From positions 2,922,501 to 2,986,500 of the forward strand of contig NZ_CP011509.1 in the NCBI RefSeq assembly GCF_001027285.1: a DNA stretch of 64,000 nt, in the 5' to 3' direction. Below, in pieces: positions 1 through 64,000 of this stretch; within the stretch, counting starts at the first letter, position 1, and every line of letters starts with the position of its first letter. The notes under the pieces were generated by a model. It was not told the origin of the DNA. It saw only the letters and a program-made list of their open reading frames with translations, and ran no database searches. This stretch comes from Archangium gephyra. Its GTDB lineage: Bacteria > Myxococcota > Myxococcia > Myxococcales > Myxococcaceae. The translations under genes and the position numbers were made by a program.

Positions 1-132
1 CGTGAGCGTCTTGAGCTCGGCGCGCCGTTGCTCCAGCGGGAGCCGGGCGAAGGCGGGAACCGGAGAGGACGCGGGCTCCGGCGTGGTCATCAGCAGGCCC
101 GGCAGCAGGAGCGAGACAAGGAGGGGATTCAT
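1..132 (-). CDS. N-terminus of an exported protein (partial)
   Basis: A reading frame on the minus strand starts with ATG at 132 and runs off the left edge after 44 codons. The visible residues begin MNPLLVSLLLPGLLMTTPEP, a short hydrophobic stretch typical of a signal peptide, followed by a Pro/Ser-rich and then Arg/Glu-rich segment (LEQRRAEL). This suggests an exported protein, but the mature part lies outside the window, so no function can be given. It diverges from the ADYC gene at 330, leaving about 200 bases for two promoters. Confidence 0.55.
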   Translation of the reverse strand, partial: MNPLLVSLLLPGLLMTTPEPASSPVPAFARLPLEQRRAELKTLT

Positions 133-329
133 GGCGTCTTCATCTTACCCCCGCTCCTGGCGCCATCACGGTGCCAGGACACGCGGCGCTGTGGCATTCC
201 GCCGCACACGCTCCCGAGTGCCAGAAGCAGCCCGCAGATTTCCTGCATGATTCTCCCGGTCACCGTCTCCCTTGGGAGGCGGGCCAGCGATTCGAGCCCA
301 CCCATGTGAATGCCCAAGGAGAGAGGGTC

Positions 330-1400
330 ATGAACGCGATGAAGAAATATCTGTTCGCCTGGCTGTGTCTTCAGCTCCCCGTGCTGGCGCACGCCGAGCC
401 CGCCAGGTCCGCGAGCGTGGCCGCCTCCGTGTCCAAGGCCGAGCGCCATGCGCGGCGCTGCCAGTCCCAGTCGCTCCACCGCACCGTCAAGCCGCAGGGG
501 ACGATGCTGTGGGGGACCCGGCGGGACTGGGACACCGAGAAGGTGGCCAACGAGCGCAGCAGCGTGCTCGTCTCGGCCAGCCTCACGCCCCTGCTGCTGG
601 CGGAGGGCCAGAGCAAGACCTTGAAGCTCGAGGGAGGGCATCTGGTGGCCCCCTCCGCGGACAAGGGCGTCGTCGGCACCGTGCTCCAGGGGACGTCGAG
701 CGACGGCAAGCCGGTGGAGGTGGCCATCTGCGGCGCGGAGCCTTCCGCCGAGGATCCCGGAATGGTCTGGTACCGCATCGAGGCCTGGAACGCGGTGGCC
801 CAGGAGTGGGAGAACCCCTGTGTCGCCCTGGCTCGCGTGCCGGATCCCCGCGCGCTCGCGGTTGGCGGCGTCTGGGACGAGAGCGGCGCCCACCATCCGG
901 CCTCGGGCAGGTTCACCTTCGCCTGTGAGAATGGTGCCATCACCAAGTGCATCGGCTGGGGCTACAAGCCCTGGGCGAGCCGCGATGGGCACTCCCTGGC
1001 CAGCCTCCACCAGGCCTGTACGCGCATGGCCCGTGCGGACTATTGCGGCAACGGCCGCAGCCACACGCACGAGGACACTCCCCTCGACATCTATGATCAG
1101 CTCGGCGTGCTCACGCGGACGACCGAGTCCTCGGCGGGATGGGAGCTGTCGCGGGCGTCCTTCGAGGCGGCGTGGGCGGCCGATGGGGCCACCTGCCTGG
1201 CTCGGACGCGTGATGGCCGCGCGATGGAGACGATCCTCCAGGAGTGCCCCAACCGCTTCCAGACGGGCGCGGCGCTCGAGCTGGGCGAGGGAGACCGGTG
1301 CACGGTGCGGCGCAAGGACGTGAACCCCGCGGCGTCGCTGCTGCGCAACCATTCCTATGGGCCCTCGAAGGCGGCCGTCCCCCAGGAGAAGAACCTGTAG
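330..1400 (+). CDS. ADYC domain-containing exported protein
   Basis: The 356-residue protein starts at ATG 330, preceded by a GGAGAG ribosome binding site, and opens with a signal peptide (MNAMKKYLFAWLCLQLPVLA, cleavage after AHA). An upstream in-frame ATG at 171 would bury the signal peptide, so it is rejected. The C-terminal half carries the signature of the ADYC family: CIGWGYKPW, then ARADYCGNGRSHTHEDTP near residues 230-250, plus conserved cysteines. The family is common in myxobacteria and has no established function. Its stop is six bases from the convergent sigma-factor stop. The protein probably acts in the envelope or outside the cell; that placement is inferred from the signal peptide only. 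Confidence 0.85.
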   Translation: MNAMKKYLFAWLCLQLPVLAHAEPARSASVAASVSKAERHARRCQSQSLHRTVKPQGTMLWGTRRDWDTEKVANERSSVLVSASLTPLLLAEGQSKTLKLEGGHLVAPSADKGVVGTVLQGTSSDGKPVEVAICGAEPSAEDPGMVWYRIEAWNAVAQEWENPCVALARVPDPRALAVGGVWDESGAHHPASGRFTFACENGAITKCIGWGYKPWASRDGHSLASLHQACTRMARADYCGNGRSHTHEDTPLDIYDQLGVLTRTTESSAGWELSRASFEAAWAADGATCLARTRDGRAMETILQECPNRFQTGAALELGEGDRCTVRRKDVNPAASLLRNHSYGPSKAAVPQEKNL

Positions 1401-1406
1401 GGCGCC

Positions 1407-2336
1407 TCAGGAGCGAGGGCCGCCGTCATCCCCCTTCGTCTCCTCGCTCAGCAACTGGCTCATGTCCATCCGGCTCTGGAGGATGGCGATGAAGCTCTTG
1501 AAGTCATGGTGGGAGAGGCCCAGCCGCTTCTCCAGACGGCGCTGCGTCTCCTCGTAGATGGTCTGCCGTGTCGTCTTCAACCAGCGGGAGATCGTCGATT
1601 GGTTGACGCGAAAGAGCGCGGCCAGCTCATACATCGACAGCTGATCGACGAAGTAGAGGCGCAGCAGGTGGCGATCGTCGGCCGAGAGCGTGGAGAAGGC
1701 CTCGCGCACGGCCTGGCGGAATTCGGTGTGGTGGCGCCGCTTGATGAGGTCCAGCTCCGTGTCGACTCCTGGCGCCGGCATGGCCTCGAGGGCCGCGTCC
1801 GGCTCCTCCTCGAGGGAGGGCTTCTCGCTGGCCTGCAGCCTGATGGAGACGCGCACGGCGGTGACACGTACCCAGCTCAGCAGTGCGCCTCGACCCGTGT
1901 ATTCCTCGATCCTGGGGCCACCTTCGGGCGTGTGGACCAGGAGCTTCACGCGCACCAGCTGGCACACGTCGTCGATCATCGCCTCGGGCTGCTTATGCCC
2001 CCTGAGCAGCCCCGGCAGCTTCGCGAGGTAGTTGCGCTCGAAGAGCTCGATGGCGGAGGCAATCCCTCTCGCGCACGCGCACGCCAGGTACAGCTCCGCC
2101 AGGGAGAGCTGCTCGAGGAGTGGCTCGACGGGAGTGTGGGGACTCTCCTCGGGCAGCCGTTCGGCGAGGTGCGTCACGAACGGCTCGGCGGGGAGGGCGA
2201 CCGCCGGCCACTGCGCGCGGGCCGTCTCCCAGGCTTGGAGGAGCAGGCGTTCGAACACGGCGGTATCCGCCGGAGGAAGGAAACGCACCTTCGCGTGCGC
2301 CAGAAACGTCGCCGCCAACACGGACCCTTGCGCCAT
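1407..2336 (-). CDS. Sigma-70 family RNA polymerase sigma factor (ECF-like)
   Basis: The 309-residue protein has the layout of an extracytoplasmic-function-like sigma factor. A long N-terminal region is followed by a region-2-like helical segment (LFERNYLAKL to YTGRGALLSWVRVTAVR, about residues 98-170). Region 4 has a helix-turn-helix near residues 230-260 (LYFVDQLSMYELAALF, VNQSTISRWLK). It is longer than minimal ECF factors because of an N-terminal extension of about 90 residues. The gene diverges from the receptor kinase at 2428 with only 91 bases between starts. That kinase has an N-terminal HxxxCxxC motif like zinc-binding anti-sigma factors, so the two genes probably form one regulatory pair. 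That pairing is inference. Confidence 0.85.
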   Translation of the reverse strand: MAQGSVLAATFLAHAKVRFLPPADTAVFERLLLQAWETARAQWPAVALPAEPFVTHLAERLPEESPHTPVEPLLEQLSLAELYLACACARGIASAIELFERNYLAKLPGLLRGHKQPEAMIDDVCQLVRVKLLVHTPEGGPRIEEYTGRGALLSWVRVTAVRVSIRLQASEKPSLEEEPDAALEAMPAPGVDTELDLIKRRHHTEFRQAVREAFSTLSADDRHLLRLYFVDQLSMYELAALFRVNQSTISRWLKTTRQTIYEETQRRLEKRLGLSHHDFKSFIAILQSRMDMSQLLSEETKGDDGGPRS

Positions 2337-2427
2337 TCCAATTGCTGTACCATGCGCTCCGTCAGGCCATCAATGGCCGCCCAAGCGCGTCTTCCAGTCC
2401 GCGAAATCGCCTGAGCCTTTCGACACG

Positions 2428-5400
2428 ATGCATCCATCCAGCTCCAACGACGACGGGTCGGGTGCACCCGATTGCCTGACGGACGAGATCCTGGTGGATC
2501 TCCTCGATGGCCGGTTGTCCGACGAGGCCTTGACCCATGCCCATCGGCACGCCACCGGGTGCGGCAACTGCCGGGCCCTGCTCGTCTCCGTCTCGCGCGG
2601 GAGCCTCGGGGCGATGCCAGCCGTCCCGGCGCGCTCCGGACCGGCAGGCCCCGGCGTGGAGGAGCCAGCCCTCCCCTGGACACCGCCCGAGGTGTTCGAT
2701 GAGTTCCGCCTCGAGCGCGTGCTCGGCCGTGGCGGCATGGGCGTCGTCTACCTGGCGCTCGACACCTCGCTGGACCGGCGCGTGGCGGTGAAGTTCATCG
2801 CCTCCAGTCAGCCCGAGCCCTGGGCCCGTGCGTACTTCGAGACCGAGGCCCGTGCGATCGCCCGGCTGCAGCACCCGAACGTCGCCAGTGTGTTCCGCGT
2901 CGGTGCGGTCGGCGGGCACCCGTACATCGTCTCCGAGTATGTCGTGGGCCAGAGCCTCGCGGAGCTGCCCCTGCCCGTGCCCTGGCGCCGCGTCTTGACG
3001 CTGGGCGTCGGCCTGGCGCGGGGGCTCGCGGCGGCGCATCGCCAGGGCGTGCTCCACCGCGATCTCAAGCCCTCCAACGTCCTCCTCACCGAGGAGGGCG
3101 AGGTGAAGCTGCTCGACTTCGGTCTGGCCGAGCGCTTCGAGCCGGGTGCGGCCTCGCCGGAGTCCAGCAACCCCCTCGTCGGTACGCGGCCCTATCTGGC
3201 GCCCGAGCTCCTGGCGGGGGCTCCCGCCTCCCCCCGGAGTGACCTGTATGCCCTGGGCCTCGTGCTCCACGAGCTGTGGACGGGCGAGCTGCCACGGGGT
3301 CCGTTGCAGGGTCTGCAGGAGGGGGCCTCGAGGAGCGGAGGACCGGAGATCGATCCGGACTTCGCCCTCATCATCGCGCGGTGCCTGGCGCCCGAGCCGC
3401 TCGAGCGCTTCGCCTCGGCCGAGGCACTCTGTGAAGCGCTCGAAAGGCTCGCGCGGGGCATCACCCCCGCGCCCCTGGCCGCCAGCAATCCCTACCGGGG
3501 CCTCGCGCCCTTCGAGGCCGAGCACCGCTCCCTCTTCTTCGGCCGTGACGCGGACATTCGCGCCGTGCTCGAGCGCCTCCGCCACCAGCCGCTCGTCCTC
3601 GTCGCGGGAGACTCGGGGGCCGGCAAGTCCTCGCTGTGCCGTGCCGGCGTGCTGCCCCGGGTGGAGGCGGGGATGCTGGGGGAAGCGTATGAGCGGCTCA
3701 CGCTGTGGCCCGGCCTCCGGCCGCTGGAGGCGCTGGCCGCCGCGCTCGCACCCGTCCTGGGCCGGAAGGAGGCGGAGCTCGTCACCGCGCTGGCGGACAC
3801 ACCGGGATGGCTCGGGCAGACACTGCGCGAGCTGCACCCGGGGGACGGGCGGGGTCTGCTGCTCTTCGTGGATCAGCTCGAGGAGCTCATCACCCTCTCC
3901 GAGCCGGTCCAGGCGGCGCACTTCGCCCGGCTCCTCGGCGAGCTCGCCCTGCCGTCGCAGGGGGTGCGCGTGCTGTTGACGGTGCGGGGCGACTTCCTGA
4001 CACGCCTGTGTGCGTTGCCCGGCCTGGGCGACGTGGCCGAGCGGGCGCTCTACATCCTGCGCCCCATGCCGCCCGAAGGGGTGCGGGAGGCCATCGTCGG
4101 CCCCGCGCGCGGCCGGGGCGTGGTCTTCGAGTCCACGGAGCTCGTCCAGACGCTCGTCGAGTCCACGGCACGGGGCATGGGCAGCCTGCCCCTGCTCCAG
4201 TTCGCGCTCGCCGAGCTGTGGGAGCGTCGCAACCCGGCGCAGGGCCGCATCACCCGGGTGGCGCTCGAGGAGATGGGCGGCGTGGCCGGAGCGCTGTCGC
4301 GGCACGCGGACGGGGTGCTCGCGCGCCTGAGCCCCCACGAGCGCGAGGCGGCGCGGCGCCTCCTGCTCCAGCTCGTGACGGCGGAGGGGACGCGCATCGA
4401 GCGCGCCGAGGAGGAGCTCGTCGAGAGCTCGGGCAGGGCCGCCCTTCGCGCACTCGTCGAGGGCCGCCTCCTGCACACGCGCACCACGGGCGGCCAGGCG
4501 CGCTGTGAGATCGCCCACGACTCGCTCATCGAGAGCTGGGGGACGCTGCGGGGCTGGCTCGACGACGACACCGGCCATCGCGCGGTGCGCAAGCGGCTCG
4601 AGACGGCGAGCGCCGAGTGGGAGCGCCTGCTGCGTGCCCGGGAGGCCCTCTGGGGGGAGCGTCAGCTCGACGAGGCGCGTCCGCTCGAGCCCTCCTCGCT
4701 GGGTCCGCGTGAGCGGGCCTTCCTCCTCGCCTCCCGCCGCGCCGTGGCTCGCCAGCGGTGGGGCCGCTGGCTCGTCGTGCTCGTCCTGGCCGTCACCGTC
4801 GCCGTCTCCTATGGCGGGCTCCGCCTGCAGCAGTACCTCGAGGACGCGCGCTTCGTGGCCGCCCAGGCCGGCTCGGCGCGGGAGGCGCTCGACCTGGGCC
4901 GTGAGCTCGCCCAGCGGGCCAGCGTGCGCCGGAAGGAGGCGCTGGAGCTGTTCGACGGCCGGCCTTCCGCGTCCATCGGCCCGGGGACCCTGCCGAGCCC
5001 TCATGACCGCAGGAAGGCCGCCGAGCGGCGATGGACCGAGGCGCTCACCCTGAGAGAGCAGGCCAACGCGGAGTATGCCCGCGCGAACCAGCTCCTGGAG
5101 AAGGCGCTCGATCGCGACCGCGGCCACGTGGAGACGCGCCGGCTCATCGCGGAGGTCACCTATGCCCGCTTCCTCCTCGCCGAGCGCTTCCACCAGCGGC
5201 ACGAGCGCGACGCCTGGGCCCAGCATCTGGAGCAGGTGACCGGCACCTCGAAGGAGGGAGCGCAGTGGTGGCAACGGCTCCATGCCCCGGCCGAGGTCGA
5301 GCTGGTGACGGAGCCTCCCGGCGCGCGTGTCGAGCTCGAGCGCTACATCGATCTCCACGGGACGCGGCACCGCCAGCCCGTCGTGAACGTGAACCGCCTG

Positions 5401-6375
5401 GGGCCCACCCCCATCTCCCGGCTGCGCCTGCCCGAGGGCTCCTATCTCCTCCACTTCACCTACCCGGGCCGCGTGCCGGTGAAGCTGCCGTTGCTCCTCA
5501 CGCATGGCGCCCGCGAGCAGATCCGCCTCGCGCTCCCCAGCGCGGTGCCCGCCGGTTATGTCTACATCCCGCCGGGCTGCTTCCTGCTGGGCAGCGCGGA
5601 TCCGGAGGAGGTGCGGCTCTTCATGCTCAGCTCGCCGCTCCACCAGGTGTGTCTCAACGAGGGCTTCCTGATCGGCAAGCGGGAGGTGACGTTCGGCGAC
5701 TGGCTGGCCTACCTCGACACCCTGCCCATGGATGCGCCCGCCAGACGGCTGCTCGAGCAGCCGCGCTTCAGCACCACCGGGGCCGTCACGCTGCGGTGGC
5801 AACCCGGCAGCGGGTGGAGCTTCTCCTTCTACCGTTCGCGCGAGGACGTCTTCTCGGCGAAGGAGGGGGAGACGTTCCGCTATCCGGCGCGCACCCTGCG
5901 CAACACCGCCGACTGGCGCCAGTTTCCCCTGTCCGGCGTCTCCTCCGAGGACCTGGTCCAGTACTTCTTCTGGCTCAACGACTCGGGGCGTCTGCCGGGG
6001 GCGCGGCTGTGCAACCAGAACGAGTGGGAGTACGCCGCGCGTGGCGCCGATGGCCGCCGCTACCCTCATGGCGATCAGCTGCAGTCCGACGACGCCAACA
6101 TCGATGAGACCTATGGCCGGCTGCCCACGGCCTTCGGGCCGGACATGGTGGGCTCCCACCCGGCGTCGGTGAGCCCCTTCGGGTTGGAGGACATGGCCGG
6201 CAACGCCTTCGAGCTCACCCGCTCGCCCACCGGGGAGTTCGGGCGCGTCGTCCTCCGGGGAGGCGCCTGGTACTACAACTCCTTCGGCGCGCATGTCGCG
6301 AACATCTCCGAGGGAGATCCCACGGCGCGGGATGCCTCGATCGGCGTGCGCGTCTGTGCCTCGTTCTCTCCGTGA
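2428..6375 (+). CDS. Fused zinc anti-sigma / Ser-Thr kinase / nSTAND / PEGA / FGE-like receptor
   Basis: The 1,315-residue protein starts at ATG 2428; the frame is open further upstream but without homology and across the divergent promoter region. Domains in order are: an anti-sigma zinc-finger-like motif H41-x3-C45-x2-C48; a Hanks-type kinase from about residue 93, with the glycine loop GRGGMG near 98, HRDLKPSN near 208-215 and DFG near 230; an nSTAND1-like NTPase starting NPYRGL near 354 with Walker A GDSGAGKSS near 394; and one transmembrane segment (WLVVLVLAVTVAVSYGG, about 780-800). A coiled linker, a PEGA-like domain (about 955-1040) and a formylglycine-generating-enzyme/SUMF1-like domain (about 1042-1315) follow. 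The topology suggests a cytoplasmic kinase and NTPase with periplasmic PEGA and FGE-like sensing parts. The kinase catalytic residues look intact. Targets are unknown; the divergent sigma factor is the obvious candidate partner. Confidence 0.9.
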   Translation: MHPSSSNDDGSGAPDCLTDEILVDLLDGRLSDEALTHAHRHATGCGNCRALLVSVSRGSLGAMPAVPARSGPAGPGVEEPALPWTPPEVFDEFRLERVLGRGGMGVVYLALDTSLDRRVAVKFIASSQPEPWARAYFETEARAIARLQHPNVASVFRVGAVGGHPYIVSEYVVGQSLAELPLPVPWRRVLTLGVGLARGLAAAHRQGVLHRDLKPSNVLLTEEGEVKLLDFGLAERFEPGAASPESSNPLVGTRPYLAPELLAGAPASPRSDLYALGLVLHELWTGELPRGPLQGLQEGASRSGGPEIDPDFALIIARCLAPEPLERFASAEALCEALERLARGITPAPLAASNPYRGLAPFEAEHRSLFFGRDADIRAVLERLRHQPLVLVAGDSGAGKSSLCRAGVLPRVEAGMLGEAYERLTLWPGLRPLEALAAALAPVLGRKEAELVTALADTPGWLGQTLRELHPGDGRGLLLFVDQLEELITLSEPVQAAHFARLLGELALPSQGVRVLLTVRGDFLTRLCALPGLGDVAERALYILRPMPPEGVREAIVGPARGRGVVFESTELVQTLVESTARGMGSLPLLQFALAELWERRNPAQGRITRVALEEMGGVAGALSRHADGVLARLSPHEREAARRLLLQLVTAEGTRIERAEEELVESSGRAALRALVEGRLLHTRTTGGQARCEIAHDSLIESWGTLRGWLDDDTGHRAVRKRLETASAEWERLLRAREALWGERQLDEARPLEPSSLGPRERAFLLASRRAVARQRWGRWLVVLVLAVTVAVSYGGLRLQQYLEDARFVAAQAGSAREALDLGRELAQRASVRRKEALELFDGRPSASIGPGTLPSPHDRRKAAERRWTEALTLREQANAEYARANQLLEKALDRDRGHVETRRLIAEVTYARFLLAERFHQRHERDAWAQHLEQVTGTSKEGAQWWQRLHAPAEVELVTEPPGARVELERYIDLHGTRHRQPVVNVNRLGPTPISRLRLPEGSYLLHFTYPGRVPVKLPLLLTHGAREQIRLALPSAVPAGYVYIPPGCFLLGSADPEEVRLFMLSSPLHQVCLNEGFLIGKREVTFGDWLAYLDTLPMDAPARRLLEQPRFSTTGAVTLRWQPGSGWSFSFYRSREDVFSAKEGETFRYPARTLRNTADWRQFPLSGVSSEDLVQYFFWLNDSGRLPGARLCNQNEWEYAARGADGRRYPHGDQLQSDDANIDETYGRLPTAFGPDMVGSHPASVSPFGLEDMAGNAFELTRSPTGEFGRVVLRGGAWYYNSFGAHVANISEGDPTARDASIGVRVCASFSP

Positions 6376-6397
6376 GCCGGGGGGAGAGGGGGGAGCC

Positions 6398-9300
6398 CTA
6401 TTGCTCCGGCGTCCGCGGCGGGGTGGGCGTGATGGCGCGCAGGGGGGCGGCGCTTCCTAGGGCGATGAAGGGGGCCCAGTCGTGGGGATGGGGCCGGGAC
6501 TTGCGCAGCGCGCGCATGGCCTCGTGCAGGGCGGCGGCGCGGCCCTGGCCAGCCAGGAGGTTGCGGTAATAGCGCTCCATGAGGAGCCGGGTGGAGTCGT
6601 CGTCGACCGTCCACAGGCTCATGACCACGGTCTCGGCTCCGGCCACCACGAGGGCGCGGCGCAGGCCATGGACGCCCTGGCCCGGTTGGACAGCACCGCG
6701 CCCGGTGTCACAGGCGGAGAGGACGACGAGCTGGGTGCCCCACAGGTCGAGCCCGGCCAGCTCCAGCGCCGTGACGAGGGCGGCTTCGGGTGGGTGCCCG
6801 GAAGGCGTGGAGGCGTCAGGCACCGGGGCGCCGGCTCCCGCGAGCGCGAGGCCGGAGCGCAGCAGCGGCTCCTGGGGGCCTGGTGCCTGGGGGTTGTCGC
6901 CGAGCGCCCCGAAGTGGCCCACGGCGCGCGAGCCCGGAGTGGGGAGCGGGCCGTCTCCCAGGAAGAAGCCGTGGGTGGCCAGGTGGAGGATGCCCGGGGT
7001 GGGCAGGGAGAGCAGCCGCTCCTTGGTGGCCTCGGCGCCGAGGAAGAGCCGGGCCTGGGGCAGCAGGTGCTGAATGCCCTCCGCCTCCTGGCGCGTGCCC
7101 GGCAGTGGCACCCACGAGCCCATGGCGAGCTTCGCGCGCGGGGTGGAGAAGAAGGGCCCGAGGGAGCCGGAGGGTGAGGGAGCGGTTCGCGGTGAGGCCG
7201 CGAAGTCCGGGTCGGCGAGGACGAAGACGGAGGAGGAGGGGAGCGTCTCCTGGGGACGCGGCAGCAGCTCCCGTCCGGAGGTGACATAGCTGATGTCGAA
7301 GGAGTCGAGGAGGAAGCGGCGGCCGTCGTGGAGCGCGGCGAAGGAGACGAGGCCCAGCTGCCCATCGGGAGACAAGAGGAGGCGGCGGGTTTTTCCCAGC
7401 ACGGGCAGCAGGGGCTGGAAGGCGAGCCGGTAGAGGGCGTGGGCGGAGCTCTGCACTCGCGCGTCACGGCGGGCGAGTGCCTCGCGCAGGCGCGTGGCGG
7501 CGAGGTCGATGGGCGCGGCGGGGCCCAGGTCCACGACGTGGGTGGAGGCCTCGGGGAAGAGCACCAGCGCGAGGTAGCGGAGCTGGCCAGGACGCTTCAC
7601 GCGTGACGTACCGGGTTGGGGGACGAGGGGGCTGTCCTGGTAGGCGATGAGCTCGACGAGGGCGCCGTCCTGGGGGAGGGCGGCGGCGACCCGGTCGACG
7701 ACCTCGGCGGGGGAGGGCAGGGCGGTGAGCGCGCGCAGGGGGGCGGAGCGTCTGGCGAGGTCCGCTTCGAGGGCATCGCCCTCGGTGGCCAGCGTCTCGA
7801 GCCTCTGGGGGTGCTTCGCCGGGGTGGGCGAGCCGGGGCCCGCCAGTGAGAGCGTGGCCTGCCGGGTGCGCAGGCTCCGCAGCCGCTCGAAGGTGTCGCG
7901 ATCCTCGGCGCCCAGGTTCCGGTAGAGGGTGCGGGAGATGCTGGCCGTCTCCTCGACGGAGCGGCCCTTGCGCAGGAGCACGGCGGCGAGGGCCAGCCGC
8001 CGCACCCGGGTGTCACCCGGGTGTGCGCGCAACAGGGCGTAGAGGGCCTGCTCATCCGTGCGCAGGAACAGGAGGAAGCTGGAGAGGCGCGATTCGGAGA
8101 AGCCGAGTGCCTCCTGGCGCAGGCGCTGCTCGGAGATGGCGAAGGAGCGGGTGAAGAGCGGCAGGGCCTCGGCGAGGCGATGCCGGGCCAGGCGGATCCG
8201 GGCGAGGTGGTGGAGCGTCTGGGCGACCCAGGGGTGGTTGCCGCCATGGGCCTCCTCCAGGATGGCGAGGGCGCGCTGGAAGAGGGGCTCGGCCCGGCTG
8301 TACGCGCCTTGCTCCAGGTAGAGCTCGGCGAGGGCACCGAGCGTCAGGGCGATGTCGGGGTAGTTGTGGCTGGGAAAGGCCTCCTGGAGGGCGAGCGCGC
8401 GTTGAAGCAGGGGCTCGGCCCGGTCATACAACCCCTGGTCCACGTAGAGGCGGGCGAGGCTGTTGAGCGGGATGGCGACGTCGGGATAACCCTTGCCGTG
8501 GGCGCTCTCCATCATGTCGAGCGCGCGTTGGAAGAGGGGCTCGGCCCGGCCGTACAACCCCTGCGCCTGGTAGATGCGGGCGAGGCTGTGGAGCGAGGAG
8601 GCGACGTCGGGGTGTTGGGGGCCGAGGGCCGCCTCCTGGAGGGCGAGCGCGCGGTGAAGCAGGGGCTCGGCCCGGTCGTACAACCCCTGATCCGCGTGGA
8701 GGCGGGCGAGTTTGATGAGCGAAGAGGCGAGGAGGGGATGGTCGTGGCCGAGGGCCGCCTCCTGGAGGGCGAACGCGCGTTGGAGGAGGGGCTCGGCCCG
8801 GCCGTACAACCCCTGCTGTGTATAGAGGAAGGCGAGGGCGCTGAGCACCCGGGCGACATCGGGGCGGTGTTCGCCGAGGGCCGCCTCCTGGAGGGTGAGC
8901 GCGCGTTGAAGCAGTGACTCGGCCCGGTCGTACAACCCCTGGTACAGGTAGAGCGAGGCGAAGGTGCCGAGCGTTTGAGCGACATCGGGGTGGTGTTCGC
9001 CGAGGGCCGCCTCCTGGAGGGCGAGCGCGCGCTGGTAGAGGGGCTCGGCCCGGCCGTACAACCCCTGCTCCTGGTAGAGAAAAGCGAGGGCGCTGAGCGC
9101 CTGGGCGACGTGCGGGTGCGTGTCTCCGAAGGCCGCCTCCTGGATGGAGAGGGCGCGCTGGTAGAGGGCCTCTGCCTGGCCGTACGAGCCCCGGGACATG
9201 GAGAGGAAGGCGAGGGCGTTGAGCGCCTGGACGATGCCGGGGTGTTGGGGGCCGAGGGCTGCTTCCCGGATGGCGAGCGCGCGTTGAAGCAGCGGCTCGG

Positions 9301-9580
9301 CCCGGGTCAGCTCCCAGCGCCGCTGATAGAGCTCCCCCACTAGGGTCAGACAGCTCGCGACGTCAGGATGCGTGCCCCCGAGCGCGGCCTCCCTCAACGC
9401 GAGCGCATGCTCGGCTCGTAGGAGGGCCTCGGAATATCCGCCCGCGGCTTTGAGCTTCGTGGCCTCGTCGACTGCGGCCTGGGCCTCCAGCAGCCGGGCA
9501 TCCCGCTGTTCCTCACCAGCGCTCGCTCCCGCCGCACAGCAGAGGAGCACCACCGTCGCCCATCCAAATACCTGACGCAT
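6398..9580 (-). CDS. Exported tetratricopeptide-repeat CHAT-domain (caspase-like) protein
   Basis: The 1,060-residue protein begins with a signal peptide (MRQVFGWATVVLLCCAAGAS). Residues about 50-469 are ten back-to-back TPR repeats, each exactly 42 residues, of kinesin-light-chain type (RAEPLLQRALALQEAALG, HPDVA, LY..QGLY). An alpha-helical linker leads to a C-terminal CHAT domain. The caspase-like dyad is present: His in ILHLATHGFF near residue 867 and Cys in VLSACDTGRG near 955. CHAT proteases are cysteine peptidases of the caspase/separase clan, usually driven by partner repeats; the substrate is unknown. The signal peptide argues for action in the envelope, unlike cytoplasmic TPR-CHAT proteins of CRISPR type III-E. 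The gene is convergent with the receptor kinase (22-base gap) and divergent from the Coq4 operon. Confidence 0.92.
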   Translation of the reverse strand: MRQVFGWATVVLLCCAAGASAGEEQRDARLLEAQAAVDEATKLKAAGGYSEALLRAEHALALREAALGGTHPDVASCLTLVGELYQRRWELTRAEPLLQRALAIREAALGPQHPGIVQALNALAFLSMSRGSYGQAEALYQRALSIQEAAFGDTHPHVAQALSALAFLYQEQGLYGRAEPLYQRALALQEAALGEHHPDVAQTLGTFASLYLYQGLYDRAESLLQRALTLQEAALGEHRPDVARVLSALAFLYTQQGLYGRAEPLLQRAFALQEAALGHDHPLLASSLIKLARLHADQGLYDRAEPLLHRALALQEAALGPQHPDVASSLHSLARIYQAQGLYGRAEPLFQRALDMMESAHGKGYPDVAIPLNSLARLYVDQGLYDRAEPLLQRALALQEAFPSHNYPDIALTLGALAELYLEQGAYSRAEPLFQRALAILEEAHGGNHPWVAQTLHHLARIRLARHRLAEALPLFTRSFAISEQRLRQEALGFSESRLSSFLLFLRTDEQALYALLRAHPGDTRVRRLALAAVLLRKGRSVEETASISRTLYRNLGAEDRDTFERLRSLRTRQATLSLAGPGSPTPAKHPQRLETLATEGDALEADLARRSAPLRALTALPSPAEVVDRVAAALPQDGALVELIAYQDSPLVPQPGTSRVKRPGQLRYLALVLFPEASTHVVDLGPAAPIDLAATRLREALARRDARVQSSAHALYRLAFQPLLPVLGKTRRLLLSPDGQLGLVSFAALHDGRRFLLDSFDISYVTSGRELLPRPQETLPSSSVFVLADPDFAASPRTAPSPSGSLGPFFSTPRAKLAMGSWVPLPGTRQEAEGIQHLLPQARLFLGAEATKERLLSLPTPGILHLATHGFFLGDGPLPTPGSRAVGHFGALGDNPQAPGPQEPLLRSGLALAGAGAPVPDASTPSGHPPEAALVTALELAGLDLWGTQLVVLSACDTGRGAVQPGQGVHGLRRALVVAGAETVVMSLWTVDDDSTRLLMERYYRNLLAGQGRAAALHEAMRALRKSRPHPHDWAPFIALGSAAPLRAITPTPPRTPEQ
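8174..9433 (-). repeat. Ten tandem 126-bp units encoding TPRs
   Basis: Ten consecutive units of 126 bases encode 42-residue TPRs within the CHAT gene. Nucleotide similarity between units is high in the centre (units sharing the GRAEPL..RAL and QEAALG segments), which indicates expansion by unequal recombination or slippage in whole codons. The array is coding and is not a CRISPR array. Confidence 0.85.
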
Positions 9581-9669
9581 CTCTTCTCCTCGAAAGAGCC
9601 GTCAAGTGAGCCTGCCCCCGCTGCGCGGGCAGGAGCAAGGCACGCGGGGTGCCCCCTTCAGGTTCTGGT

Positions 9670-9704
9670 TTAAGTCGGTTGACTTCATCAGTCATCCGAC
9701 TTAA
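9670..9704. promoter_or_regulatory. 15-bp-arm palindrome, candidate TetR operator
   Basis: The arms TTAAGTCGGTTGACT and AGTCATCCGACTTAA are inverted repeats with one mismatch around the five-base spacer TCATC. The outer nine bases are perfect. The palindrome lies between the divergent CHAT and Coq4-like genes and covers the candidate promoter at 9679-9706. A TetR-family gene is second in the operon, so autoregulation by this protein is the simplest explanation (inference). Confidence 0.6.
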
Positions 9705-9706
9705 TT
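9679..9706 (+). promoter_or_regulatory. Candidate housekeeping promoter of the P450cam-like operon
   Basis: TTGACT at 9679-9684 resembles a -35 box. TTAATT at 9701-9706, after a 16-base spacer, or TAATTC with a 17-base spacer, can serve as -10. Both boxes sit inside or at the edge of the palindrome at 9670-9704, so a bound repressor would block polymerase. The first start codon is at 9758, preceded by GGAGG at 9744-9748. Confidence 0.5.
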
Positions 9707-9757
9707 CTCTTCGCGTGGGCTCGAGGACGGGCCATTCCCCCCCGGAGGTCATGAGTC

Positions 9758-10513
9758 ATGATGAATGCCGAAGACCGCGCGCAGGTCCTGGATGAGCCGT
9801 TCCGCGCTCCCCCCGCGCAGCCGCCGCTCGATCCCAAACTGGTCCTGCCCGAGAACGCCTCGCTGTTCACCCGCTTGCGCGTGGCGACCCGGCTCCTGAA
9901 GGTGATCCCGGGCAACGAGGGCAATCCCGACTATGGGCAGACGCTCAACATCTGCCTGGACCTCAACGTCTATGCCACGCTCGTGCAGCGGCTCCAGCGC
10001 AGCGAGGACGGGCGCCGCATGCTGACCGAGCGCCCTTCCCTGGAAGCGAAGGATCTGGATCTGGCCGCGCTCGAGCGCCTGCCGGAGGGCACGCTCGGCC
10101 ATGCGTACGCGCGCTACTACCGCGACAACACGATCTCGCCCTTCGAGACGACGCTGAAGATCAAGAACGACATCGACTACATCGGCAAGCGCTACCGCGA
10201 GACGCACGACGTGTTGCACCTGCTGACGGGCTACGGCACGGACGTGGTGGGCGAGATGGAGTTGCAGGCGTACGTCCTGGGAAATCTGGGGATCCACACC
10301 GCGAAGCTCATCGTGGCGTTCGGCACGTTGGGACAACTCAAGCAGCCGCGGTCCGGCGTCGCGCGCTCCGAGTACCTGCGGCGGGTGTGGGCCGCGTACC
10401 ACCGGGGCCGTGCGTCCAGGCTGTTCCTCGACTTCTGGTTCGAGGAGCATTGGGAGGCGCCCGTGAGCGAGCTGCGCGCGCGGCTGTGCGCCCCCGTGGA
10501 GCCACTGCATTGA
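9758..10513 (+). CDS. Coq4 family protein
   Basis: The 251-residue protein starts at ATG 9758, nine bases after GGAGG. It carries the Coq4 metal-binding signature HDxxH-x11-E: H150, D151, H154 and E166 in HDVLHLLTGYGTDVVGE. Coq4 proteins act in ubiquinone biosynthesis, where recent work on the human protein assigns oxidative removal of the ring C1 carboxyl. Myxobacteria normally use menaquinone, and this gene heads an operon with a P450 and its redox partners, so a role in ubiquinone synthesis is unlikely. A reaction on an aromatic or prenylated substrate handled by this operon is a plausible alternative, by inference. Its TGA overlaps the next start (TTGA). Confidence 0.88.
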   Translation: MMNAEDRAQVLDEPFRAPPAQPPLDPKLVLPENASLFTRLRVATRLLKVIPGNEGNPDYGQTLNICLDLNVYATLVQRLQRSEDGRRMLTERPSLEAKDLDLAALERLPEGTLGHAYARYYRDNTISPFETTLKIKNDIDYIGKRYRETHDVLHLLTGYGTDVVGEMELQAYVLGNLGIHTAKLIVAFGTLGQLKQPRSGVARSEYLRRVWAAYHRGRASRLFLDFWFEEHWEAPVSELRARLCAPVEPLH

Positions 10514-11154
10514 GCTCGGGCAAGTCCGACCGGAGCAGCGAGACGCGCGAGCTGCTCCTCGTCACCGCGGAGCGGTTGTTCGCGGAGCACGGGGTGGAGG
10601 CGGTCTCCAACCGCCAGGTGAGCGAGGCGGCGGGCCAGTCGAACAACTTCGCGGTGGGCTATCACTTCGGCACCAAGGAGGACCTCGTGCTGGCCATCGT
10701 GCGCCGGCACTACGAGTCGATCGAGCGGCGGCGGATCGAGATGCTCGCGGAGATCAAGGGCTCGCCGGATCTGCGAGACTGGATGTCCTGCCTGGTGCGG
10801 CCCAACGTCGAGCACCTCGCCTCGCTGGGCAGCCCCTCCTGGTACGCGCGGTTCATCGCTCAGATCATGACCCATCCCTCCTTGCGGAAGCTCGTGAGCA
10901 ACGAGGCGGCCTCCTCGCGCTCGATGCAGGAGACCATCGAGGGGGTGTTCCGGCTGCTCCCGCGTGTCCCCGAGGACGTGAGGCTGGAGCGTGGCGACAT
11001 GAGCCGGTTGTTGATCGTTCACATGTGCGCCGAGCGGGAACGCGCGCTGCACGCGGGCACCGCGACGCCCCGCTCGACGTGGGAGTCCACCGCGGCCGGG
11101 CTGGTCGACGCGCTCGTCGGATTGTGGCTGGCCCCCGTCACCGCCCGCCGGTGA
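10510..11154 (+). CDS. TetR family transcriptional regulator
   Basis: The 214-residue protein most likely starts at TTG 10510, which overlaps the Coq4 stop codon as TTGA and implies coupled translation; the open frame further upstream lies inside the Coq4 gene. The N-terminal helix-turn-helix is typical of TetR (TRELLLVTAERLFAEHGVEA, then VSNRQVSEAAG and VGYHFGTKEDLV, residues about 12-60). The ligand-binding helical domain follows. The camphor operon is also controlled by a TetR-family repressor (CamR), which fits the neighbouring genes. The palindrome at 9670-9704 is its probable operator. Confidence 0.88.
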   Translation: MSSGKSDRSSETRELLLVTAERLFAEHGVEAVSNRQVSEAAGQSNNFAVGYHFGTKEDLVLAIVRRHYESIERRRIEMLAEIKGSPDLRDWMSCLVRPNVEHLASLGSPSWYARFIAQIMTHPSLRKLVSNEAASSRSMQETIEGVFRLLPRVPEDVRLERGDMSRLLIVHMCAERERALHAGTATPRSTWESTAAGLVDALVGLWLAPVTARR

Positions 11155-11175
11155 CCTCACTGCTGGAGGAGTGTC

Positions 11176-12426
11176 GTGGCAATGGAAGAGCGCATCGTCA
11201 TCGTGGGCGCCGGCCAGGCCGGTGGTGAGCTGGCCTCCGGCTTGCGGAAGCAGGGCTACAAGGGGCGCGTCCTCCTGCTGGGAGACGAGGCGCATCCGCC
11301 CTACCAGCGGCCTCCGCTTTCGAAGGGATTCCTGCAGGGAAAGGTGGCGCTGAGCGACCTCTACCTCAAGCCGCTGGCGACCTATGAGCGCTTCGAGATC
11401 GAGCTGAAGACAGGCACGCGCGTCGAGGCCATTCACCGCTCCACGCGGGAAGTCGCACTCGGGGATGGGAGCCGGCTCGGCTACGACAAGCTCGTGCTGG
11501 CCACGGGAGGCCGGGCGCGTCCCTTGAGTCTTCCCGGGCTGGAGGGTGCCCGGCTCGAGAACCTGTTCTCCCTGCGCTCCATCTCCGACGTCGAGGCGAT
11601 GCGCGGGCGGTTCGTCCCCGGCAACACGCTTGTCATCATCGGTGGCGGCTACGTGGGGCTCGAGGTCGCGGCCGTGGCCGTGCAGCTCGGGCTGCGGGTG
11701 ACGCTGCTGGAGGCGGCGCCGCGCCTGCTCTCCCGGGTGACGGGACCGGAGGTGTCCTCGTTCATCGAGAAGCTCCACCGAGAGCGGGGCGTGGAGTTCC
11801 GGCTCTCCTGCGAGGTGCGGGGCCTGGAGCTCGACGAGGCGCGGCGCCAGGTGCGCGGGGTGAGCCTCGCGTGTGACGGCGTGCCGGAGCGGCTCGAGGC
11901 GGACCTGGTGCTGGTGGGAATCGGCCTCGTCCCCAACACGGAGCTGGCCTCCGCGGCGGGCCTGTCCGTGGACAATGGCATCGTCGTGGACGAGTACGCC
12001 TGTACGGCCGATCCGGACATCCTCGCCATCGGGGACTGCGCCAATCAGCCCAGCGCCTACACGGGCGGACGCATCCGGCTCGAGTCCGTGCCCAATGCCA
12101 TCGAGCATGCACGCGTCGCGGTGGCCACCTTGATGGGCAAGCGGGAGCCCTCCGCCGCCATTCCCTGGTTCTGGTCGGACCAGTACGGCTTGAAGTTGCA
12201 GATGGTGGGGCTCTCCACCGGCTACCAGCAGTGCGTCACGCGGGGCCCCGCCGAGGGCAAGGAGTTCTCGGCCTTCTACCTCAAGGACAGACGGGTCATC
12301 GCCGCGGATGTGATTGGCCGGCCCGCGGAGTTCATGGCCGCGAAGCGGCTGGTGTCGAGCCGCGTGGAGGTGGACGCCTCCCGCCTGGGCGACGTGGCCG
12401 TCCCGCTCAACAGCCTCGCCGCCTGA
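11176..12426 (+). CDS. FAD-dependent ferredoxin reductase, putidaredoxin reductase-like
   Basis: The 416-residue protein may start at GTG 11176 or ATG 11182; GGAGGA at 11165-11170 serves either. It has an N-terminal FAD-binding Rossmann motif ([14 protein letters not shown]), the [15 protein letters not shown] segment typical of this class, and a second Rossmann motif for NADH near residue 154 ([12 protein letters not shown]). The C-terminal FAD motif contains AIGDCAN. The family passes electrons from NADH to a [2Fe-2S] ferredoxin that feeds a class I P450. Both partners are encoded immediately downstream, as in the camA/camB/camC set. Confidence 0.92.
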
Positions 12427-12455
12427 AGACAGTTACTACACGGAAGGAATCCAAC

Positions 12456-12782
12456 ATGGCGAAGATCACTTTCATCGAGGCGGATGGGAAGGAGCACCAG
12501 GTCGAGGCGCAGGAGGGCCAGTCCGTCATGCAGGCGGCGATGGACAACCTCGTGCCGGGAATCGTCGCCGAGTGCGGCGGCTTCGCCAGCTGCGCGACCT
12601 GCCACGGCTATGTCGAGGAGGCCTGGCTGACGAAGGTTCCCGCTCCCGATGCGGCGGAGGAGGGGATGATCTCGTGCGCCTACCACGTGCGGCCCAACAG
12701 CCGGCTGACCTGTCAGATCAAGGTGTCGCCCGCGCTGGATGGGCTGGTGGTCCGTCTTCCCGCCTCGCAGACGAGCGAGTGA
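12456..12782 (+). CDS. [2Fe-2S] ferredoxin, putidaredoxin-like
   Basis: The 108-residue protein starts at ATG 12456 after GGAAGGA; the longer frame from 12231 lies in the reductase gene. Cluster ligands C40, C46, C49 and C86 have the C-x5-C-x2-C...C spacing of adrenodoxin/putidaredoxin proteins. The C-terminal stretch [10 protein letters not shown]...LDGLVVRLP closely resembles putidaredoxin, but the terminal aromatic residue of putidaredoxin is missing (it ends SQTSE). It should shuttle electrons between the reductase at 11176 and the P450 at 12834. Confidence 0.93.
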
Positions 12783-12833
12783 GGACCGGACAGGTCCCCA
12801 CGCTTCTATTTCCCACCCTCAGCGAGTTCGAAC

Positions 12834-14081
12834 ATGAGCCCATTCAGCGGACAGAAGTTGGACAAGCTTCCCGCGCACGTCCCGCCGGAGCTGGTCTACG
12901 AGTACGACAATGCCAGGGATCCGCGGATGCTGGAGGACCCGCACGCCCGGATGCGTTCCCTCATCCTCGAGGCTCCGCCCATCTTCTTCTCCCCGTGTAA
13001 TGGGGGCATGTGGTTCGTGACCCGGAAGAAGGCCATCGTGGACATCACGATGAACCCGGAGGTCTATAGCAACAGCTTCTTCGAGGCCGCGGCGGCACAT
13101 GCGGGGGAGCACGCGGGGGAGCGTCAAGACGCGCAGCCGGGTTTCAGGATGCTGCCCATCTCGGAGGATCCGCCGCGGCACACGGCGTACCGGGCGCCGC
13201 TCAACCAGCCGCTGGCGGCCAAGACCGTTTCCGGACTCGAGACGGCGATCCGGACCATGACGAACGAGCTCATCGACAAGGTGCTCGCCGCGGGGCGCTG
13301 CGACTTCTTCTCGGAGATCGCCGAGCCGCTGCCCGTCACGTTGTTCATGAAGCTGGCCGGCATGCCGACCGATCGCCTGGCGGAGTTCCGTGACCTGGCT
13401 ACACAGGCGACGTCCGCCACGGTGGATGCCGCCACCCGCGCGGTGACCTTCAAGCGCATCGCGGGGATCCTGGCGGAGGTCATCAAGGCCCGGCAGGAGA
13501 AGCGCGAGGATGATCTGATCAGCAAGCTGCTCGACGCGAACATCCACGGCCGCAACCCCACGTTCGAGGAGATGTTGGGCTACAGCGTCACCCTGTTCCT
13601 CGGGGGGCTGGAGACCGTGGTGAACGCCTTGAGCTTTGGCGTCCGGCACGTGGCGCGAGATCAGGAGTTGCAGGCGAAGCTCCGGGCCGATCCCAGCCTC
13701 ATTCCCGGAGCCATCGAGGAGCTGTTGCGGCTCTATGGCATCGCGTCCACGCCCCGGCGGGTGATGCGCGACGAGGTCTGCCATGGCGTCCAGTTCAAGA
13801 AGGACGACATGGTGTTGCTGCTCCTGCCCGCGGCCAATTACGATGACGCGGCCTTCCCCAACCCCGAGCAGTTCATCCTGGGCCGGAAGGAGCAGCACCA
13901 GACGTTCAACACGGGGCCGCACCGGTGCGTCGGGCTGCATCTGGCCCGACTGGAGATGAAGGTGTTCTACGAGGAGTGGTTGAAGCGCGTCCCGCCGTTC
14001 CGGTTGGATCCCCAGGCGCCGCCGCGGTTCATGGGTGGCTTCAACCTGGCGGTCACGAGCCTGCCGCTGGTCTGGGGCTAG
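12834..14081 (+). CDS. Cytochrome P450, P450cam (CYP101)-like
   Basis: The 415-residue protein has the haem motif FNTGPHRCVG with ligand C365, an ExxR motif (EELLR) and an I-helix reading GGLETVVNALSF. This last segment closely follows GGLDTVVNFLSF of P450cam from memory. Other P450cam-like segments are LPAHVPPELV near the N-terminus, CNGGMWFVTR, GVQFKKDD and SLPLVW at the C-terminus. The normal acid-alcohol pair is represented by E-T in GLET. Together with the adjacent reductase and ferredoxin it forms a complete class I monooxygenase. The substrate is unknown; a terpenoid is suggested only by family resemblance. Confidence 0.93.
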   Translation: MSPFSGQKLDKLPAHVPPELVYEYDNARDPRMLEDPHARMRSLILEAPPIFFSPCNGGMWFVTRKKAIVDITMNPEVYSNSFFEAAAAHAGEHAGERQDAQPGFRMLPISEDPPRHTAYRAPLNQPLAAKTVSGLETAIRTMTNELIDKVLAAGRCDFFSEIAEPLPVTLFMKLAGMPTDRLAEFRDLATQATSATVDAATRAVTFKRIAGILAEVIKARQEKREDDLISKLLDANIHGRNPTFEEMLGYSVTLFLGGLETVVNALSFGVRHVARDQELQAKLRADPSLIPGAIEELLRLYGIASTPRRVMRDEVCHGVQFKKDDMVLLLLPAANYDDAAFPNPEQFILGRKEQHQTFNTGPHRCVGLHLARLEMKVFYEEWLKRVPPFRLDPQAPPRFMGGFNLAVTSLPLVWG

Positions 14082-14088
14082 CCAGCAC

Positions 14089-15543
14089 ATGCGCCCACCC
14101 GACGAGCCACGCGTCACCCGCTTCTGGCCGTTCATGTTCGCCCTGTTCGTCGGGTCGTTCATGTCCGTGCTGAGCTCCAGCACCATCACGATCGCCCTTC
14201 CCGAGCTGCAGCGGCATTTCGGTGCCGAGCTCTCCCTGCTGCAGTGGACGCTGACGGGCTTCATGCTCGCCATGGGGACGAGCGCGCCGCTCACCGGCTA
14301 TCTGGGCGGGCGCTTCAGTTTCAAATGGGTGTACGTGGCCAGCCTGGTGGGCTTCATCCTGACGTCCGTGCTGTGTGGGGTGGCCTGGGATACGCGCTCG
14401 CTCGTGGCCTTCCGGTTCCTGCAGGGCGCGTTCTGCGGCGCCATCATGCCGGTGACGATGACGCTCATCTACCAGCTCGTTCCACGGGAAAAGCAGGCGC
14501 TGGCCGCCAGTCTCTGGAGCCTGTCGTCGAGTCTCGCTCCCGCGTTCGGGCCGACCTTCGCGGGCTGGTTGATCACCCTGGGCAACTGGCGCTGGTTGTT
14601 CTTCTTCAACGTTCCGCTCGGCCTCATCGCCGTGGGCCTGGCCGTGCGGACCATTCCCTTCTATCGCCTGCAGGCCCCCAAGGCGTTCGATCTCCCCGGC
14701 CTGCTCACCGTCATCACCGGCACCCTGTCGCTGCTGATCGCCCTGAGCCAGGGGAGGGCGTGGGGGTGGACCGATGGGAAGACCGTGTCCCTGTTGCTGC
14801 TCGGGACGCTGTCATTGATTGCCTTCGTCACCCGGGAGTTGAGGACGAGCGCTCCGCTGCTCGACCTGCGGGTGCTCACGAACGGCCGCTATGTGGTGAC
14901 GCTGCTCATCTCGAGCATCATCACCATCAGCCTGTATTCGGGCGCGTTCCTCGTGCCGCTGTTCCTGCAGAAGATCCAGGGCGTGTCGCCGCTGGAGACC
15001 GGGTTGATCCTCCTCCCGGCCTCCCTGGCCATGGCGCTCCTGATGCCCGTGGTCGGGCGTCTGTATGGCCCGATCGGGCCGAGCACGCTCATGACGGTGG
15101 GCGTCCTGATGATCGCGGGAGGCACGTATGCCTTGAGCCGTCTGACGCCGGAGGTTCCACACGCCTACATGGTGGTGTGGATGGTGGTGCGCAACGTGGG
15201 AATCGCTCTGTCGATGATGCCGGCCAGCAACGCGGGCATGGAGCAGATTTCACGCGAGCTGAGCGGCCACGCCTCCTCCATCAGCAACTGGCTGCGCAAC
15301 GTGTTCGGGGCGTTCTCGATCGCCATCTTCACGTCGCTCCTGTCCACCTTCACCACCCGGGAGGCGGAGGCGCTCGTGCGGCAGGGGATGACGGAGCGCC
15401 GGAACATCGAGTTGTTCTCGTTCGTGGAGGGCATCAACGACGTCTACCTGGTGGCCACGGTGGTCGCCCTGGTGGCCGTGCCCCTCAGCCTGGGGATCCG
15501 CAAGAAGCCGGTGGAGCTCCAGGCCGCCGTGCAAGCACGCTAG
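14089..15543 (+). CDS. MFS transporter, DHA2 (14-helix drug exporter) type
   Basis: The 484-residue protein starts at ATG 14089, seven bases after the P450 stop; the frame upstream overlaps the P450. It is strongly hydrophobic throughout with about 14 transmembrane segments. Segments such as SSTITIALPELQRHF and LQWTLTGFMLAMGTSAPLTG near residues 25-65 are typical of EmrB/QacA-like exporters. As the last gene of the operon it probably exports the P450 substrate or product. Direction and cargo are inferred from the family. Confidence 0.9.
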   Translation: MRPPDEPRVTRFWPFMFALFVGSFMSVLSSSTITIALPELQRHFGAELSLLQWTLTGFMLAMGTSAPLTGYLGGRFSFKWVYVASLVGFILTSVLCGVAWDTRSLVAFRFLQGAFCGAIMPVTMTLIYQLVPREKQALAASLWSLSSSLAPAFGPTFAGWLITLGNWRWLFFFNVPLGLIAVGLAVRTIPFYRLQAPKAFDLPGLLTVITGTLSLLIALSQGRAWGWTDGKTVSLLLLGTLSLIAFVTRELRTSAPLLDLRVLTNGRYVVTLLISSIITISLYSGAFLVPLFLQKIQGVSPLETGLILLPASLAMALLMPVVGRLYGPIGPSTLMTVGVLMIAGGTYALSRLTPEVPHAYMVVWMVVRNVGIALSMMPASNAGMEQISRELSGHASSISNWLRNVFGAFSIAIFTSLLSTFTTREAEALVRQGMTERRNIELFSFVEGINDVYLVATVVALVAVPLSLGIRKKPVELQAAVQAR

Positions 15544-15662
15544 GGATTGGGCGAGTCGGCCGACAGAGACAGCGGCGAGGGTGGATCCGGCGACGGGGCC
15601 CACACCGCGATTGGATGGGGCCGGGCTGCAGCGCCGTACTCTCTCACTGGAGGTCTACGTCA

Positions 15663-15773
15663 TTGACGGAACCCGGTGGGGTACGCGCCATTCTGGTGCA
15701 CCTGGGACTGCCCTCGCGGCCTGCGCAGCGGGCTGCAGCGCAGATGCCATCCCTCCTAGACGCTCTTGCTTGA
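15663..15773 (+). pseudogene. Possible C-terminal tail of an IS91-family transposase
   Basis: After the MFS stop, one frame reads LTEPGGVRAILVHLGLPSRP and ends at TGA 15771-15773. The phrase EP..VRAIL.HLGLP resembles the C-terminal end of IS91/IS801-type transposases, as remembered from myxobacterial genomes. Only about 36 codons are left, so this is a fragment at best. It lies just before the base composition drops into the type VI module. The rest of the 362-base gap from 15544 to 15905 shows no other feature that can be supported. Confidence 0.35.
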
Positions 15774-15905
15774 ATCTTTCCTCTGCTGGAGCGCTATGCT
15801 CTAGTCGGCGTCAGTGGGGGGAACAGGTCCCAGGCAGAGCCCTAGAGCCAGCCGCGTTCGCGGGCAATGAGCAACGCCTGTCAGGACTGTTGCTGGAGGA
15901 AGAGC

Positions 15906-17021
15906 ATGCAGATCAGCTCAAACACGACAGGGATGCAGGCCGGCTTGAGTGTTTCGATGGACAAGGCAGGACGTGAGTTCTGCGTTATTGTTGTCAAGGG
16001 GACATTCTCGATAGGGGCCGATGGCTCCACGAAACTCGCTGATGAGCAAGCTCCTCTGGTGTACGCAGACGAGCATTTCGGTGAGCCGGCGAGCACCAGT
16101 ATTCGCTATGAATGCGACTTCGCGATGAGCAAGCCGAGGACCGACGTCATCGTCAATGGGCAGGCCGTTGCGCCAGGAGGGAAGCGGGTCAGCAGCTTGC
16201 TTGTTTCATTGGAAATCGGCCATCTAAACAAGAAGGTGCTTGTCATTGGAGATCGTCATTGGGAGAGGGGGCTCGTGGGGATACGCGCCTCTGAGCCAGC
16301 ACCCTTCGTTCAAATACCTCTTGTGTATGAGCGTGCATTTGGGGGGACAGACTACTCTCATCCCGATTCCCGGCATCATGGAGCCGAACTTCGCAACCCT
16401 GTTGGAAGGGGCTTCCGGAAGAACCCCAAGGCTGGTGACGTAGAGGGTCTGCCGCTGCCCAACATTGAAGCTCCGCAACAGCTGATAAGCACCTGGAAGG
16501 ACACTCCACCACCGGCAGGATTCAGTGGGCTGGGCCGTGGTTGGCTTCCAAGAATCACGTATGCGGGTACTTATGACGAGCGGTGGATGACCGAGGTCCG
16601 CCCCTTGCTGCCACACGACTTCGACCCCCAATACTTCTTGAGTGCCCCAAGAGATCAACAAGTACCGCATTTGAAGGGGGGGGAAATCATCCGCTGCACG
16701 AATATGACCCTTGATCGTGAACTGCGGGTTCAGGTTCCTTCGATCCAGGTTCCCATTACCTGCCGGTTTCAATCTCGCAACGAGCAGATCTCCCCGATAC
16801 TCGACACGGTTGTTCTCGAGCCCGATCGCCGCCGCTTGTTGGCTGTCTGGCGTGCAGCGGTTCCGGTTGGCCGCAAGCTGACCGAGCTGCGCGCGGTGAC
16901 GGTCGGGCCGCAGCGCAGAACTCGCTCGCCAGCGCCCCTCTACAACAAGCCGCGCTTCAAGTCCTTGGCGGAACTTGTTGACTGGTCGAAAAAGATCCGG
17001 CCCGGACAGGGGAAGAACTGA
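15906..17021 (+). CDS. DUF2169 domain-containing protein (type VI secretion accessory)
   Basis: The 371-residue protein is best started at ATG 15906, preceded by GAGGAAGAG; an ATG at 15867 lacks a good ribosome binding site. DUF2169 traits are GTFSIG near the N-terminus, YERAFGGTDYSHP, NPVGRGF, PLPNIEAPQQLI and the C-terminal LEPDRRRLLAVWRAAVPV. Members sit with VgrG/PAAR effectors and are thought to assist loading of type VI effectors. No VgrG or sheath gene is present here, so this is an orphan effector module. Its TGA overlaps the ATG of the next gene by one base. GC content is visibly lower than in the P450 operon. Confidence 0.85.
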   Translation: MQISSNTTGMQAGLSVSMDKAGREFCVIVVKGTFSIGADGSTKLADEQAPLVYADEHFGEPASTSIRYECDFAMSKPRTDVIVNGQAVAPGGKRVSSLLVSLEIGHLNKKVLVIGDRHWERGLVGIRASEPAPFVQIPLVYERAFGGTDYSHPDSRHHGAELRNPVGRGFRKNPKAGDVEGLPLPNIEAPQQLISTWKDTPPPAGFSGLGRGWLPRITYAGTYDERWMTEVRPLLPHDFDPQYFLSAPRDQQVPHLKGGEIIRCTNMTLDRELRVQVPSIQVPITCRFQSRNEQISPILDTVVLEPDRRRLLAVWRAAVPVGRKLTELRAVTVGPQRRTRSPAPLYNKPRFKSLAELVDWSKKIRPGQGKN

Positions 17022-18055
17022 TGCCAAAGCCGCTCTGTATCACCGCGATTGGAATGAGCTGCCCTGTAGGGCTCTACGCGCAGGCTGCCTGTGCCGCGAT
17101 CCGGGCCGGCATTGTCCGGTTTCAAGAGCTCCCCTATCAAGACAACAAGGGACGAGCCATCGTTGGTTCTTGTGTCGCGTCCCTGCCTTTCTCGCTTCAA
17201 AGGCGGGAAAGGCTCGTTGGCTTGCTTGCGCTCGCGCTTGAAGACGGGCTTCGGCAAACACCGTCGTTGGACTTACAGCGAACCCCACTGATAGTCGGTG
17301 TCGCGGAGCCAGGAAGCCCTGGTGGAGAGGCTGCGCTGACCGAAGACTTGATCGCGCGGGTTGAGTTCCGTTTGCAGCGGCACTTTCATCCCAGGCTGTC
17401 GCGCGTGCTCGCCAAGGGGAATACTGCAGGTTTCCATGGCTTGGACATCGCGCGCCAGGTGCTCCAGCGCCGCGAAGCCGCAGCTTGCATCGTGTGCGGA
17501 GTCGATTCGCTTATCAACGCCAATGCCCTGCTCTGGCTGGGGGAGCATCTGCGGCTCAAGACGGAGGACGAGTCAGACGGCATCATCCCTGGAGAGGCTG
17601 CGGCCTGTGTCATCCTCGAGCCATACCCTGGCAAGAAGCAAGGGACTCTAGCCATGGTGCGCGGAGTTGGTTTCGGGCATGAAGAAGCAAGCCTCCTCTC
17701 GGATGAGCCACTTAGGGCGGCAGGCCTGGCCGGCGCGGCCCGCGCTGCGCTTGCTGATGCAGGGCTTTCCATGCATGAGCTGGATTTCCGCCTCTCGGAT
17801 GCCGTCGGTGAGCACTATGGATTCAAGGAGCAGACACTTGCCATGACCCGGTTGCTGTCAGAGCGCAAAGAACATTTCCCGTTGTGGCTGAGCGCAGAGA
17901 CACTTGGGGAGATAGGAGCCGCAGCCGGTCTTTGCCAGCTCGTCTTGGCGGCACGTGCCTTTCAGAGAGGATATGCGCCAGGGCCAAAGGCCATCTGTTG
18001 CACCAGCAGCCTTCTGGGTGACAGAGCTGTGGCAATCATGGAGCGTGCCGAGTAG
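17021..18055 (+). CDS. Ketosynthase-like protein without catalytic residues
   Basis: The 344-residue protein has the thiolase/beta-ketoacyl synthase fold by motif order, but the active-site residues appear lost. The nucleophile motif reads NTAGFHG with Gly137 where Cys is expected. The GH motif reads LGEIGAAAG with Glu297 in place of His. A normal ketosynthase in this window, at 39548, has DTACSSS and IGHLEAAAG for comparison. Structural segments such as CGVDSLI and IPGEAAACVILE remain. Such proteins occur beside DUF2169 and DUF4150 genes in type VI effector clusters, and a structural or adaptor role is likely (inference). The gene is translationally coupled to DUF2169 and followed closely by the effector. 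Confidence 0.8.
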   Translation: MPKPLCITAIGMSCPVGLYAQAACAAIRAGIVRFQELPYQDNKGRAIVGSCVASLPFSLQRRERLVGLLALALEDGLRQTPSLDLQRTPLIVGVAEPGSPGGEAALTEDLIARVEFRLQRHFHPRLSRVLAKGNTAGFHGLDIARQVLQRREAAACIVCGVDSLINANALLWLGEHLRLKTEDESDGIIPGEAAACVILEPYPGKKQGTLAMVRGVGFGHEEASLLSDEPLRAAGLAGAARAALADAGLSMHELDFRLSDAVGEHYGFKEQTLAMTRLLSERKEHFPLWLSAETLGEIGAAAGLCQLVLAARAFQRGYAPGPKAICCTSSLLGDRAVAIMERAE

Positions 18056-18068
18056 AGGAGAGTGACAC

Positions 18069-19112
18069 GTGAGCTCAGATGTCTACGCAAATGGCAGTGC
18101 GATTGCCTGCAAGAAGGGGGACGGCAAGGTTGTGGCTGCGTTCCCAGATGTCTGCATGAGCCCGCCTGGTCCTCCCGCCGGCCCTATTCCCGTGCCCTAT
18201 CCTAATAGCTCTTTCTCCAAGGACATGAAGAATGGCAGCAAGAGCGTGAAGATTCATGATGGAGAGGTTATGCTTCGGGACCAGTCTTTCTATCAGACTT
18301 CTCCTCTGGGCAACGAGGCGGCCACACGAAGCTTTGGTGCCAATGTGGTGACCCATGTCATTACAGGGAAGACATACTTCGGCGCATGGTCCATGGATGT
18401 GCGCTTCGAAGGAAAGAATGTCCCCCGTCATCTTGACCTGACCACCTCCAATCATGGGAGCTACCCAGGCGGTCCGCCTTCCACCGAACTCGAAATGCAG
18501 ATGCATGCCAAGGTAGAGCATGCAGATGAGGCCCAGAGGAAATGTCCCTGCTGTGATGGCCCTCTTCATGTCCAACTGCAGCCCCCAGGCAAGCCCGCGA
18601 AGGCGGTGATGAACTATGAGCAGTGGTATCTGCAAAGGGCGGCAGACAAGCAGGCGAATTGGGAGAAGCATGCGGATGCCAAGGGGCTCGACAAGGCTGG
18701 GCAGGACTATGTTGGCTCAATCAAGAAGCTTCTGAAAGATGCTCAGAAAAGAGACGGATGCTCCTGCAAGACGCCAACGAAGCTGCTGCCGGAACCACCT
18801 TGCAATGTGTTTTTCCATCCGACCACAAGCAAGGAGGCGGCAGCCATCAGGTCAAAATATGACACCCATGCGCCCAAACTCCGAAAGAGTAGGGGAATTC
18901 CCGTCACCGACAGCCTTGTAGACGCAGTTGCGCTGCAGGCAAAGCTCGGAAGAGTACCAACTCAAGAGGACATCGAAGCTGAGGTGAAACTCAACCACAT
19001 TACGCCCAAAACCGCTGGGGGTTGCCCGACAGGCGACGGTAACCTGCAGCCCTACGGAGCCCTCTGCGGCGTCTGCAAGAGCATTGACGATAGATTCAAC
19101 AAGTTTCAGTGA
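18069..19112 (+). CDS. DUF4150/PAAR-like type VI effector with C-terminal putative HNH-like toxin
   Basis: The 347-residue protein starts at GTG 18069 after GAGGAG. Residues 1-130 match DUF4150, a PAAR-like tip domain (MSPPGPPAGPIPVPYPN, then TSPLGNEAATRSFG and ITGKTYFGAWSMDV). The middle is helical with a CPCC cluster near 159-162. The C-terminus has LNHITPKTAGGCP (H310, C319) followed by LCGVC (C333, C336). This resembles a treble-clef zinc site and could be an HNH-type nuclease toxin, but the assignment is inference. The next gene encodes an Imm47-like protein, which supports a toxin role. It would be delivered on the tip of a type VI spike encoded elsewhere. Confidence 0.8.
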   Translation: MSSDVYANGSAIACKKGDGKVVAAFPDVCMSPPGPPAGPIPVPYPNSSFSKDMKNGSKSVKIHDGEVMLRDQSFYQTSPLGNEAATRSFGANVVTHVITGKTYFGAWSMDVRFEGKNVPRHLDLTTSNHGSYPGGPPSTELEMQMHAKVEHADEAQRKCPCCDGPLHVQLQPPGKPAKAVMNYEQWYLQRAADKQANWEKHADAKGLDKAGQDYVGSIKKLLKDAQKRDGCSCKTPTKLLPEPPCNVFFHPTTSKEAAAIRSKYDTHAPKLRKSRGIPVTDSLVDAVALQAKLGRVPTQEDIEAEVKLNHITPKTAGGCPTGDGNLQPYGALCGVCKSIDDRFNKFQ

Positions 19113-19157
19113 AGACACCCTGTCAGCAGTGCGGTGGGTGGCGAAAGTGAGGAGATC

Positions 19158-19985
19158 ATGGGTTCTCCCTTCGAGTTCGAAGGAATAGATTGGGAGGGAC
19201 GGGGATATTTTGGCTGCCCACAACCACCCTCCGCGGACAGGTTCCCGGCCCGAAATGCTGGAGACCCCTGGCTTACTTGGGCCAACATGCTCGAAGCAGC
19301 CAAGCGGGGGGAGTTTTCGCGTCTATCAAGTCTGATGGATTTGTATTGGCAGACGAAAGACCACGTCTTCAGGCAATTGTGCTCGATACTGCTTGGAGAT
19401 GCTGGCCTGGATGACTGCTTGTCTAAAATAGAGGGTTACTTGAAAAGCCCAGGTCAGCCCATCTATTCGGACAATGCACTGAATTTCTGCAGGATCATAG
19501 CAGCGCGTGGGCGGCTCTCGGATGTTCCGCTCTTGCTGAACGCCTTCTTGCAGCGCGCCAGTGTCAGAGACATGGATATGGTCTGTCTCTATATTTCCCG
19601 GCTCCTGGAGCCCGAGATCGGCCGTCTCGCCGAGCCTTCTGAGTTCCCTTCCCTGGAAGAGTACGCGGCTAGCGTGATGCGGCGCTACAGTGAGTTGGCT
19701 GAGCGTTTCAAGACGCTGGATGTCTTCGTGTATGGCGGGGAGCGGTTTGGTGTTGTTCGCTTGGCGGAGAAGATCCTGGTGGAACTGCGTGAGCCGTGGT
19801 TCTCAATGGACCTTCGAGCCAAATTCGAGGCCTCGACGGGTATAGATTGTTCTCGGTTCTATCAATCGGGCGTCCTTCAACCACTCACTGCTGCGGCCAT
19901 CGTCGAGCAATTCCTTGAGAGCCCTGACTCGGCTCATTATGAGGATGGGGTGCGTTATTTCTTCAAGCATCGCCTTCCAGGATGA
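19158..19985 (+). CDS. Imm47 family immunity protein
   Basis: The 275-residue protein starts at ATG 19158, preceded by GAGGAG; a GTG at 19134 is possible. Segments such as PWLTWANMLEAAKRGEFS near residues 35-52, IYSDNALNFCRIIAARG and the helical C-terminus fit the Imm47 immunity family of polymorphic toxin systems, as recalled without a search. It lies 45 bases after the DUF4150 effector on the same strand and should protect the producer from it by direct binding. It shares the low-GC composition of the module. Confidence 0.72.
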   Translation: MGSPFEFEGIDWEGRGYFGCPQPPSADRFPARNAGDPWLTWANMLEAAKRGEFSRLSSLMDLYWQTKDHVFRQLCSILLGDAGLDDCLSKIEGYLKSPGQPIYSDNALNFCRIIAARGRLSDVPLLLNAFLQRASVRDMDMVCLYISRLLEPEIGRLAEPSEFPSLEEYAASVMRRYSELAERFKTLDVFVYGGERFGVVRLAEKILVELREPWFSMDLRAKFEASTGIDCSRFYQSGVLQPLTAAAIVEQFLESPDSAHYEDGVRYFFKHRLPG

Positions 19986-20184
19986 ACCGACGCGGCCCAG
20001 CCGGGCCCGCAGGACTCAAGCACCCAGTGACTACTCGTCGTCGACTGGGTGTCCACGGAACTGGGACAGTCTCACGCGGCAGGAACGGGCGGAGCCTGCT
20101 CTGCCGCCGGCGCGGCTCGACAGGGTTGATTGCCGCGTCCAGCCGTAGGGATAAGGATTGGAACGGCGTCGAAGCGTGGAGTCG

Positions 20185-20445
20185 TTACTTGCCGGCCGCA
20201 GGTGCTTCCGCCGCCGCTGGTTTGTCAGCCGGCTTGCTCGGCCGGAGGATGCAGGCGACGGCGCCGTTGGTCAAAGCGGCCTGGTAACGCAGGCCGCAGT
20301 GGAGGGCCGCGAACATCGCCGGGAACTGCTCGTTCCCCCATTTGCTGGGCAAGAAGACGATTTTCTGGCCCGGTTCGCAGTTGTCCGCCTGGCGCCAGTT
20401 CGCGGTTTGGCAGATGACGTCCTGGTTGATGTCGGCCGCGGCCAT
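20185..20445 (-). CDS. Small cysteine-containing conserved hypothetical protein, N-terminus possibly decayed
   Basis: This 86-codon frame reads like real protein: DVICQTANWRQADNCEPGQK, then IVFLPSKWGNEQFP, CGLRYQAALTNGAVACI and an Ala/Pro/Lys tail. I recall short exported proteins with this pattern, of unknown function, in Xanthomonadales and related groups. They normally have a signal peptide. Here the frame upstream of ATG 20445 continues through LARCQQATANAQTPAAPG to a stop without a start codon or hydrophobic segment. The gene is therefore either shortened or broken. Function is unknown. Confidence 0.45.
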   Translation of the reverse strand: MAAADINQDVICQTANWRQADNCEPGQKIVFLPSKWGNEQFPAMFAALHCGLRYQAALTNGAVACILRPSKPADKPAAAEAPAAGK

Positions 20446-20695
20446 GCCCGGTGCCGCGGGCGTCTGCGCATTGGCGGTGGCCTGCTGGCAGCGCGCCAGC
20501 GCAGTGGTGGCGACTCCTCAGAAGGGCGTTCATGCGGATGCTGGAGCTCCTGTTTCCCCCTTGAGGAAACCGACTCAACAGAATCCAGCTCTATCGGCTC
20601 CCATGCAGGGTCGCCTGTGGGCTGAGGGCCCCTGGGCCTGTACCCCCGGGCATCGAAGTCCTAAGCTCGGGGCCTTCCCTGCGAAGGAGCGCTCC

Positions 20696-21916
20696 ATGAC
20701 GGCCAGTCCCCTGTTCGCGGAGGGCGAGACGCTGTGGTCTCCCCACGTGCGCGCCAACCCCTTCCCCCTCTACCAGCGCATGAGGGAGGAGTTCCCCGCC
20801 GCCCGGATCACGGACCCGGGAACGGGGATGCACTTCTGGCTGCTGACGCGCTACGCGGATGTGGTCTCGATCGTCAGGGATCCGCGCTTCACGCAGGATC
20901 CCTCCCGTCTTCCCGACGAGGTCCGGCAGCGGTACTTCAGCCATAAGAACAGGGCGCTCACCCAGCACCTGGTGACCGCGGATCCGCCGGACCACACGCG
21001 GAGGCGCTCGCTGGTGTCCAAGGCCTTCACCCCGCGCCGCATCGAAGAGCTGCGCCCGCGCATCAAGGAGCTCTGCTCGGAGCTGCTGGAGAAGCTGATG
21101 GCCCAGGGCTCCGGGGCGGACTTCCTCAAGGTGCTCGCCTTTCCGCTGCCCATCATGGTCATCGCCGAGATGTTGGGGATTCCCCCGGAGGACGGCGACC
21201 AGTTCCGCGAGTGGACGCAGACGTTCTTCACCCCTCCGTCGAAGGATGCCCAGGAGAAGACTCGCAATGTCCACCAGCTCTTCATCAACTACCTGGAGGG
21301 CATCTTCGAGCAGCGCCGTCAGCAGCCCCGGGACGATCTGATCAGCGCGTTGCTCGCCGTGCAGGAGCAGGGGGATCGGCTGAGCGCCGAGGAGCTGACG
21401 AGCATGGTCTTCGTTCTGCTCGTCGGCGGTTACGAGACGACCGGGAACCTGTTGGGCAATGGCCTGCTGGCGCTGTTGCAGCATCCGGAGCAGCTCCAAC
21501 GGCTGCGGGAGGATCGCTCCCTCATCCCCTCGGCGGTGGAGGAGATGCTGCGCTACTGCGGCCCGTTCGAGCTGAGCATCCTGCGCTTCGCGAAGGAGGA
21601 CATGGAACTGCACGGCCAGCGCATCCAGGCCCATGAGGCCGTCCGCGTGAACTACCTGGCCGCGGACCGGGATGCCGGGCAGTTCTCCGAGCCGGACCGG
21701 TTCGACGTGGGACGCACGCCCAACAAGCACGTGGCCTTCGGCCATGGCATCCACTTCTGTCTGGGAGCGCCCCTGGCCCGGCTGGAGGCCGCCATCGCCT
21801 TCGAGGTGCTGCTGGAGCGGCTCCCGGAGCTGCGTCTGGCCACGGCGCCCGAGAAGCTCGTGTGGCGCCCGAGTGCCCAGTCTCGTGGGTTGGCGAGCCT
21901 GCCCCTGGCGTTTTGA
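20696..21916 (+). CDS. Cytochrome P450 (solo bacterial type)
   Basis: The 406-residue protein starts at ATG 20696 after GAAGGAG; the frame is open further upstream but crosses the opposite-strand small gene. Motifs are: I-helix LLVGGYETTGNLLGNG with the acid-alcohol pair E-T, ExxR in EEMLRY, and haem loop FGHGIHFCLGAPLARLE with ligand C355. TADPPDHTRRRSLVSKAFTP is typical of soluble bacterial P450s of the CYP107-like group. No redox partner is adjacent, so it must borrow one, possibly the pair at 11176-12782. The natural substrate cannot be inferred. Confidence 0.92.
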   Translation: MTASPLFAEGETLWSPHVRANPFPLYQRMREEFPAARITDPGTGMHFWLLTRYADVVSIVRDPRFTQDPSRLPDEVRQRYFSHKNRALTQHLVTADPPDHTRRRSLVSKAFTPRRIEELRPRIKELCSELLEKLMAQGSGADFLKVLAFPLPIMVIAEMLGIPPEDGDQFREWTQTFFTPPSKDAQEKTRNVHQLFINYLEGIFEQRRQQPRDDLISALLAVQEQGDRLSAEELTSMVFVLLVGGYETTGNLLGNGLLALLQHPEQLQRLREDRSLIPSAVEEMLRYCGPFELSILRFAKEDMELHGQRIQAHEAVRVNYLAADRDAGQFSEPDRFDVGRTPNKHVAFGHGIHFCLGAPLARLEAAIAFEVLLERLPELRLATAPEKLVWRPSAQSRGLASLPLAF

Positions 21917-22073
21917 CCCCACGCTTGCGCAATGACCGCGGGGCGCACCTCCAGGTGGTCCTGACCTGCGAGGCCTGTGGCCGCCACGCCCCGGGGACGG
22001 ATCTGACGATCGACCGTGAGCAGGACCCTCCATCCACCACCGCCCCCGCGGCGAGAATCCGGAGTTCAACACC

Positions 22074-22130
22074 ATGAAGGTCATTCTCTTTGGCGCCACC
22101 GGCAACTATGTGCGGCTGACACATCAATGA
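22074..22130 (+). pseudogene. Truncated start of a Rossmann-fold NAD(P)-dependent epimerase/oxidoreductase
   Basis: The frame reads MKVILFGATGNYVRLTHQ and then stops. The first ten residues are the beta-alpha start of NAD(P)-binding epimerase-like proteins, with the GATG part of the glycine motif, and GGAG precedes the ATG by about eight bases. The homology ends abruptly, so only the ribosome binding site and start of a deleted gene survive. The rest of the gap from 21917 to 22342 shows no other supported feature. Confidence 0.5.
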
Positions 22131-22342
22131 GGGCCGTGGACCTCTCCTGGTGCCGCCGAATCCTTTGACACCAACACGGCGGCACACACGCCTCGTCACG
22201 TGGCTGGGTGAGTGGGCCCGCCCACCTGTTGCATGCCGACCACGAGCGACAACCGGAAGCGGTGTCAGACGGTTCTTGGAGCCTCCTGATTGTCCACGTC
22301 CGGATCTTCGGGCACGCACCTCCAGACTTGGCGTGGAGGCAT

Positions 22343-24211
22343 CTATCGCAAGGACTCCAGCGCGAGGCTCGCGTTCGTGTAGAGCATGGAGTAGTGCGCG
22401 TGCTCACGGCCCAGGCGATGCGATGACGTCGTCGTCGCCTGGTGGCGGAGGTGTTTTACCTGCTCCTCGGCGTGCTTTCTCAGATGGCGAAGTGCCGCGT
22501 CTCGGGTCTCCCGGGTCGCACGAGACAACAGCGATTTCGGAATCTCCACCGCCAGCAGGCGCTCCTCGCGCTTCTGCAGGAGCTTGATTCCCCTCGGGTC
22601 GCCGAAGAGGAGTCCGAGACCAAGCTCATCCAGGATCAAGTATCCCCTCTTGTTGGGAAGTTCCCCAACGGGAGGCAGAAGATCCTCCATCACCACGAGA
22701 GCCCCGTCCGGCGCCAGCAACTCTTCGATGTCACGAAAAACCGTCAGCCAGTTCTCTGGCTCGATTTCGTGGAGCACGTTGCTAAGGATGACGAGGTCGA
22801 ACTCCTGACCGCGTCTGGCCTGCAGTCGTGACATGCTGTCCCAGTAATAGTCCTCCACGGTCCCCGGCTGCTCCAGCGCCGCGATTCTCACCTGGCAGGC
22901 CTCCCGGATCTCGGAATCGGTGAACCTCGGTTCGTTGTAAGCGAAGTACTCGATCCGTCCCCGGAGGGACTGGCCCTCGGGCATGGAGAGGCGCTCGCGA
23001 AGCGCGCTCCCGAAGCGGCCCTTGCCCGCGGAGAAATCCAAGAGCCGGAGTTGTTGGCCGGACGAGAGCCGCTGGTGAAGCACGTCGATGAATTGTTCCT
23101 GCTGCTTGTCGCCCGTCTTTGGGTCCGCGACTCCAGCGGGCAGCACACACTGCGCCGCGAACTCCATGAAGGCGATCTCGTCCGCATCGGACAGGAAAGT
23201 GGAGAGGCGGTCCCTGCCGTCCCGTCCGCCCAGCAGTGACTCGACCACCGAGGTGACCTTGTTCCCCGCGAACTCGATTGCGCCGTCCTTGACGAAGTGC
23301 ACCGAATCCAACCCTCCCCAGGCCAACAAGGGGACGGAGTGGGTCGCTAGCCAGATCTGGCCATCCGGGCCTAGCACATCGTCCCGCAGCTTCGTGAGTG
23401 CCCGGATACAAGCATCGTGATGCAGGTGGCTCTCTGGCTCGTCGATCAATACGATGGCATTGGAGAGGTGCTCGCGCTGGCGATGAAGGCTGATCGCCCA
23501 CGTGAACAAGAGCCGCTCTCCCGTTGAAAGCTCGCTTGGCTCGAACCGTCGATTCCGGAAGGTTGGAAGGACTTCCGTTTCCTCTAACGTGAAGCCAATC
23601 TCTCCGTTCAGAAAGGCACTCAGGATGTTGTTGAAAACATTGGCATCCCGACGCTGTTGAACGACATCCTTCTGATTCATCGCTTGCGGATGATCAGCTT
23701 GGAAGATTGCCTGAGCGATTTGCGTGCAATAGGCATGCATTCCAATTAACGCCGAGTCAAATCCCACCTGCTTTGTGGACTTCGCGTAATCCCTGAGTTG
23801 GGTCGGGGACATTGACCGCGCGTTGATAATTGAATGGATATTTTGGGGATACGAGAGAAGGACTAGAGAGGGCTCCGTTCCCGCGGAGAAAATAGTGCCA
23901 CCAAGTTGCTCAAGCCAATACTCAGCGGTTCGAAGCGCTTCTTCATTACGCCTTATGGCTTCCTTTTTTTCTTCGTAGGGACCACTGTGTTCACCTCTCA
24001 GATAGGTCAACTGAGTTGCACTTCCCTGCGCTTTCAATTTCCAGTTCTCCCCTTTTTTCCCATGGATGTAGTGGATGAACTGGAGATACCTGGATTTACC
24101 AGAGCCATTGGGCCCGGCCAGGACGACGACCCTGCCGAGCCGCTTGAGCATTCCACCGCGAAGACCTCGTTCCTTCGCCTGCTCCTCGGGAAATAGGATT
24201 TGAGTGATCAT
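22343..24211 (-). CDS. ABC/RecF-like AAA ATPase fused to a SAM-dependent methyltransferase
   Basis: The 622-residue protein combines two enzymes. The N-terminal half is an AAA_21/OLD-like ATPase: Walker A GPNGSGKS (33-40), signature LSTGERLLF (228-236), Walker B VLIDEPE (254-260) with SHLHHD after it, and a switch His in LATHS (291). The C-terminal half is a class I methyltransferase: motif I LLDFSAGKGRFG (390-401), FDLVILSNVLHEIEPENW (471-488), and PDGALVVMEDLLPP (501-514). No TOPRIM nuclease motif is seen between them. The gene is lower in GC than its surroundings and is flanked by gene remnants. ATPases of this type are frequent in phage-defence and conflict systems, so a defence role is possible but unproven. 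The substrate of the methyltransferase is unknown. Confidence 0.8.
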   Translation of the reverse strand: MITQILFPEEQAKERGLRGGMLKRLGRVVVLAGPNGSGKSRYLQFIHYIHGKKGENWKLKAQGSATQLTYLRGEHSGPYEEKKEAIRRNEEALRTAEYWLEQLGGTIFSAGTEPSLVLLSYPQNIHSIINARSMSPTQLRDYAKSTKQVGFDSALIGMHAYCTQIAQAIFQADHPQAMNQKDVVQQRRDANVFNNILSAFLNGEIGFTLEETEVLPTFRNRRFEPSELSTGERLLFTWAISLHRQREHLSNAIVLIDEPESHLHHDACIRALTKLRDDVLGPDGQIWLATHSVPLLAWGGLDSVHFVKDGAIEFAGNKVTSVVESLLGGRDGRDRLSTFLSDADEIAFMEFAAQCVLPAGVADPKTGDKQQEQFIDVLHQRLSSGQQLRLLDFSAGKGRFGSALRERLSMPEGQSLRGRIEYFAYNEPRFTDSEIREACQVRIAALEQPGTVEDYYWDSMSRLQARRGQEFDLVILSNVLHEIEPENWLTVFRDIEELLAPDGALVVMEDLLPPVGELPNKRGYLILDELGLGLLFGDPRGIKLLQKREERLLAVEIPKSLLSRATRETRDAALRHLRKHAEEQVKHLRHQATTTSSHRLGREHAHYSMLYTNASLALESLR

Positions 24212-24362
24212 GTGTACAACCGGCCGATGCTATACCGGCTTGGTGTCGGCGCATAGCCAACGTGCGTCCCCGCCCCGCGTCAGCCCACGCTTCCGACGAG
24301 CCGTGCTTGGGGCTCGCCGTGCAGCGCGAAGGCTCGCCGCCAGGACGACGGCCGAGACTCGC

Positions 24363-24716
24363 AAAGCCCACTGCGTCACACCGTGTCACCGGCAGACCGA
24401 GCAGTGCCTTCGCCATGAGCGCTAGGGTGACGCCTAGCCAGCCCAGCCCGTGGCCCGGATGAGGCCCAGGGTATTGGACTCGGCTCCGCCGACGCCCGAG
24501 CAGCGCCGCGAGCAGCGGCAACCCCTGCATCGCGTGCGTCCCGAGGAAGTGCGCGGGCCGCATGTCGCCCGCTGTGGTGCACCACCCCACTCCCGGCAGT
24601 CCCGGGCCACCGTCCCGTTCGCCGAAGGAGTGCGCACCACTCTCCACGAGCCGGTGTCCGGCCGCAATCCGGGCGCGCTGCTCGCCGTGCGGCGCGGTCA
24701 TGAAGTAGCCGAGCCC
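24363..24716 (-). pseudogene. Remnant of an integral membrane protein gene
   Basis: A frame without a proper start contains GYFMTAPHGEQRA, GAHSFGERDGGPGLPGVGW, TTAGDMRPAHFLGTHAMQ and a hydrophobic tail ending GVTLALMAKALLGLP. This pattern matches, from memory, a family of small multi-helix membrane proteins with a conserved DGGPGLP...W.T..GD.R..HF.G.H motif. The N-terminal helices are absent and the frame runs on into unrelated sequence downstream, so the gene is decayed. The stretch from 24212 to 24362 shows nothing further. Confidence 0.45.
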
Positions 24717-25206
24717 CTGCTCACCACCGACACCGCCATGTACAGGCGAGGATAGGACGCATGGGGGCCCTGTTAAGGGAGGCGGGCTGGTGAATAGGGG
24801 CCAAGAAGGGCCGCTGGAGGGTGACGCGCAGGCTGTGCGCGGGGCCGTAGCAGAGGCTGTGCACAGGTACTTGGCAAAGACACCATTCCCCAGGGGCAAA
24901 CCGTGTTCGCCATCTCTTCCATCAGCTTCCTCACCGGGCATCCGTCGTCCTCACCCGTCCATCCGACCCTCGTACGTTACCGGGTTTCTACCGACGGCTG
25001 CCGTCACTCAGGATGGGGAGGTGTAGTTGTCGTTGATGGGGAGGTGTAGTTGTCGCTGAGCACGCGGGCTCCTTCGTGCTCGAGTCCTGCTTCACGAAGA
25101 GCATCGGCCCCTGAGGAGGACTTCCTCATCGTCCTTGACTCCGGACGAGAGGCCAAGTGAAGGTGACGAAACCTGTAAATCAATCCAAACCTTCAAGACA
25201 GGATTC
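24717..25206. other. Non-coding stretch upstream of the chitinase-like gene
   Basis: This region between the membrane-protein remnant and the GH18 gene has no convincing coding sequence in either strand. It holds a two-copy 21-base repeat (25012-25055) and probably the promoter of the gene at 25207, but no clear -35/-10 pair could be assigned. Confidence 0.4.
25012..25055 (+). repeat. Two direct copies of a 21-base repeat
   Basis: GATGGGGAGGTGTAGTTGTC followed by G occurs at 25012-25032 and again at 25035-25055, separated by TT. It lies about 150 bases upstream of the GH18 start. It may be a slippage duplication or a binding site for a regulator; the sequence does not decide. Confidence 0.6.
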
Positions 25207-26676
25207 ATGTTCCAGAGCCCTCGTACACATCGTGCCCTGCGTGCCGCGTGCACGCTGCTGTTCCTCACGAGCGCCTGTGCGCCGGCGGGCGAGTCGCCCG
25301 AGGAGCGCGGTGACATGCCGGCGGCCGGTTCGAGCGCGTTACTCACCTCGGGCGTCAGCTTCAAGACGGTGAGGGCCGGCCGCTTCGTGGGCGCCCAGAA
25401 CAACGGAGGCGGCGCGGTCATCGCGACGGCGACCGTGGCGCAGGCGTGGGAGAAATTCACCCTCGATGACATCAACGGTGGGGCGTTGGAGAGCGGGGAC
25501 ACGGTCTTCATCCAGGCGGGTACCGGACAGTACTTCCAGGCGGCCAACGGGGGCGGTTCCACGCTGAACGCTGCGAGCTACAACCGCCTGGGCTGGGAGA
25601 CGTTCCGCATCGTCAAGAAGAGCGGCACCGGCGCCATCGTCAATGGCGACATCGTGGGCCTGCAGACGACGACGACGGGCCACTGGGTGTCCGCGGAGAA
25701 CGGAGGCGGCGGCACGGTGTATGCCTATGGCGGCGCCCTGGGGGATTGGGAGCAGCTGACCATCTCCGGCCTGCCCACGACGATGCGCCCGCGCGTGGTG
25801 GGCTATCTGCCCAACTGGTATGGCTCCTACGCGAGCTGGGTGAGCAAGGTCGACTTCAGCAAGCTCACGCACATCAACTTGGCCTTCGCGCTGGGCGACG
25901 CCAACGGGCAGCTGCAGCTGGCGCCGGCCAGCGACATCGCCACGTTCGTCAACGCCGCGCACGCCCAGGGCGTGAAGGTATTCCCCTCGCTGTGCGGTGG
26001 CGGCGGTGACAGCAGGATCACCCCCTTCTACCAGCCCGACAAGGTAGATGCCTTCGTGGACCACATCATCAACTACGTGGTCACCCACAACCTGGACGGC
26101 ATCGACGTGGACGTGGAGGCGCCGGATCGCATGGGTGCCCTGTACGACACGTTCATCGCCAGGCTGATCGCCAAGGCGCGCCCGCGTGGTCTGCCCGTGA
26201 CGGCCGCTGTCGCGCCGTGGATGCAGTACGGCATGTCTGACACCACGCTGCGCTCGTTCGACTTCATCACCATTATGTCCTACGACAACGCGGGCACGTG
26301 GACGGGCCCGGGCGAGCACTCGAGCTACGCGCAGGCGCAGGAGGCGCTGACCTTTTACGCGAACAAGGGCGTGGCGCGTGACCGGATGGTGCTCGGTGTG
26401 CCGTTCTACGGCTACTGCTGGGGCAACTGCGGCAACGGCCAGACCAGCGCGTACATCCTCTACAAGGACATCTTGGCGAAGTTCCCGACCGCCAGCGGCG
26501 CGGATTGGATCAACTCCAACGGTGCCCAGTACTCGTACAACGGGCTGGCCACCATGCGCGCCAAGGCCACCCTGGGCAAGCAGTACGGCGGCATCATGAT
26601 CTGGGAGCTGGCCGGAGACCTGGCCACCACGAGCGACCAGTCCCTGCTGCGCGCCATCGACGGCTCGGTGCGTTAG
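25207..26676 (+). CDS. GH18 chitinase-like lipoprotein with fascin-like beta-trefoil domain
   Basis: The 489-residue protein starts at ATG 25207 and has a lipoprotein signal (LLFLTSAC lipobox). Residues about 55-190 contain three related units, RFVGAQNNGGG, QYFQAANGGGS and HWVSAENGGGG, typical of a fascin/beta-trefoil carbohydrate- or actin-binding fold. Residues about 197-489 are a glycoside hydrolase family 18 barrel. VVGYLPNWYG opens it, and LDGIDVDVE carries the DxxDxDxE catalytic motif with acid Glu304. FITIMSYDNAGTW and GIMIWELAGDL complete the barrel. The enzyme should cleave chitin or related beta-1,4-GlcNAc polymers outside the cell. A GC-rich hairpin follows the stop. Confidence 0.9.
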   Translation: MFQSPRTHRALRAACTLLFLTSACAPAGESPEERGDMPAAGSSALLTSGVSFKTVRAGRFVGAQNNGGGAVIATATVAQAWEKFTLDDINGGALESGDTVFIQAGTGQYFQAANGGGSTLNAASYNRLGWETFRIVKKSGTGAIVNGDIVGLQTTTTGHWVSAENGGGGTVYAYGGALGDWEQLTISGLPTTMRPRVVGYLPNWYGSYASWVSKVDFSKLTHINLAFALGDANGQLQLAPASDIATFVNAAHAQGVKVFPSLCGGGGDSRITPFYQPDKVDAFVDHIINYVVTHNLDGIDVDVEAPDRMGALYDTFIARLIAKARPRGLPVTAAVAPWMQYGMSDTTLRSFDFITIMSYDNAGTWTGPGEHSSYAQAQEALTFYANKGVARDRMVLGVPFYGYCWGNCGNGQTSAYILYKDILAKFPTASGADWINSNGAQYSYNGLATMRAKATLGKQYGGIMIWELAGDLATTSDQSLLRAIDGSVR

Positions 26677-26687
26677 TTCGTTCGGGC

Positions 26688-26720
26688 GCGCGGGCGCGTT
26701 CTCAGTTGGCCCGCCCGCGC
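26688..26720 (+). terminator. GC-rich hairpin after the GH18 gene
   Basis: GCGCGGGCG at 26688-26696 pairs perfectly with CGCCCGCGC at 26712-26720 across a 15-base loop, twelve bases after the GH18 stop. No T-tract follows, so termination is likely but not certain. The 325-base gap from 26677 to 27001 otherwise holds only the short repeat at 26750 and the leader of the next gene. Confidence 0.45.
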
Positions 26721-26749
26721 AGCTCGCTCCACGCCTCAACGAGTCCTTT

Positions 26750-26779
26750 GACACCTTTCCCGGTGACACCTTTCCCGGT
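26750..26779 (+). repeat. Two tandem copies of a 15-base repeat
   Basis: GACACCTTTCCCGGT is repeated exactly at 26750-26764 and 26765-26779 in the intergenic region between the GH18 and lectin genes. It looks like a simple slippage duplication. Confidence 0.6.
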
Positions 26780-27001
26780 GCAGAGGGCACTCGGTCGCAT
26801 GGGCCACCCTCGAAACCGAAGCCACGGCACTCCACTTCCTTCCGCAGGCCAGCCGGCTGAAGGACTTTTGCCATTTCCCGGCCGTGACTCGGTAGCAACA
26901 AGAATTTCTGGTAAAACAAGGTTTGCGTCATCGCAGGGCGCGATGAGCCGCTGATGCACGGCCACGGAACTCAGGCGAGCGTGCATTGCCAGGAGAAATG
27001 G

Positions 27002-28531
27002 ATGCCGACTGTCGCGGGAATGGAGCGGGCCACGTCGTGGCAGAGCGCGCGTGTGCTGGGCGCAGTGCTGATGGCAGCGCTGTTGACGGGGTGCATGACG
27101 CAGGTCGAGCCCGACGAGGAGCCCGTCGAGACGAACTCCGAGGCGCTCGTCCACACGGGCGTTCCCCTCTACGACGGCGAGGTGGCCCTCACGAAGTGGG
27201 ATGGCACTCGCCATGACTTGTTCGTCATCGCGCGTGACCAGCAGGTCTGGCATGGCTGGGCGAACAGTCCGTCGCGCGTGGAGGGTTGGGAGCGGCTGAC
27301 GGGGCCCGCGGTCCGGGGGCGGCCGGCCGCGGTCGCGTGGAAGAACGGCCGCATCGACGTCGTGGCGATCGACGCAGGAGGAACGCTCTGGCACCAGTGG
27401 TACAACGGTGGTTGGGGCTCCTGGGAAGCACTCGGGAGCGGCTTCATTGGCTCGCCCACCCTCGCCTCGTGGAGTGAGAACCGGCTCGACATCTTCGCGC
27501 GACGCGCGGATGGCTACGTGTACCACCGCTTCTTCGGCACGTCCGGGTGGGGCAGCACCTGGTGGTCCATCGGCGGCCCGGTCGCGAGCGACCCCGCGGC
27601 TGTCTCCTGGGGCCCCGACCGCATCGACCTCGTGGCCACCGACTCCGCCTCCAACGTGTGGCACACGTACTACTGGGGCGGATGGCGGGGGTGGTTCTCC
27701 CTCCCGGGCATGGCCGTGGACGGCAACCTGGCGATTGCCTCCCGCGGCGGCAACCAGCTCGAAATCTACGGCCGCGTGCGGGACGGCACGGACCGGATCT
27801 TCACCAACATCTACTCCACCGAGGTGGCGTGGTCGGGCTGGCTGCCCACCTCCCTCCCGGCCGCGACGTCCTCCGGACCGGGCGCGGTAGCACGTGACGG
27901 CTGCGACCAGGTGGTCACCCGCCGGAGCGACGGCACGAGCCTCGATTGGAACACCAACTGCACCAAGGGGTGCGGCATGGGTGAGGGCCAGAAGTGCTGC
28001 GCGACCTGGTGGTGCGCCGACAGGCTGACGTGCGGCCGGGCCTCCGACGGCGAGCAGCGCTGCGGCGCGTGCGGCGCCAACGGTCAAGCGTGCTGCCCGA
28101 CGGTCCTGGGCGGATGGTGCGAGAGCGGCACGGGATGCATCGGGAGCAGCTGCCGCCCGTGCGGCCAGCTCGGGCAGACGTGCTGTCCGAACGCCTGGGG
28201 GGGTTTTTGCAGCCAGGGCGTCTGCGCGGGAGGAGCCTGTGTTGCCTCCATGCCATCGCCGCCCGTGCCTTCCTGTGGCGGCCAGGGGCAGTCCTGCTGC
28301 AATGGGATGTGCAACACCGGGCTCGCTTGTAGTGGGGGGGTTTGCTCACCGTGTGGCGGCAGTGGGCAGGCCTGCTGTCCAGGGTCGACCTGCGGCAGCA
28401 ATTTGCGCTGCGGCGGCTTCCAGACGTGCTCCTCCTGCGGCACCGTCGGCGCCTGGTGCTGCCCCGGCACCGAGGGGCCGTACTGCAACAATGGGCTGAC
28501 CTGCCACACCGCCGAAGACGAGTGCTACTGA
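27002..28531 (+). CDS. PLL-type beta-propeller lectin-like lipoprotein with Cys-rich tail
   Basis: The 509-residue protein starts at ATG 27002 after AGGAGA; an ATG at 26954 has no ribosome binding site. It has a lipoprotein signal (LMAALLTGC). Residues about 50-310 are repeated propeller blades of the Photorhabdus lectin/DUF346 type, each with patterns like DLFVIARDQQVWHGW, RIDVVAIDAGGTLWHQW and RLDIFARRADGYVYHRF. The last 180 residues hold many cysteines in units such as CGMGEGQKCC, CGANGQACCP and CGQLGQTCCP, like disulfide-rich extracellular modules. A surface carbohydrate-binding role is likely. It follows the chitinase-like gene, and both may serve prey or polymer attachment (inference). 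Confidence 0.82.
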   Translation: MPTVAGMERATSWQSARVLGAVLMAALLTGCMTQVEPDEEPVETNSEALVHTGVPLYDGEVALTKWDGTRHDLFVIARDQQVWHGWANSPSRVEGWERLTGPAVRGRPAAVAWKNGRIDVVAIDAGGTLWHQWYNGGWGSWEALGSGFIGSPTLASWSENRLDIFARRADGYVYHRFFGTSGWGSTWWSIGGPVASDPAAVSWGPDRIDLVATDSASNVWHTYYWGGWRGWFSLPGMAVDGNLAIASRGGNQLEIYGRVRDGTDRIFTNIYSTEVAWSGWLPTSLPAATSSGPGAVARDGCDQVVTRRSDGTSLDWNTNCTKGCGMGEGQKCCATWWCADRLTCGRASDGEQRCGACGANGQACCPTVLGGWCESGTGCIGSSCRPCGQLGQTCCPNAWGGFCSQGVCAGGACVASMPSPPVPSCGGQGQSCCNGMCNTGLACSGGVCSPCGGSGQACCPGSTCGSNLRCGGFQTCSSCGTVGAWCCPGTEGPYCNNGLTCHTAEDECY

Positions 28532-28690
28532 CGCGTTGGAGAGGAGCTCCGAGGACAGCCGGATCGAGCTCAGCGCGGTGTGGACGAATACCGGCACCAT
28601 GGAAGTCGCCTCCTGGGGCCTCAACTCGCCCCGGGGAGGGAAGCCGCGCCGGATGCATTCGAGCCGCCGCTCGGGTGAGACTGGGGGCGC

Positions 28691-29467
28691 ATGAGCGACG
28701 TGCGCCGGCTGTTCATCCTCCGCTGTGGTTATGAAGTGCTCCGCCGGTCCGTGTCCCTGCGGGGGGCGGACCCCACCGTCATCCTGTGCGAGCCGGTGTG
28801 CGCGTACCTGCTGGACACGGCGCACGGCTGGGTGCTCTTCGACACGGGGGCGGATCCGGCGCGACTGAAGGATCCAGTGGGGCGCCAGCGCTTCCAGGGC
28901 TCCGGCTGGGTGTCGCCGCCGATCATCCTCCCCGAGCACGAGCTGCTGCCCCAGCTGGAGCGCCTGGGCGTGGGCCCGGAGGACATCCGCTCCGTCATCC
29001 TCAGCCACGTGCACTACGACCACACGGGCCACCTCAAGTACTTCACCCGGGCGTCCATCTACCTCCAGCGTCGCGAGTACGACTTCGCCATGGGAGCGCA
29101 TGGCAACCCGGCGGTGTTCGACGACGACTTCCGGCTGCCGGACCGGGACTGGCGGCTGGTGGACGGGGACTGGGAGCTGATGCCGGGTGTGCGCGGGGTG
29201 CTGACGCTCGGCCATATGCCGGGCCACCAGTCGCTCGTCGTCGAGCTGCCCCGGAGTGGCACGAAGATCCTCGTGGCCGACGCGGGGGACCTGCGCGAGA
29301 ACTTCGAGCGGGAGGTGCCTCCGGGTGAGTGCGACGACCCCGCGCTCGGCCTCGCCTCCATCCGCAAGCTCAAGGCGATCCGCGACGCCACGGGGGGAGA
29401 GCTGGTGCTGCTGCACGATCCGGACGAGGTCCACGCGCGGCCCCTGGCGCCCGCCTTCTACGACTAG
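28691..29467 (+). CDS. Metallo-beta-lactamase-fold hydrolase, N-acyl homoserine lactonase-like
   Basis: The 258-residue protein has the metal-binding motif SHVHYDH (H106, H108, D110, H111). Further ligands lie in LGHMPGHQS and VADAGD, and the N-terminal VLFDTG is typical of AiiA-like lactonases. Members open the lactone ring of acyl-homoserine lactone signals. No signal peptide is seen, so it should act in the cytoplasm. Myxobacteria are not known to rely on AHLs, so quenching or sensing of prey signals is the likely purpose (inference). It begins 159 bases after the lectin gene. Confidence 0.85.
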   Translation: MSDVRRLFILRCGYEVLRRSVSLRGADPTVILCEPVCAYLLDTAHGWVLFDTGADPARLKDPVGRQRFQGSGWVSPPIILPEHELLPQLERLGVGPEDIRSVILSHVHYDHTGHLKYFTRASIYLQRREYDFAMGAHGNPAVFDDDFRLPDRDWRLVDGDWELMPGVRGVLTLGHMPGHQSLVVELPRSGTKILVADAGDLRENFEREVPPGECDDPALGLASIRKLKAIRDATGGELVLLHDPDEVHARPLAPAFYD

Positions 29468-29506
29468 CCTGGTCCCCCAGGCAGCGAGGTGGGGCGTGGC
29501 CTGCCC

Positions 29507-29742
29507 CGGTACGTGGAGCGGGACCTCGCCAGGTACCTGGAGTGTGGAGTGTTGGCGCACGGCTTCTCGCGAGTGCGCTGTGAGAGTTGTAAGGACGAAC
29601 TTCTCGTCGCCTTCTCGTGCAAAGGACGAGGGGGGCCCGTCCTGCAATGCGAAGCGGGTGCGACAGTGGACTCTGTCCTTTCCGCACCGGGTGCGGTGGG
29701 TGCTGCTCGAGGACGCGGGACTGCGGCTTTACCCAACGCGAT
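29507..29742 (+). pseudogene. IS91-family transposase remnant
   Basis: One frame reads RYVERDLARYLECGVLAHGF and then VRCESCKDELLVAFSCKGRG, the N-terminal zinc-binding region of IS91/IS801 transposases. After an internal deletion and frame change another frame continues with SCNAKR and VRQWTLSFPHRVRWVLL, which is the next conserved block. The part between the blocks and the whole catalytic C-terminus are missing. The remnant occupies most of the gap between the lactonase and the lipoprotein gene at 29801; nothing else is seen there. Confidence 0.72.
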
Positions 29743-29800
29743 GTTTAGTCGATACTGACCTGCTACTCCTGTCACCGCAGGCAACCGAACAGGTCTCCCC

Positions 29801-30268
29801 ATGCTACTCCGCAGCCTCCTTGCCCTCGCGCTGCTCTGCCTTACCGGCTGCCCGGCAAGCCCTATCCCGGAAGAGCCTCTCCCGGCCAATCCTCTCCCGG
29901 CCAACAACCCCGACCTGCCCTCCTTCGCCGAGCTGCCCTCCTCGCTACGCGATGAACCCTTCATTCCCATGCATGGAGGACTTCCTCTGTCCTTTGATGA
30001 GGCGTTGGCAGACGGGATTACGGCTGCCGCGGACTGTGCGGCGCTGGTCACCTCTTGTCTGGAGCGCACCAACGGAGACTTCGACACCTGCGTGGCCGGT
30101 ACACCCACCTGCGCCACGGAGCAGCCTTGGACCGAGGAGGCTTGTTGCCCAAAAAGGTGCAAGACGGACTTCAACTCTCGCCGGGCCGCGGGCCGCGGCG
30201 GCTTTGACACATACATCGACGTGTTCGTCAAAGAGATGACCTGCTTTCCGTCCGTGGAGGCCCCTTGA
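29801..30268 (+). CDS. Small Cys-containing lipoprotein of unknown function
   Basis: The 155-residue protein has a clear lipoprotein signal (LLALALLCLTGC) followed by a Pro-rich linker with three imperfect five-residue units (IPEEP, LPANP, LPANN). The mature part has about seven cysteines (DCAALVTSCLER, CATEQPWTEEACCPKRC) that could form disulfides. I do not recognise the family. Its TGA overlaps the TTG start of the next gene, so the two are probably translated together and may work together at the outer membrane. Confidence 0.65.
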   Translation: MLLRSLLALALLCLTGCPASPIPEEPLPANPLPANNPDLPSFAELPSSLRDEPFIPMHGGLPLSFDEALADGITAAADCAALVTSCLERTNGDFDTCVAGTPTCATEQPWTEEACCPKRCKTDFNSRRAAGRGGFDTYIDVFVKEMTCFPSVEAP

Positions 30269-32130
30269 ACCCCATGCTCCTGGTCGTGAATGTCTTGCTG
30301 GGTTGGGACTCCGAAGCGAACGGGAAGGCGGGAGCGGAGGCGACAGGTGAGGTGTGGACGAGCGAGCACCGTGACATCTATGCGGCGGCCCTGGCGGCCG
30401 ACGGCATTACAGACACCCAGGGGATGCTCACCCTCTTCGCCGGTGGCACGACAGGCACCCGCGCGACCGTCACCGACTGGGCGGCCGTCGTGCAGAGGGT
30501 CGAGCGTCCATACTCACCCGCGATGTTCGCCGATCTCCCGGACTTCTCCTTCTCCGTGGCGAATTGGCTGGACGGGAACGAGCGCTGCCCCCTCACCGGC
30601 TGGAGCACCGATTCCTGCTACGACGCGGACTCCTTTTTCTTCACAGGGCTCACGGGCTGGCTGGTGGCTGGTCTGAACAGCAGCCACTTCCTCCCTCAGG
30701 CCCGGTCCGCCTGGAGCGTGTACCACACCCTCGCGCTGGATACGGCGGCGCGCTGCAAGGAGCTCGACACCGCGTTCGCTGGCCTGGAGGGCAGCGATGA
30801 CGTGCGCGCGACCCTGGTGAAACGCTGCGAGCTCGAGGCCCTGATGTTCGAGGGGGTGGCGCAGCACTACCAGCAGGACGCCTGGAGTTCGGGCCATATG
30901 TGGCAGCGCTGGGGCTCCGCCGACATTCAAGACTGGGTGGGTCAGCCCATCGATTTCGCACGGTCGCTGCTGGTGGGTTCGCTCGCGGGGTTCGTGCACG
31001 GGACCGAGTCCAGGCCCCTTTGCGCGCCCGCGCCGGAGGTACTCTTCTCCACGGGTGATTCCAGCATGCTCGTGGCGGGCATGGGAGACATGCATCTCGG
31101 AGAGCTCGCGGGCAGCAGCCCCGTCCAGGCGGGTCTGCTCAACACCTGTGTGATGGGTAGCCTGGACGAGGTGATCGCGGCGCTGCCCGGACGGTTGGGG
31201 GGCGTCTCTGGCGGGCGTACTCACCCTGGTGCGAGTTGCTTCAATCAGCGGGTGACCAACGGTGCCCTCCGCGCCTCGATGATGGTTGCCGATCAGTGGA
31301 AGTCCGCCATCGCTCTGCGCTACTTCGCACGGTACAAGATTGACTGGTCTGGCATTGACCTGGCCTCGGTGACTGAAGCGGAGCGTGACGAATTGAGCAG
31401 TCGCGCCCGGCTAGACATGGTCCGGTGGGCAAATGCCGTGTCGGCCGCCCGCTTCTCTCCTGCCAACCCCGACACAGGGACCAACCTGGCCGATGGGAAG
31501 CTCCTCCACGACGATGGATCAAGCTCTGAGCTGACCATGTTGGGGATGAGACCCAACGGCGCGTATGAGAGCCGCATCAGGTCGCTGGCGACCTACGACC
31601 CCTCCGTGGCCGCGGTCATGGGACGCCAGGACGTCCTTGGTGAGCAGGCCTCCGCCGCGAAACGTCTCCGCTACGGATTGTACGAGGCTTATCCAGACTA
31701 CTGGTGTGCCCAGGACCTCGCCGGGGAGATCCAGAGAGCGGCCGAGCGCTGCCGCGACCCCCATCTTCCCGGGGACACCCGCACGGCCCACTGTCAGGTA
31801 TGTGCGGGGTTGGGAACCTTCAACCGCCGGGAGGGCTATGGACCCGACCAGCCCGGCGAGGTGGACGCGGTGTGTGACGCCTTCACGGACACCTTCTCAG
31901 CCAGGCGGCTGTACCTGCCGCCTGGGCTGGCACCGGGGGCGCTCACTTCGGCGAAGAAGGTGGAGGCCTGGTGTCGCGCGGGCTGCGCCACCAGGCTGAG
32001 CATGGTGACGGTGAACGCCGCGGACGCGAGCGTGAACGGCGATGCCGTGCTCACCGATTATTTCAACATGCTCCAGGCAAAGCTCATCGCCTGGAACTCC
32101 AGGTCCTCGTATTACTATTCCATTGGCTAG
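30265..32130 (+). CDS. Large exported-system hypothetical protein, 5' part of a gene split by TAG
   Basis: The 621-codon frame starts at TTG 30265, overlapping the lipoprotein stop as TTGA, or at ATG 30274. It contains AQHYQQDAWSSGHMW near residues 199-213. This is an H-x3-D-x5-GH pattern like the metal site of zinc-dependent phospholipase C-like proteins, so a metal-dependent hydrolase is possible but unproven. Cys-rich stretches such as CQVCAGLG lie in the C-terminal third. The frame ends at TAG 32128-32130, but the same frame continues without any other stop to 32766 with normal codon use. The product is therefore probably truncated. The family is not recognised. Confidence 0.6.
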   Translation: MNPMLLVVNVLLGWDSEANGKAGAEATGEVWTSEHRDIYAAALAADGITDTQGMLTLFAGGTTGTRATVTDWAAVVQRVERPYSPAMFADLPDFSFSVANWLDGNERCPLTGWSTDSCYDADSFFFTGLTGWLVAGLNSSHFLPQARSAWSVYHTLALDTAARCKELDTAFAGLEGSDDVRATLVKRCELEALMFEGVAQHYQQDAWSSGHMWQRWGSADIQDWVGQPIDFARSLLVGSLAGFVHGTESRPLCAPAPEVLFSTGDSSMLVAGMGDMHLGELAGSSPVQAGLLNTCVMGSLDEVIAALPGRLGGVSGGRTHPGASCFNQRVTNGALRASMMVADQWKSAIALRYFARYKIDWSGIDLASVTEAERDELSSRARLDMVRWANAVSAARFSPANPDTGTNLADGKLLHDDGSSSELTMLGMRPNGAYESRIRSLATYDPSVAAVMGRQDVLGEQASAAKRLRYGLYEAYPDYWCAQDLAGEIQRAAERCRDPHLPGDTRTAHCQVCAGLGTFNRREGYGPDQPGEVDAVCDAFTDTFSARRLYLPPGLAPGALTSAKKVEAWCRAGCATRLSMVTVNAADASVNGDAVLTDYFNMLQAKLIAWNSRSSYYYSIG

Positions 32131-32766
32131 TACAGCCTCGGCGAGTACTACGCGACTGTCGCGAACGCCTTGGGCAAGGAGTTGATCGAAGTGGGGAGGC
32201 TGCTCGGGGCCGCGCGATTGCCCGGAAATGGCTTCGCGCGCTGGAACGGGGGCTACGCGACGGATGACTTCAGCGGACCCCTCGGGAGCTTCGTAGGCGT
32301 CAGCGAACACGCCGTCTCCAAGGTGCCCAACGCCCTGACCTGGGACGTGGGCCTGGCCGAGCTGCCTACCCAGAGCTTCGCGTTCTCCCTGGTCAACGGC
32401 GATGCGTATCCCTTCGTATTCGTGGGAAGTGCCAAGGTGGTGGTGAACGAGACGACGGGTGCACCGCTCCTGCTCCTGCGGAACGTGGTGTTCGTGATCT
32501 CCACCTACTTCGACTCCGCGAAGCTGAAGGTGTCGGTGGACGGCATTGAGCTGTTCAGGCTCGACAACAGCACCACCCGGGTGGACGAGCTCTACATCCC
32601 TCTGACGCCCGGCACCACCACACGCCTCAGCTTCGACATCAACGCCCTTGGCCGCAGCGAGGACGTCTTCAACCTCGCCTACAACAAGGACTTGTCCTTC
32701 CGGTTGCTGGCGTTGGACCTCGCGGTGGAGGCCAACGCGGACGCTACGACCTGCGGGCTGCGCTGA
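32131..32766 (+). pseudogene. 3' part of the same gene, downstream of the in-frame TAG
   Basis: Directly after the TAG the frame reads YSLGEYYATVANALGKELIE and continues for about 211 codons to TGA 32764-32766. It has beta-rich segments such as AFVLV-like repeats (VVFVISTYFDSAKLKVSVDG, LSFDINALGRSEDVFN). There is no ribosome binding site; a TTG at 32170 is the first possible start. Continuity across the stop, where a Trp codon TGG would become TAG, indicates one ancestral protein of about 833 residues. Either a true nonsense mutation or a base-calling error explains it. Confidence 0.6.
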
Positions 32767-33015
32767 CGGCTCTCGCGCCGGTGCCGCGCTCGGAGTGGCT
32801 GGAGCGGATGTGTCTCTGGTGCCTCCACCTGGGGCGAAGCTCACGAGGTTCCACGGTGTCTTCGCTCCAGGTTCCTCGCCTTTCTCACTTTCTGTGAAAG
32901 ACTGACTGCCTCCGAGTCCTGGCTGGAAAGAGAAGGCTGATTCCTGTTATTCTTTGGTTTTCCGCCATTGCGGGAATCCTGGAACACTCTTCTCATTGCC
33001 CTGGAGTGGCAGTCC

Positions 33016-35028
33016 ATGCTGCGTCGTTCATTCTTGTCGCTTTCCGCTCTCCTGTTGTCCCAGGCGTGCAACCCGGTGACGGAGGAGCCACCGGCCGCCG
33101 CACCCGAGCCCCTCGCCGCCGCCGAGCAGAAGCTGGCGGTGCCGGGCTTCGCCGAGCTGCACCACCACATGTTCGCCGAGGAGGCCTTCGGCGGTGGCTG
33201 GTTCCACGGCAGTCACACCGGCACGCTGGTGAGCTGTGACGGCGGCGAGCCCGAGAGCGATCACGCCCGGGTGCGCATGGACCTGAGCAACATGCTGAAC
33301 CTGTGCCCCAACTCGGGGAACGTGAACCTCGGCGGCGTGCCGCTGTTGGCGCAGTTCTTCGGCATCGGCGGGGCGGTGGGTTCGGAGTACATCGGGAAGA
33401 TCGAAGGCACGGAGGGAGACACGGGCCTGCACCTGGGCCGCAAGCAGGTGCCCACGCAGTGGCCGCGCTGGGACACCATCGCCCACCAGCAGGCGTGGGA
33501 GGGCGGGCTGCGGCAGGCGCACCTGGGTGGCTTGTCGCTCGTGACGGTGTCGCTGGTGAGCAATGGCTTCCTGTGCAGCACCTTGCCCTACCAGAACCTC
33601 AACCGCCCCTGCGACGAGATGGTGGACATCGAGGTGCAGCTGCAGATGGCGCGTGACTTCGACGCCCGCACGGACTGGGCGGAGATCGCCCTGTCGCCCG
33701 CGCACGCGCGGCAGATCATCGGGGCCGGCAAGCTGGCGATGGTCCTCTCCATCGAGACGAGCAAGCTCTTCGGCACCAAGGACTGGCGCTCGGAGCTCAA
33801 CCGCTTCTACTCGCTGGGCGTGCGCTCGCTGCAGCCGGTGCACCAGCTGGACAACCGCTTCGGCGGCGCGGCGCTGCACAACGCCATCTTCCAGGCCGCG
33901 CAGTTCCTGGAGAATTGCTACATCGACTACGACTGCGGCGCCACGGGCAACGGCTTCACGCTGGGCTTCGACGTGGACGCCAACTGCCGCAACACCAAGG
34001 GCCTGACGGCGGACGGCAAGGCGCTGGTGCAGGAGATGATCGCCAAGGGCATGCTCATCGACATCGCGCACATGTCCGAGCGCTCCGTGCAGGACGCCTT
34101 CACGGTGGCGCAGGCCAACACCTACTACCCGCTCTACGTCTCGCACGGCCACTTCCGCGAGGTGATGAACCCGGAGCTGGCGAAGACGGAGAAGACAACG
34201 CCGGCGTGGGTGGTGCGCTACCTGCGGCAGACGGGCGGCATCTTCGGCCTGCGCACGGCGCATGACGAGACGCGGACGTACACGCGGACGGCGGTGGCCA
34301 ACAGCTGCCAGGGCTCGACGCGCTCGCTGGCGCAGGCGTACGAGTTCGGCCGCCAGGGACTGAAGGTGCCCATGGCCTTCGGCGCGGATCTCAACGGCTT
34401 CATCCAGCAGACGCGGCCGCGCTTCGGCGACCACGGGGCGTGCTCGGCGGGCTTCAAGGCGGAGGCGGACGCGCAGGCCCACCAGCAGCGCCTGACGGGG
34501 CCCGCGCGGCTGGGCACGGACTTCGACGTGTACGGCCTGGCGCACGTGGGCCTGCTGCCGGACGTGGTGCGCGACCTCAAGCAGCTGGGGGTGAACACGG
34601 CGGGGCTGGAGGGCTCCTCGGAGTCCTTCCTGCGCATGTGGGAGCGCGCGCAGACGCCCCGCTCGGGCATGGCGGACGCGGCGGCGGACATCGACACCAG
34701 CGGCGTGGCGGCCTACGTGGAGAAGGCCACCCGCGAGGCGCAGTACCCCACGGTGTGCGGCAAGGCGTACGCGCCGGACTCCAAGGTGCTCGGCCAGACG
34801 TGCCGCTTCAACGAGGAGTGCATCAGCGACAAGTGCACCTCGCTGGATTGCGGCAACATCACGGGCAGCTGCATCTGCGATGGGGACAGCGACTGCACCT
34901 CCACCCAGTACTGTGGCTGGGGCCTCAACACCGGCAGCTGCCAGAACAAGAAGGCGCGCGGCGCGCTCTGCTCGGAGAACCGCGAGTGCCTCTCGGGCAC
35001 CTGCCGCTGGACGTTCACCTGTGGCTGA
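33016..35028 (+). CDS. M19 (renal dipeptidase-like) lipoprotein with Cys-rich tail
   Basis: The 670-residue protein starts at ATG 33016 and has a lipobox (LLLSQAC). M19/membrane dipeptidase features are the metal-site start FAELHHHMF, MVLSIETSKLFG, LIDIAHMSERSV and YVSHGHFRE, in family order. The C-terminal 100 residues are disulfide-rich (CRFNEECISDKC, CICDGDSDC, CSENRECLSGTC), a tail seen on several myxobacterial exported proteins. It should be a zinc-dependent dipeptidase-like amidohydrolase at the cell surface; its substrate is not known. Residues 40-600 are longer than classic dipeptidases because of insertions. It ends eight bases before the SDR gene. Confidence 0.82.
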   Translation: MLRRSFLSLSALLLSQACNPVTEEPPAAAPEPLAAAEQKLAVPGFAELHHHMFAEEAFGGGWFHGSHTGTLVSCDGGEPESDHARVRMDLSNMLNLCPNSGNVNLGGVPLLAQFFGIGGAVGSEYIGKIEGTEGDTGLHLGRKQVPTQWPRWDTIAHQQAWEGGLRQAHLGGLSLVTVSLVSNGFLCSTLPYQNLNRPCDEMVDIEVQLQMARDFDARTDWAEIALSPAHARQIIGAGKLAMVLSIETSKLFGTKDWRSELNRFYSLGVRSLQPVHQLDNRFGGAALHNAIFQAAQFLENCYIDYDCGATGNGFTLGFDVDANCRNTKGLTADGKALVQEMIAKGMLIDIAHMSERSVQDAFTVAQANTYYPLYVSHGHFREVMNPELAKTEKTTPAWVVRYLRQTGGIFGLRTAHDETRTYTRTAVANSCQGSTRSLAQAYEFGRQGLKVPMAFGADLNGFIQQTRPRFGDHGACSAGFKAEADAQAHQQRLTGPARLGTDFDVYGLAHVGLLPDVVRDLKQLGVNTAGLEGSSESFLRMWERAQTPRSGMADAAADIDTSGVAAYVEKATREAQYPTVCGKAYAPDSKVLGQTCRFNEECISDKCTSLDCGNITGSCICDGDSDCTSTQYCGWGLNTGSCQNKKARGALCSENRECLSGTCRWTFTCG

Positions 35029-35035
35029 GCCCTTC

Positions 35036-35827
35036 ATGGCAACGCTGAAGGACAAGGTCATCATCGTCACCGGCGCGAGCTCGGGCATTGGCTGGACCAC
35101 GGCCCTCACGCTCGCGGCCGAGGGCGCCCGGGTCGTCGCCAGCGCCCGCCGCGAGGCCCGGGGCCAGGAGCTCCTCGCCCTCATCCGGGAGCGCGGCGGC
35201 GAGGCCACCTGGGTCACCGCCGACATGCAGTCCGAGCGCCAGGTCGAGGCACTCGTCCAGTCCGCCGTCTCCACCTACGGCCGGCTCGATGGGGCCTTCA
35301 ACAACGCCGGCAGCAGCCTCACCCGGCCGCTCCTGGAGATGACCACCGCGGACTACGACGCCGTCATGAACACCAACCTGCGCGGCGTCTTCTGGTGCAT
35401 GAAGTACCAGCTCCAGGCCATGCTCGCGGGCGGCGGAGGCTCCATCGTCAACTGTGCCTCCGTGAGTGCCTCGCGCGCCCTGCCCGGGCTCTCCGCCTAC
35501 AGCGCTTCCAAGGCGGGGCTCGTCGCCCTCACCCGGAGCGCCGCCGTCGAGCTCGCGCAGAAGGGCATCCGCGTCAACGCGGTGAGCCCCGGCGTCGTCG
35601 AGTCGGAGATGGCCACCGAGGGCTGGCGCCTCCACGAGCGCATGGGGCGCGCCTTCGCCGCCTCGCTCCACCCGATGAACCGCGTCGGTACTCCCGAGGA
35701 GGTGGCCTCCCTCGTCGCCTTCCTCCTCGGCGACAAGGCCTCCTTCATCACCGGCCAGGACATCGCCGTGGATGGGGGCTTCAGCGCCGCCAGTGTCGCC
35801 GCCACCCTCATGGCCCGCGGCCGCTGA
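35036..35827 (+). CDS. Short-chain dehydrogenase/reductase
   Basis: The 263-residue protein starts at ATG 35036, close behind the dipeptidase stop. It shows the classical SDR signature: cofactor motif TGASSGIG near residues 12-19, NNAG near 86, catalytic Ser region CASVSAS, and YSASK with Tyr and Lys. The C-terminal FITGQDIAVDGGF is standard. Arg in ASARRE near the second strand suggests NADPH preference (weak). The substrate is unknown. A rho-independent terminator follows at 35842, so this gene is separate from the FAAL cluster downstream. Confidence 0.9.
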   Translation: MATLKDKVIIVTGASSGIGWTTALTLAAEGARVVASARREARGQELLALIRERGGEATWVTADMQSERQVEALVQSAVSTYGRLDGAFNNAGSSLTRPLLEMTTADYDAVMNTNLRGVFWCMKYQLQAMLAGGGGSIVNCASVSASRALPGLSAYSASKAGLVALTRSAAVELAQKGIRVNAVSPGVVESEMATEGWRLHERMGRAFAASLHPMNRVGTPEEVASLVAFLLGDKASFITGQDIAVDGGFSAASVAATLMARGR

Positions 35828-35841
35828 CGTGCCCCGTGCCC

Positions 35842-35900
35842 GGCCCCGCCACCCGCTCCCACCGGGCGGCGGGGCCCCCGCACATTTTCTCGTTTTCTTG
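35842..35900 (+). terminator. Rho-independent terminator after the SDR gene
   Basis: GGCCCCGCC at 35842-35850 and GGCGGGGCC at 35868-35876 form a perfect nine-base stem with further partial pairing inside (ACCCG/CGGGC). A T-rich run, ATTTTCTCGTTTTCTT, follows at about 35883-35898. It separates the SDR transcript from the biosynthetic cluster. Confidence 0.75.
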
Positions 35901-35912
35901 CAAGACGCACCG

Positions 35913-35949
35913 CGTCTACACCGGCTGCTTTTGTGCGTGATTGTAGACG
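35913..35949. promoter_or_regulatory. Inverted repeat upstream of the FAAL cluster
   Basis: CGTCTACA at 35913-35920 and TGTAGACG at 35942-35949 are perfect eight-base inverted repeats separated by 21 bases. They lie just upstream of the candidate promoter at 35973. The spacing of half-sites, about three helical turns, fits a dimeric activator binding site; no cognate regulator is identified. Confidence 0.4.
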
Positions 35950-35972
35950 GGCGGTAAAGTTCTGTTCACTGA

Positions 35973-36001
35973 TTGTCAAGTCTGACCTGGATTGATACAA
36001 C
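35973..36001 (+). promoter_or_regulatory. Candidate promoter of the lipopeptide cluster
   Basis: TTGTCA at 35973-35978 and TACAAC at 35996-36001 are separated by 17 bases, a good match to a housekeeping promoter. The region is richer in A+T than its surroundings. It would give a leader of about 130 bases before the GTG at 36141. Confidence 0.4.
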
Positions 36002-36140
36002 TCCAGGAAAGAAAGCCGCTGCTGCGGATGCGCGGGGCTCCGTTTTTCCCGTTTTTGAACGGTGACGGCCTCCGTCCGCTGCGGGGTTGATTGGTCCATG
36101 TAGGTGAAGCGCCCACCTGTTCTGACGGGAGACGTGTATC

Positions 36141-38171
36141 GTGGCCTCCGCATCCATCGAAGGCGTTGGATTCCGCAATCTCATCGAGTTGGTGCGGGAG
36201 CGCGCCGAGCGCCACCCGGACCGGCTCGCGTATGTCTTCCTGGAGGATGGAGAGACGGAGTCGCAGGCGCTGACGTTCGGTGAGCTGGAGCAGCGCGTGC
36301 GCGCGGTGGCGGCCCGGCTGCAGGCGCTGGGCGCGGCGGATCAACGCGCGTTGTTGCTGTACCAGCCGGGCCTGGACTTCATCGTCGCGTTCCTCGGCTG
36401 TGTGTGCGCGCGGGTGGTGGCGGTGCCGGCGTATCCGCCCCGCAACAACCAGAACCTCCACCGGCTGCGGACCGTCATCGAGGACGCGGGCGCGGGTTGG
36501 GTGCTCACCACGTCCTCGTTGATGTCCAACCTGGGCACCCAGTTCCAGCGCGTGCCCGAGCTGGGCTCGCTGCGCTGGCTGTCCACGGACGACGTCCCCA
36601 CGCAGGAGCGGGACGCCTGGAAGACGCCGGAGGTGAGCGGGGACACGCTCGCGTTCCTCCAGTACACCTCGGGCTCCACGGGCGCGCCCAAGGGCGTGAT
36701 GGTGTCGCACGGGAACGTGCTGCACAACGAGCGGATGATCGAGCTGACCTTCGGGCACAGCGAGCGCACCCTCTTCGCCGGGTGGCTGCCGCTGTTCCAC
36801 GACATGGGGCTCATCGGCAACGTGCTGCAGCCGCTCTACCTGGGCATCAAGTCCGTGCTGATGCCGCCCGCGGCGTTCATCCAGAAGCCCGCGCGGTGGC
36901 TGCACGCCATCTCCCGCTACCGGGCCACGACGAGCGGCGGGCCCAACTTCGCGTATGACCTGTGCGCCCGCAAGGTGTCTCCCGAGCAGCGGGTGGGGTT
37001 GGACTTGAGCAGCTGGGAGGTCGCCTTCAACGGCGCCGAGCCCGTGCGCGCCAGCACGTTCGTGCGCTTCACGGAGACCTTCAAGGACCACGGCCTGAAG
37101 CCCTCGGCGTTCTACCCGTGCTACGGCATGGCGGAGACCACGCTGGTCGTCTCCGGCGGCTCCGCGGCGAAACCCATCATCCGCAACGTGGCGGCGGTGG
37201 CGCTGGAGGAGGGGCGGGTGGTGGAGGTGGAGGGCGGGCCCGCGAGCGACGGCACACGCGCGCTCGTGAGCTGTGGCCGGAGCTGGCTGGAGAAGGTGCG
37301 GGTGGTGGACCCCACCACGCGCACGGTGTGCCCCGAGGACCGGGTGGGCGAGGTCTGGGTCTCCAGTGGCAGCGTGGCCCAGGGCTATTGGAACCGGCCG
37401 GAGCAGACGGAGGAGTCCTTCCGGGCGCGCCTGGCGGGCACCGGCGAGGGCCCGTTCCTGCGCACCGGGGACCTGGGGTTCTTCCGGGGCGAGGAGCTCG
37501 TCATCACCGGCCGCCTGAAGGACGTCATCATCATCCGCGGCCGCAACCACTATCCGCAGGACATCGAGCAGACGGTGGAGGAGTGCCATCCGGCGCTCAA
37601 GGCCAGCGGCGGGGCCGCGTTCTCCATCGAGGTGGAGGACGAGGAGCGGCTCGTCGTCATCCAGGAGGTCGAGCGCAGCTACCTGCGCAACCTGGATGTG
37701 GCGGACGTGACGGCCAGCATCCGGCAGGCCGTGGCGGAGCAGCACGAGCTCCACGTCCATGCCGTGGTGCTCATCAAGACGAGCAGCATCCTCAAGACGT
37801 CCAGCGGGAAGATTCAGCGCCAGGCCTGCCGCAAGGCCTTCCTCGAGGGGACGCTGAGCGTCGTGGGGCAGTGGGTGGAGAACCTCCACGCCGAGCGGAG
37901 CGCGGCCCCGGCGGTGCAGCAGGGTGTGTACACCGAGGAGGCCATCCAGAGCTGGCTGCTCGGCCGCATGGCCCAGTACCTCGGCATCGCGGCGGAGGAG
38001 ATCGACGTGAAGGATCCCTTCGCCCGCTACGGCCTGGACTCGGCGGTGGCGGTGAGCCTCACGGGCGAGCTGGCCGGATGGTTGGGCCGGGAGTTCGAGC
38101 CCACCCTGTTCTGGGAGCACCCCAGCGCGGAAGTGCTGGCCCGTCACCTGGTCAATGAACTGAAGCAGTGA
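36141..38171 (+). CDS. Fatty acyl-AMP ligase fused to an acyl carrier protein
   Basis: The 676-residue protein starts at GTG 36141. The N-terminal part is a FAAL: YTSGSTGAPKG near residue 175, GWLPLFHDMGLIGNVLQPLY, ISRYRATTSGGPNFAYDLC and YGMAETT are hallmark segments. FAALs form acyl-adenylates from fatty acids and pass them to a carrier protein rather than to CoA. The C-terminal 80 residues are that carrier, with FARYGLDSAVAVSL carrying the phosphopantetheine Ser634. It loads the starter fatty acid for the megasynthase at 39548, matching the AL-ACP start of mycosubtilin and microginin pathways. Chain length cannot be read from the sequence. Confidence 0.92.
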   Translation: MASASIEGVGFRNLIELVRERAERHPDRLAYVFLEDGETESQALTFGELEQRVRAVAARLQALGAADQRALLLYQPGLDFIVAFLGCVCARVVAVPAYPPRNNQNLHRLRTVIEDAGAGWVLTTSSLMSNLGTQFQRVPELGSLRWLSTDDVPTQERDAWKTPEVSGDTLAFLQYTSGSTGAPKGVMVSHGNVLHNERMIELTFGHSERTLFAGWLPLFHDMGLIGNVLQPLYLGIKSVLMPPAAFIQKPARWLHAISRYRATTSGGPNFAYDLCARKVSPEQRVGLDLSSWEVAFNGAEPVRASTFVRFTETFKDHGLKPSAFYPCYGMAETTLVVSGGSAAKPIIRNVAAVALEEGRVVEVEGGPASDGTRALVSCGRSWLEKVRVVDPTTRTVCPEDRVGEVWVSSGSVAQGYWNRPEQTEESFRARLAGTGEGPFLRTGDLGFFRGEELVITGRLKDVIIIRGRNHYPQDIEQTVEECHPALKASGGAAFSIEVEDEERLVVIQEVERSYLRNLDVADVTASIRQAVAEQHELHVHAVVLIKTSSILKTSSGKIQRQACRKAFLEGTLSVVGQWVENLHAERSAAPAVQQGVYTEEAIQSWLLGRMAQYLGIAAEEIDVKDPFARYGLDSAVAVSLTGELAGWLGREFEPTLFWEHPSAEVLARHLVNELKQ

Positions 38172-38218
38172 GCCCTGACGCGGCCGGCCGCGAGGCCAGG
38201 CCGTGAGGAGGTACAGCC

Positions 38219-39493
38219 GTGGAGCTGTTGGACCAGCCCGCCGTGAACGGTGGAGCCGGGAGCGGTGTGCCGCGCGCTCCCGTCAAATTCAACCTCTTCG
38301 ACCCCGCCTTCCACGCGGACCCGTACGAGGTCTACGCCCGCCTCCGCGAGGAGGATCCGGTCCACCGGACCGTCATGGGCGCCTGGGTCATCACCCGCTA
38401 CGCGGATGTGAAGACGCTGCTGCGGGACAACACCTTCGGTGTCTTCGACATCCCGACGCGCATCGAGCGCAAGAGCCAGTTCCTCGAGAAGAAGAACATG
38501 GGGGAGCTGCGCACGCTCGCCCAGGCCATGCGCCGCTGGCTCATGCTGTGCGATCCGCCCGACCACACGCGGCTGCGCAGCCTGGTCAACCGCTCCTTCA
38601 CCCCGGGGGCCGTCGAGTCCCTGCGCCCGCGTGTGCAGGAGATGGTGGACCGGCTGCTGGCCCGGGTGCGCCATACCGGCAGGATGGACATCGTCAACGA
38701 CCTGGCCTGCCCGCTGGCGGTGACGATGATCGCCAGCATGCTCGGGGTGCCCGAGGAGGCACACGCCTCGGTGACGCGCTGGGCCGATGGCCTCTCGCGC
38801 GTGTTGGATCCCCTGCGCTCGCTCGAGCAGTACGCCGAGATGAACAACGTGGCGCAGGAGTTCCTCGCCTACTTCCGGGAGCTCTTCGCCGAGCGCCGGC
38901 GCCACCCGCGCGAGGACCTCATCAGCAGCCTCATCGCCGTCACGGACCAGGGCGACAAGCTCACCGAGGACGAGATGCTCTCGGTGTGCATGCTGCTGTT
39001 CATCGCGGGCGAGAAGACGACGGTGAACCTCATCGGCAATGGCACGCTCGCGCTGCTCAAGAACCGGGGCGAGATGGAGCGGCTGCGGCAGGATCCGTCC
39101 CTCATCCGCGGCGCCATCGACGAGATGCTCCGCTACGACAGCCCGGTGCAGCTCAACACGCGCGTGCCCAAGAAGGACGTCACCCTGCACGGGAAGACGA
39201 TTCCGGCGGGGGATTTGATCTACTTCTCGCTGGGCTCGGCCAACCGCGACCCCACCCAGTTCCCCGACCCGGACCGGTTCGACATCACGCGCCGCGAGAA
39301 GGGCCACCTCGCCTTCTCCGGCGGCATCCACTACTGCCTGGGCGCGGCGCTGGCCCTCATCGAGGGGCAGGTCGCCTTCAGCACGCTCGTGCGCGAGTTC
39401 CCCGACCTGGAGCTCGTGCCCGGGGAGATCGATTGGCAGAAGGAAATCATCTTCCGCGGTCCGCAGACGCTCCCCGTCACGTTCAGCCCCTGA
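38219..39493 (+). CDS. Cytochrome P450 of the lipopeptide cluster
   Basis: The 424-residue protein starts at GTG 38219 after GAGGAG. It has I-helix LLFIAGEKTTVNLIGNG with the AGxxTT motif, ExxR in DEMLRY, and haem loop FSGGIHYCLGAAL with ligand C373. CDPPDHTRLRSLVNRSFTP is typical of soluble bacterial P450s. It lies 47 bases after the FAAL-ACP and 54 bases before the megasynthase, so it almost certainly belongs to the pathway. It may hydroxylate or desaturate the carrier-bound fatty acyl chain or the finished product. No dedicated redox partner is in the cluster. Confidence 0.92.
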   Translation: MELLDQPAVNGGAGSGVPRAPVKFNLFDPAFHADPYEVYARLREEDPVHRTVMGAWVITRYADVKTLLRDNTFGVFDIPTRIERKSQFLEKKNMGELRTLAQAMRRWLMLCDPPDHTRLRSLVNRSFTPGAVESLRPRVQEMVDRLLARVRHTGRMDIVNDLACPLAVTMIASMLGVPEEAHASVTRWADGLSRVLDPLRSLEQYAEMNNVAQEFLAYFRELFAERRRHPREDLISSLIAVTDQGDKLTEDEMLSVCMLLFIAGEKTTVNLIGNGTLALLKNRGEMERLRQDPSLIRGAIDEMLRYDSPVQLNTRVPKKDVTLHGKTIPAGDLIYFSLGSANRDPTQFPDPDRFDITRREKGHLAFSGGIHYCLGAALALIEGQVAFSTLVREFPDLELVPGEIDWQKEIIFRGPQTLPVTFSP

Positions 39494-39547
39494 CGGGCCC
39501 GTGAGCCGGGGGGCTCCACCTTCACAGCCAGCGCCACCGACGAGACC

Positions 39548-42500
39548 ATGATGAACCGCGAGCCCATAGCCATCATCGGCCTGGGATGCCGTTTCCCGGG
39601 CGCGAGAGATCCCCGGGCCTTCTGGAAGCTGCTCCGCGACGGCGTGGATGCGATCTCCCAGGTGCCCCCCGACCGGTGGGACATCGAGGCCTTCTACGAT
39701 CCGGACCCCTCGGCGGAGGGGAAGATGAGCACCCGCTGGGGCGGGTTCCTGGAGCAGGTGGAGCAGTTCGATCCCCAGTTCTTCGGAATCGCCCCGCGCG
39801 AGGTGACGTCCATGGATCCCCAGCAGCGGTTGCTGCTGGAGGTGACGTGGGAGGCGCTCGAGGACGCGGGCCATGCACCGGAGCGCCTGGCGGGCTCGAA
39901 GACAGGCGTCTTCGTGGGGATGTCCAGCTACGACTACTACACGCTGTTGTGCAGGAACACGCGCAACATCGATGCGCACGTGGGGACGGGCAACACCAAC
40001 TGCATCGCCGCCAACCGCATCTCGTACCTGCTCGACTTCCAGGGGCCCAGCCTGGTGGTGGACACGGCGTGCTCCTCCTCACTCGTGGCCGTGCACCTGG
40101 CGTGCAAGAGCCTGTGGAGCGGGGATGCGGCCCTGGCCGTCGCGGGCGGCGTGCAGCTCGTGCTGTCGCCCTGGGTGACGGTAGGGTACTCGAAGTCGGG
40201 CTTCATGGCGCCGGATGGGCGGTGCAAGGCCTTCGACGCACAGGCCAACGGCTATGTGCGCAGCGAGGGCGCCGGCATCGTCGTCCTCAAGCCCCTGTCC
40301 AAGGCGCTGGCGGAGGGAGATCGCATCTACGCCCTCATCCGGGGCGGGGCGGTCAACCAGGACGGGCGCAGCAACGGGCTCACCGCGCCCAACCCCGCGG
40401 CGCAGGAAGCGGTGCTGCGGCAGGCCTACGAGGACGCCCGGGTCCCTGCCTCCCAGGTGCAGTACATCGAAGCGCACGGCACGGGGACGAAGCTGGGAGA
40501 CCCCATCGAGGTGAAGTCGCTCGCCGCGGTGGTGGGGCAGGGGCGTGCCGAGGGCGACGTGTGCGCGCTGGGCTCGGTGAAGACGAACATCGGCCACCTG
40601 GAGGCGGCGGCGGGCATCGCGGGCCTCATCAAGGTGGCCCTGTCGCTCAACCACCGGCAGCTCCCGCCGAGCCTGCACTTCAAGACGCCCAACCCGTACA
40701 TCCACTTCGACAAGATTCCGCTGCGCGTCCAGCAGTCGCTGGGGCCCTGGCCCGAGGTGAAGGGCCCCGTGCTGGCCGGGGTGAGCTCGTTCGGCTTCGG
40801 CGGCACCAATGCCCACCTGGTGCTGGAGGGCGCCCCGGCGGTGGCCGTGGACGAGGAGCTGGACGCCGAGCGGCCCCGGCACCTGCTCACCGTGAGCGCC
40901 AGGAGCGAGGCCGCGCTGCGCGCCCTGGCGGGCCGCTACCAGGAGCACCTCGGGGAGCATCCGGAGCAGGCGCTCGGAGACCTCTGCTACAGCGCCAACA
41001 CGGGGCGCTCGGGCTTCCCCCACCGGCTGGCGGTGGTGGCCGGCTCCCCGGCGGAGCTTCGCGAGCGGCTGGGCGGCTTCGCCAGCGGACAGGCGGTGCC
41101 CGGCACGGCCTACGCCCAGGTGAACCGCCGCAAGCGTCCGAAGGTGGCCTTCCTGTTCACCGGCCAGGGCGCGCAATACACCGGCATGGGGCGCCAGCTC
41201 TACGAGACGCAGCCCACCTTCCGGGACGCGCTCGACCGGTGCGACAAGATTCTTCGCCCCCTGCTGGGCCAGCGCCTGCTGAAGGTGCTCTACCCGGAGC
41301 CGGGAGAGCGCTCGCCCCTGGACGAGACGGCCTACACGCAGCCGGCCCTGTTCGCGCTGGAGTACGCGCTCGCCGGGCTGTGGATGTCCTGGGGCGTGGA
41401 GCCCGCGGCGGTGCTGGGACACAGCGTGGGCGAGCTCGCCGCGGCCTGTGTCGCGGGCGTGTTCCGGCTGGAGGACGGCTTGCGGCTCGTCGCCGAGCGG
41501 GCGCGGCTGATGCAGGCCCTCCCGCGGGACGGGGCCATGGCGGCCCTCCTCGCCCCCGCGTCCCGGGTGGCGGCCGCGCTGGAGCCGTACGCCGGGGTAC
41601 TCGACATCGCGGCCTTCAACGGGCCCGAGAGCACCGTCATCTCCGGCCGCAAGGAGGCGCTCGACGCCGTCGTCGCCACGCTGGAGGCCGAGGGCGTGCG
41701 CAGCCAGCCGCTCCGCGTCTCCCATGCGTTCCACTCTCCCCTGATGGAGCCGATGCTCGACGGGCTGGAGCGGGCGGCGGCGGAGCTGCGCACCCAGGCG
41801 CCGCGGGTGCCCTTCATCTCCAACGTGACGGGCGAGGCGCTGGCCGTGGGACAGGTGCCCGATGCCGCCTACTGGCGCCAACACACGCGCGCGCCCGTGC
41901 GCTTCCTGGAGGGCATGCGCGCCCTGCACGCGCAAGGCTGTGAGCTGTTCCTGGAGATCGGCCCGAAGCCCCTCCTGACGCACCTGGGCTCGCGGTGTCT
42001 GCCCGAGGTCCAGGCCGGCTGGCTGCCCTCGCTGACGGAGAAGCGGGGGGAGTGGGACGTGATGCTCGACACCCTGTCCGCGCTGTACGTGGGCGGGGTG
42101 GAGGTGGACTGGAAGGGGTTCGACCGGGACTACCCGCGCCAGCGCGTGTCCCTGCCCACCTATCCCTTCGAGCGCAAGCACTACTGGTTCAAGGAAGAGG
42201 CACCCCAGGTGATTGAACAAGTGTCAGCAACGGCCGTGTCCAAGCCCCAGGCGGCGGAGCCCGCGAAGCCCAAGCGGCTGGAGTCCATCGTGGCCGCGGT
42301 GCGCAAGATGGTGGCGCAGCTGCTCAAGGCCGCGCCCTCCGAGGTCGACACCCAGGCTTCCTTCCTGGAGATGGGCGCCGACTCCATCTCGCTCATCGAG
42401 GCCATCCGGCTCATCGAGACCGACTACAAGCTCAAGCTCTCGGTGCGCCAGCTCTTCGAGGAGCTGACCACCATCGAGGCACTGGCGGCCCACATCGAGC

Positions 42501-44926
42501 GCCACCTCCCGCCGGAGCAGTCCCTGCCCCAGGCCCCGGCTCCGGCCGCCGCCGCCGTGCCCCCTCCGGCCGCCGCGCCCGTGCAGGCCGCCGCCTGCTC
42601 CGTGCCCCGCGCGCCCGTGTCGAATGGTGTGAAGGCCGCGCCGGCCGTCAACGGGGCCACGGGCGCCAACGTCCTGCGGCCCGCCAACGGTGCCTCGGGT
42701 GCCCAGGTCTTCCAGCCCGCGCCCGCCCCCCGGCCCCAGCCCGTGCTCCCGGCCGCCCCCGAGGGCTCGCTCGAGCGGCTCTTGTCGCAGCAGCTGGAGA
42801 TCGTCTCCAAGCAACTCGACCTGCTCCGGGAGCGGGGCGCGCCGCCGCTCCCGCTCGTGGCGCCCACCCCCGTGGAGGTGGAGGTCCCCGCGCCTCCGCC
42901 TGAAGCCGCCGCACTGCCCGTCCCTCCGCCCGCGCCGGCTCCGCGTCCCGCCGCGCCGTCCGTGCATGCGCCCGTGGCCGTGTCCGGTGATGCCGGCAGC
43001 GAGCTGAACCAGCGGCAGCAGCAGCACCTGCGGACGTTCATGGAGCGGTTCGCCCGGCGGACGCGGGGCTCGAAGGAGTGGGCCCAGAAGCACCGGCCCG
43101 CGTTGGCGGACAACCGCGCCCTGGCCGGCTTCCGCATGCCCATCAAGGAGATCAGCTATCCCATCGTGGGCTCGCGCTACGAGGGCTCGCGCATCTGGGA
43201 TGTCGATGGCAATGAGTACGTCGACACGGCGATGGGCTTCGGGACGCACCTGTTCGGCCACGGGGCGCCGTTCATCCAGCAGGCCATCGCGAGTCAGGTG
43301 GAGCGCGGGTTCGGCGTGGGCCCCCAGCCGGAGCGCGCGGGACAGCTCGCCGAGCTGTTCGTGGAACTGACGGGCAACGAGCGCGTGACGTTCTGCCAGT
43401 CGGGCACGGAGTCCGTCATGACGGCGCTGCGCCTGGCGCGCACCGCGACCGGGCGGCAGAAGATCGCCCTCTTCAAGGGCTCGTTCCATGGCCACTTCGA
43501 TGGGGTGCTCGCACGGGGCAACGAGCAGGAGGCGGTGCCCGTGGCTCCGGGCGTCTCCCAGGGAGCGGTCCGGGACGTGGTGGTGCTCGACTACGGCGAG
43601 CAGAGCGCCATCGACTACCTGAAGCAGCACGTGCACGAGCTGGCCGCCGTGCTGGTGGAGCCAGTGCAGAGCCGCCGCCCGGAGCTGCAGCCGCGCGACT
43701 TCCTGCGGCAGGTGCGCGAGCTCACCCTGGCGTCGGGGACGGCGCTCATCTTCGATGAGATCATCACGGGCTTCCGGATCCACCCGGGAGGCGCGCAGGC
43801 CCACTTCGGCATCCAGGCGGACCTCGCGACGTACGGGAAGATTCCTGGCGGGGGCCTGCCGCTGGCGGCGGTGGCGGGCAAGCGGCGCTTCATGGACGGC
43901 ATCGACGGCGGCCAGTGGCGCTACGGGGACGACTCGTACCCGGAGGCCGAGCGGACGTTCTTCGCGGGCACCTTCAACAAGCCGCCCCTCTCGCTGGCGA
44001 CGGCGCTGGCGGTGCTCCAGCACCTGAAGGAGCAGGGGCCCCGGCTCCAGGAGGAGCTGAACGCCCGCACGGCCCGCCTGGCCGCGACGCTCAACGCCTT
44101 CTTCGAGGCGCAGCGCGTGCCGATGCAGGTCGTGCACTTCGGCTCGCTCTACCGCTTCGTGCTCAAGGGCAACCTGGACCTGTTCTTCTTCCACATGGTC
44201 GAGCGGGGCGTCTACGTGTGGGAGGGGCGCACGTGCTTCCTCTCCACGGCGCACAGCGAGGCGGACGTCGAGTTCATCATCCAGACGGTGAAGGACAGCG
44301 TGGCGGAGCTGCGCCAGGGAGGCTTCCTGCCCGGGCTTCCCCCCGAGGCCCCGCCTCCTGGTGGTGGCGGTGGCGCCTCGAAGGGCGAGCCGCGCGCCGC
44401 CAGTGCGCCGCCCCCCAGTGCTCCCGTCCAGGCCCGTGCGAACAACGGCGTCCAGGCGCCAGCGCAGCGGACGGAGTTATGGCGGCGGCTCAAGAGCACG
44501 TCCTCGGAGCGGACCGTCACGCGGGAGGGCACGCGCGACGGGGCGATGGACTTCAGCCTCTACTTCTTCGGCAAGTACGAGGCCGCGTACCGCGAAGACA
44601 AGTATGACCTGCTGCTGGAGAGCACGCGTTACGCCGACGCGCACGGCTTCTCCGCGGTCTGGGTGCCCGAGCGGCACTTCCACCCCTTCGGGGGTTCTCG
44701 CCCAACCCGTCCGTCGTCTGCGCGGCGCTGGCCCGGGAGACGAAGCACCTGCAGCTGCGCGCCGGCAGCGTCGTCGTGCCGCTGCATCACCCGCTGCGCG
44801 TGGTGGAGGAGTGGGCCGTGGTGGACAACCTGTCCAAGGGACGGGTGGGGCTGTCGTTCGCCTCCGGCTGGCACCCGGATGACTTCGTGTTCGCGCCGGA
44901 CTCCTTCGGCAACCACCGCGAGCTGA
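39548..44926 (+). CDS. Hybrid PKS-NRPS, 5' part: KS-AT-ACP-aminotransferase-start of monooxygenase (frameshifted)
   Basis: The frame starts at ATG 39548. Domains in order are: ketosynthase (DTACSSS with Cys175, EAHGTGT, NIGHLEAAAG); acyltransferase (GHSVGE with Ser626; HAFHSPLM indicates malonyl-CoA); ACP (GADSISL, Ser946); a Pro/Ala linker; and a GSA-type PLP aminotransferase (Lys1431 in ATYGKIPGGGLPL). There is no KR, DH or ER, so the beta-keto group is left for the aminotransferase, as in mycosubtilin MycA. A luciferase-like FMN monooxygenase begins near 44545 (SAVWVPERHFHPFGG) and loses frame in the G run 44690-44694. The last 77 codons to 44926 are out-of-frame read-through. The natural protein continues at 44695. 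Confidence 0.9.
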   Translation: MMNREPIAIIGLGCRFPGARDPRAFWKLLRDGVDAISQVPPDRWDIEAFYDPDPSAEGKMSTRWGGFLEQVEQFDPQFFGIAPREVTSMDPQQRLLLEVTWEALEDAGHAPERLAGSKTGVFVGMSSYDYYTLLCRNTRNIDAHVGTGNTNCIAANRISYLLDFQGPSLVVDTACSSSLVAVHLACKSLWSGDAALAVAGGVQLVLSPWVTVGYSKSGFMAPDGRCKAFDAQANGYVRSEGAGIVVLKPLSKALAEGDRIYALIRGGAVNQDGRSNGLTAPNPAAQEAVLRQAYEDARVPASQVQYIEAHGTGTKLGDPIEVKSLAAVVGQGRAEGDVCALGSVKTNIGHLEAAAGIAGLIKVALSLNHRQLPPSLHFKTPNPYIHFDKIPLRVQQSLGPWPEVKGPVLAGVSSFGFGGTNAHLVLEGAPAVAVDEELDAERPRHLLTVSARSEAALRALAGRYQEHLGEHPEQALGDLCYSANTGRSGFPHRLAVVAGSPAELRERLGGFASGQAVPGTAYAQVNRRKRPKVAFLFTGQGAQYTGMGRQLYETQPTFRDALDRCDKILRPLLGQRLLKVLYPEPGERSPLDETAYTQPALFALEYALAGLWMSWGVEPAAVLGHSVGELAAACVAGVFRLEDGLRLVAERARLMQALPRDGAMAALLAPASRVAAALEPYAGVLDIAAFNGPESTVISGRKEALDAVVATLEAEGVRSQPLRVSHAFHSPLMEPMLDGLERAAAELRTQAPRVPFISNVTGEALAVGQVPDAAYWRQHTRAPVRFLEGMRALHAQGCELFLEIGPKPLLTHLGSRCLPEVQAGWLPSLTEKRGEWDVMLDTLSALYVGGVEVDWKGFDRDYPRQRVSLPTYPFERKHYWFKEEAPQVIEQVSATAVSKPQAAEPAKPKRLESIVAAVRKMVAQLLKAAPSEVDTQASFLEMGADSISLIEAIRLIETDYKLKLSVRQLFEELTTIEALAAHIERHLPPEQSLPQAPAPAAAAVPPPAAAPVQAAACSVPRAPVSNGVKAAPAVNGATGANVLRPANGASGAQVFQPAPAPRPQPVLPAAPEGSLERLLSQQLEIVSKQLDLLRERGAPPLPLVAPTPVEVEVPAPPPEAAALPVPPPAPAPRPAAPSVHAPVAVSGDAGSELNQRQQQHLRTFMERFARRTRGSKEWAQKHRPALADNRALAGFRMPIKEISYPIVGSRYEGSRIWDVDGNEYVDTAMGFGTHLFGHGAPFIQQAIASQVERGFGVGPQPERAGQLAELFVELTGNERVTFCQSGTESVMTALRLARTATGRQKIALFKGSFHGHFDGVLARGNEQEAVPVAPGVSQGAVRDVVVLDYGEQSAIDYLKQHVHELAAVLVEPVQSRRPELQPRDFLRQVRELTLASGTALIFDEIITGFRIHPGGAQAHFGIQADLATYGKIPGGGLPLAAVAGKRRFMDGIDGGQWRYGDDSYPEAERTFFAGTFNKPPLSLATALAVLQHLKEQGPRLQEELNARTARLAATLNAFFEAQRVPMQVVHFGSLYRFVLKGNLDLFFFHMVERGVYVWEGRTCFLSTAHSEADVEFIIQTVKDSVAELRQGGFLPGLPPEAPPPGGGGGASKGEPRAASAPPPSAPVQARANNGVQAPAQRTELWRRLKSTSSERTVTREGTRDGAMDFSLYFFGKYEAAYREDKYDLLLESTRYADAHGFSAVWVPERHFHPFGGSRPTRPSSARRWPGRRSTCSCAPAASSCRCITRCAWWRSGPWWTTCPRDGWGCRSPPAGTRMTSCSRRTPSATTAS
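44690..44694 (+). other. One-base deletion in a G run breaking the megasynthase
   Basis: The run has five G residues; six would join HFHPFGG to FSPNPSV in one frame through the monooxygenase domain. Both flanking sequences are conserved and open, so the original gene clearly spanned the site. It may be a sequencing or assembly error, a real mutation, or slippage-based phase variation. Confidence 0.85.
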
Positions 44927-47900
44927 TGTTCGAGGGCATCGAGCAGATCCGCCACCTGTGGCGCGGCGGCTCCCTCCGGGCGCGCAATGGCGGCCAGAAG
45001 GAGATCGACGTCAGCAGCTTCCCGCTGCCCAGGCAGGCGGAGCTCCCCTTCTGGGTGACGATCGTCAACAACCCGGACACGTACATCCGCTCGGGACAGA
45101 TTGGCGCCAACGTGCTGACCAACCTGATGGGCCAGTCGCTCGAGGACCTCGAGCGCAACATCGCCCTCTACCGGCAGGCGCTGCGGGACAACGGGCATGA
45201 TCCGGCCTCCGGCAAGGTGACGTGCCTGATGCACACCTTCGTCGGGGAGGACCTGGAGACCGTGCGGCGCACGGCCCGGCAGCCCTTCTGCGACTACCTG
45301 GCGGCCCACGTCTCGCTCTTCCAGAACCTGGCGAAGAGCCAGGGCCTGAGCGTCAACGTGGACACGCTGACCCCGGACGACAAGCAATACATGTTGTCCA
45401 AGGCCTATGACCGGTACGTGCAGACGAGCGCGCTGATCGGCACGCCGGACACGTGCGCGAAGATCCTCGAGAACCTGAGGGCCATCGGCGTCGACGAGGT
45501 GGCCTGCTTCCTGGACTTCGGCGTGGAGGCCCGGTCCGTGATGGAGGCCATGCCCTCGCTGGTGAAGCTCAAGGACCGGTTCCGCCGGGACGGGGGCGGT
45601 GGCCCCGCTCCCAAGCCGGGACGGCGCGAGGACACGGCGGAGCCCTCCGGGGATGTCACGCTCGCGCTGACCGAGTCCCAGCAGGAGTTCCTCATCGTCG
45701 CGCAGATGACGGCGGATGACAGCTCCATGGGCGGGCACCAGGCCATCGCCCTGAAGCTCACGGGGCCGCTGCGGATGGAGGCGTTACAGACCGCCGTCCA
45801 GCAGGTGGTGGACCGGCACGAGGCGCTGCGCACCACCATCAGCGCGGAGGGGGACAGCCAGCGCGTCCACCGCTCCGTGAAGGTGGACGTGCCGCTGGTG
45901 GACTTCTCGCACGTGGAGGAGGGCGCCCGCGAGCGGGAGGTGCTCCGGTGGTTCGACGCGCAGAGCGAGAGCGGCTTCGACCTGGTGAACGGGCCGCTGT
46001 TCCGCGCGCAGGTGCTCCGGCTGCACCCCGAGCTGCACGTGCTGAGCCTGGCGACGCACCACATCTTCTGCGACGGGCAGTCCATGGCCGTCATCGTCGA
46101 GGAGCTCGCGGCGCTCTACTCGGCGGCGTGCCAGGGCGAGCGCCGGGAGCTGCCCGCGCCCATGCAGTTCCGCCACTTCGTCGAGCGGCAGAACCAGCAG
46201 CTCCAGGGGGAGGCCCTGGCCGGGCACGAGGCCTACTGGCTCGGGCGGTTCTCCGGGCAGATTCCGGTGTTGCAGCTCCCCTTCGACCGGCCGCGCCCGC
46301 CGGTCAAGTCGTTCCAGGCGAACCGGCTGACGGACAGGATTGGCGCGGAGCTGGCCTCGGCGCTGAAGAAGGTGGGCCAGCGCTACGGTGCCACGCCCTT
46401 CATGACGCTCTTCGCCGCGTACGTGTGCCTGCTGCACCGGATGTCCGGGCAGGGGGACATCATCGTCGGTGTCCCGTCCTCGGGCCGCACCGTGGAGGGC
46501 AGCGCGGGCATGGTGGGCCATTGCGCCAACCTGCTGCCCATCCGGACGAACGTCAGCGGCGAGCTGCGCTTCTCGGAGCAGCTGGCGGCCGTGAAGAGCG
46601 TGCTGCTCGACGGCTACGAGCACCAGGCGTACCGCTTCGCGACCCTCCTGGAGAAGCTGCGCATCCCGAGGGACCCGAGTGTGTCGCCCCTCGTCACGGT
46701 GGCCTTCAACCTGGATCGCCCCGTCTCCGCGCCCCGGATGTCCGGGCTGGAGACGGACTGGCTCCCCCGGCCCATCAGCTTCGCGGTGGCCGAGCTGGGC
46801 TTGAGCATCGTCGAGCTGCGCGGTGAGCTGAGCCTCGACTGGGACTACAACACGGACCTGTTCGACGCCGCGACGATCCGCCGGACGATGGGCCACTTCC
46901 GCCGCCTGCTGGAGGGCATCGCCGCGAACCCGGAGCAGCGGCTGGGCGAGCTGCCCCTGCTCTCCGAGGAGGAGCGCGGGTGCTTCGCGGAGTGGAACCG
47001 CACCACGGCTCCGGGCCACGGGCTGGCCTGTGTGCATCACCTGTTCGAGGCGCAGGTGCGGCGCACGCCCGGCGCGCCGGCGCTGAGCTTCGGCGGGGAG
47101 ACGCTGACCTATGGCGAGTTGAACGCGCGGGCCAATCAGGTCGCGCACCACCTGCGCTCGCTCGGGGTGGGGCGGGAGTCGCTCGTGGGCATCTGCGTCG
47201 AGCGCTCCGTGGAGATGGTCGTCGGGCTGCTGGGCATCCTCAAGTCCGGCGCGGCCTATGTGCCGTTGGATCCCTCCTTCCCCGCGGAGCGGCTGGCCTA
47301 CATGGTCGAGCACTCGCGGCTGTCCCTGCTGCTGGCGCAGGAGGGGACGGCGGGCGTGTTGCCCCGGAGCGGGGCGCGGGTGCTCCGGCTGGACGCGGAG
47401 CGCGAGGCCCTGGCGCGGCAGCCCACCTCGGACGTGGAGGGGGGCGCCACCGCAGAGGAGCTGGCGTATGTGATGTACACCTCGGGCTCGACGGGGACGC
47501 CCAAGGGAATCCAGGTGCTGCACGGGGCGGTGACCAACCTGCTCGAGTCGATGAGGGACCTGTTCTCTCCGTCGGAGCGGGACGTGCTGCTGGCGGTGAC
47601 GACGATGTCGTTCGACATCGCGGCGCTCGAGCTGTACCTGCCCTTGATGGTGGGCGCGCGGCTGGTGGTGGCGGACCGCGAGACGGTGTCGGACGGTGAG
47701 CGGTTGAAGCAGGAGTTGGAGCGCGTGCGCCCCACGCTGATGCAGGCGACGCCCGCGACGTGGCGGATGCTCATCGAGACCGGGTGGCGGGGTGACCCGG
47801 CGCTGACGCTCCTGTGCGGCGGCGAGGCGCTGCGCCGGGAGCTGGCCGAGCAGCTGCTCCCGCGGGGCAAGCAGGTGTGGAACCTGTACGGCCCCACGGA

Positions 47901-49773
47901 GACGACGATCTGGTCCTCCGCGTACCGGGTGGAGCCGGGGGCGCGGGGCGCGGGGCGCGAGGAGGCCGCGGAGCCGATTGGCCGGCCGATCGCGAACACG
48001 CGGCTGTACGTGCTGAATCCGCGGCTCCAGCAGGTGCCCGTGGGGGTCACCGGAGAGCTCTACATCGGTGGCCTGGGCGTGGCGCGGGGCTACCTGGGCC
48101 AGCCCGCGCTGACGACGGAGAAGTTCCTCCCGGATGCGTTCAGCGGCCAGCCGGGTGCGCGCCTCTACAAGACGGGGGACCTGGCCCGCTCCCTGCCGGA
48201 TGGCGCCATCGAGTACCTCGGCCGCACGGACTTCCAGGTGAAGATTCGCGGGTTCCGCGTCGAGCTGGGCGCCATCGAGGCCGCCCTGGCACAGCACCCG
48301 GCCGTCGCCAACGTCGCGGTCATCGCGCGCGAGGTGGCGCCCGGGGACACGCGCCTCTTCGGCTACGTCGTCTTCCAGCGTGAGCAGTCCGTGCCCACCG
48401 AGGCGCTCCACCGGTTCCTCAAGGACAAGCTGCCGGGCTACATGATTCCCGGCTCGCTCACCGCGCTGGAGTCACTGCCGTTGACGCCCAACGGCAAGGT
48501 GGACCGCAACGCGCTGAAGGCCCTGGCCGTGGGCCGGCCGGAGGAGCGGGTCCACGTGGCTCCCCGCAACCCGCTGGAGGCGGAGCTGGCGCGGCTGTGG
48601 GAGGAGGTCCTGGACGTCAGGCCCGTCGGAGTGACGGACAACTTCTTCCACCTCGGGGGCAACTCGCTGCTCGGCGTGCGCCTCATGACGAGGATCCGCC
48701 GCAACCTCGGGCAGGAGGTGCCGCTGTCGCTCCTCATCGAGGAGCCGACCATCCTCCACCTGGCCCAGTTCATCTACGAGAAGAGCCTCTGGACGCAGGC
48801 CACGGCGGCGCCGGGGAAGCCGTCACTCGTGAAGGTGCGTCCGGAGGGCAAGCGCCCCCCGTTGTTCTTCGCGGCGCAGCTTGGCGGCATCTACCCGTCC
48901 AACGTGGTGGTGGGCCTGCTGGAGATGGCGCGGCGGTTGGAGCCGGAGCAGCCCTTCTACGGCCTGCAGGCGCCCGCGCTCGCGCCGGAGCTGGTGGAGG
49001 CGGGGACGCGCGGCGGTGTGCTCTCCCTGGAGGGGTGGCGCTACGACTGGAAGAACTTCGAGCGCGTGGTGGCCGACTGTGTCCAGGCCATCCAGGAGCT
49101 CCAGCCCGAGGGGCCGTACTACCTGGGAGGCTTCTGCTCCGGCAGCCTGCTCGTGTTCGAGCTCGCCCGGCACCTGCTGGCGAAGAATCAGCGGGTCGCC
49201 CGGCTCGTGCTGTTGGATCCGCCCATCGGTGGCGATGCCGTCCCGCCCGGGCCGGCGCGGTATGACCCCGAGCTGGCGAACCTGGTGTGGTTCATCGGCC
49301 GGGACGTGGGTTGGGAGGCGGGATGGGATTTGAACGAGCTCTACCGGGAGCTGGAGCCCCTCGGCGCCGAGGAGCGCTGGACGTTGGCCCTGCGCAAGCT
49401 GAGGGAAGCCCGCGCGGTTCCGGCCAGCACGGATGAGAATGATCTGCGGCGGCTCTTCGGGGCGAAGCGGAACAACGAGGAGGTGATGAGCCGGATCCTC
49501 GAGCACTACCAGCCACCGAGCTACCCGCACCCGGTCACCATCCTGATCTCCGACCACACGCGCGAGGACTACACGGAGGAGGCACTCCAGGCGGCACTGG
49601 CGCGCGTGCGCCAGCACCTCACGGGGCAGCTGGAGGTCCATGTCGTCCCCGGAGACCACGGCAGCCTGTTCCACCCGCCGAATGTCCAGGTGCTGGTGGA
49701 GCACGTCAGCGGGTGTCTGGCCGGGAGCGGTCAGCCGGGCAGCGCGCCCCGGTTGCGCGTGGCGGGGACCTGA
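44695..49773 (+). CDS. Hybrid PKS-NRPS, 3' part: rest of monooxygenase-C-A-PCP-TE
   Basis: The frame resumes at 44695 with FSPNPSVVCAALARE, exactly continuing the monooxygenase. That domain ends near 45620 (GRVGLSFASGWHPDDF is inside). A condensation domain follows (HHIFCDG at 46056-46076), then adenylation (YTSGSTGTPKG, LYGPTETTIW, NGKVDR). The specificity residues I read are D-I-L-Q-L-G-L-I-W-K, the known glycine code. PCP has GGNSLL (Ser at 48664-48666). The thioesterase carries GGFCSGS with Cys at 49135-49137 where Ser is usual, and a His in GDHGSLFH. The module would add glycine to the 3-amino-2-hydroxyacyl chain and release it. No ribosome binding site serves an internal start, so without frame restoration this part is not made. 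Confidence 0.9.
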   Translation, partial: FSPNPSVVCAALARETKHLQLRAGSVVVPLHHPLRVVEEWAVVDNLSKGRVGLSFASGWHPDDFVFAPDSFGNHRELMFEGIEQIRHLWRGGSLRARNGGQKEIDVSSFPLPRQAELPFWVTIVNNPDTYIRSGQIGANVLTNLMGQSLEDLERNIALYRQALRDNGHDPASGKVTCLMHTFVGEDLETVRRTARQPFCDYLAAHVSLFQNLAKSQGLSVNVDTLTPDDKQYMLSKAYDRYVQTSALIGTPDTCAKILENLRAIGVDEVACFLDFGVEARSVMEAMPSLVKLKDRFRRDGGGGPAPKPGRREDTAEPSGDVTLALTESQQEFLIVAQMTADDSSMGGHQAIALKLTGPLRMEALQTAVQQVVDRHEALRTTISAEGDSQRVHRSVKVDVPLVDFSHVEEGAREREVLRWFDAQSESGFDLVNGPLFRAQVLRLHPELHVLSLATHHIFCDGQSMAVIVEELAALYSAACQGERRELPAPMQFRHFVERQNQQLQGEALAGHEAYWLGRFSGQIPVLQLPFDRPRPPVKSFQANRLTDRIGAELASALKKVGQRYGATPFMTLFAAYVCLLHRMSGQGDIIVGVPSSGRTVEGSAGMVGHCANLLPIRTNVSGELRFSEQLAAVKSVLLDGYEHQAYRFATLLEKLRIPRDPSVSPLVTVAFNLDRPVSAPRMSGLETDWLPRPISFAVAELGLSIVELRGELSLDWDYNTDLFDAATIRRTMGHFRRLLEGIAANPEQRLGELPLLSEEERGCFAEWNRTTAPGHGLACVHHLFEAQVRRTPGAPALSFGGETLTYGELNARANQVAHHLRSLGVGRESLVGICVERSVEMVVGLLGILKSGAAYVPLDPSFPAERLAYMVEHSRLSLLLAQEGTAGVLPRSGARVLRLDAEREALARQPTSDVEGGATAEELAYVMYTSGSTGTPKGIQVLHGAVTNLLESMRDLFSPSERDVLLAVTTMSFDIAALELYLPLMVGARLVVADRETVSDGERLKQELERVRPTLMQATPATWRMLIETGWRGDPALTLLCGGEALRRELAEQLLPRGKQVWNLYGPTETTIWSSAYRVEPGARGAGREEAAEPIGRPIANTRLYVLNPRLQQVPVGVTGELYIGGLGVARGYLGQPALTTEKFLPDAFSGQPGARLYKTGDLARSLPDGAIEYLGRTDFQVKIRGFRVELGAIEAALAQHPAVANVAVIAREVAPGDTRLFGYVVFQREQSVPTEALHRFLKDKLPGYMIPGSLTALESLPLTPNGKVDRNALKALAVGRPEERVHVAPRNPLEAELARLWEEVLDVRPVGVTDNFFHLGGNSLLGVRLMTRIRRNLGQEVPLSLLIEEPTILHLAQFIYEKSLWTQATAAPGKPSLVKVRPEGKRPPLFFAAQLGGIYPSNVVVGLLEMARRLEPEQPFYGLQAPALAPELVEAGTRGGVLSLEGWRYDWKNFERVVADCVQAIQELQPEGPYYLGGFCSGSLLVFELARHLLAKNQRVARLVLLDPPIGGDAVPPGPARYDPELANLVWFIGRDVGWEAGWDLNELYRELEPLGAEERWTLALRKLREARAVPASTDENDLRRLFGAKRNNEEVMSRILEHYQPPSYPHPVTILISDHTREDYTEEALQAALARVRQHLTGQLEVHVVPGDHGSLFHPPNVQVLVEHVSGCLAGSGQPGSAPRLRVAGT

Positions 49774-49964
49774 GCCCGCCTGGAGTGGGCCAGCTTACCT
49801 TTGGTGAGCCGGCGGTGCGGTCAGGGTTCGCGGACCCTCAGTGGTAGGCGGCCGGCTCGGGGAGGGGCAGGCCGGAGGCCACCGCCGGTGACTCCGGAGC
49901 CGAGGCGGGGAGCCGGAACGGTTTTCCTGCATCATTTTCCGTCTCCCCGGCTCATTCTCCATGC

Positions 49965-51227
49965 ATGGGACTTCTCAATGAGCTGACACACGGCCGGCGC
50001 GGCATCCGGCTGGCGCTCCCTGGCCGCTTCGAACTCCAGAGCGATGAGCAGAGCAATGCCATGTTGGTGGATGTCGGCCGCCAGGCAGGCCTGTTCCTGT
50101 TCCAGTTTCCGCTCCAGCTCGACCTCCGCCCCGAGCATGAAGGGCTGCTCTCGCGTGACATCGAGCGCCATGCCCGCGAGCTCTTCGACCTCCACTTCGT
50201 CCATCGACACGGTCAGCAGCCTCCGGGGGCTGACGCGGCGCGGCAGAAACCGCGCACGGCGGACCCGGACTGGTCGCCGGTCCTGAGCATCGAGCGTGTC
50301 CGGCTTGGCGCCTGCGAGGCCTTGTCCGTGGTGCACCGCAATGCGCTCGAGCACGGGCTGGAGCTCGTCATGGGCCACCTGCTCGTCCCCCTGAGCAGCG
50401 GCCTGCTCGAGTTCCGGGTGGTCGCGAGGAATAGAGGGCCTACCGGTGTGCGAGAGAGTGACATCCTCGCGCGCGCGATGATGGAAGAGAAAGTCAAGAC
50501 CAAGGCGGAGGTGGAGGCGCTGATGATGCGCCTGACGCCAGACGATCCCCGCCACGACTCCCGCTATCCCGAGCACCCCCTCACCGTGGTCCGGGACCTG
50601 CTGCGGATGCTCGCGGCGCCGGGGGTCATCGAGGTCTTCCAACCCGCGCCCGTGCCACCGGCTGGTGAAGTGGTGCTGCCGGGACTCGGCAGCGCCGTCA
50701 CACTTCCTCCGCGCTACGTGCAGACGGCGAACAGCGAGCCCACGTTCGCCCAGTTCAGCCGCGTGGCGTTCGCGGGCGGCGTCCCCGGCTCGGATGGGGT
50801 GCAACTGTTGTCCCTCCTGATGCTGGCGGTGGAGGGGAGCCCTGAAGGTCCTGAACGCCAGAAGATGTTCGCGGCCCAGGCGCGGGAGTTGGCCCAGAGC
50901 ACGGCGCGGGGAGCCACCGGCGTCCACCTCGAGGCCTGGACATCCTCCGGTAAAGGGGGCGGCGTGCAGGCGTTTGCCCACGCGGAATTCCAGCCTGGGG
51001 CACAAGGCGTTCCCAAGCAGAGCACCCTCGTGTGCCTCACGGATGCCGGGGACGTGGTGAAGGTCGTTCTCCTCAGGACCTCCGCCTGCATCCCCAGGGA
51101 AGAGCTGCTCGCGGACGTCGAGACGGTTACTCGGTCCTGGCGCCCCCTGGAGGGCACGGGTGTGCAGCCTCCGGCGCCGGTGACTCCTCCCCCCGCCCAG
51201 AAGAAGAAGAAGTGGTGGTGGTTCTGA
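49965..51227 (+). CDS. Hypothetical protein with KKKKWWWF C-terminus
   Basis: The 420-residue protein starts at ATG 49965. It has no signal peptide and looks soluble, with two similar-looking halves of mixed alpha/beta character. The first half is about residues 15-190 (FELQSDEQ, ADPDWSPVLSIERVRLG) and the second about 230-390 (VVLPGLGSAVTLPPRYVQ). A Pro-rich linker leads to the unusual end QKKKKWWWF, basic then aromatic, which could bind membranes or another protein. I do not recognise the family. It follows the megasynthase by 191 bases on the same strand, but nothing ties it to biosynthesis. Confidence 0.65.
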   Translation: MGLLNELTHGRRGIRLALPGRFELQSDEQSNAMLVDVGRQAGLFLFQFPLQLDLRPEHEGLLSRDIERHARELFDLHFVHRHGQQPPGADAARQKPRTADPDWSPVLSIERVRLGACEALSVVHRNALEHGLELVMGHLLVPLSSGLLEFRVVARNRGPTGVRESDILARAMMEEKVKTKAEVEALMMRLTPDDPRHDSRYPEHPLTVVRDLLRMLAAPGVIEVFQPAPVPPAGEVVLPGLGSAVTLPPRYVQTANSEPTFAQFSRVAFAGGVPGSDGVQLLSLLMLAVEGSPEGPERQKMFAAQARELAQSTARGATGVHLEAWTSSGKGGGVQAFAHAEFQPGAQGVPKQSTLVCLTDAGDVVKVVLLRTSACIPREELLADVETVTRSWRPLEGTGVQPPAPVTPPPAQKKKKWWWF

Positions 51228-51403
51228 GGCCGCTGCCTTCGCCGGCCCACGTGTCCCCAGTTGGGCTTGCCCAGGTCGGGTGGCTCCATCGACCTGAACG
51301 AACGGAGCGCGGCTCGCATTTATTAACCCTCATCAATGCGGGGGAGGGCGCCCCTCCCTACTGTCGAGGCCACAACGCCGCTGAACGTTCTGGAACCCTC
51401 GAG

Positions 51404-52069
51404 ATGAACACCTCCCGCCTTCACTCCCGCTCCCTGGGGATCCTCTTCCTCCTTCCGTTCTTCGCCTACGGCATCGGCACCGCGCTCGTCACCTCCGTCC
51501 TGAAGGATCCGGCGCACCTGGCCGCGATGGCCGGTCAGAGGACGCCGTTCATCGGGGGCTCGCTGCTGCTCCTGTTGAACTCCCTCGCCGTCGTCGGGAT
51601 TGGCGTGCTGTTCTTTCCGATCCTCCGCGAGCGGAGCCCGGGCATCGCCCTCGCGTATGTCTGCACGCGGGTGATGGAGGCGCTGCTCCTCCTCGTCGGG
51701 GTGGTGTTCCTCCTGTCCATCCTGCAGCTCGGAGAATCCGCGCAAGGGCAGACGACGCCGGAGCTGGTGCTCCTGTCCGGACTTCTCTCGAAGGGGAACT
51801 TCTGGGCGTACCAGCTCGCGATGATCATCCTGGGCGCTGGCAGCGTGGTGTTCTGCCTGTCGCTGTACCAGTCCCGGCTCCTGCCAGCGTTCCTCCCGCT
51901 GTTGGGCGCGGTGGGCTACGGGCTTCTGGCGCTGGGGTCCGTGCTCGAGCTCTTCGGGCTGCCGTGGGGCGTCCTCTTCTCCGGGCCAGGGGGCCTGTTC
52001 GAGCTGTTCCTCGGCGGCTGGCTCATCGCCAAGGGGTTCCGGACGGTCACGCCTTCCATCGCGGCGTAG
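51404..52069 (+). CDS. DUF4386 family membrane protein
   Basis: The 221-residue protein starts at ATG 51404. It has about six hydrophobic helices (LGILFLLPFFAYGIGTALV, IGGSLLLLLNSLAVVGIGVL, and others) and ends with a helix FELFLGGWLIAKGF. The pattern and length fit DUF4386, a family of small membrane proteins of unknown function, often near regulators. Its end overlaps the convergent Crp/Fnr-type gene by 23 bases, which may give mutual interference in transcription. Confidence 0.75.
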   Translation: MNTSRLHSRSLGILFLLPFFAYGIGTALVTSVLKDPAHLAAMAGQRTPFIGGSLLLLLNSLAVVGIGVLFFPILRERSPGIALAYVCTRVMEALLLLVGVVFLLSILQLGESAQGQTTPELVLLSGLLSKGNFWAYQLAMIILGAGSVVFCLSLYQSRLLPAFLPLLGAVGYGLLALGSVLELFGLPWGVLFSGPGGLFELFLGGWLIAKGFRTVTPSIAA

Positions 52070-52652
52070 CCGGCTTGCCGCGCGTGGCGATGCGCTTTCG
52101 GATCCGGCTCAGCGACTCGGGCTTCACGCCGATGTAGCTGGCCAGCTGGTACTGGGGAATCCGCTGGAAGATGTCCGGCCGCGTCTTCGAGAGCTTGAGG
52201 TACCGCTGCTCCGGGCCATCGGTGAGATAGGAGGCGAACCGCGCCTGCTGTTCCGCCAGGACCTTCTGCATCACCATCCGGGAGATGCTCTCGAAGCGCG
52301 GGAAGCGTCGATACAGGTCCTGCTCGCGTTGCTCGGTGCCCACCACCACCGTGGTGTCCTCCGCGCAGACCAGGAAGTGATCCGCCGGGGTCCGGGTCAT
52401 CATGCTCTGAATCGAGAGGACCCAATCGTTCTCGGTGAAGAACCCGTTGCTCCGCTCCTCACCGTCGACGATGTAGTACTGGCGGACGCAGCCCTGGAGG
52501 ACGAAGTAGGCCTCGGTGCAGACCTGGCCCGCCATGAGCAGGTGCGTGCCCTTGGGACAGGTCTTCACCACCATGCTGTCCAGGATGGCCTGGGCTTCCT
52601 CGTCCGACAGAGGCGCGATCCGGCGGAAGTAGTCGACGAGCTTGTGTTTCAT
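52047..52652 (-). CDS. Crp/Fnr family transcriptional regulator
   Basis: The 201-residue protein has an N-terminal cyclic-nucleotide-binding-type beta barrel (CPKGTHLLMAGQVCTEAYFVLQ, about residues 30-60, written here as two parts CPKGTHLLMAGQ and CTEAYFVLQG). A long helix and a C-terminal helix-turn-helix follow near 165-190 (PQYQLASYIGVKPESLSRIR). The PESLSR recognition helix is typical. The effector molecule cannot be told; the usual cAMP-contact Arg is not evident. Regulation of its convergent neighbour DUF4386 is possible but not shown. Confidence 0.85.
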   Translation of the reverse strand: MKHKLVDYFRRIAPLSDEEAQAILDSMVVKTCPKGTHLLMAGQVCTEAYFVLQGCVRQYYIVDGEERSNGFFTENDWVLSIQSMMTRTPADHFLVCAEDTTVVVGTEQREQDLYRRFPRFESISRMVMQKVLAEQQARFASYLTDGPEQRYLKLSKTRPDIFQRIPQYQLASYIGVKPESLSRIRKRIATRGKPATPRWKA

Positions 52653-52707
52653 GAGGGCGCTGCGAGACCGGTGGGAGGCCCATCATCCCACCGGGGCCGC
52701 GCTGCCG

Positions 52708-53316
52708 CTAGGGGCGTTGGACGGAGCAGCGGCCCTCGGCCCGGCGCGTGAGATCCTCGGCCACCGTGCGCAGCAGGCCCCGCGTCAGTGCCGAGCGCTG
52801 CGCTTCCGTCTTCTCCCCCTGCGTGAGCCACTGCGCCACCTTGCCCAGGCTCGCCGCTGTCACCACCTGCAGCCGCACGCCCACCTCCACCTCGAAGGCC
52901 GCGTCGGCCTCAGGCTCTTCCTCCAGCGTCCACGCCACCCGCTCCAGCTCCAGCCTCCCCACGCCCGCCGCCAGCGGCCTGCCATCCAGCACCCAGCCGC
53001 CCTCCTTCGCCGAGTACGCCAGCACCTGCGTCAGCCTCGTCGCGTCCATGCGCTCGGAGAACCACAACGGCCGGCGCCGCAGCAGCGTCAGCTCCACCTC
53101 CAGCCGCCCCGCCAGCCCCAGCCGCATCAACCGCTCCAGCTCTGGCGCCACCAGCGCGAGTGCCTCGGGCCGCACCACCACGCGTCGTCCCGCCCGCGCC
53201 GCCGAGCACGTCACCTTCGGCGGCTCCTCGCCCCGGGCCATGGGCGCGAGCAGGCCCAGCGCGGCCACCAGCGCCACGCCAGGTCTCCTCCGTCCGCTCG
53301 TGCCAGGTGACCGCAT
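52708..53316 (-). CDS. Exported hypothetical protein paired with the Omp85 gene
   Basis: The 202-residue protein has a signal peptide (RRPGVALVAALGLLAPMA, cleavage after ARG). The mature part is rich in beta-type stretches (RLEVELTLLRRRPLWFSERM, VLAYSAKEGGWVLDG) and ends in helices. It starts six bases after the Omp85 stop on the same strand, so the two form an operon and probably act together in the envelope. It loosely resembles DUF4390-type periplasmic proteins, but I would not assign it. The end VQRP gives no sorting signal. Confidence 0.65.
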   Translation of the reverse strand: MRSPGTSGRRRPGVALVAALGLLAPMARGEEPPKVTCSAARAGRRVVVRPEALALVAPELERLMRLGLAGRLEVELTLLRRRPLWFSERMDATRLTQVLAYSAKEGGWVLDGRPLAAGVGRLELERVAWTLEEEPEADAAFEVEVGVRLQVVTAASLGKVAQWLTQGEKTEAQRSALTRGLLRTVAEDLTRRAEGRCSVQRP

Positions 53317-53322
53317 GGTGTC

Positions 53323-55689
53323 TCAGAAGGGCCGGACGAAGAGCAGCCGCGCCTCGGGGGAGATCGACGCGCGCTCGTCCGTGCGCCAGGCCACCGACAG
53401 GTGCACCGAGTCTCCGAAGTACAGCTGCGCGCCCAGGCCCAGCTTCGGGTCCATCCAGCCCAGCTCCTTCCGGTGCACCGTGCCCACGTCCGCGAAGACC
53501 CCGATGAAGTCCCACCGGTACTCCGCGCTCGCCAGCAGCGAGGCGTCCCCGCGGAACTCCTTGAAGGCATAACCGCGCAGTGCGCTCCAGCCGCCCAGGG
53601 CCTCCTGCTTCTGCAGGGGCAGGTCCTCGCCACCCGCCGCGCGCACGCGCAGCCGCAGGCCGTCATCGTGGCCGGTGTGCACATACAGCACGCTGTCACT
53701 CACCACCTTCCAGAAGCGGTACTCCGCGCCACCGCCCAGCGCGGGGCTGCCCACCTCCATCGTCAGCAGGCTGCGCACCGCCGTCCGCTCTGGCCACTCC
53801 CAGTCGTGCCGCACCAGGGAGAGCTCGGGGTTGCGGAAGAGCGGGCCCGTGCGCTCGGCTCGCTTCTCGTCGCTCGCGTACTCGATGCGTCCCACCACCG
53901 ACGTCATCCGTCCCTCGTCCACCAGCGGGTTGGGGAAGGGCGCCGAGTCGCGCCGGAAGAGCGAGAAGGGCGGCGAGAAGCTCACCAGCGAGTCATACGT
54001 GTCCCGGCGGTACTCCGCCCCCACCCGCCACTGGGGCGAGAAGCGCCAGGTGGCGAAGCCCGTGAGGCCCTTGCGCCGGAAGTACTCCGCGTCCGGGCGG
54101 TTGAGCAGCGCGGAGTAGATGTACGAGTCGATGGCGCCCATCCGCCACCGGTCATTGGTGTCCGTGAAGTCATACAGCTGGACGCCCACCTCCGCGAGCC
54201 GCACCGCCGGCACCTCCACCTTCGCCCCCACCAGCCAGTTGAGCCGCCGCTGGAAGGCCGTCCGCTCCGGGTCGCCCAGAATCCGCTGGCCGCCCCAGCG
54301 CAGGGGAATGGTCAGCGCTCCGTCCAGCGTCACGTGGGCCCGGTTGCGCACGTCCCACAGCTTGAGCGAGCCCGACAGGCCGGGCGCGAAGCCCGTCACC
54401 TGCGTGTGCATGGGGATGAGCTCCGCGTTGAAGCTGGAGCCCCTCGGGCGCGCGTGCACCACCACGCGGCGGCCCACGGTGGTGATGGCTTCATCCCCGG
54501 ACTCGTGCTTCCAGCCCTCCGCCAGCGTGTCCCAGGACAGCTCGACCTCGTCCTCCCAGTGCTTGTGCTTCTTCTTGCTGCGCGTCTCCTCCTCCACCGG
54601 CCGGTAGCTCCGCCCGCCGCCTTCCTCCCGCACCTCCTCGAAGCGCGTGGCCGGCCTGGATGGCTCCTCCACCTCCCACAGCTCGAGGAAGGGCATCTCC
54701 TGCTCCAGGCGGCTCTCCGCCCGGCTCAGGTCGCTGCGCAGCAGGACATCGCCGGGCTTGATGCCCATGACTTCGCGCACCCGCGCCGCCACGTCCTCGT
54801 CCACGCCCCGCACCTCCACCGCCTCCACCTTGCCCTCGTCCACCCGAAGCCGCAGCTGCCCCTCCGGCGTCAGCGTGGCGTCGAGGCTCGCGAGCAGATA
54901 GCCCTCGTCCTCGAGCTCATCCTGTGCGCGCTCCAGCGCCTCGGGCAGGCCCTTCCACACGATGCCCGGGTGGAACCGGCCCTCCTCGTCGAAGAAGGCC
55001 AGCAGCTCCTTGGGCGGGTCCGGATCCAGGCACTCCCGGGAGGAGATGTGCACCTGGATTCCCCCCTTCCCGATGCGCACGTTGGCCACCGTGTCGTCCT
55101 CGTCCTCGTCCTCGTCCTCTTCGTCGTCGTCTCCGTCCTCGTGGGAGGCGCCGTACGGCGGCAGCCGGAACAGCTGGTCCTGCACGTCCCGCTGCTCGTC
55201 CTTCTGCAGGCCGGTGATGTCCACGCTCGACACGTGGGGCTGCTCCTCCAGCGCCACCACCAGCACCGGCGTCGAGCCCTCCGCGAGCCGCACCGTGGGC
55301 GTCACCTGGGTGAACAGCCCCGTGCCCGCGAGCCGCTCGAGCAGGAGCGCCGCCTGCTCCGGGGAGAGTGGGCCCTTCTCCGGAACGTGGGCCAGTGCGC
55401 GCACCATCGGCTCGGGCAGGCGCTGGAGGCCCTCGAGCTTCACGTCCGCTAGCGCGCGGTTCTCCCCATTGACGCTCAGCCGCAGCGCGCCGAGCACCTC
55501 GGAGTCCGATTCATCGTCCGCCTCGGCCAGACAGGGATCCTCTGGCGGCGGTGAGGGCGGAGCCTCCTGGGCGGCGGGGGGAGGCGTCGTGGCGTCCTTG
55601 CCGGAGGTCTCGGGGGTTTGTGCCGCGGCGCTGCCCTGGGCGTTGGCCGCGAGTGACAGGAAGCAGAGAAGGAGTGCGAGGCGGTTCAT
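53323..55689 (-). CDS. Omp85/BamA-TamA family outer membrane protein with POTRA domains
   Basis: The protein is best started at ATG 55689, where a signal peptide begins (MNRLALLLCFLSLAANA); it is 788 residues long, and an upstream ATG at 55785 adds a non-signal extension. POTRA-like repeats fill the first half (VKLEGLQRLPEPMVRAL, VEAVEVRGVDEDVAARV, GYLLASLDATL). The C-terminal half is a beta barrel ending in F, with GGWSALRGYAFKEFRGDASL as the conserved Omp85 arch. A run of Asp/Glu near residues 180-200 (DDDEEDEDEDEDD) interrupts one POTRA. The family inserts or exports proteins across the outer membrane. With its small exported partner it may form a TamA-like route; exact role is inferred. 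Confidence 0.87.
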   Translation of the reverse strand: MNRLALLLCFLSLAANAQGSAAAQTPETSGKDATTPPPAAQEAPPSPPPEDPCLAEADDESDSEVLGALRLSVNGENRALADVKLEGLQRLPEPMVRALAHVPEKGPLSPEQAALLLERLAGTGLFTQVTPTVRLAEGSTPVLVVALEEQPHVSSVDITGLQKDEQRDVQDQLFRLPPYGASHEDGDDDEEDEDEDEDDTVANVRIGKGGIQVHISSRECLDPDPPKELLAFFDEEGRFHPGIVWKGLPEALERAQDELEDEGYLLASLDATLTPEGQLRLRVDEGKVEAVEVRGVDEDVAARVREVMGIKPGDVLLRSDLSRAESRLEQEMPFLELWEVEEPSRPATRFEEVREEGGGRSYRPVEEETRSKKKHKHWEDEVELSWDTLAEGWKHESGDEAITTVGRRVVVHARPRGSSFNAELIPMHTQVTGFAPGLSGSLKLWDVRNRAHVTLDGALTIPLRWGGQRILGDPERTAFQRRLNWLVGAKVEVPAVRLAEVGVQLYDFTDTNDRWRMGAIDSYIYSALLNRPDAEYFRRKGLTGFATWRFSPQWRVGAEYRRDTYDSLVSFSPPFSLFRRDSAPFPNPLVDEGRMTSVVGRIEYASDEKRAERTGPLFRNPELSLVRHDWEWPERTAVRSLLTMEVGSPALGGGAEYRFWKVVSDSVLYVHTGHDDGLRLRVRAAGGEDLPLQKQEALGGWSALRGYAFKEFRGDASLLASAEYRWDFIGVFADVGTVHRKELGWMDPKLGLGAQLYFGDSVHLSVAWRTDERASISPEARLLFVRPF

Positions 55690-55828
55690 GCGGGACGGGA
55701 GGAGCATGAGGCGTTCCAGGCCGGCTGGCGCTGCAAGTGCGCGAAACCACAGGGGGACGCACCGCGCGGAGGATGTCATCTCCACATCCTGATGTCGTGG
55801 GGTGATGTGCGGATGACATCGGGAGGTC

Positions 55829-56761
55829 TCACCCGGGCCGCTGAAGCACCGCCGGGCCGGCCTTCAGCAGCCAGTCACGCACCGCGAGCAATCGCGCGGT
55901 CGGAGCCGCCGCGCGCCGCCAGGCCAGCCACAGGGTGGCTCGAGGCTGGCGCAGCGAGCCGCGCCGCCGCTCCGGCGTGAGCGCCAACACCTGTCCGGCG
56001 CTCAGGCTGGCTTCCACCAGGTAGTCCGGCAACACCGCGATACCGCACCCGGCCTCGGCCAGGGCCAGCATCTCATCCAGGTTGGAGATATGGCACACCA
56101 CGCCCTGGGGCAGTGGGGCGCGCGGCCCGAAGGCGGCCCGCCACCAGGGCGACAGCATGGCCAGGTCCTCGTCGAAGGCGATGTAGCGCCGCGCGGAGAA
56201 GTCCGCCACGGTGCGAGGCATTCCCCGCTCGCCGAGGTAGCGCGGCGCGGCCACCGCGATGAACTCCTCCTGGGCAATGGCGCGTGACTCCAACGCCACC
56301 TCCTCGACGGGGACGCTGAGCACGGCCAGGTCCACTTCCCCCGCGAGCAGCCGGCGGACCAGCACCGAGGCCACATCGAAGCGCACCGAGAGCGTGAGCT
56401 CCGGGTAGTGGGCCAACAGCGGCGGCAGGCGCGGCCGCAGCCAGACACGGCAGAAGGGCGCCGGGCCTCCCAGCCTCACCTCGCCGCGCACCACCGTCTG
56501 CTCGGCCCTCGCTTCCTCGACGGCGGCCTCCACCGCGGGCAGGTGCTCCTGGAGCCGCGCCACCAGCACCGCCCCCGCCGTGGTGAGACGCGCGCGCCGT
56601 CCCACCCGCTCGAAGAGCGTCAGCCCCAGCTGTCCCTCCAGCGCCTTGAGTTGCTGTCCCACCGCCGACGGCGTCACCCCCAGCCGTGCCGCCGCCGCCG
56701 CGTGGGTCCCCGCCCGGCTCACCTCCAGCAACGTCCAGAGCGCCTCGTGATTGACAAGCAT
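55829..56761 (-). CDS. LysR family transcriptional regulator
   Basis: The 310-residue protein has the LysR N-terminal winged helix (LLEVSRAGTHAAAAARLGVT, then SAVGQQLKALEGQLG and LFERVGRRARLT, residues 10-60). It is followed by the periplasmic-binding-protein-like effector domain. It diverges from the DJ-1/PfpI gene at 56872 with 110 bases between the starts, the classic arrangement for a LysR regulator and its target. The inducer is unknown; the target suggests an electrophile or oxidant response (inference). Confidence 0.9.
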   Translation of the reverse strand: MLVNHEALWTLLEVSRAGTHAAAAARLGVTPSAVGQQLKALEGQLGLTLFERVGRRARLTTAGAVLVARLQEHLPAVEAAVEEARAEQTVVRGEVRLGGPAPFCRVWLRPRLPPLLAHYPELTLSVRFDVASVLVRRLLAGEVDLAVLSVPVEEVALESRAIAQEEFIAVAAPRYLGERGMPRTVADFSARRYIAFDEDLAMLSPWWRAAFGPRAPLPQGVVCHISNLDEMLALAEAGCGIAVLPDYLVEASLSAGQVLALTPERRRGSLRQPRATLWLAWRRAAAPTARLLAVRDWLLKAGPAVLQRPG

Positions 56762-56871
56762 GGCTCTACATTATGCGAAGAAACCCGAGAGTCTCTTCAC
56801 CAAGGCCCCGGGTTATCCCTCTGTCCATCGGGTGGTGGGGAAGTCTCCACCCCGCATGAGGAGCGAGAACC

Positions 56872-57573
56872 ATGGGCGGAATGACCGCGATGAAGGTGCT
56901 GAAGATCCTGTTGATTGTCACCAGCCACGAGCAGATGGGCACCACCGGCGAGCGCACCGGCTTCTGGATGGAAGAGCTCGCCGCGCCCTACGCCGAGTTC
57001 ACCGCGGCGGGAGCGCAGGTGGACATCGCCTCGCCGCTCGGAGGCAAGGCGCCGGCGGATCCGCGCAGCGTCGGGGAGCCCTCGGAGGGGGTGCGCACCT
57101 TCCTCGCGGACTCCGCCGCGGTGAAGAAGCTGGAGAACACCCTCGTGCTCGAGCAGGTGAAGGGCACCTATGACGCGTATTTCGTGGTCGGAGGCCACGG
57201 CGTCATGTGGGACCTGGCCGCGTATGCACCGCTGCACCGGCTGCTGGGGAAGGAGTGGGAGCGGGGCGCGGTGGTGGCGGCGGTCTGCCACGGGCCCGCG
57301 GCGCTGGTGGGGGTGAAGGACAAGGCCGGCAAGCCGCTGGTGGCCGGACGGCGGGTGGCTGGCTTCTCCAACGAGGAAGAGGCGGCCGCGAAGCTCGACA
57401 AGGTGGTGCCCTTCGCGCTGGAGACGCGGCTGAAGGAGCTGGGCGGCAACTATGAGCGCGGCCCCATGTGGAAGAGCTTCGCGGTGCGTGACGGGCGTCT
57501 GGTCACCGGGCAGAACCCCGCCTCGTCCGTGGCCGTGGCCCGCGAGGTGTTGAGCGCCTTGCGCGAGCGCTGA
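56872..57573 (+). CDS. DJ-1/PfpI family protein (type 1 glutamine amidotransferase-like)
   Basis: The 233-residue protein starts at ATG 56872 with GAGGAG upstream. It has the nucleophile elbow AAVCHGPAAL with reactive Cys, the upstream FVVGGHGVMWDL and the N-terminal GERTGFWMEELAAPY, as in Hsp31-like DJ-1 proteins. Members act as glyoxalases, chaperones or deglycases. No glutaminase partner is present. It is probably controlled by the divergent LysR regulator. Its stop is 15 bases from that of the NtrC-type gene. Confidence 0.9.
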   Translation: MGGMTAMKVLKILLIVTSHEQMGTTGERTGFWMEELAAPYAEFTAAGAQVDIASPLGGKAPADPRSVGEPSEGVRTFLADSAAVKKLENTLVLEQVKGTYDAYFVVGGHGVMWDLAAYAPLHRLLGKEWERGAVVAAVCHGPAALVGVKDKAGKPLVAGRRVAGFSNEEEAAAKLDKVVPFALETRLKELGGNYERGPMWKSFAVRDGRLVTGQNPASSVAVAREVLSALRER

Positions 57574-57588
57574 GCAGCCGGCGTCCCC

Positions 57589-58995
<1,407 letters not shown>

Positions 58996-59164
58996 AGTCC
59001 CGCCGGGTCCCTTCGAGGGAGTGGCGGGTGGGCTGCTCCCTGTTATTCCAGGAGGGGGTGGCCAAGGTGCGACATGGGGGCAGGATGCTCATTCAGGCAG
59101 GCAGGCGGGGCGCTTCCCTGCCTGCCAACGCTCCCACCGGACCGTCCCGTGGGAGGTGGAAGAC

Positions 59165-61381
59165 ATGCTGGAGCTCGAGATGCCATCCGTGTCTGGAGCC
59201 GGTTCGGGGGGGCCGGGTCTCCTCTTGTCCCTTCTGCACTCGCGGAGCCAGCTGCTCGGGCGGATGAGCCGCGAGCTGGCCTCGTGCACCGGACGGGAGG
59301 AGGTGTACCGCTGCCTCGGCCGGGTGGCGCTGCCGGAGCTGGGGGACTGGTGTGACCTGGACGTGCTCCAGGACGGAGTGCTTCAGCGGGCCGCGGCCTT
59401 CCGGGCTCCTCACGGCGCGGTCCATGGCCCTCCGGGAGGTCCGCCTTCGTTGCTGGCCCGGCGGGTGGCGCGCTCGGGCCATCCGGAGCTGCTCCAGGGC
59501 CCCGATGAGCAGGTCGCGGTCCTCCTGTCCTCCGGAGAGGAGACGCTCCCCCGCGTGCGGGCCGCCGGGCCGCTGGACTGTATGGCGGTGCCCCTGCGGT
59601 TGGCGGGACAGCTCCTCGGGGTGCTCTCCTTCGCCTCGCGCGAGCCGGAGCTTCACCTGGACGAGGACGCGCTGGCGCTCGCCGAGGACCTGGCCGGGTG
59701 TGTGGCGCTCGCGCTGGAGACGGACCGGCTGCGCCAGGAGTTGAAGCGGGCCCGCCACCACGCCCAACGTCAGGCCGCGGATTTCCAGACGCTGCTGGAC
59801 GTCATCCCGGTGGGCATCGGCATCGCCTACGACCGCGAGTGCCGCTACATCCATCAGAACGGCTGGTTCGCACGGCTGCACGGCCTGCCGCTCGAGAGCA
59901 ACATCTCGCTCAGCGCCCCGGACACCGAGCTGCAGCCCATCCGCTACCTCGATGGGAACGGCCGTGCGCTCATTCCCGAGGAGCTGCCCATGCAGCGGGC
60001 GGCGGCGACGGGCCAGGAGGTGCTCGACGTGGAGCTGGACCTGGAGGTCCACGGGCAGCGGCGTGGAACGATCGTCGTCTCCGCCGTGCCGCTCTTCGAC
60101 GAGGAGCACCGTCCCCGCGGCTCGATTGGCACCATCCAGGACGTCACCGCGCGCAAGCGGGCCACGGAGGCGCAGCGCTTCCTGGCCGAGTCCAGCGTGG
60201 CGCTCTCCTCGTCGTTGGACCCGGAGCAGACCTCGCGCACGCTGGTGGAGCTGTGCGTCCCCGCGCTCGCCTCCGTGGCGGCGTTCTGTGGCTGGCGGCC
60301 GGATGGGACGCTGGGGATGCTGATGTTGACGCACGCGGACCCCACGCTCCAGCCGCTCGCCGATGAGGTGGCCCGCACCTTCGTCATCCCCGAGGGCCAT
60401 CCCATCCACGAGGCCATGATGACGGGACGGCCCCGTCTCATCCCGGTGCTCGAGGAGGCCAGCAGCTGGTACGCGGGAGGGGAGGCGCAGCGCCAGGGCC
60501 CGTGCCACGGGCTCGGCGTGCACTCGGTGATGCTCATTCCGCTCGCGGCCCCGCAGGGGGTGGCCGGGGTGCTCGTGCTCGGCTCGACGGATCGCGCCTG
60601 CACCGAGGAGGACTTCACCTTCGCCCAGGAGTACGCCGCCCACGCCACGTACGCCATCGACAACGCGCGGCTCTACCGCGAGGCCCGGGACGCCATCTCC
60701 CTGCGTGACGAGTTCCTCAGCATCGCCGGCCACGAGCTGCGCACCCCCCTCACGTCCCTGCAGCTCGGGCTCCTGCACATCGTCCGCGAGAGCGCCACGC
60801 CGGGAGATCCCGCGCGGCTGTCCAAGTGGGTGGCCATGTGCCAGCGCCAGGGCGAGCGCGTGGGCCGGCTGGTGGGATGTCTGCTGGACGTGAGCCGCAT
60901 CACCGCGGGCCGCCTGCCCATGGTGCTCGAGGAGATGGACCTGTCCGCGCTCATGGAGGAGGTGGCGGCGCGCATGGGGGCGGAGCTGGAGAAGGTGGGC
61001 TGTCCGCTCGTGCTGAAGCTGCAGTCACCGCTGCGTGGCCGGTGGGATCGCTCGCGCCTGGATCAGGTGCTGACGAACCTGCTCGGCAACGCGATGAAGT
61101 ACGGGCAGGGCCGGCCCATCGAGGTCACCACCCTGGCCACGCCCGAGGGGGTGTGCGTGCGCATCCGGGACGAGGGCATCGGCATCTCCCCGGAGGACCA
61201 GGCGCGCATCTTCGGGCGCTTCGAGCGGGCCGTGTCCGAGAGGCACTACGGTGGGCTGGGACTGGGGTTGTGGATTTCGCGGCAGATCGTCACCGAGCTC
61301 GGCGGCCACATCCGCGTGGAGAGCGTGCAGGGCCAGGGCTCGAGCTTCACGGTCGAGCTTCCGCGGTGGGTGGAGGGCTGA
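59165..61381 (+). CDS. Sensor histidine kinase with GAF-PAS-GAF domains
   Basis: The 738-residue protein starts at ATG 59165; the frame is open further upstream without homology. It has no transmembrane helices. A GAF domain (about 40-200) is followed by PAS (about 215-345, LLDVIPVGIGIAYDRE and SIGTIQDVTARKRA) and a second GAF (about 350-500). The transmitter has an H-box SIAGHELRTPLTSLQ near 520 and ATPase motifs NLLGNAMKYG, DEGIGI and GLGLGLWIS. It senses a cytoplasmic signal and phosphorylates a partner; the divergent NtrC-type regulator is the nearest candidate. There is no receiver domain. Confidence 0.9.
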   Translation: MLELEMPSVSGAGSGGPGLLLSLLHSRSQLLGRMSRELASCTGREEVYRCLGRVALPELGDWCDLDVLQDGVLQRAAAFRAPHGAVHGPPGGPPSLLARRVARSGHPELLQGPDEQVAVLLSSGEETLPRVRAAGPLDCMAVPLRLAGQLLGVLSFASREPELHLDEDALALAEDLAGCVALALETDRLRQELKRARHHAQRQAADFQTLLDVIPVGIGIAYDRECRYIHQNGWFARLHGLPLESNISLSAPDTELQPIRYLDGNGRALIPEELPMQRAAATGQEVLDVELDLEVHGQRRGTIVVSAVPLFDEEHRPRGSIGTIQDVTARKRATEAQRFLAESSVALSSSLDPEQTSRTLVELCVPALASVAAFCGWRPDGTLGMLMLTHADPTLQPLADEVARTFVIPEGHPIHEAMMTGRPRLIPVLEEASSWYAGGEAQRQGPCHGLGVHSVMLIPLAAPQGVAGVLVLGSTDRACTEEDFTFAQEYAAHATYAIDNARLYREARDAISLRDEFLSIAGHELRTPLTSLQLGLLHIVRESATPGDPARLSKWVAMCQRQGERVGRLVGCLLDVSRITAGRLPMVLEEMDLSALMEEVAARMGAELEKVGCPLVLKLQSPLRGRWDRSRLDQVLTNLLGNAMKYGQGRPIEVTTLATPEGVCVRIRDEGIGISPEDQARIFGRFERAVSERHYGGLGLGLWISRQIVTELGGHIRVESVQGQGSSFTVELPRWVEG

Positions 61382-61399
61382 GGGGCAGGAAGGATGATG

Positions 61400-62206
61400 T
61401 TAGTGCCGCCCCAGCGCTCTGTCCCAGGCAGCCAACTGCACGGTCACCGTGTATTTGTAGGCACTGGAGAAATCCTCGAAGTCCTTCGAGGGGAGCGCGG
61501 AGAGGCGCTCGCGCAGGAAGCCCGGGTCGCTGAGCACCTCGCGGTGCTTGAATTCGGCGTCCGCCGCAACCAGGGAGGGAATCATTCGCAGCAGGGCCTC
61601 GACGCAATCCTCTCGGGTCGCGCGGGACATGCGCTCCACTGTCAGGGCCATGTGCTCGCGGACCGAGGCAGGGCCTCCGGGGCACCAGGCCTCCAGGGTC
61701 CTGCGGTAGATGTCCTCCATGAGCTCTTCCAGCGTGTACTTCTGATCGAATGACCAGAACGCGTAGCGAAGGCCCTGGAGCACCTCCCAGAAGCGGAGCA
61801 CGGCTGCGAGCCGTTTCGCCATGCGCTCAGCGCTCCGCAAGGGGGGCGGAGACACGGCATGGTCGAGGGCCCCCCAAGGAGTGCTCAGACAGAAGGACTC
61901 GAAGGCGTCCCTCATGCGCGGGCGCTCCTCCTTCGGGACTCTCTCATCCAAGTACATGAAGACTTCGATGAACACGTGCATCCGCCAGCGCGGGAGGGAC
62001 CAATCGAAACCTTCGGCTCCCGCGTGCATCACCAGCACTTCGCCAGGCGGCACCTGGCGCATCTCCCGGGGCAGGGGAAAGGCACCGGTCTTGAGGTACT
62101 CCCGGGCCCACCAGCGGCCCTCAGCACCCACCTTGCGGCGAGTGGCGGCTTTGGTGTCGTAGAGCATCGCTGGAAACTCGAGCACCTGGGAGTGTTCCGT
62201 GTTCAT
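61400..62206 (-). CDS. Hypothetical helical protein downstream of the exported nuclease-like protein
   Basis: The protein is about 268 residues from ATG 62206 (274 from 62224). It has no signal peptide and looks soluble and largely helical (MEDIYRRTLEAW, VLRFWEVLQGLRYAFWSFDQ, TREDCVEALLRMIPSL). I do not recognise the family. It follows the exported protein at 62293 by 86 bases on the same strand. If that protein is a toxin, this would be a natural immunity candidate, but this rests on position alone. Confidence 0.55.
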   Translation of the reverse strand: MNTEHSQVLEFPAMLYDTKAATRRKVGAEGRWWAREYLKTGAFPLPREMRQVPPGEVLVMHAGAEGFDWSLPRWRMHVFIEVFMYLDERVPKEERPRMRDAFESFCLSTPWGALDHAVSPPPLRSAERMAKRLAAVLRFWEVLQGLRYAFWSFDQKYTLEELMEDIYRRTLEAWCPGGPASVREHMALTVERMSRATREDCVEALLRMIPSLVAADAEFKHREVLSDPGFLRERLSALPSKDFEDFSSAYKYTVTVQLAAWDRALGRH

Positions 62207-62292
62207 GGCCCTTCGCCCTACCATAGCGGTCAGATGCGCCTCAAGCGCCAGGCATGTCGCGCGCGCCAGGAGCGCAGATGCCTCCCGCCCGC

Positions 62293-63042
62293 TCAGCGGC
62301 AGTCCGCGGGCAGGTAGACCTGGCCCTGGAAGCCTTTGGGACGTTCGCCTCCTTCATAAGCAGCCCGGATGGCCTGCTCGGCCAATTCGCCGCGCTGCTC
62401 TACCTCTTCCCCGGGCAACTCCTCTTCCTTCTGGGCTGTCCGCTCCTTCCAGGACGCATTGGGCTTCTTGCGCCTGTAGCTCCAGCGGTACAGCGTTACT
62501 CCGGGCTCTGGCGTGCGCCAGGACAACCTCCAGAGTGCTCCCCCATTCTCGAATTCAAGGAAGAGGGAGCCCTCGAAGCCGGTGCCTCCCGTGAGCTTCT
62601 TGTCAGGCTCGACTGCCTCATTCAGTGCCGCCAGGTAGCGCCCCACCTGTTCTCTCCCTTCCCCTCGTGATTCCTCACCGTCCGGCTTGATCTCGAAGAG
62701 CACGAGGGCGCGGGTATCTGTGATGTCCGGGCGCAAGAGCCTCACGAACTTCGAAAGACGCTCGGGGTCCCCCAAGCTGCCCCTTTCCACAATGGTGGAG
62801 AGGTTTGTATCGAGGATGACGGTGTTGGAGGGATGCTGCAGGCGGTATTCTCTGCCAATGGCGTCATGTGCGGCCTTGCCAAGGAAAGCGCCCCAGGGCT
62901 CCCTGGAGTCAGGCTTACGGCCAGGAAGCTTCGAGGCGGGCGGCTCCGCCCACGCCCCGAGGGCCGCCACGAGCACCACGAGAAAACCCGCCAGCCCCCA
63001 GGTGCGCCCCATCCTGCTTTCACTGCGACTCACGTCCCTCAT
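62293..63042 (-). CDS. Exported protein with possible PD-(D/E)XK nuclease-like core
   Basis: The 249-residue protein starts at ATG 63042, overlapping the upstream kinase stop as ATGA; ATG 63012 is an alternative. A signal peptide follows (WGLAGFLVVLVAALGAWA). The mature part contains LRPDITDTRALVLFEIKPDG near residues 115-135 and GREQVGRYLAALNEA after it. This order, Asp, then E-x-K on a strand, then Q-x3-Y, resembles restriction-endonuclease-fold domains. The assignment is tentative. The C-terminus is charged and helical. It may be an exported effector, or the resemblance may be chance. Confidence 0.6.
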   Translation of the reverse strand: MRDVSRSESRMGRTWGLAGFLVVLVAALGAWAEPPASKLPGRKPDSREPWGAFLGKAAHDAIGREYRLQHPSNTVILDTNLSTIVERGSLGDPERLSKFVRLLRPDITDTRALVLFEIKPDGEESRGEGREQVGRYLAALNEAVEPDKKLTGGTGFEGSLFLEFENGGALWRLSWRTPEPGVTLYRWSYRRKKPNASWKERTAQKEEELPGEEVEQRGELAEQAIRAAYEGGERPKGFQGQVYLPADCR

Positions 63043-64000
63043 GCTCCTTCCGGTGCGTGGTGGGTCTGGGGCAGCTCCACGAGCGCGAGCGTGCCGCCAC
63101 CGGGCGCGGGCTCCAGGCGCAGGGTGCCGCCGTGCTCGTGGACGATCTTCTGGGCGATGGGCAGTCCCAGGCCGCTGCCCTCGGGCTTGGTGCTGAAGAG
63201 GCCCTGGGTGAGGGCGGGGCCCTCGAGCACGCCGGAAATCCCACTGCCGCCGTCGCGGATGGAGACGCGCACCGCCGAGGGAAGTATCTCGATGGCGAGG
63301 CGCACGGGGGCGGCGCCGGGGGCGGAGGCCTCGGTGGCGTTCTTGAGGAGGTTGCCGAAGAGGCGGCGCAGGCCGTCCGGGTCCGCGGAGAGCGAGGGCT
63401 CGGGGCCGGGTTGCAGCTCCACGGGCACGGGCGAGGTGTCCTGGTAGAGGGCGCACACGTCGGCGAGCAGGGGGCGCAGCGCGACGGGCTGGAAGCGCGG
63501 CGCGGGCAGGCGGGCGAAGTCGGAGAAGCTCCGCGTCATCCGCATGAGCCGCTCCACCTCCTCCTGCAAGAGGGACACGGACTCGCTGAGGCGGGTGGCG
63601 TCCGGGGGCGCGTCCCCGCGCGACAGCCGCGCCAGCGCGAGCTTCATTCCGGTGAGGGGATTGCGAAGCTCGTGAGCCAGCGCGCGGGCCACGTCCTGCC
63701 ACGCGGCGATCTGCTCGGCGGCCTTGAGGCGCTCGCGCTGGGCGGCGAGCTCGCGGCCCATGCGGTTGAACTGGACGAGGAGGAATTGCAGCTCGTCACG
63801 GGGCGCGTCGGGGGCGGGGAGCTGGACGGAGAGCTCGCCACGCGCGTAGGCCCACATGCCGCGGGTGAGGGTGGAGACGGGGCGGGTGAGGGCTCGGCCG
63901 AGCAGCACCGCGGCACCGGTGAGCACGGCGGCCGAGACGAGCAGCAGGACGCCGATGAGCCACGGCGTGCGGCGCGCGAGCGCACGGCGGGCGAGCTCCG
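63039..64000 (-). CDS. Membrane sensor histidine kinase, HAMP type (partial)
   Basis: The frame enters from the right edge and ends at TGA 63039. The visible 320 residues contain a transmembrane helix (WLIGVLLLVSAAVLTGAAVL), a HAMP linker (GRALTRPVSTLTRGMWAYAR), an H-box LAHELRNPLTGMKLALARL, and ATPase motifs NLLKNATEAS and GSGLGLPIAQKIVHEHGG. It resembles NtrY-like kinases. The sensor part is outside the window. Its stop overlaps the start of the exported gene at 63042 as ATGA, so both are in one operon. Confidence 0.88.
   Translation of the reverse strand, partial: ELARRALARRTPWLIGVLLLVSAAVLTGAAVLLGRALTRPVSTLTRGMWAYARGELSVQLPAPDAPRDELQFLLVQFNRMGRELAAQRERLKAAEQIAAWQDVARALAHELRNPLTGMKLALARLSRGDAPPDATRLSESVSLLQEEVERLMRMTRSFSDFARLPAPRFQPVALRPLLADVCALYQDTSPVPVELQPGPEPSLSADPDGLRRLFGNLLKNATEASAPGAAPVRLAIEILPSAVRVSIRDGGSGISGVLEGPALTQGLFSTKPEGSGLGLPIAQKIVHEHGGTLRLEPAPGGGTLALVELPQTHHAPEGA

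Follow-up and report, generated by a model that had tools for sequence, protein, structure and literature searches.

A compact gene cluster in the window, the whole 64,000 nucleotide stretch of Archangium gephyra DNA analysed here, probably encodes a lipid-glycine assembly line of four genes. In brief, a fatty acid would be loaded by an FAAL, oxidized by a P450, extended by one malonate, aminated at the beta and hydroxylated at the alpha position, joined to glycine and released by a Cys-type TE. Judged by sequence comparison with its relatives, the conserved unit is made up of four genes in the order SDR, FAAL/ACP, P450 and PKS/NRPS. The core chemistry is ordinary and belongs to a known family; the compact orphan line is real and conserved. 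As read from its domains, it is set apart from the starts of the puwainaphycin and microginin lines by the stop after one residue and by an unusual release domain. The cluster has the following features.

35036-35827, + strand: SDR (short-chain dehydrogenase/reductase); Pfam match, GASSGIG and YSASK motifs
36141-37910, + strand: FAAL (fatty acyl-AMP ligase); PF00501, 77-80% identity in five close orthologues
37941-38171, + strand: acyl carrier domain fused to the FAAL; PF00550, GLDS motif
38219-39493, + strand: cytochrome P450; PF00067, heme Cys motif FSGGIHYCLG, FAAL-linked clade in the tree
39548-40837, + strand: KS (ketosynthase); profile match, TACSSS motif
41138-42187, + strand: AT (acyltransferase); profile match, GHSVGE and HAFH motifs
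42278-42517, + strand: acyl carrier domain of the PKS; profile match (PP-binding)
43028-44347, + strand: AMT (class-III aminotransferase); PF00202, PLP lysine motif YGK
44543-44694, + strand: MOX (luciferase-like monooxygenase), first part, in the PKS ORF frame
44690-44694, + strand: run of five G with a change of reading frame; orthologues uninterrupted at the site
44695-45585, + strand: MOX, remainder, in the next frame; TIGR04020 above cut-off
45646-47010, + strand: C (condensation) domain; profile match, HHIFCDG motif
47026-48540, + strand: A (adenylation) domain; profile match, pocket code DILQLGLIWK, predicted glycine
48571-48786, + strand: PCP (peptidyl carrier) domain; profile match, GGNSL motif
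48811-49773, + strand: TE (thioesterase); GFCSG with the Cys codon at 49135-49137, Asp in LLDPP, His in GDHGS

The domains were called by Pfam and NCBIfam profile searches of the window translations. Together with the motifs, these confirmed the order given in the initial annotation, FAAL-ACP, P450 and then KS-AT-ACP-AMT-MOX-C-A-PCP-TE, and its claim of one NRPS module, a single C-A-PCP ahead of the TE. The AT carries HAFH, which we take to be a malonyl type motif. The FAAL models of NCBIfam were matched with scores under their cut-offs, and the P450 reaches no NCBIfam cut-off; its closest PDB matches are PksS, CYP267B1 and the biotin-pathway P450. The lysine motif YGK is present in the window translation and is kept in the orthologues. 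The MOX downstream of the frame change (residues 28-321 of the second frame) scores 432.5 bits against TIGR04020, above the cut-off of 244.45. The MOX score, the FAAL-ACP start and the YGK motif support the puwainaphycin/microginin-type logic that had been proposed; the KS-AT-ACP-AMT-MOX-NRPS order is present as well, but split in the window by the frame change.

The KS to TE part is split within the MOX, a feature absent from the initial annotation. It is made up of one frame at 39548-44926 and a second, overlapping the first, at about 44611-49773; PF00296 is matched by the PKS frame over profile positions 14-55 and by the following frame over 23-314. Both homologous MOX parts join at the G run; past it, the PKS ORF has no homology and reaches a stop at 44926. 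In five close orthologues (L041-L045, from two other genera of the same family) KS-AT-ACP-AMT-MOX and the NRPS module form a single protein of 3455-3565 aa in one open frame, so in the window copy, which has the same order, the break stems from either an error of the assembly or a recent mutation. With five single frames, programmed frameshifting can also be rejected as a general feature of the family. It should be noted that the line works as drawn in the sequenced strain only if the MOX break is an assembly error.

The other reading, to which we give somewhat less than an even chance, is a recently broken gene: the MOX would be truncated, C-A-PCP-TE out of frame, and nothing or a shunt product made. 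The break stands in the given sequence, and other very long frames of the same assembly with MOX or TE matches are unbroken up to 12,241 aa, which indicates that frame errors are infrequent there and makes a real mutation quite possible. However, the break lies in a homopolymer, a usual site of assembly errors. The pN/pS ratios downstream of the break are 0.41-0.43 between the window and L043, against 0.29-0.37 in the intact pair L041-L043, but between the window and L041 they are 0.27-0.32 (MOX, C, A and TE), no higher than in the intact pair. The rise against L043 is not tied to the break, because the ratios are raised upstream as well (FAAL 0.41 against 0.33, P450 0.34 against 0.25, AMT 0.29 against 0.19). 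A very recent mutation would give no pN/pS signal in either direction.

Glycine, the amino acid named in the initial annotation, is well supported by the A domain sequence. The pocket code, read by eye with GrsA numbering, is identical in the window and the five close orthologues. The nearest PDB chains for the pocket region are 5u89 (DhbF), which agrees at all 7 of the pocket positions that are visible, and 4zxh (AB3403), which agrees at 5 of the 7. Both are given with Gly as substrate in the available part of PMC11253843, where AB3403 appears in the table as AB3404. As a word, the pocket code was not found in the literature searched.

The release domain has a GxCxG nucleophile motif, with Cys instead of Ser, in all six copies (the window and five orthologues). 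The genome has 21 TE-family matches; 18 could be read by motif, and 17 of these have Ser, the cluster TE alone having Cys. A search for this TE type (E ≤ 1e-25) found it in at least 6 of 195 Myxococcota genomes. Its best sequence match in the PDB is AB3403 (1.6e-14), in which Cys is aligned with Cys and the Asp of LLDPP with the canonical Asp; a second Asp (ISDHT/ISDQT) lies near a later strand. AB3403 was also the best structural match of the predicted TE model (Z 19.2, rmsd 4.7 over 264 residues), tied with the NocB TE at Z 18.6. This match is supporting only, as the model is middling (mean pLDDT 68.2, pTM 0.68, 6 sequences). The TE chains of ObiF and SulM were absent among the best 50 structural matches listed, which is no evidence against kinship.

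In AB3403 (4zxh/4zxi, Acinetobacter) the cluster has a counterpart for its termination, C-A(Gly)-PCP-TE with a Cys in the nucleophile position (GWCFG) and the canonical Asp. Unlike the cluster, the AB3403 protein has no PKS, AMT or MOX, and TE identity is 21%. We know of no product of AB3403.

The Cys-type TE may release a free acid, or it may close a small ring. As a cyclase, it would let the beta-amine or the alpha-hydroxyl attack the glycyl thioester; instead of a linear acid, the product would be a lipid with a seven-membered diazepanedione or a six-membered morpholinedione ring. To our knowledge no such ring lipid has been described. We hold the cyclase reading only tentatively and as the less probable outcome. 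The conserved GxCxG motif and its singularity among the 18 readable TEs of the genome speak for it, as do ObiF and SulM, in which GxCxG or Cys TEs close beta-lactone or beta-lactam rings (PMC6668435, PMC11298585, available sections). In the same sections, however, the acting Asp of ObiF and SulM sits on the later strand, whereas the cluster TE has an Asp at the canonical EntF/AB3403 place, and its best sequence and structure match, AB3403, is called uncharacterized in the available text of PMC6668435.

We suggest the following pathway for the lipid-glycine line, with the FAAL, malonate, AMT and MOX steps modelled on puwainaphycin (PMC4219810, available sections). A fatty acid would be activated by the FAAL and loaded on the fused ACP, where the acyl chain would be oxidized by the P450. 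KS-AT would add one malonate, and the beta-ketone would be left in place because there is no KR. The AMT would then convert the ketone to a beta-amine, the MOX would hydroxylate the alpha carbon, and the C domain would couple the chain with PCP-bound glycine ahead of release by the TE. The SDR would probably reduce or adjust the function made by the P450. The AMT, MOX and P450 reactions are inferred from their families, and the regiochemistry of AMT and MOX is assigned by analogy. Action of the P450 on the acyl-ACP is suggested by its place and by the biotin-pathway P450, which acts on acyl-ACP, among the closest PDB chains. The P450 site, the role of the SDR, the outcome of TE release, the chain length and the biological use are guesses.

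Because of the P450, the upstream SDR and the Cys-TE, the product may be more than the plain 3-amino-2-hydroxyacyl-glycine acid first proposed. That the product would inhibit aminopeptidases is a guess from the headgroup. A quite different role for the MOX, oxidation of glycine to give a primary amide, would find a precedent in myxothiazol, where glycine oxidation by a monooxygenase is proposed for MtaG, and the line does have glycine as last residue and a luciferase-like monooxygenase. This is very improbable from the position of the MOX, which stands between AMT and C and not inside the A domain, and which sits among the AMT-fused MOX domains in a tree without an MtaG row. Alpha-hydroxylation is the function we retain for it.

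The SDR, which the initial annotation does not mention, belongs to the unit because all five close orthologues have it, with 73-80% identity, at the corresponding position directly upstream of the FAAL. Its ORF is open from 34880, homology begins near 35036, and in the PDB it matches SDRs and 3-oxoacyl-ACP reductases. We compared 22 neighbouring ORFs, picked by codon-position GC, with the flanks of the orthologues, 16-17 kb on the upstream and 9-19.5 kb on the downstream side (E ≤ 1e-8). The SDR was the only one of these window neighbours that is kept; no transporter, regulator or resistance gene among them is kept beside the orthologues. The remaining matches are weak, 29-40%, and comprise P450s matching the P450 of the cluster, a kinase and other SDRs.

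Just upstream of the SDR, ORF 32968-35028 matches membrane dipeptidases (M19). Self-resistance via a neighbouring peptidase was considered and rejected, as this ORF has no match (E ≤ 1e-8) beside the orthologues. Elsewhere in the window, 11176-15543 holds consecutive genes for a pyridine-nucleotide reductase, a P450 and an MFS transporter, and a further P450 lies at 20342-21916; in the whole genome there are 56 matches to the cluster P450, itself included. The region 16000-24000 has a lower GC (0.56-0.67) and is possibly acquired DNA. On its minus strand, ORF 22343-24211 joins AAA-type ATPase and methyltransferase matches, with a lower third-position GC of 0.71.

AMTs were collected from 102 loci, 41 of them with a MOX fused behind. 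Five other genomes of the same genus had no cluster match among the candidates scored, in most cases 11 per genome (AMT E ≤ 1e-90 in 147 genomes, TE E ≤ 1e-25 in 195 Myxococcota genomes). In the AMT tree (FastTree, 101 rows, SH-like support only, duplicate L094 of L046 dropped) the window, the five orthologues and a line from Hyalangium versicolor (L046) group together with support 99. The next set, of 10 rows and again with support 99, adds Nostoc linckia, Brasilonema and Rhizonema and is the smallest supported set reaching outside myxobacteria. Other myxobacterial AMTs and those of Microcystis (L098/L143) fall outside it. The AMT phylogeny proposed in the initial annotation therefore does not place microginin proper as the closest kin; outside myxobacteria the nearest are the three cyanobacteria just named. 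The MOX tree has the same core of seven (support 97), and beyond it two cyanobacteria and one verrucomicrobium with support 82, weakly resolved.

In the P450 tree, the FAAL-linked P450s of seven Archangiaceae-type and five Nostoc loci are united in a single clade (98/98) that excludes 14 other P450s of the genome. Sampling in this tree is limited, as every row came from a similarity search with the window P450; one of the Nostoc rows stands for a P450 in two pieces, of which the longer was used. By these trees, both AMT and P450 fall with cyanobacterial sequences of the Nostoc type and the MOX does so more weakly, and the FAAL-ACP/P450/KS loading cassette is common to both phyla, probably by transfer. 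We speculate further, with low expectation, that a cassette moved between cyanobacteria and Archangiaceae feeds a short AMT-MOX line, in which ring closure on glycine by the Cys-TE would yield a small lactam or lactone and with it an undescribed class of alkyl diazepanediones or morpholinediones with a function made by the P450 and SDR.

The Hyalangium line shares FAAL-ACP, P450, KS-AT-ACP-AMT-MOX-C-A-PCP and a hydrolase-type release domain, in a single frame. It differs in an extra ACP, another A-domain code and a Ser-type release motif (GHSRAG), and no orthologous SDR is found beside it. In five Nostoc loci (plasmid loci L174 and L175, and L129, L150 and L097) a P450 from the FAAL-linked clade and a related KS, with 66-71% identity, stand behind FAAL-ACP. 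Unlike in the cluster, no AMT or MOX was found in L174, while L175, L150 and L129 have an AMT without MOX; L097 has AMT-MOX, followed by several C domains. L174 (Nostoc plasmid pNLP2) and L175 (Nostoc sp. MS1 plasmid pNSMS102) encode FAAL-ACP, P450, PKS, a cyclisation-like C, A, PCP and TE, with an MFS transporter gene adjoining; in L175 the PKS comes with the AMT. Their A domains, of another code than in the cluster, stand behind the cyclisation-like C domain (read by eye), and their products are possibly orphan thiazoline lipids.

Among characterized systems, puwainaphycin has the FAAL and ACP start (PuwC/D), a non-reducing PKS module, AMT-MOX-NRPS and the 3-amino-2-hydroxyacyl logic in common with the cluster. 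PuwE is a single protein with PKS, AMT, MOX and one NRPS module, and a 3-amino-2-hydroxyacyl unit is part of the lipopeptides; the model itself was predicted from sequence and linked to a product that is known (PMC4219810, available sections). An aminotransferase-monooxygenase pair is likewise tied to the 3-amino-2-hydroxy motif in floridanemamide (PMC13252402, a preprint, in part). Puwainaphycin is however a cyclic lipopeptide, its line has an additional PKS module that methylates and reduces and a first module for Val, and the available text of PMC4219810 mentions no P450 or reductase at its start; the cluster has both, and stops after one glycine with a Cys-TE. Microginin differs in being a linear pentapeptide (PMC3999816, PMC6930480, both in part), and the Microcystis AMT lies elsewhere in the tree. 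The FAAL and the KS-AT-ACP-AMT-MOX order are nevertheless shared with the Microcystis locus L098, presumably that of a microginin producer. In cystomanamides, myxobacterial lipopeptides with a 3-amino fatty acid, the 3-amino group originates from an AMT. According to the available sections of PMC9581180, these compounds, from Cystobacter fuscus, have a fatty acid without alpha-hydroxyl and five NRPS modules. Section 19 of that paper states that six PKS-NRPS clusters of C. fuscus match no characterized lipopeptide.

We found neither a record nor a described product of the cluster in the literature searched, which left most subscription papers outside, and the statement is limited to that literature; the initial annotation likewise knew of no described myxobacterial compound of this exact type. 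The available sections of three papers on myxobacterial genomes (PMC12224551, PMC10435759, PMC6616573) do not mention puwainaphycin or microginin. The compact line, four genes with one PKS and one NRPS module kept in three genera, is an easy target for heterologous expression. Its product would show how a Cys-TE acts on a glycyl thioester bearing a free beta-amine and an alpha-hydroxyl, and the cluster documents an FAAL-P450 loading cassette common to cyanobacteria and myxobacteria.

In eight of the 40 distinct AMT-MOX loci (the window, L041-L046 and L053) the gene itself closes with a TE-like domain, which in the window lies beyond the break; seven of the eight have this domain after a single C-A-PCP. 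The remaining loci continue with C or KS, leave the contig, or are unclassified. L053 (genome G058) is a second kind of myxobacterial AMT-MOX line, a single frame of 4117 aa with the order KS-AT-ACP-AMT-MOX-C-PCP-C-A-PCP-TE, the second C being placed by inference from a gap. Its AMT and MOX group with those of Pectobacterium betavasculorum (L120).
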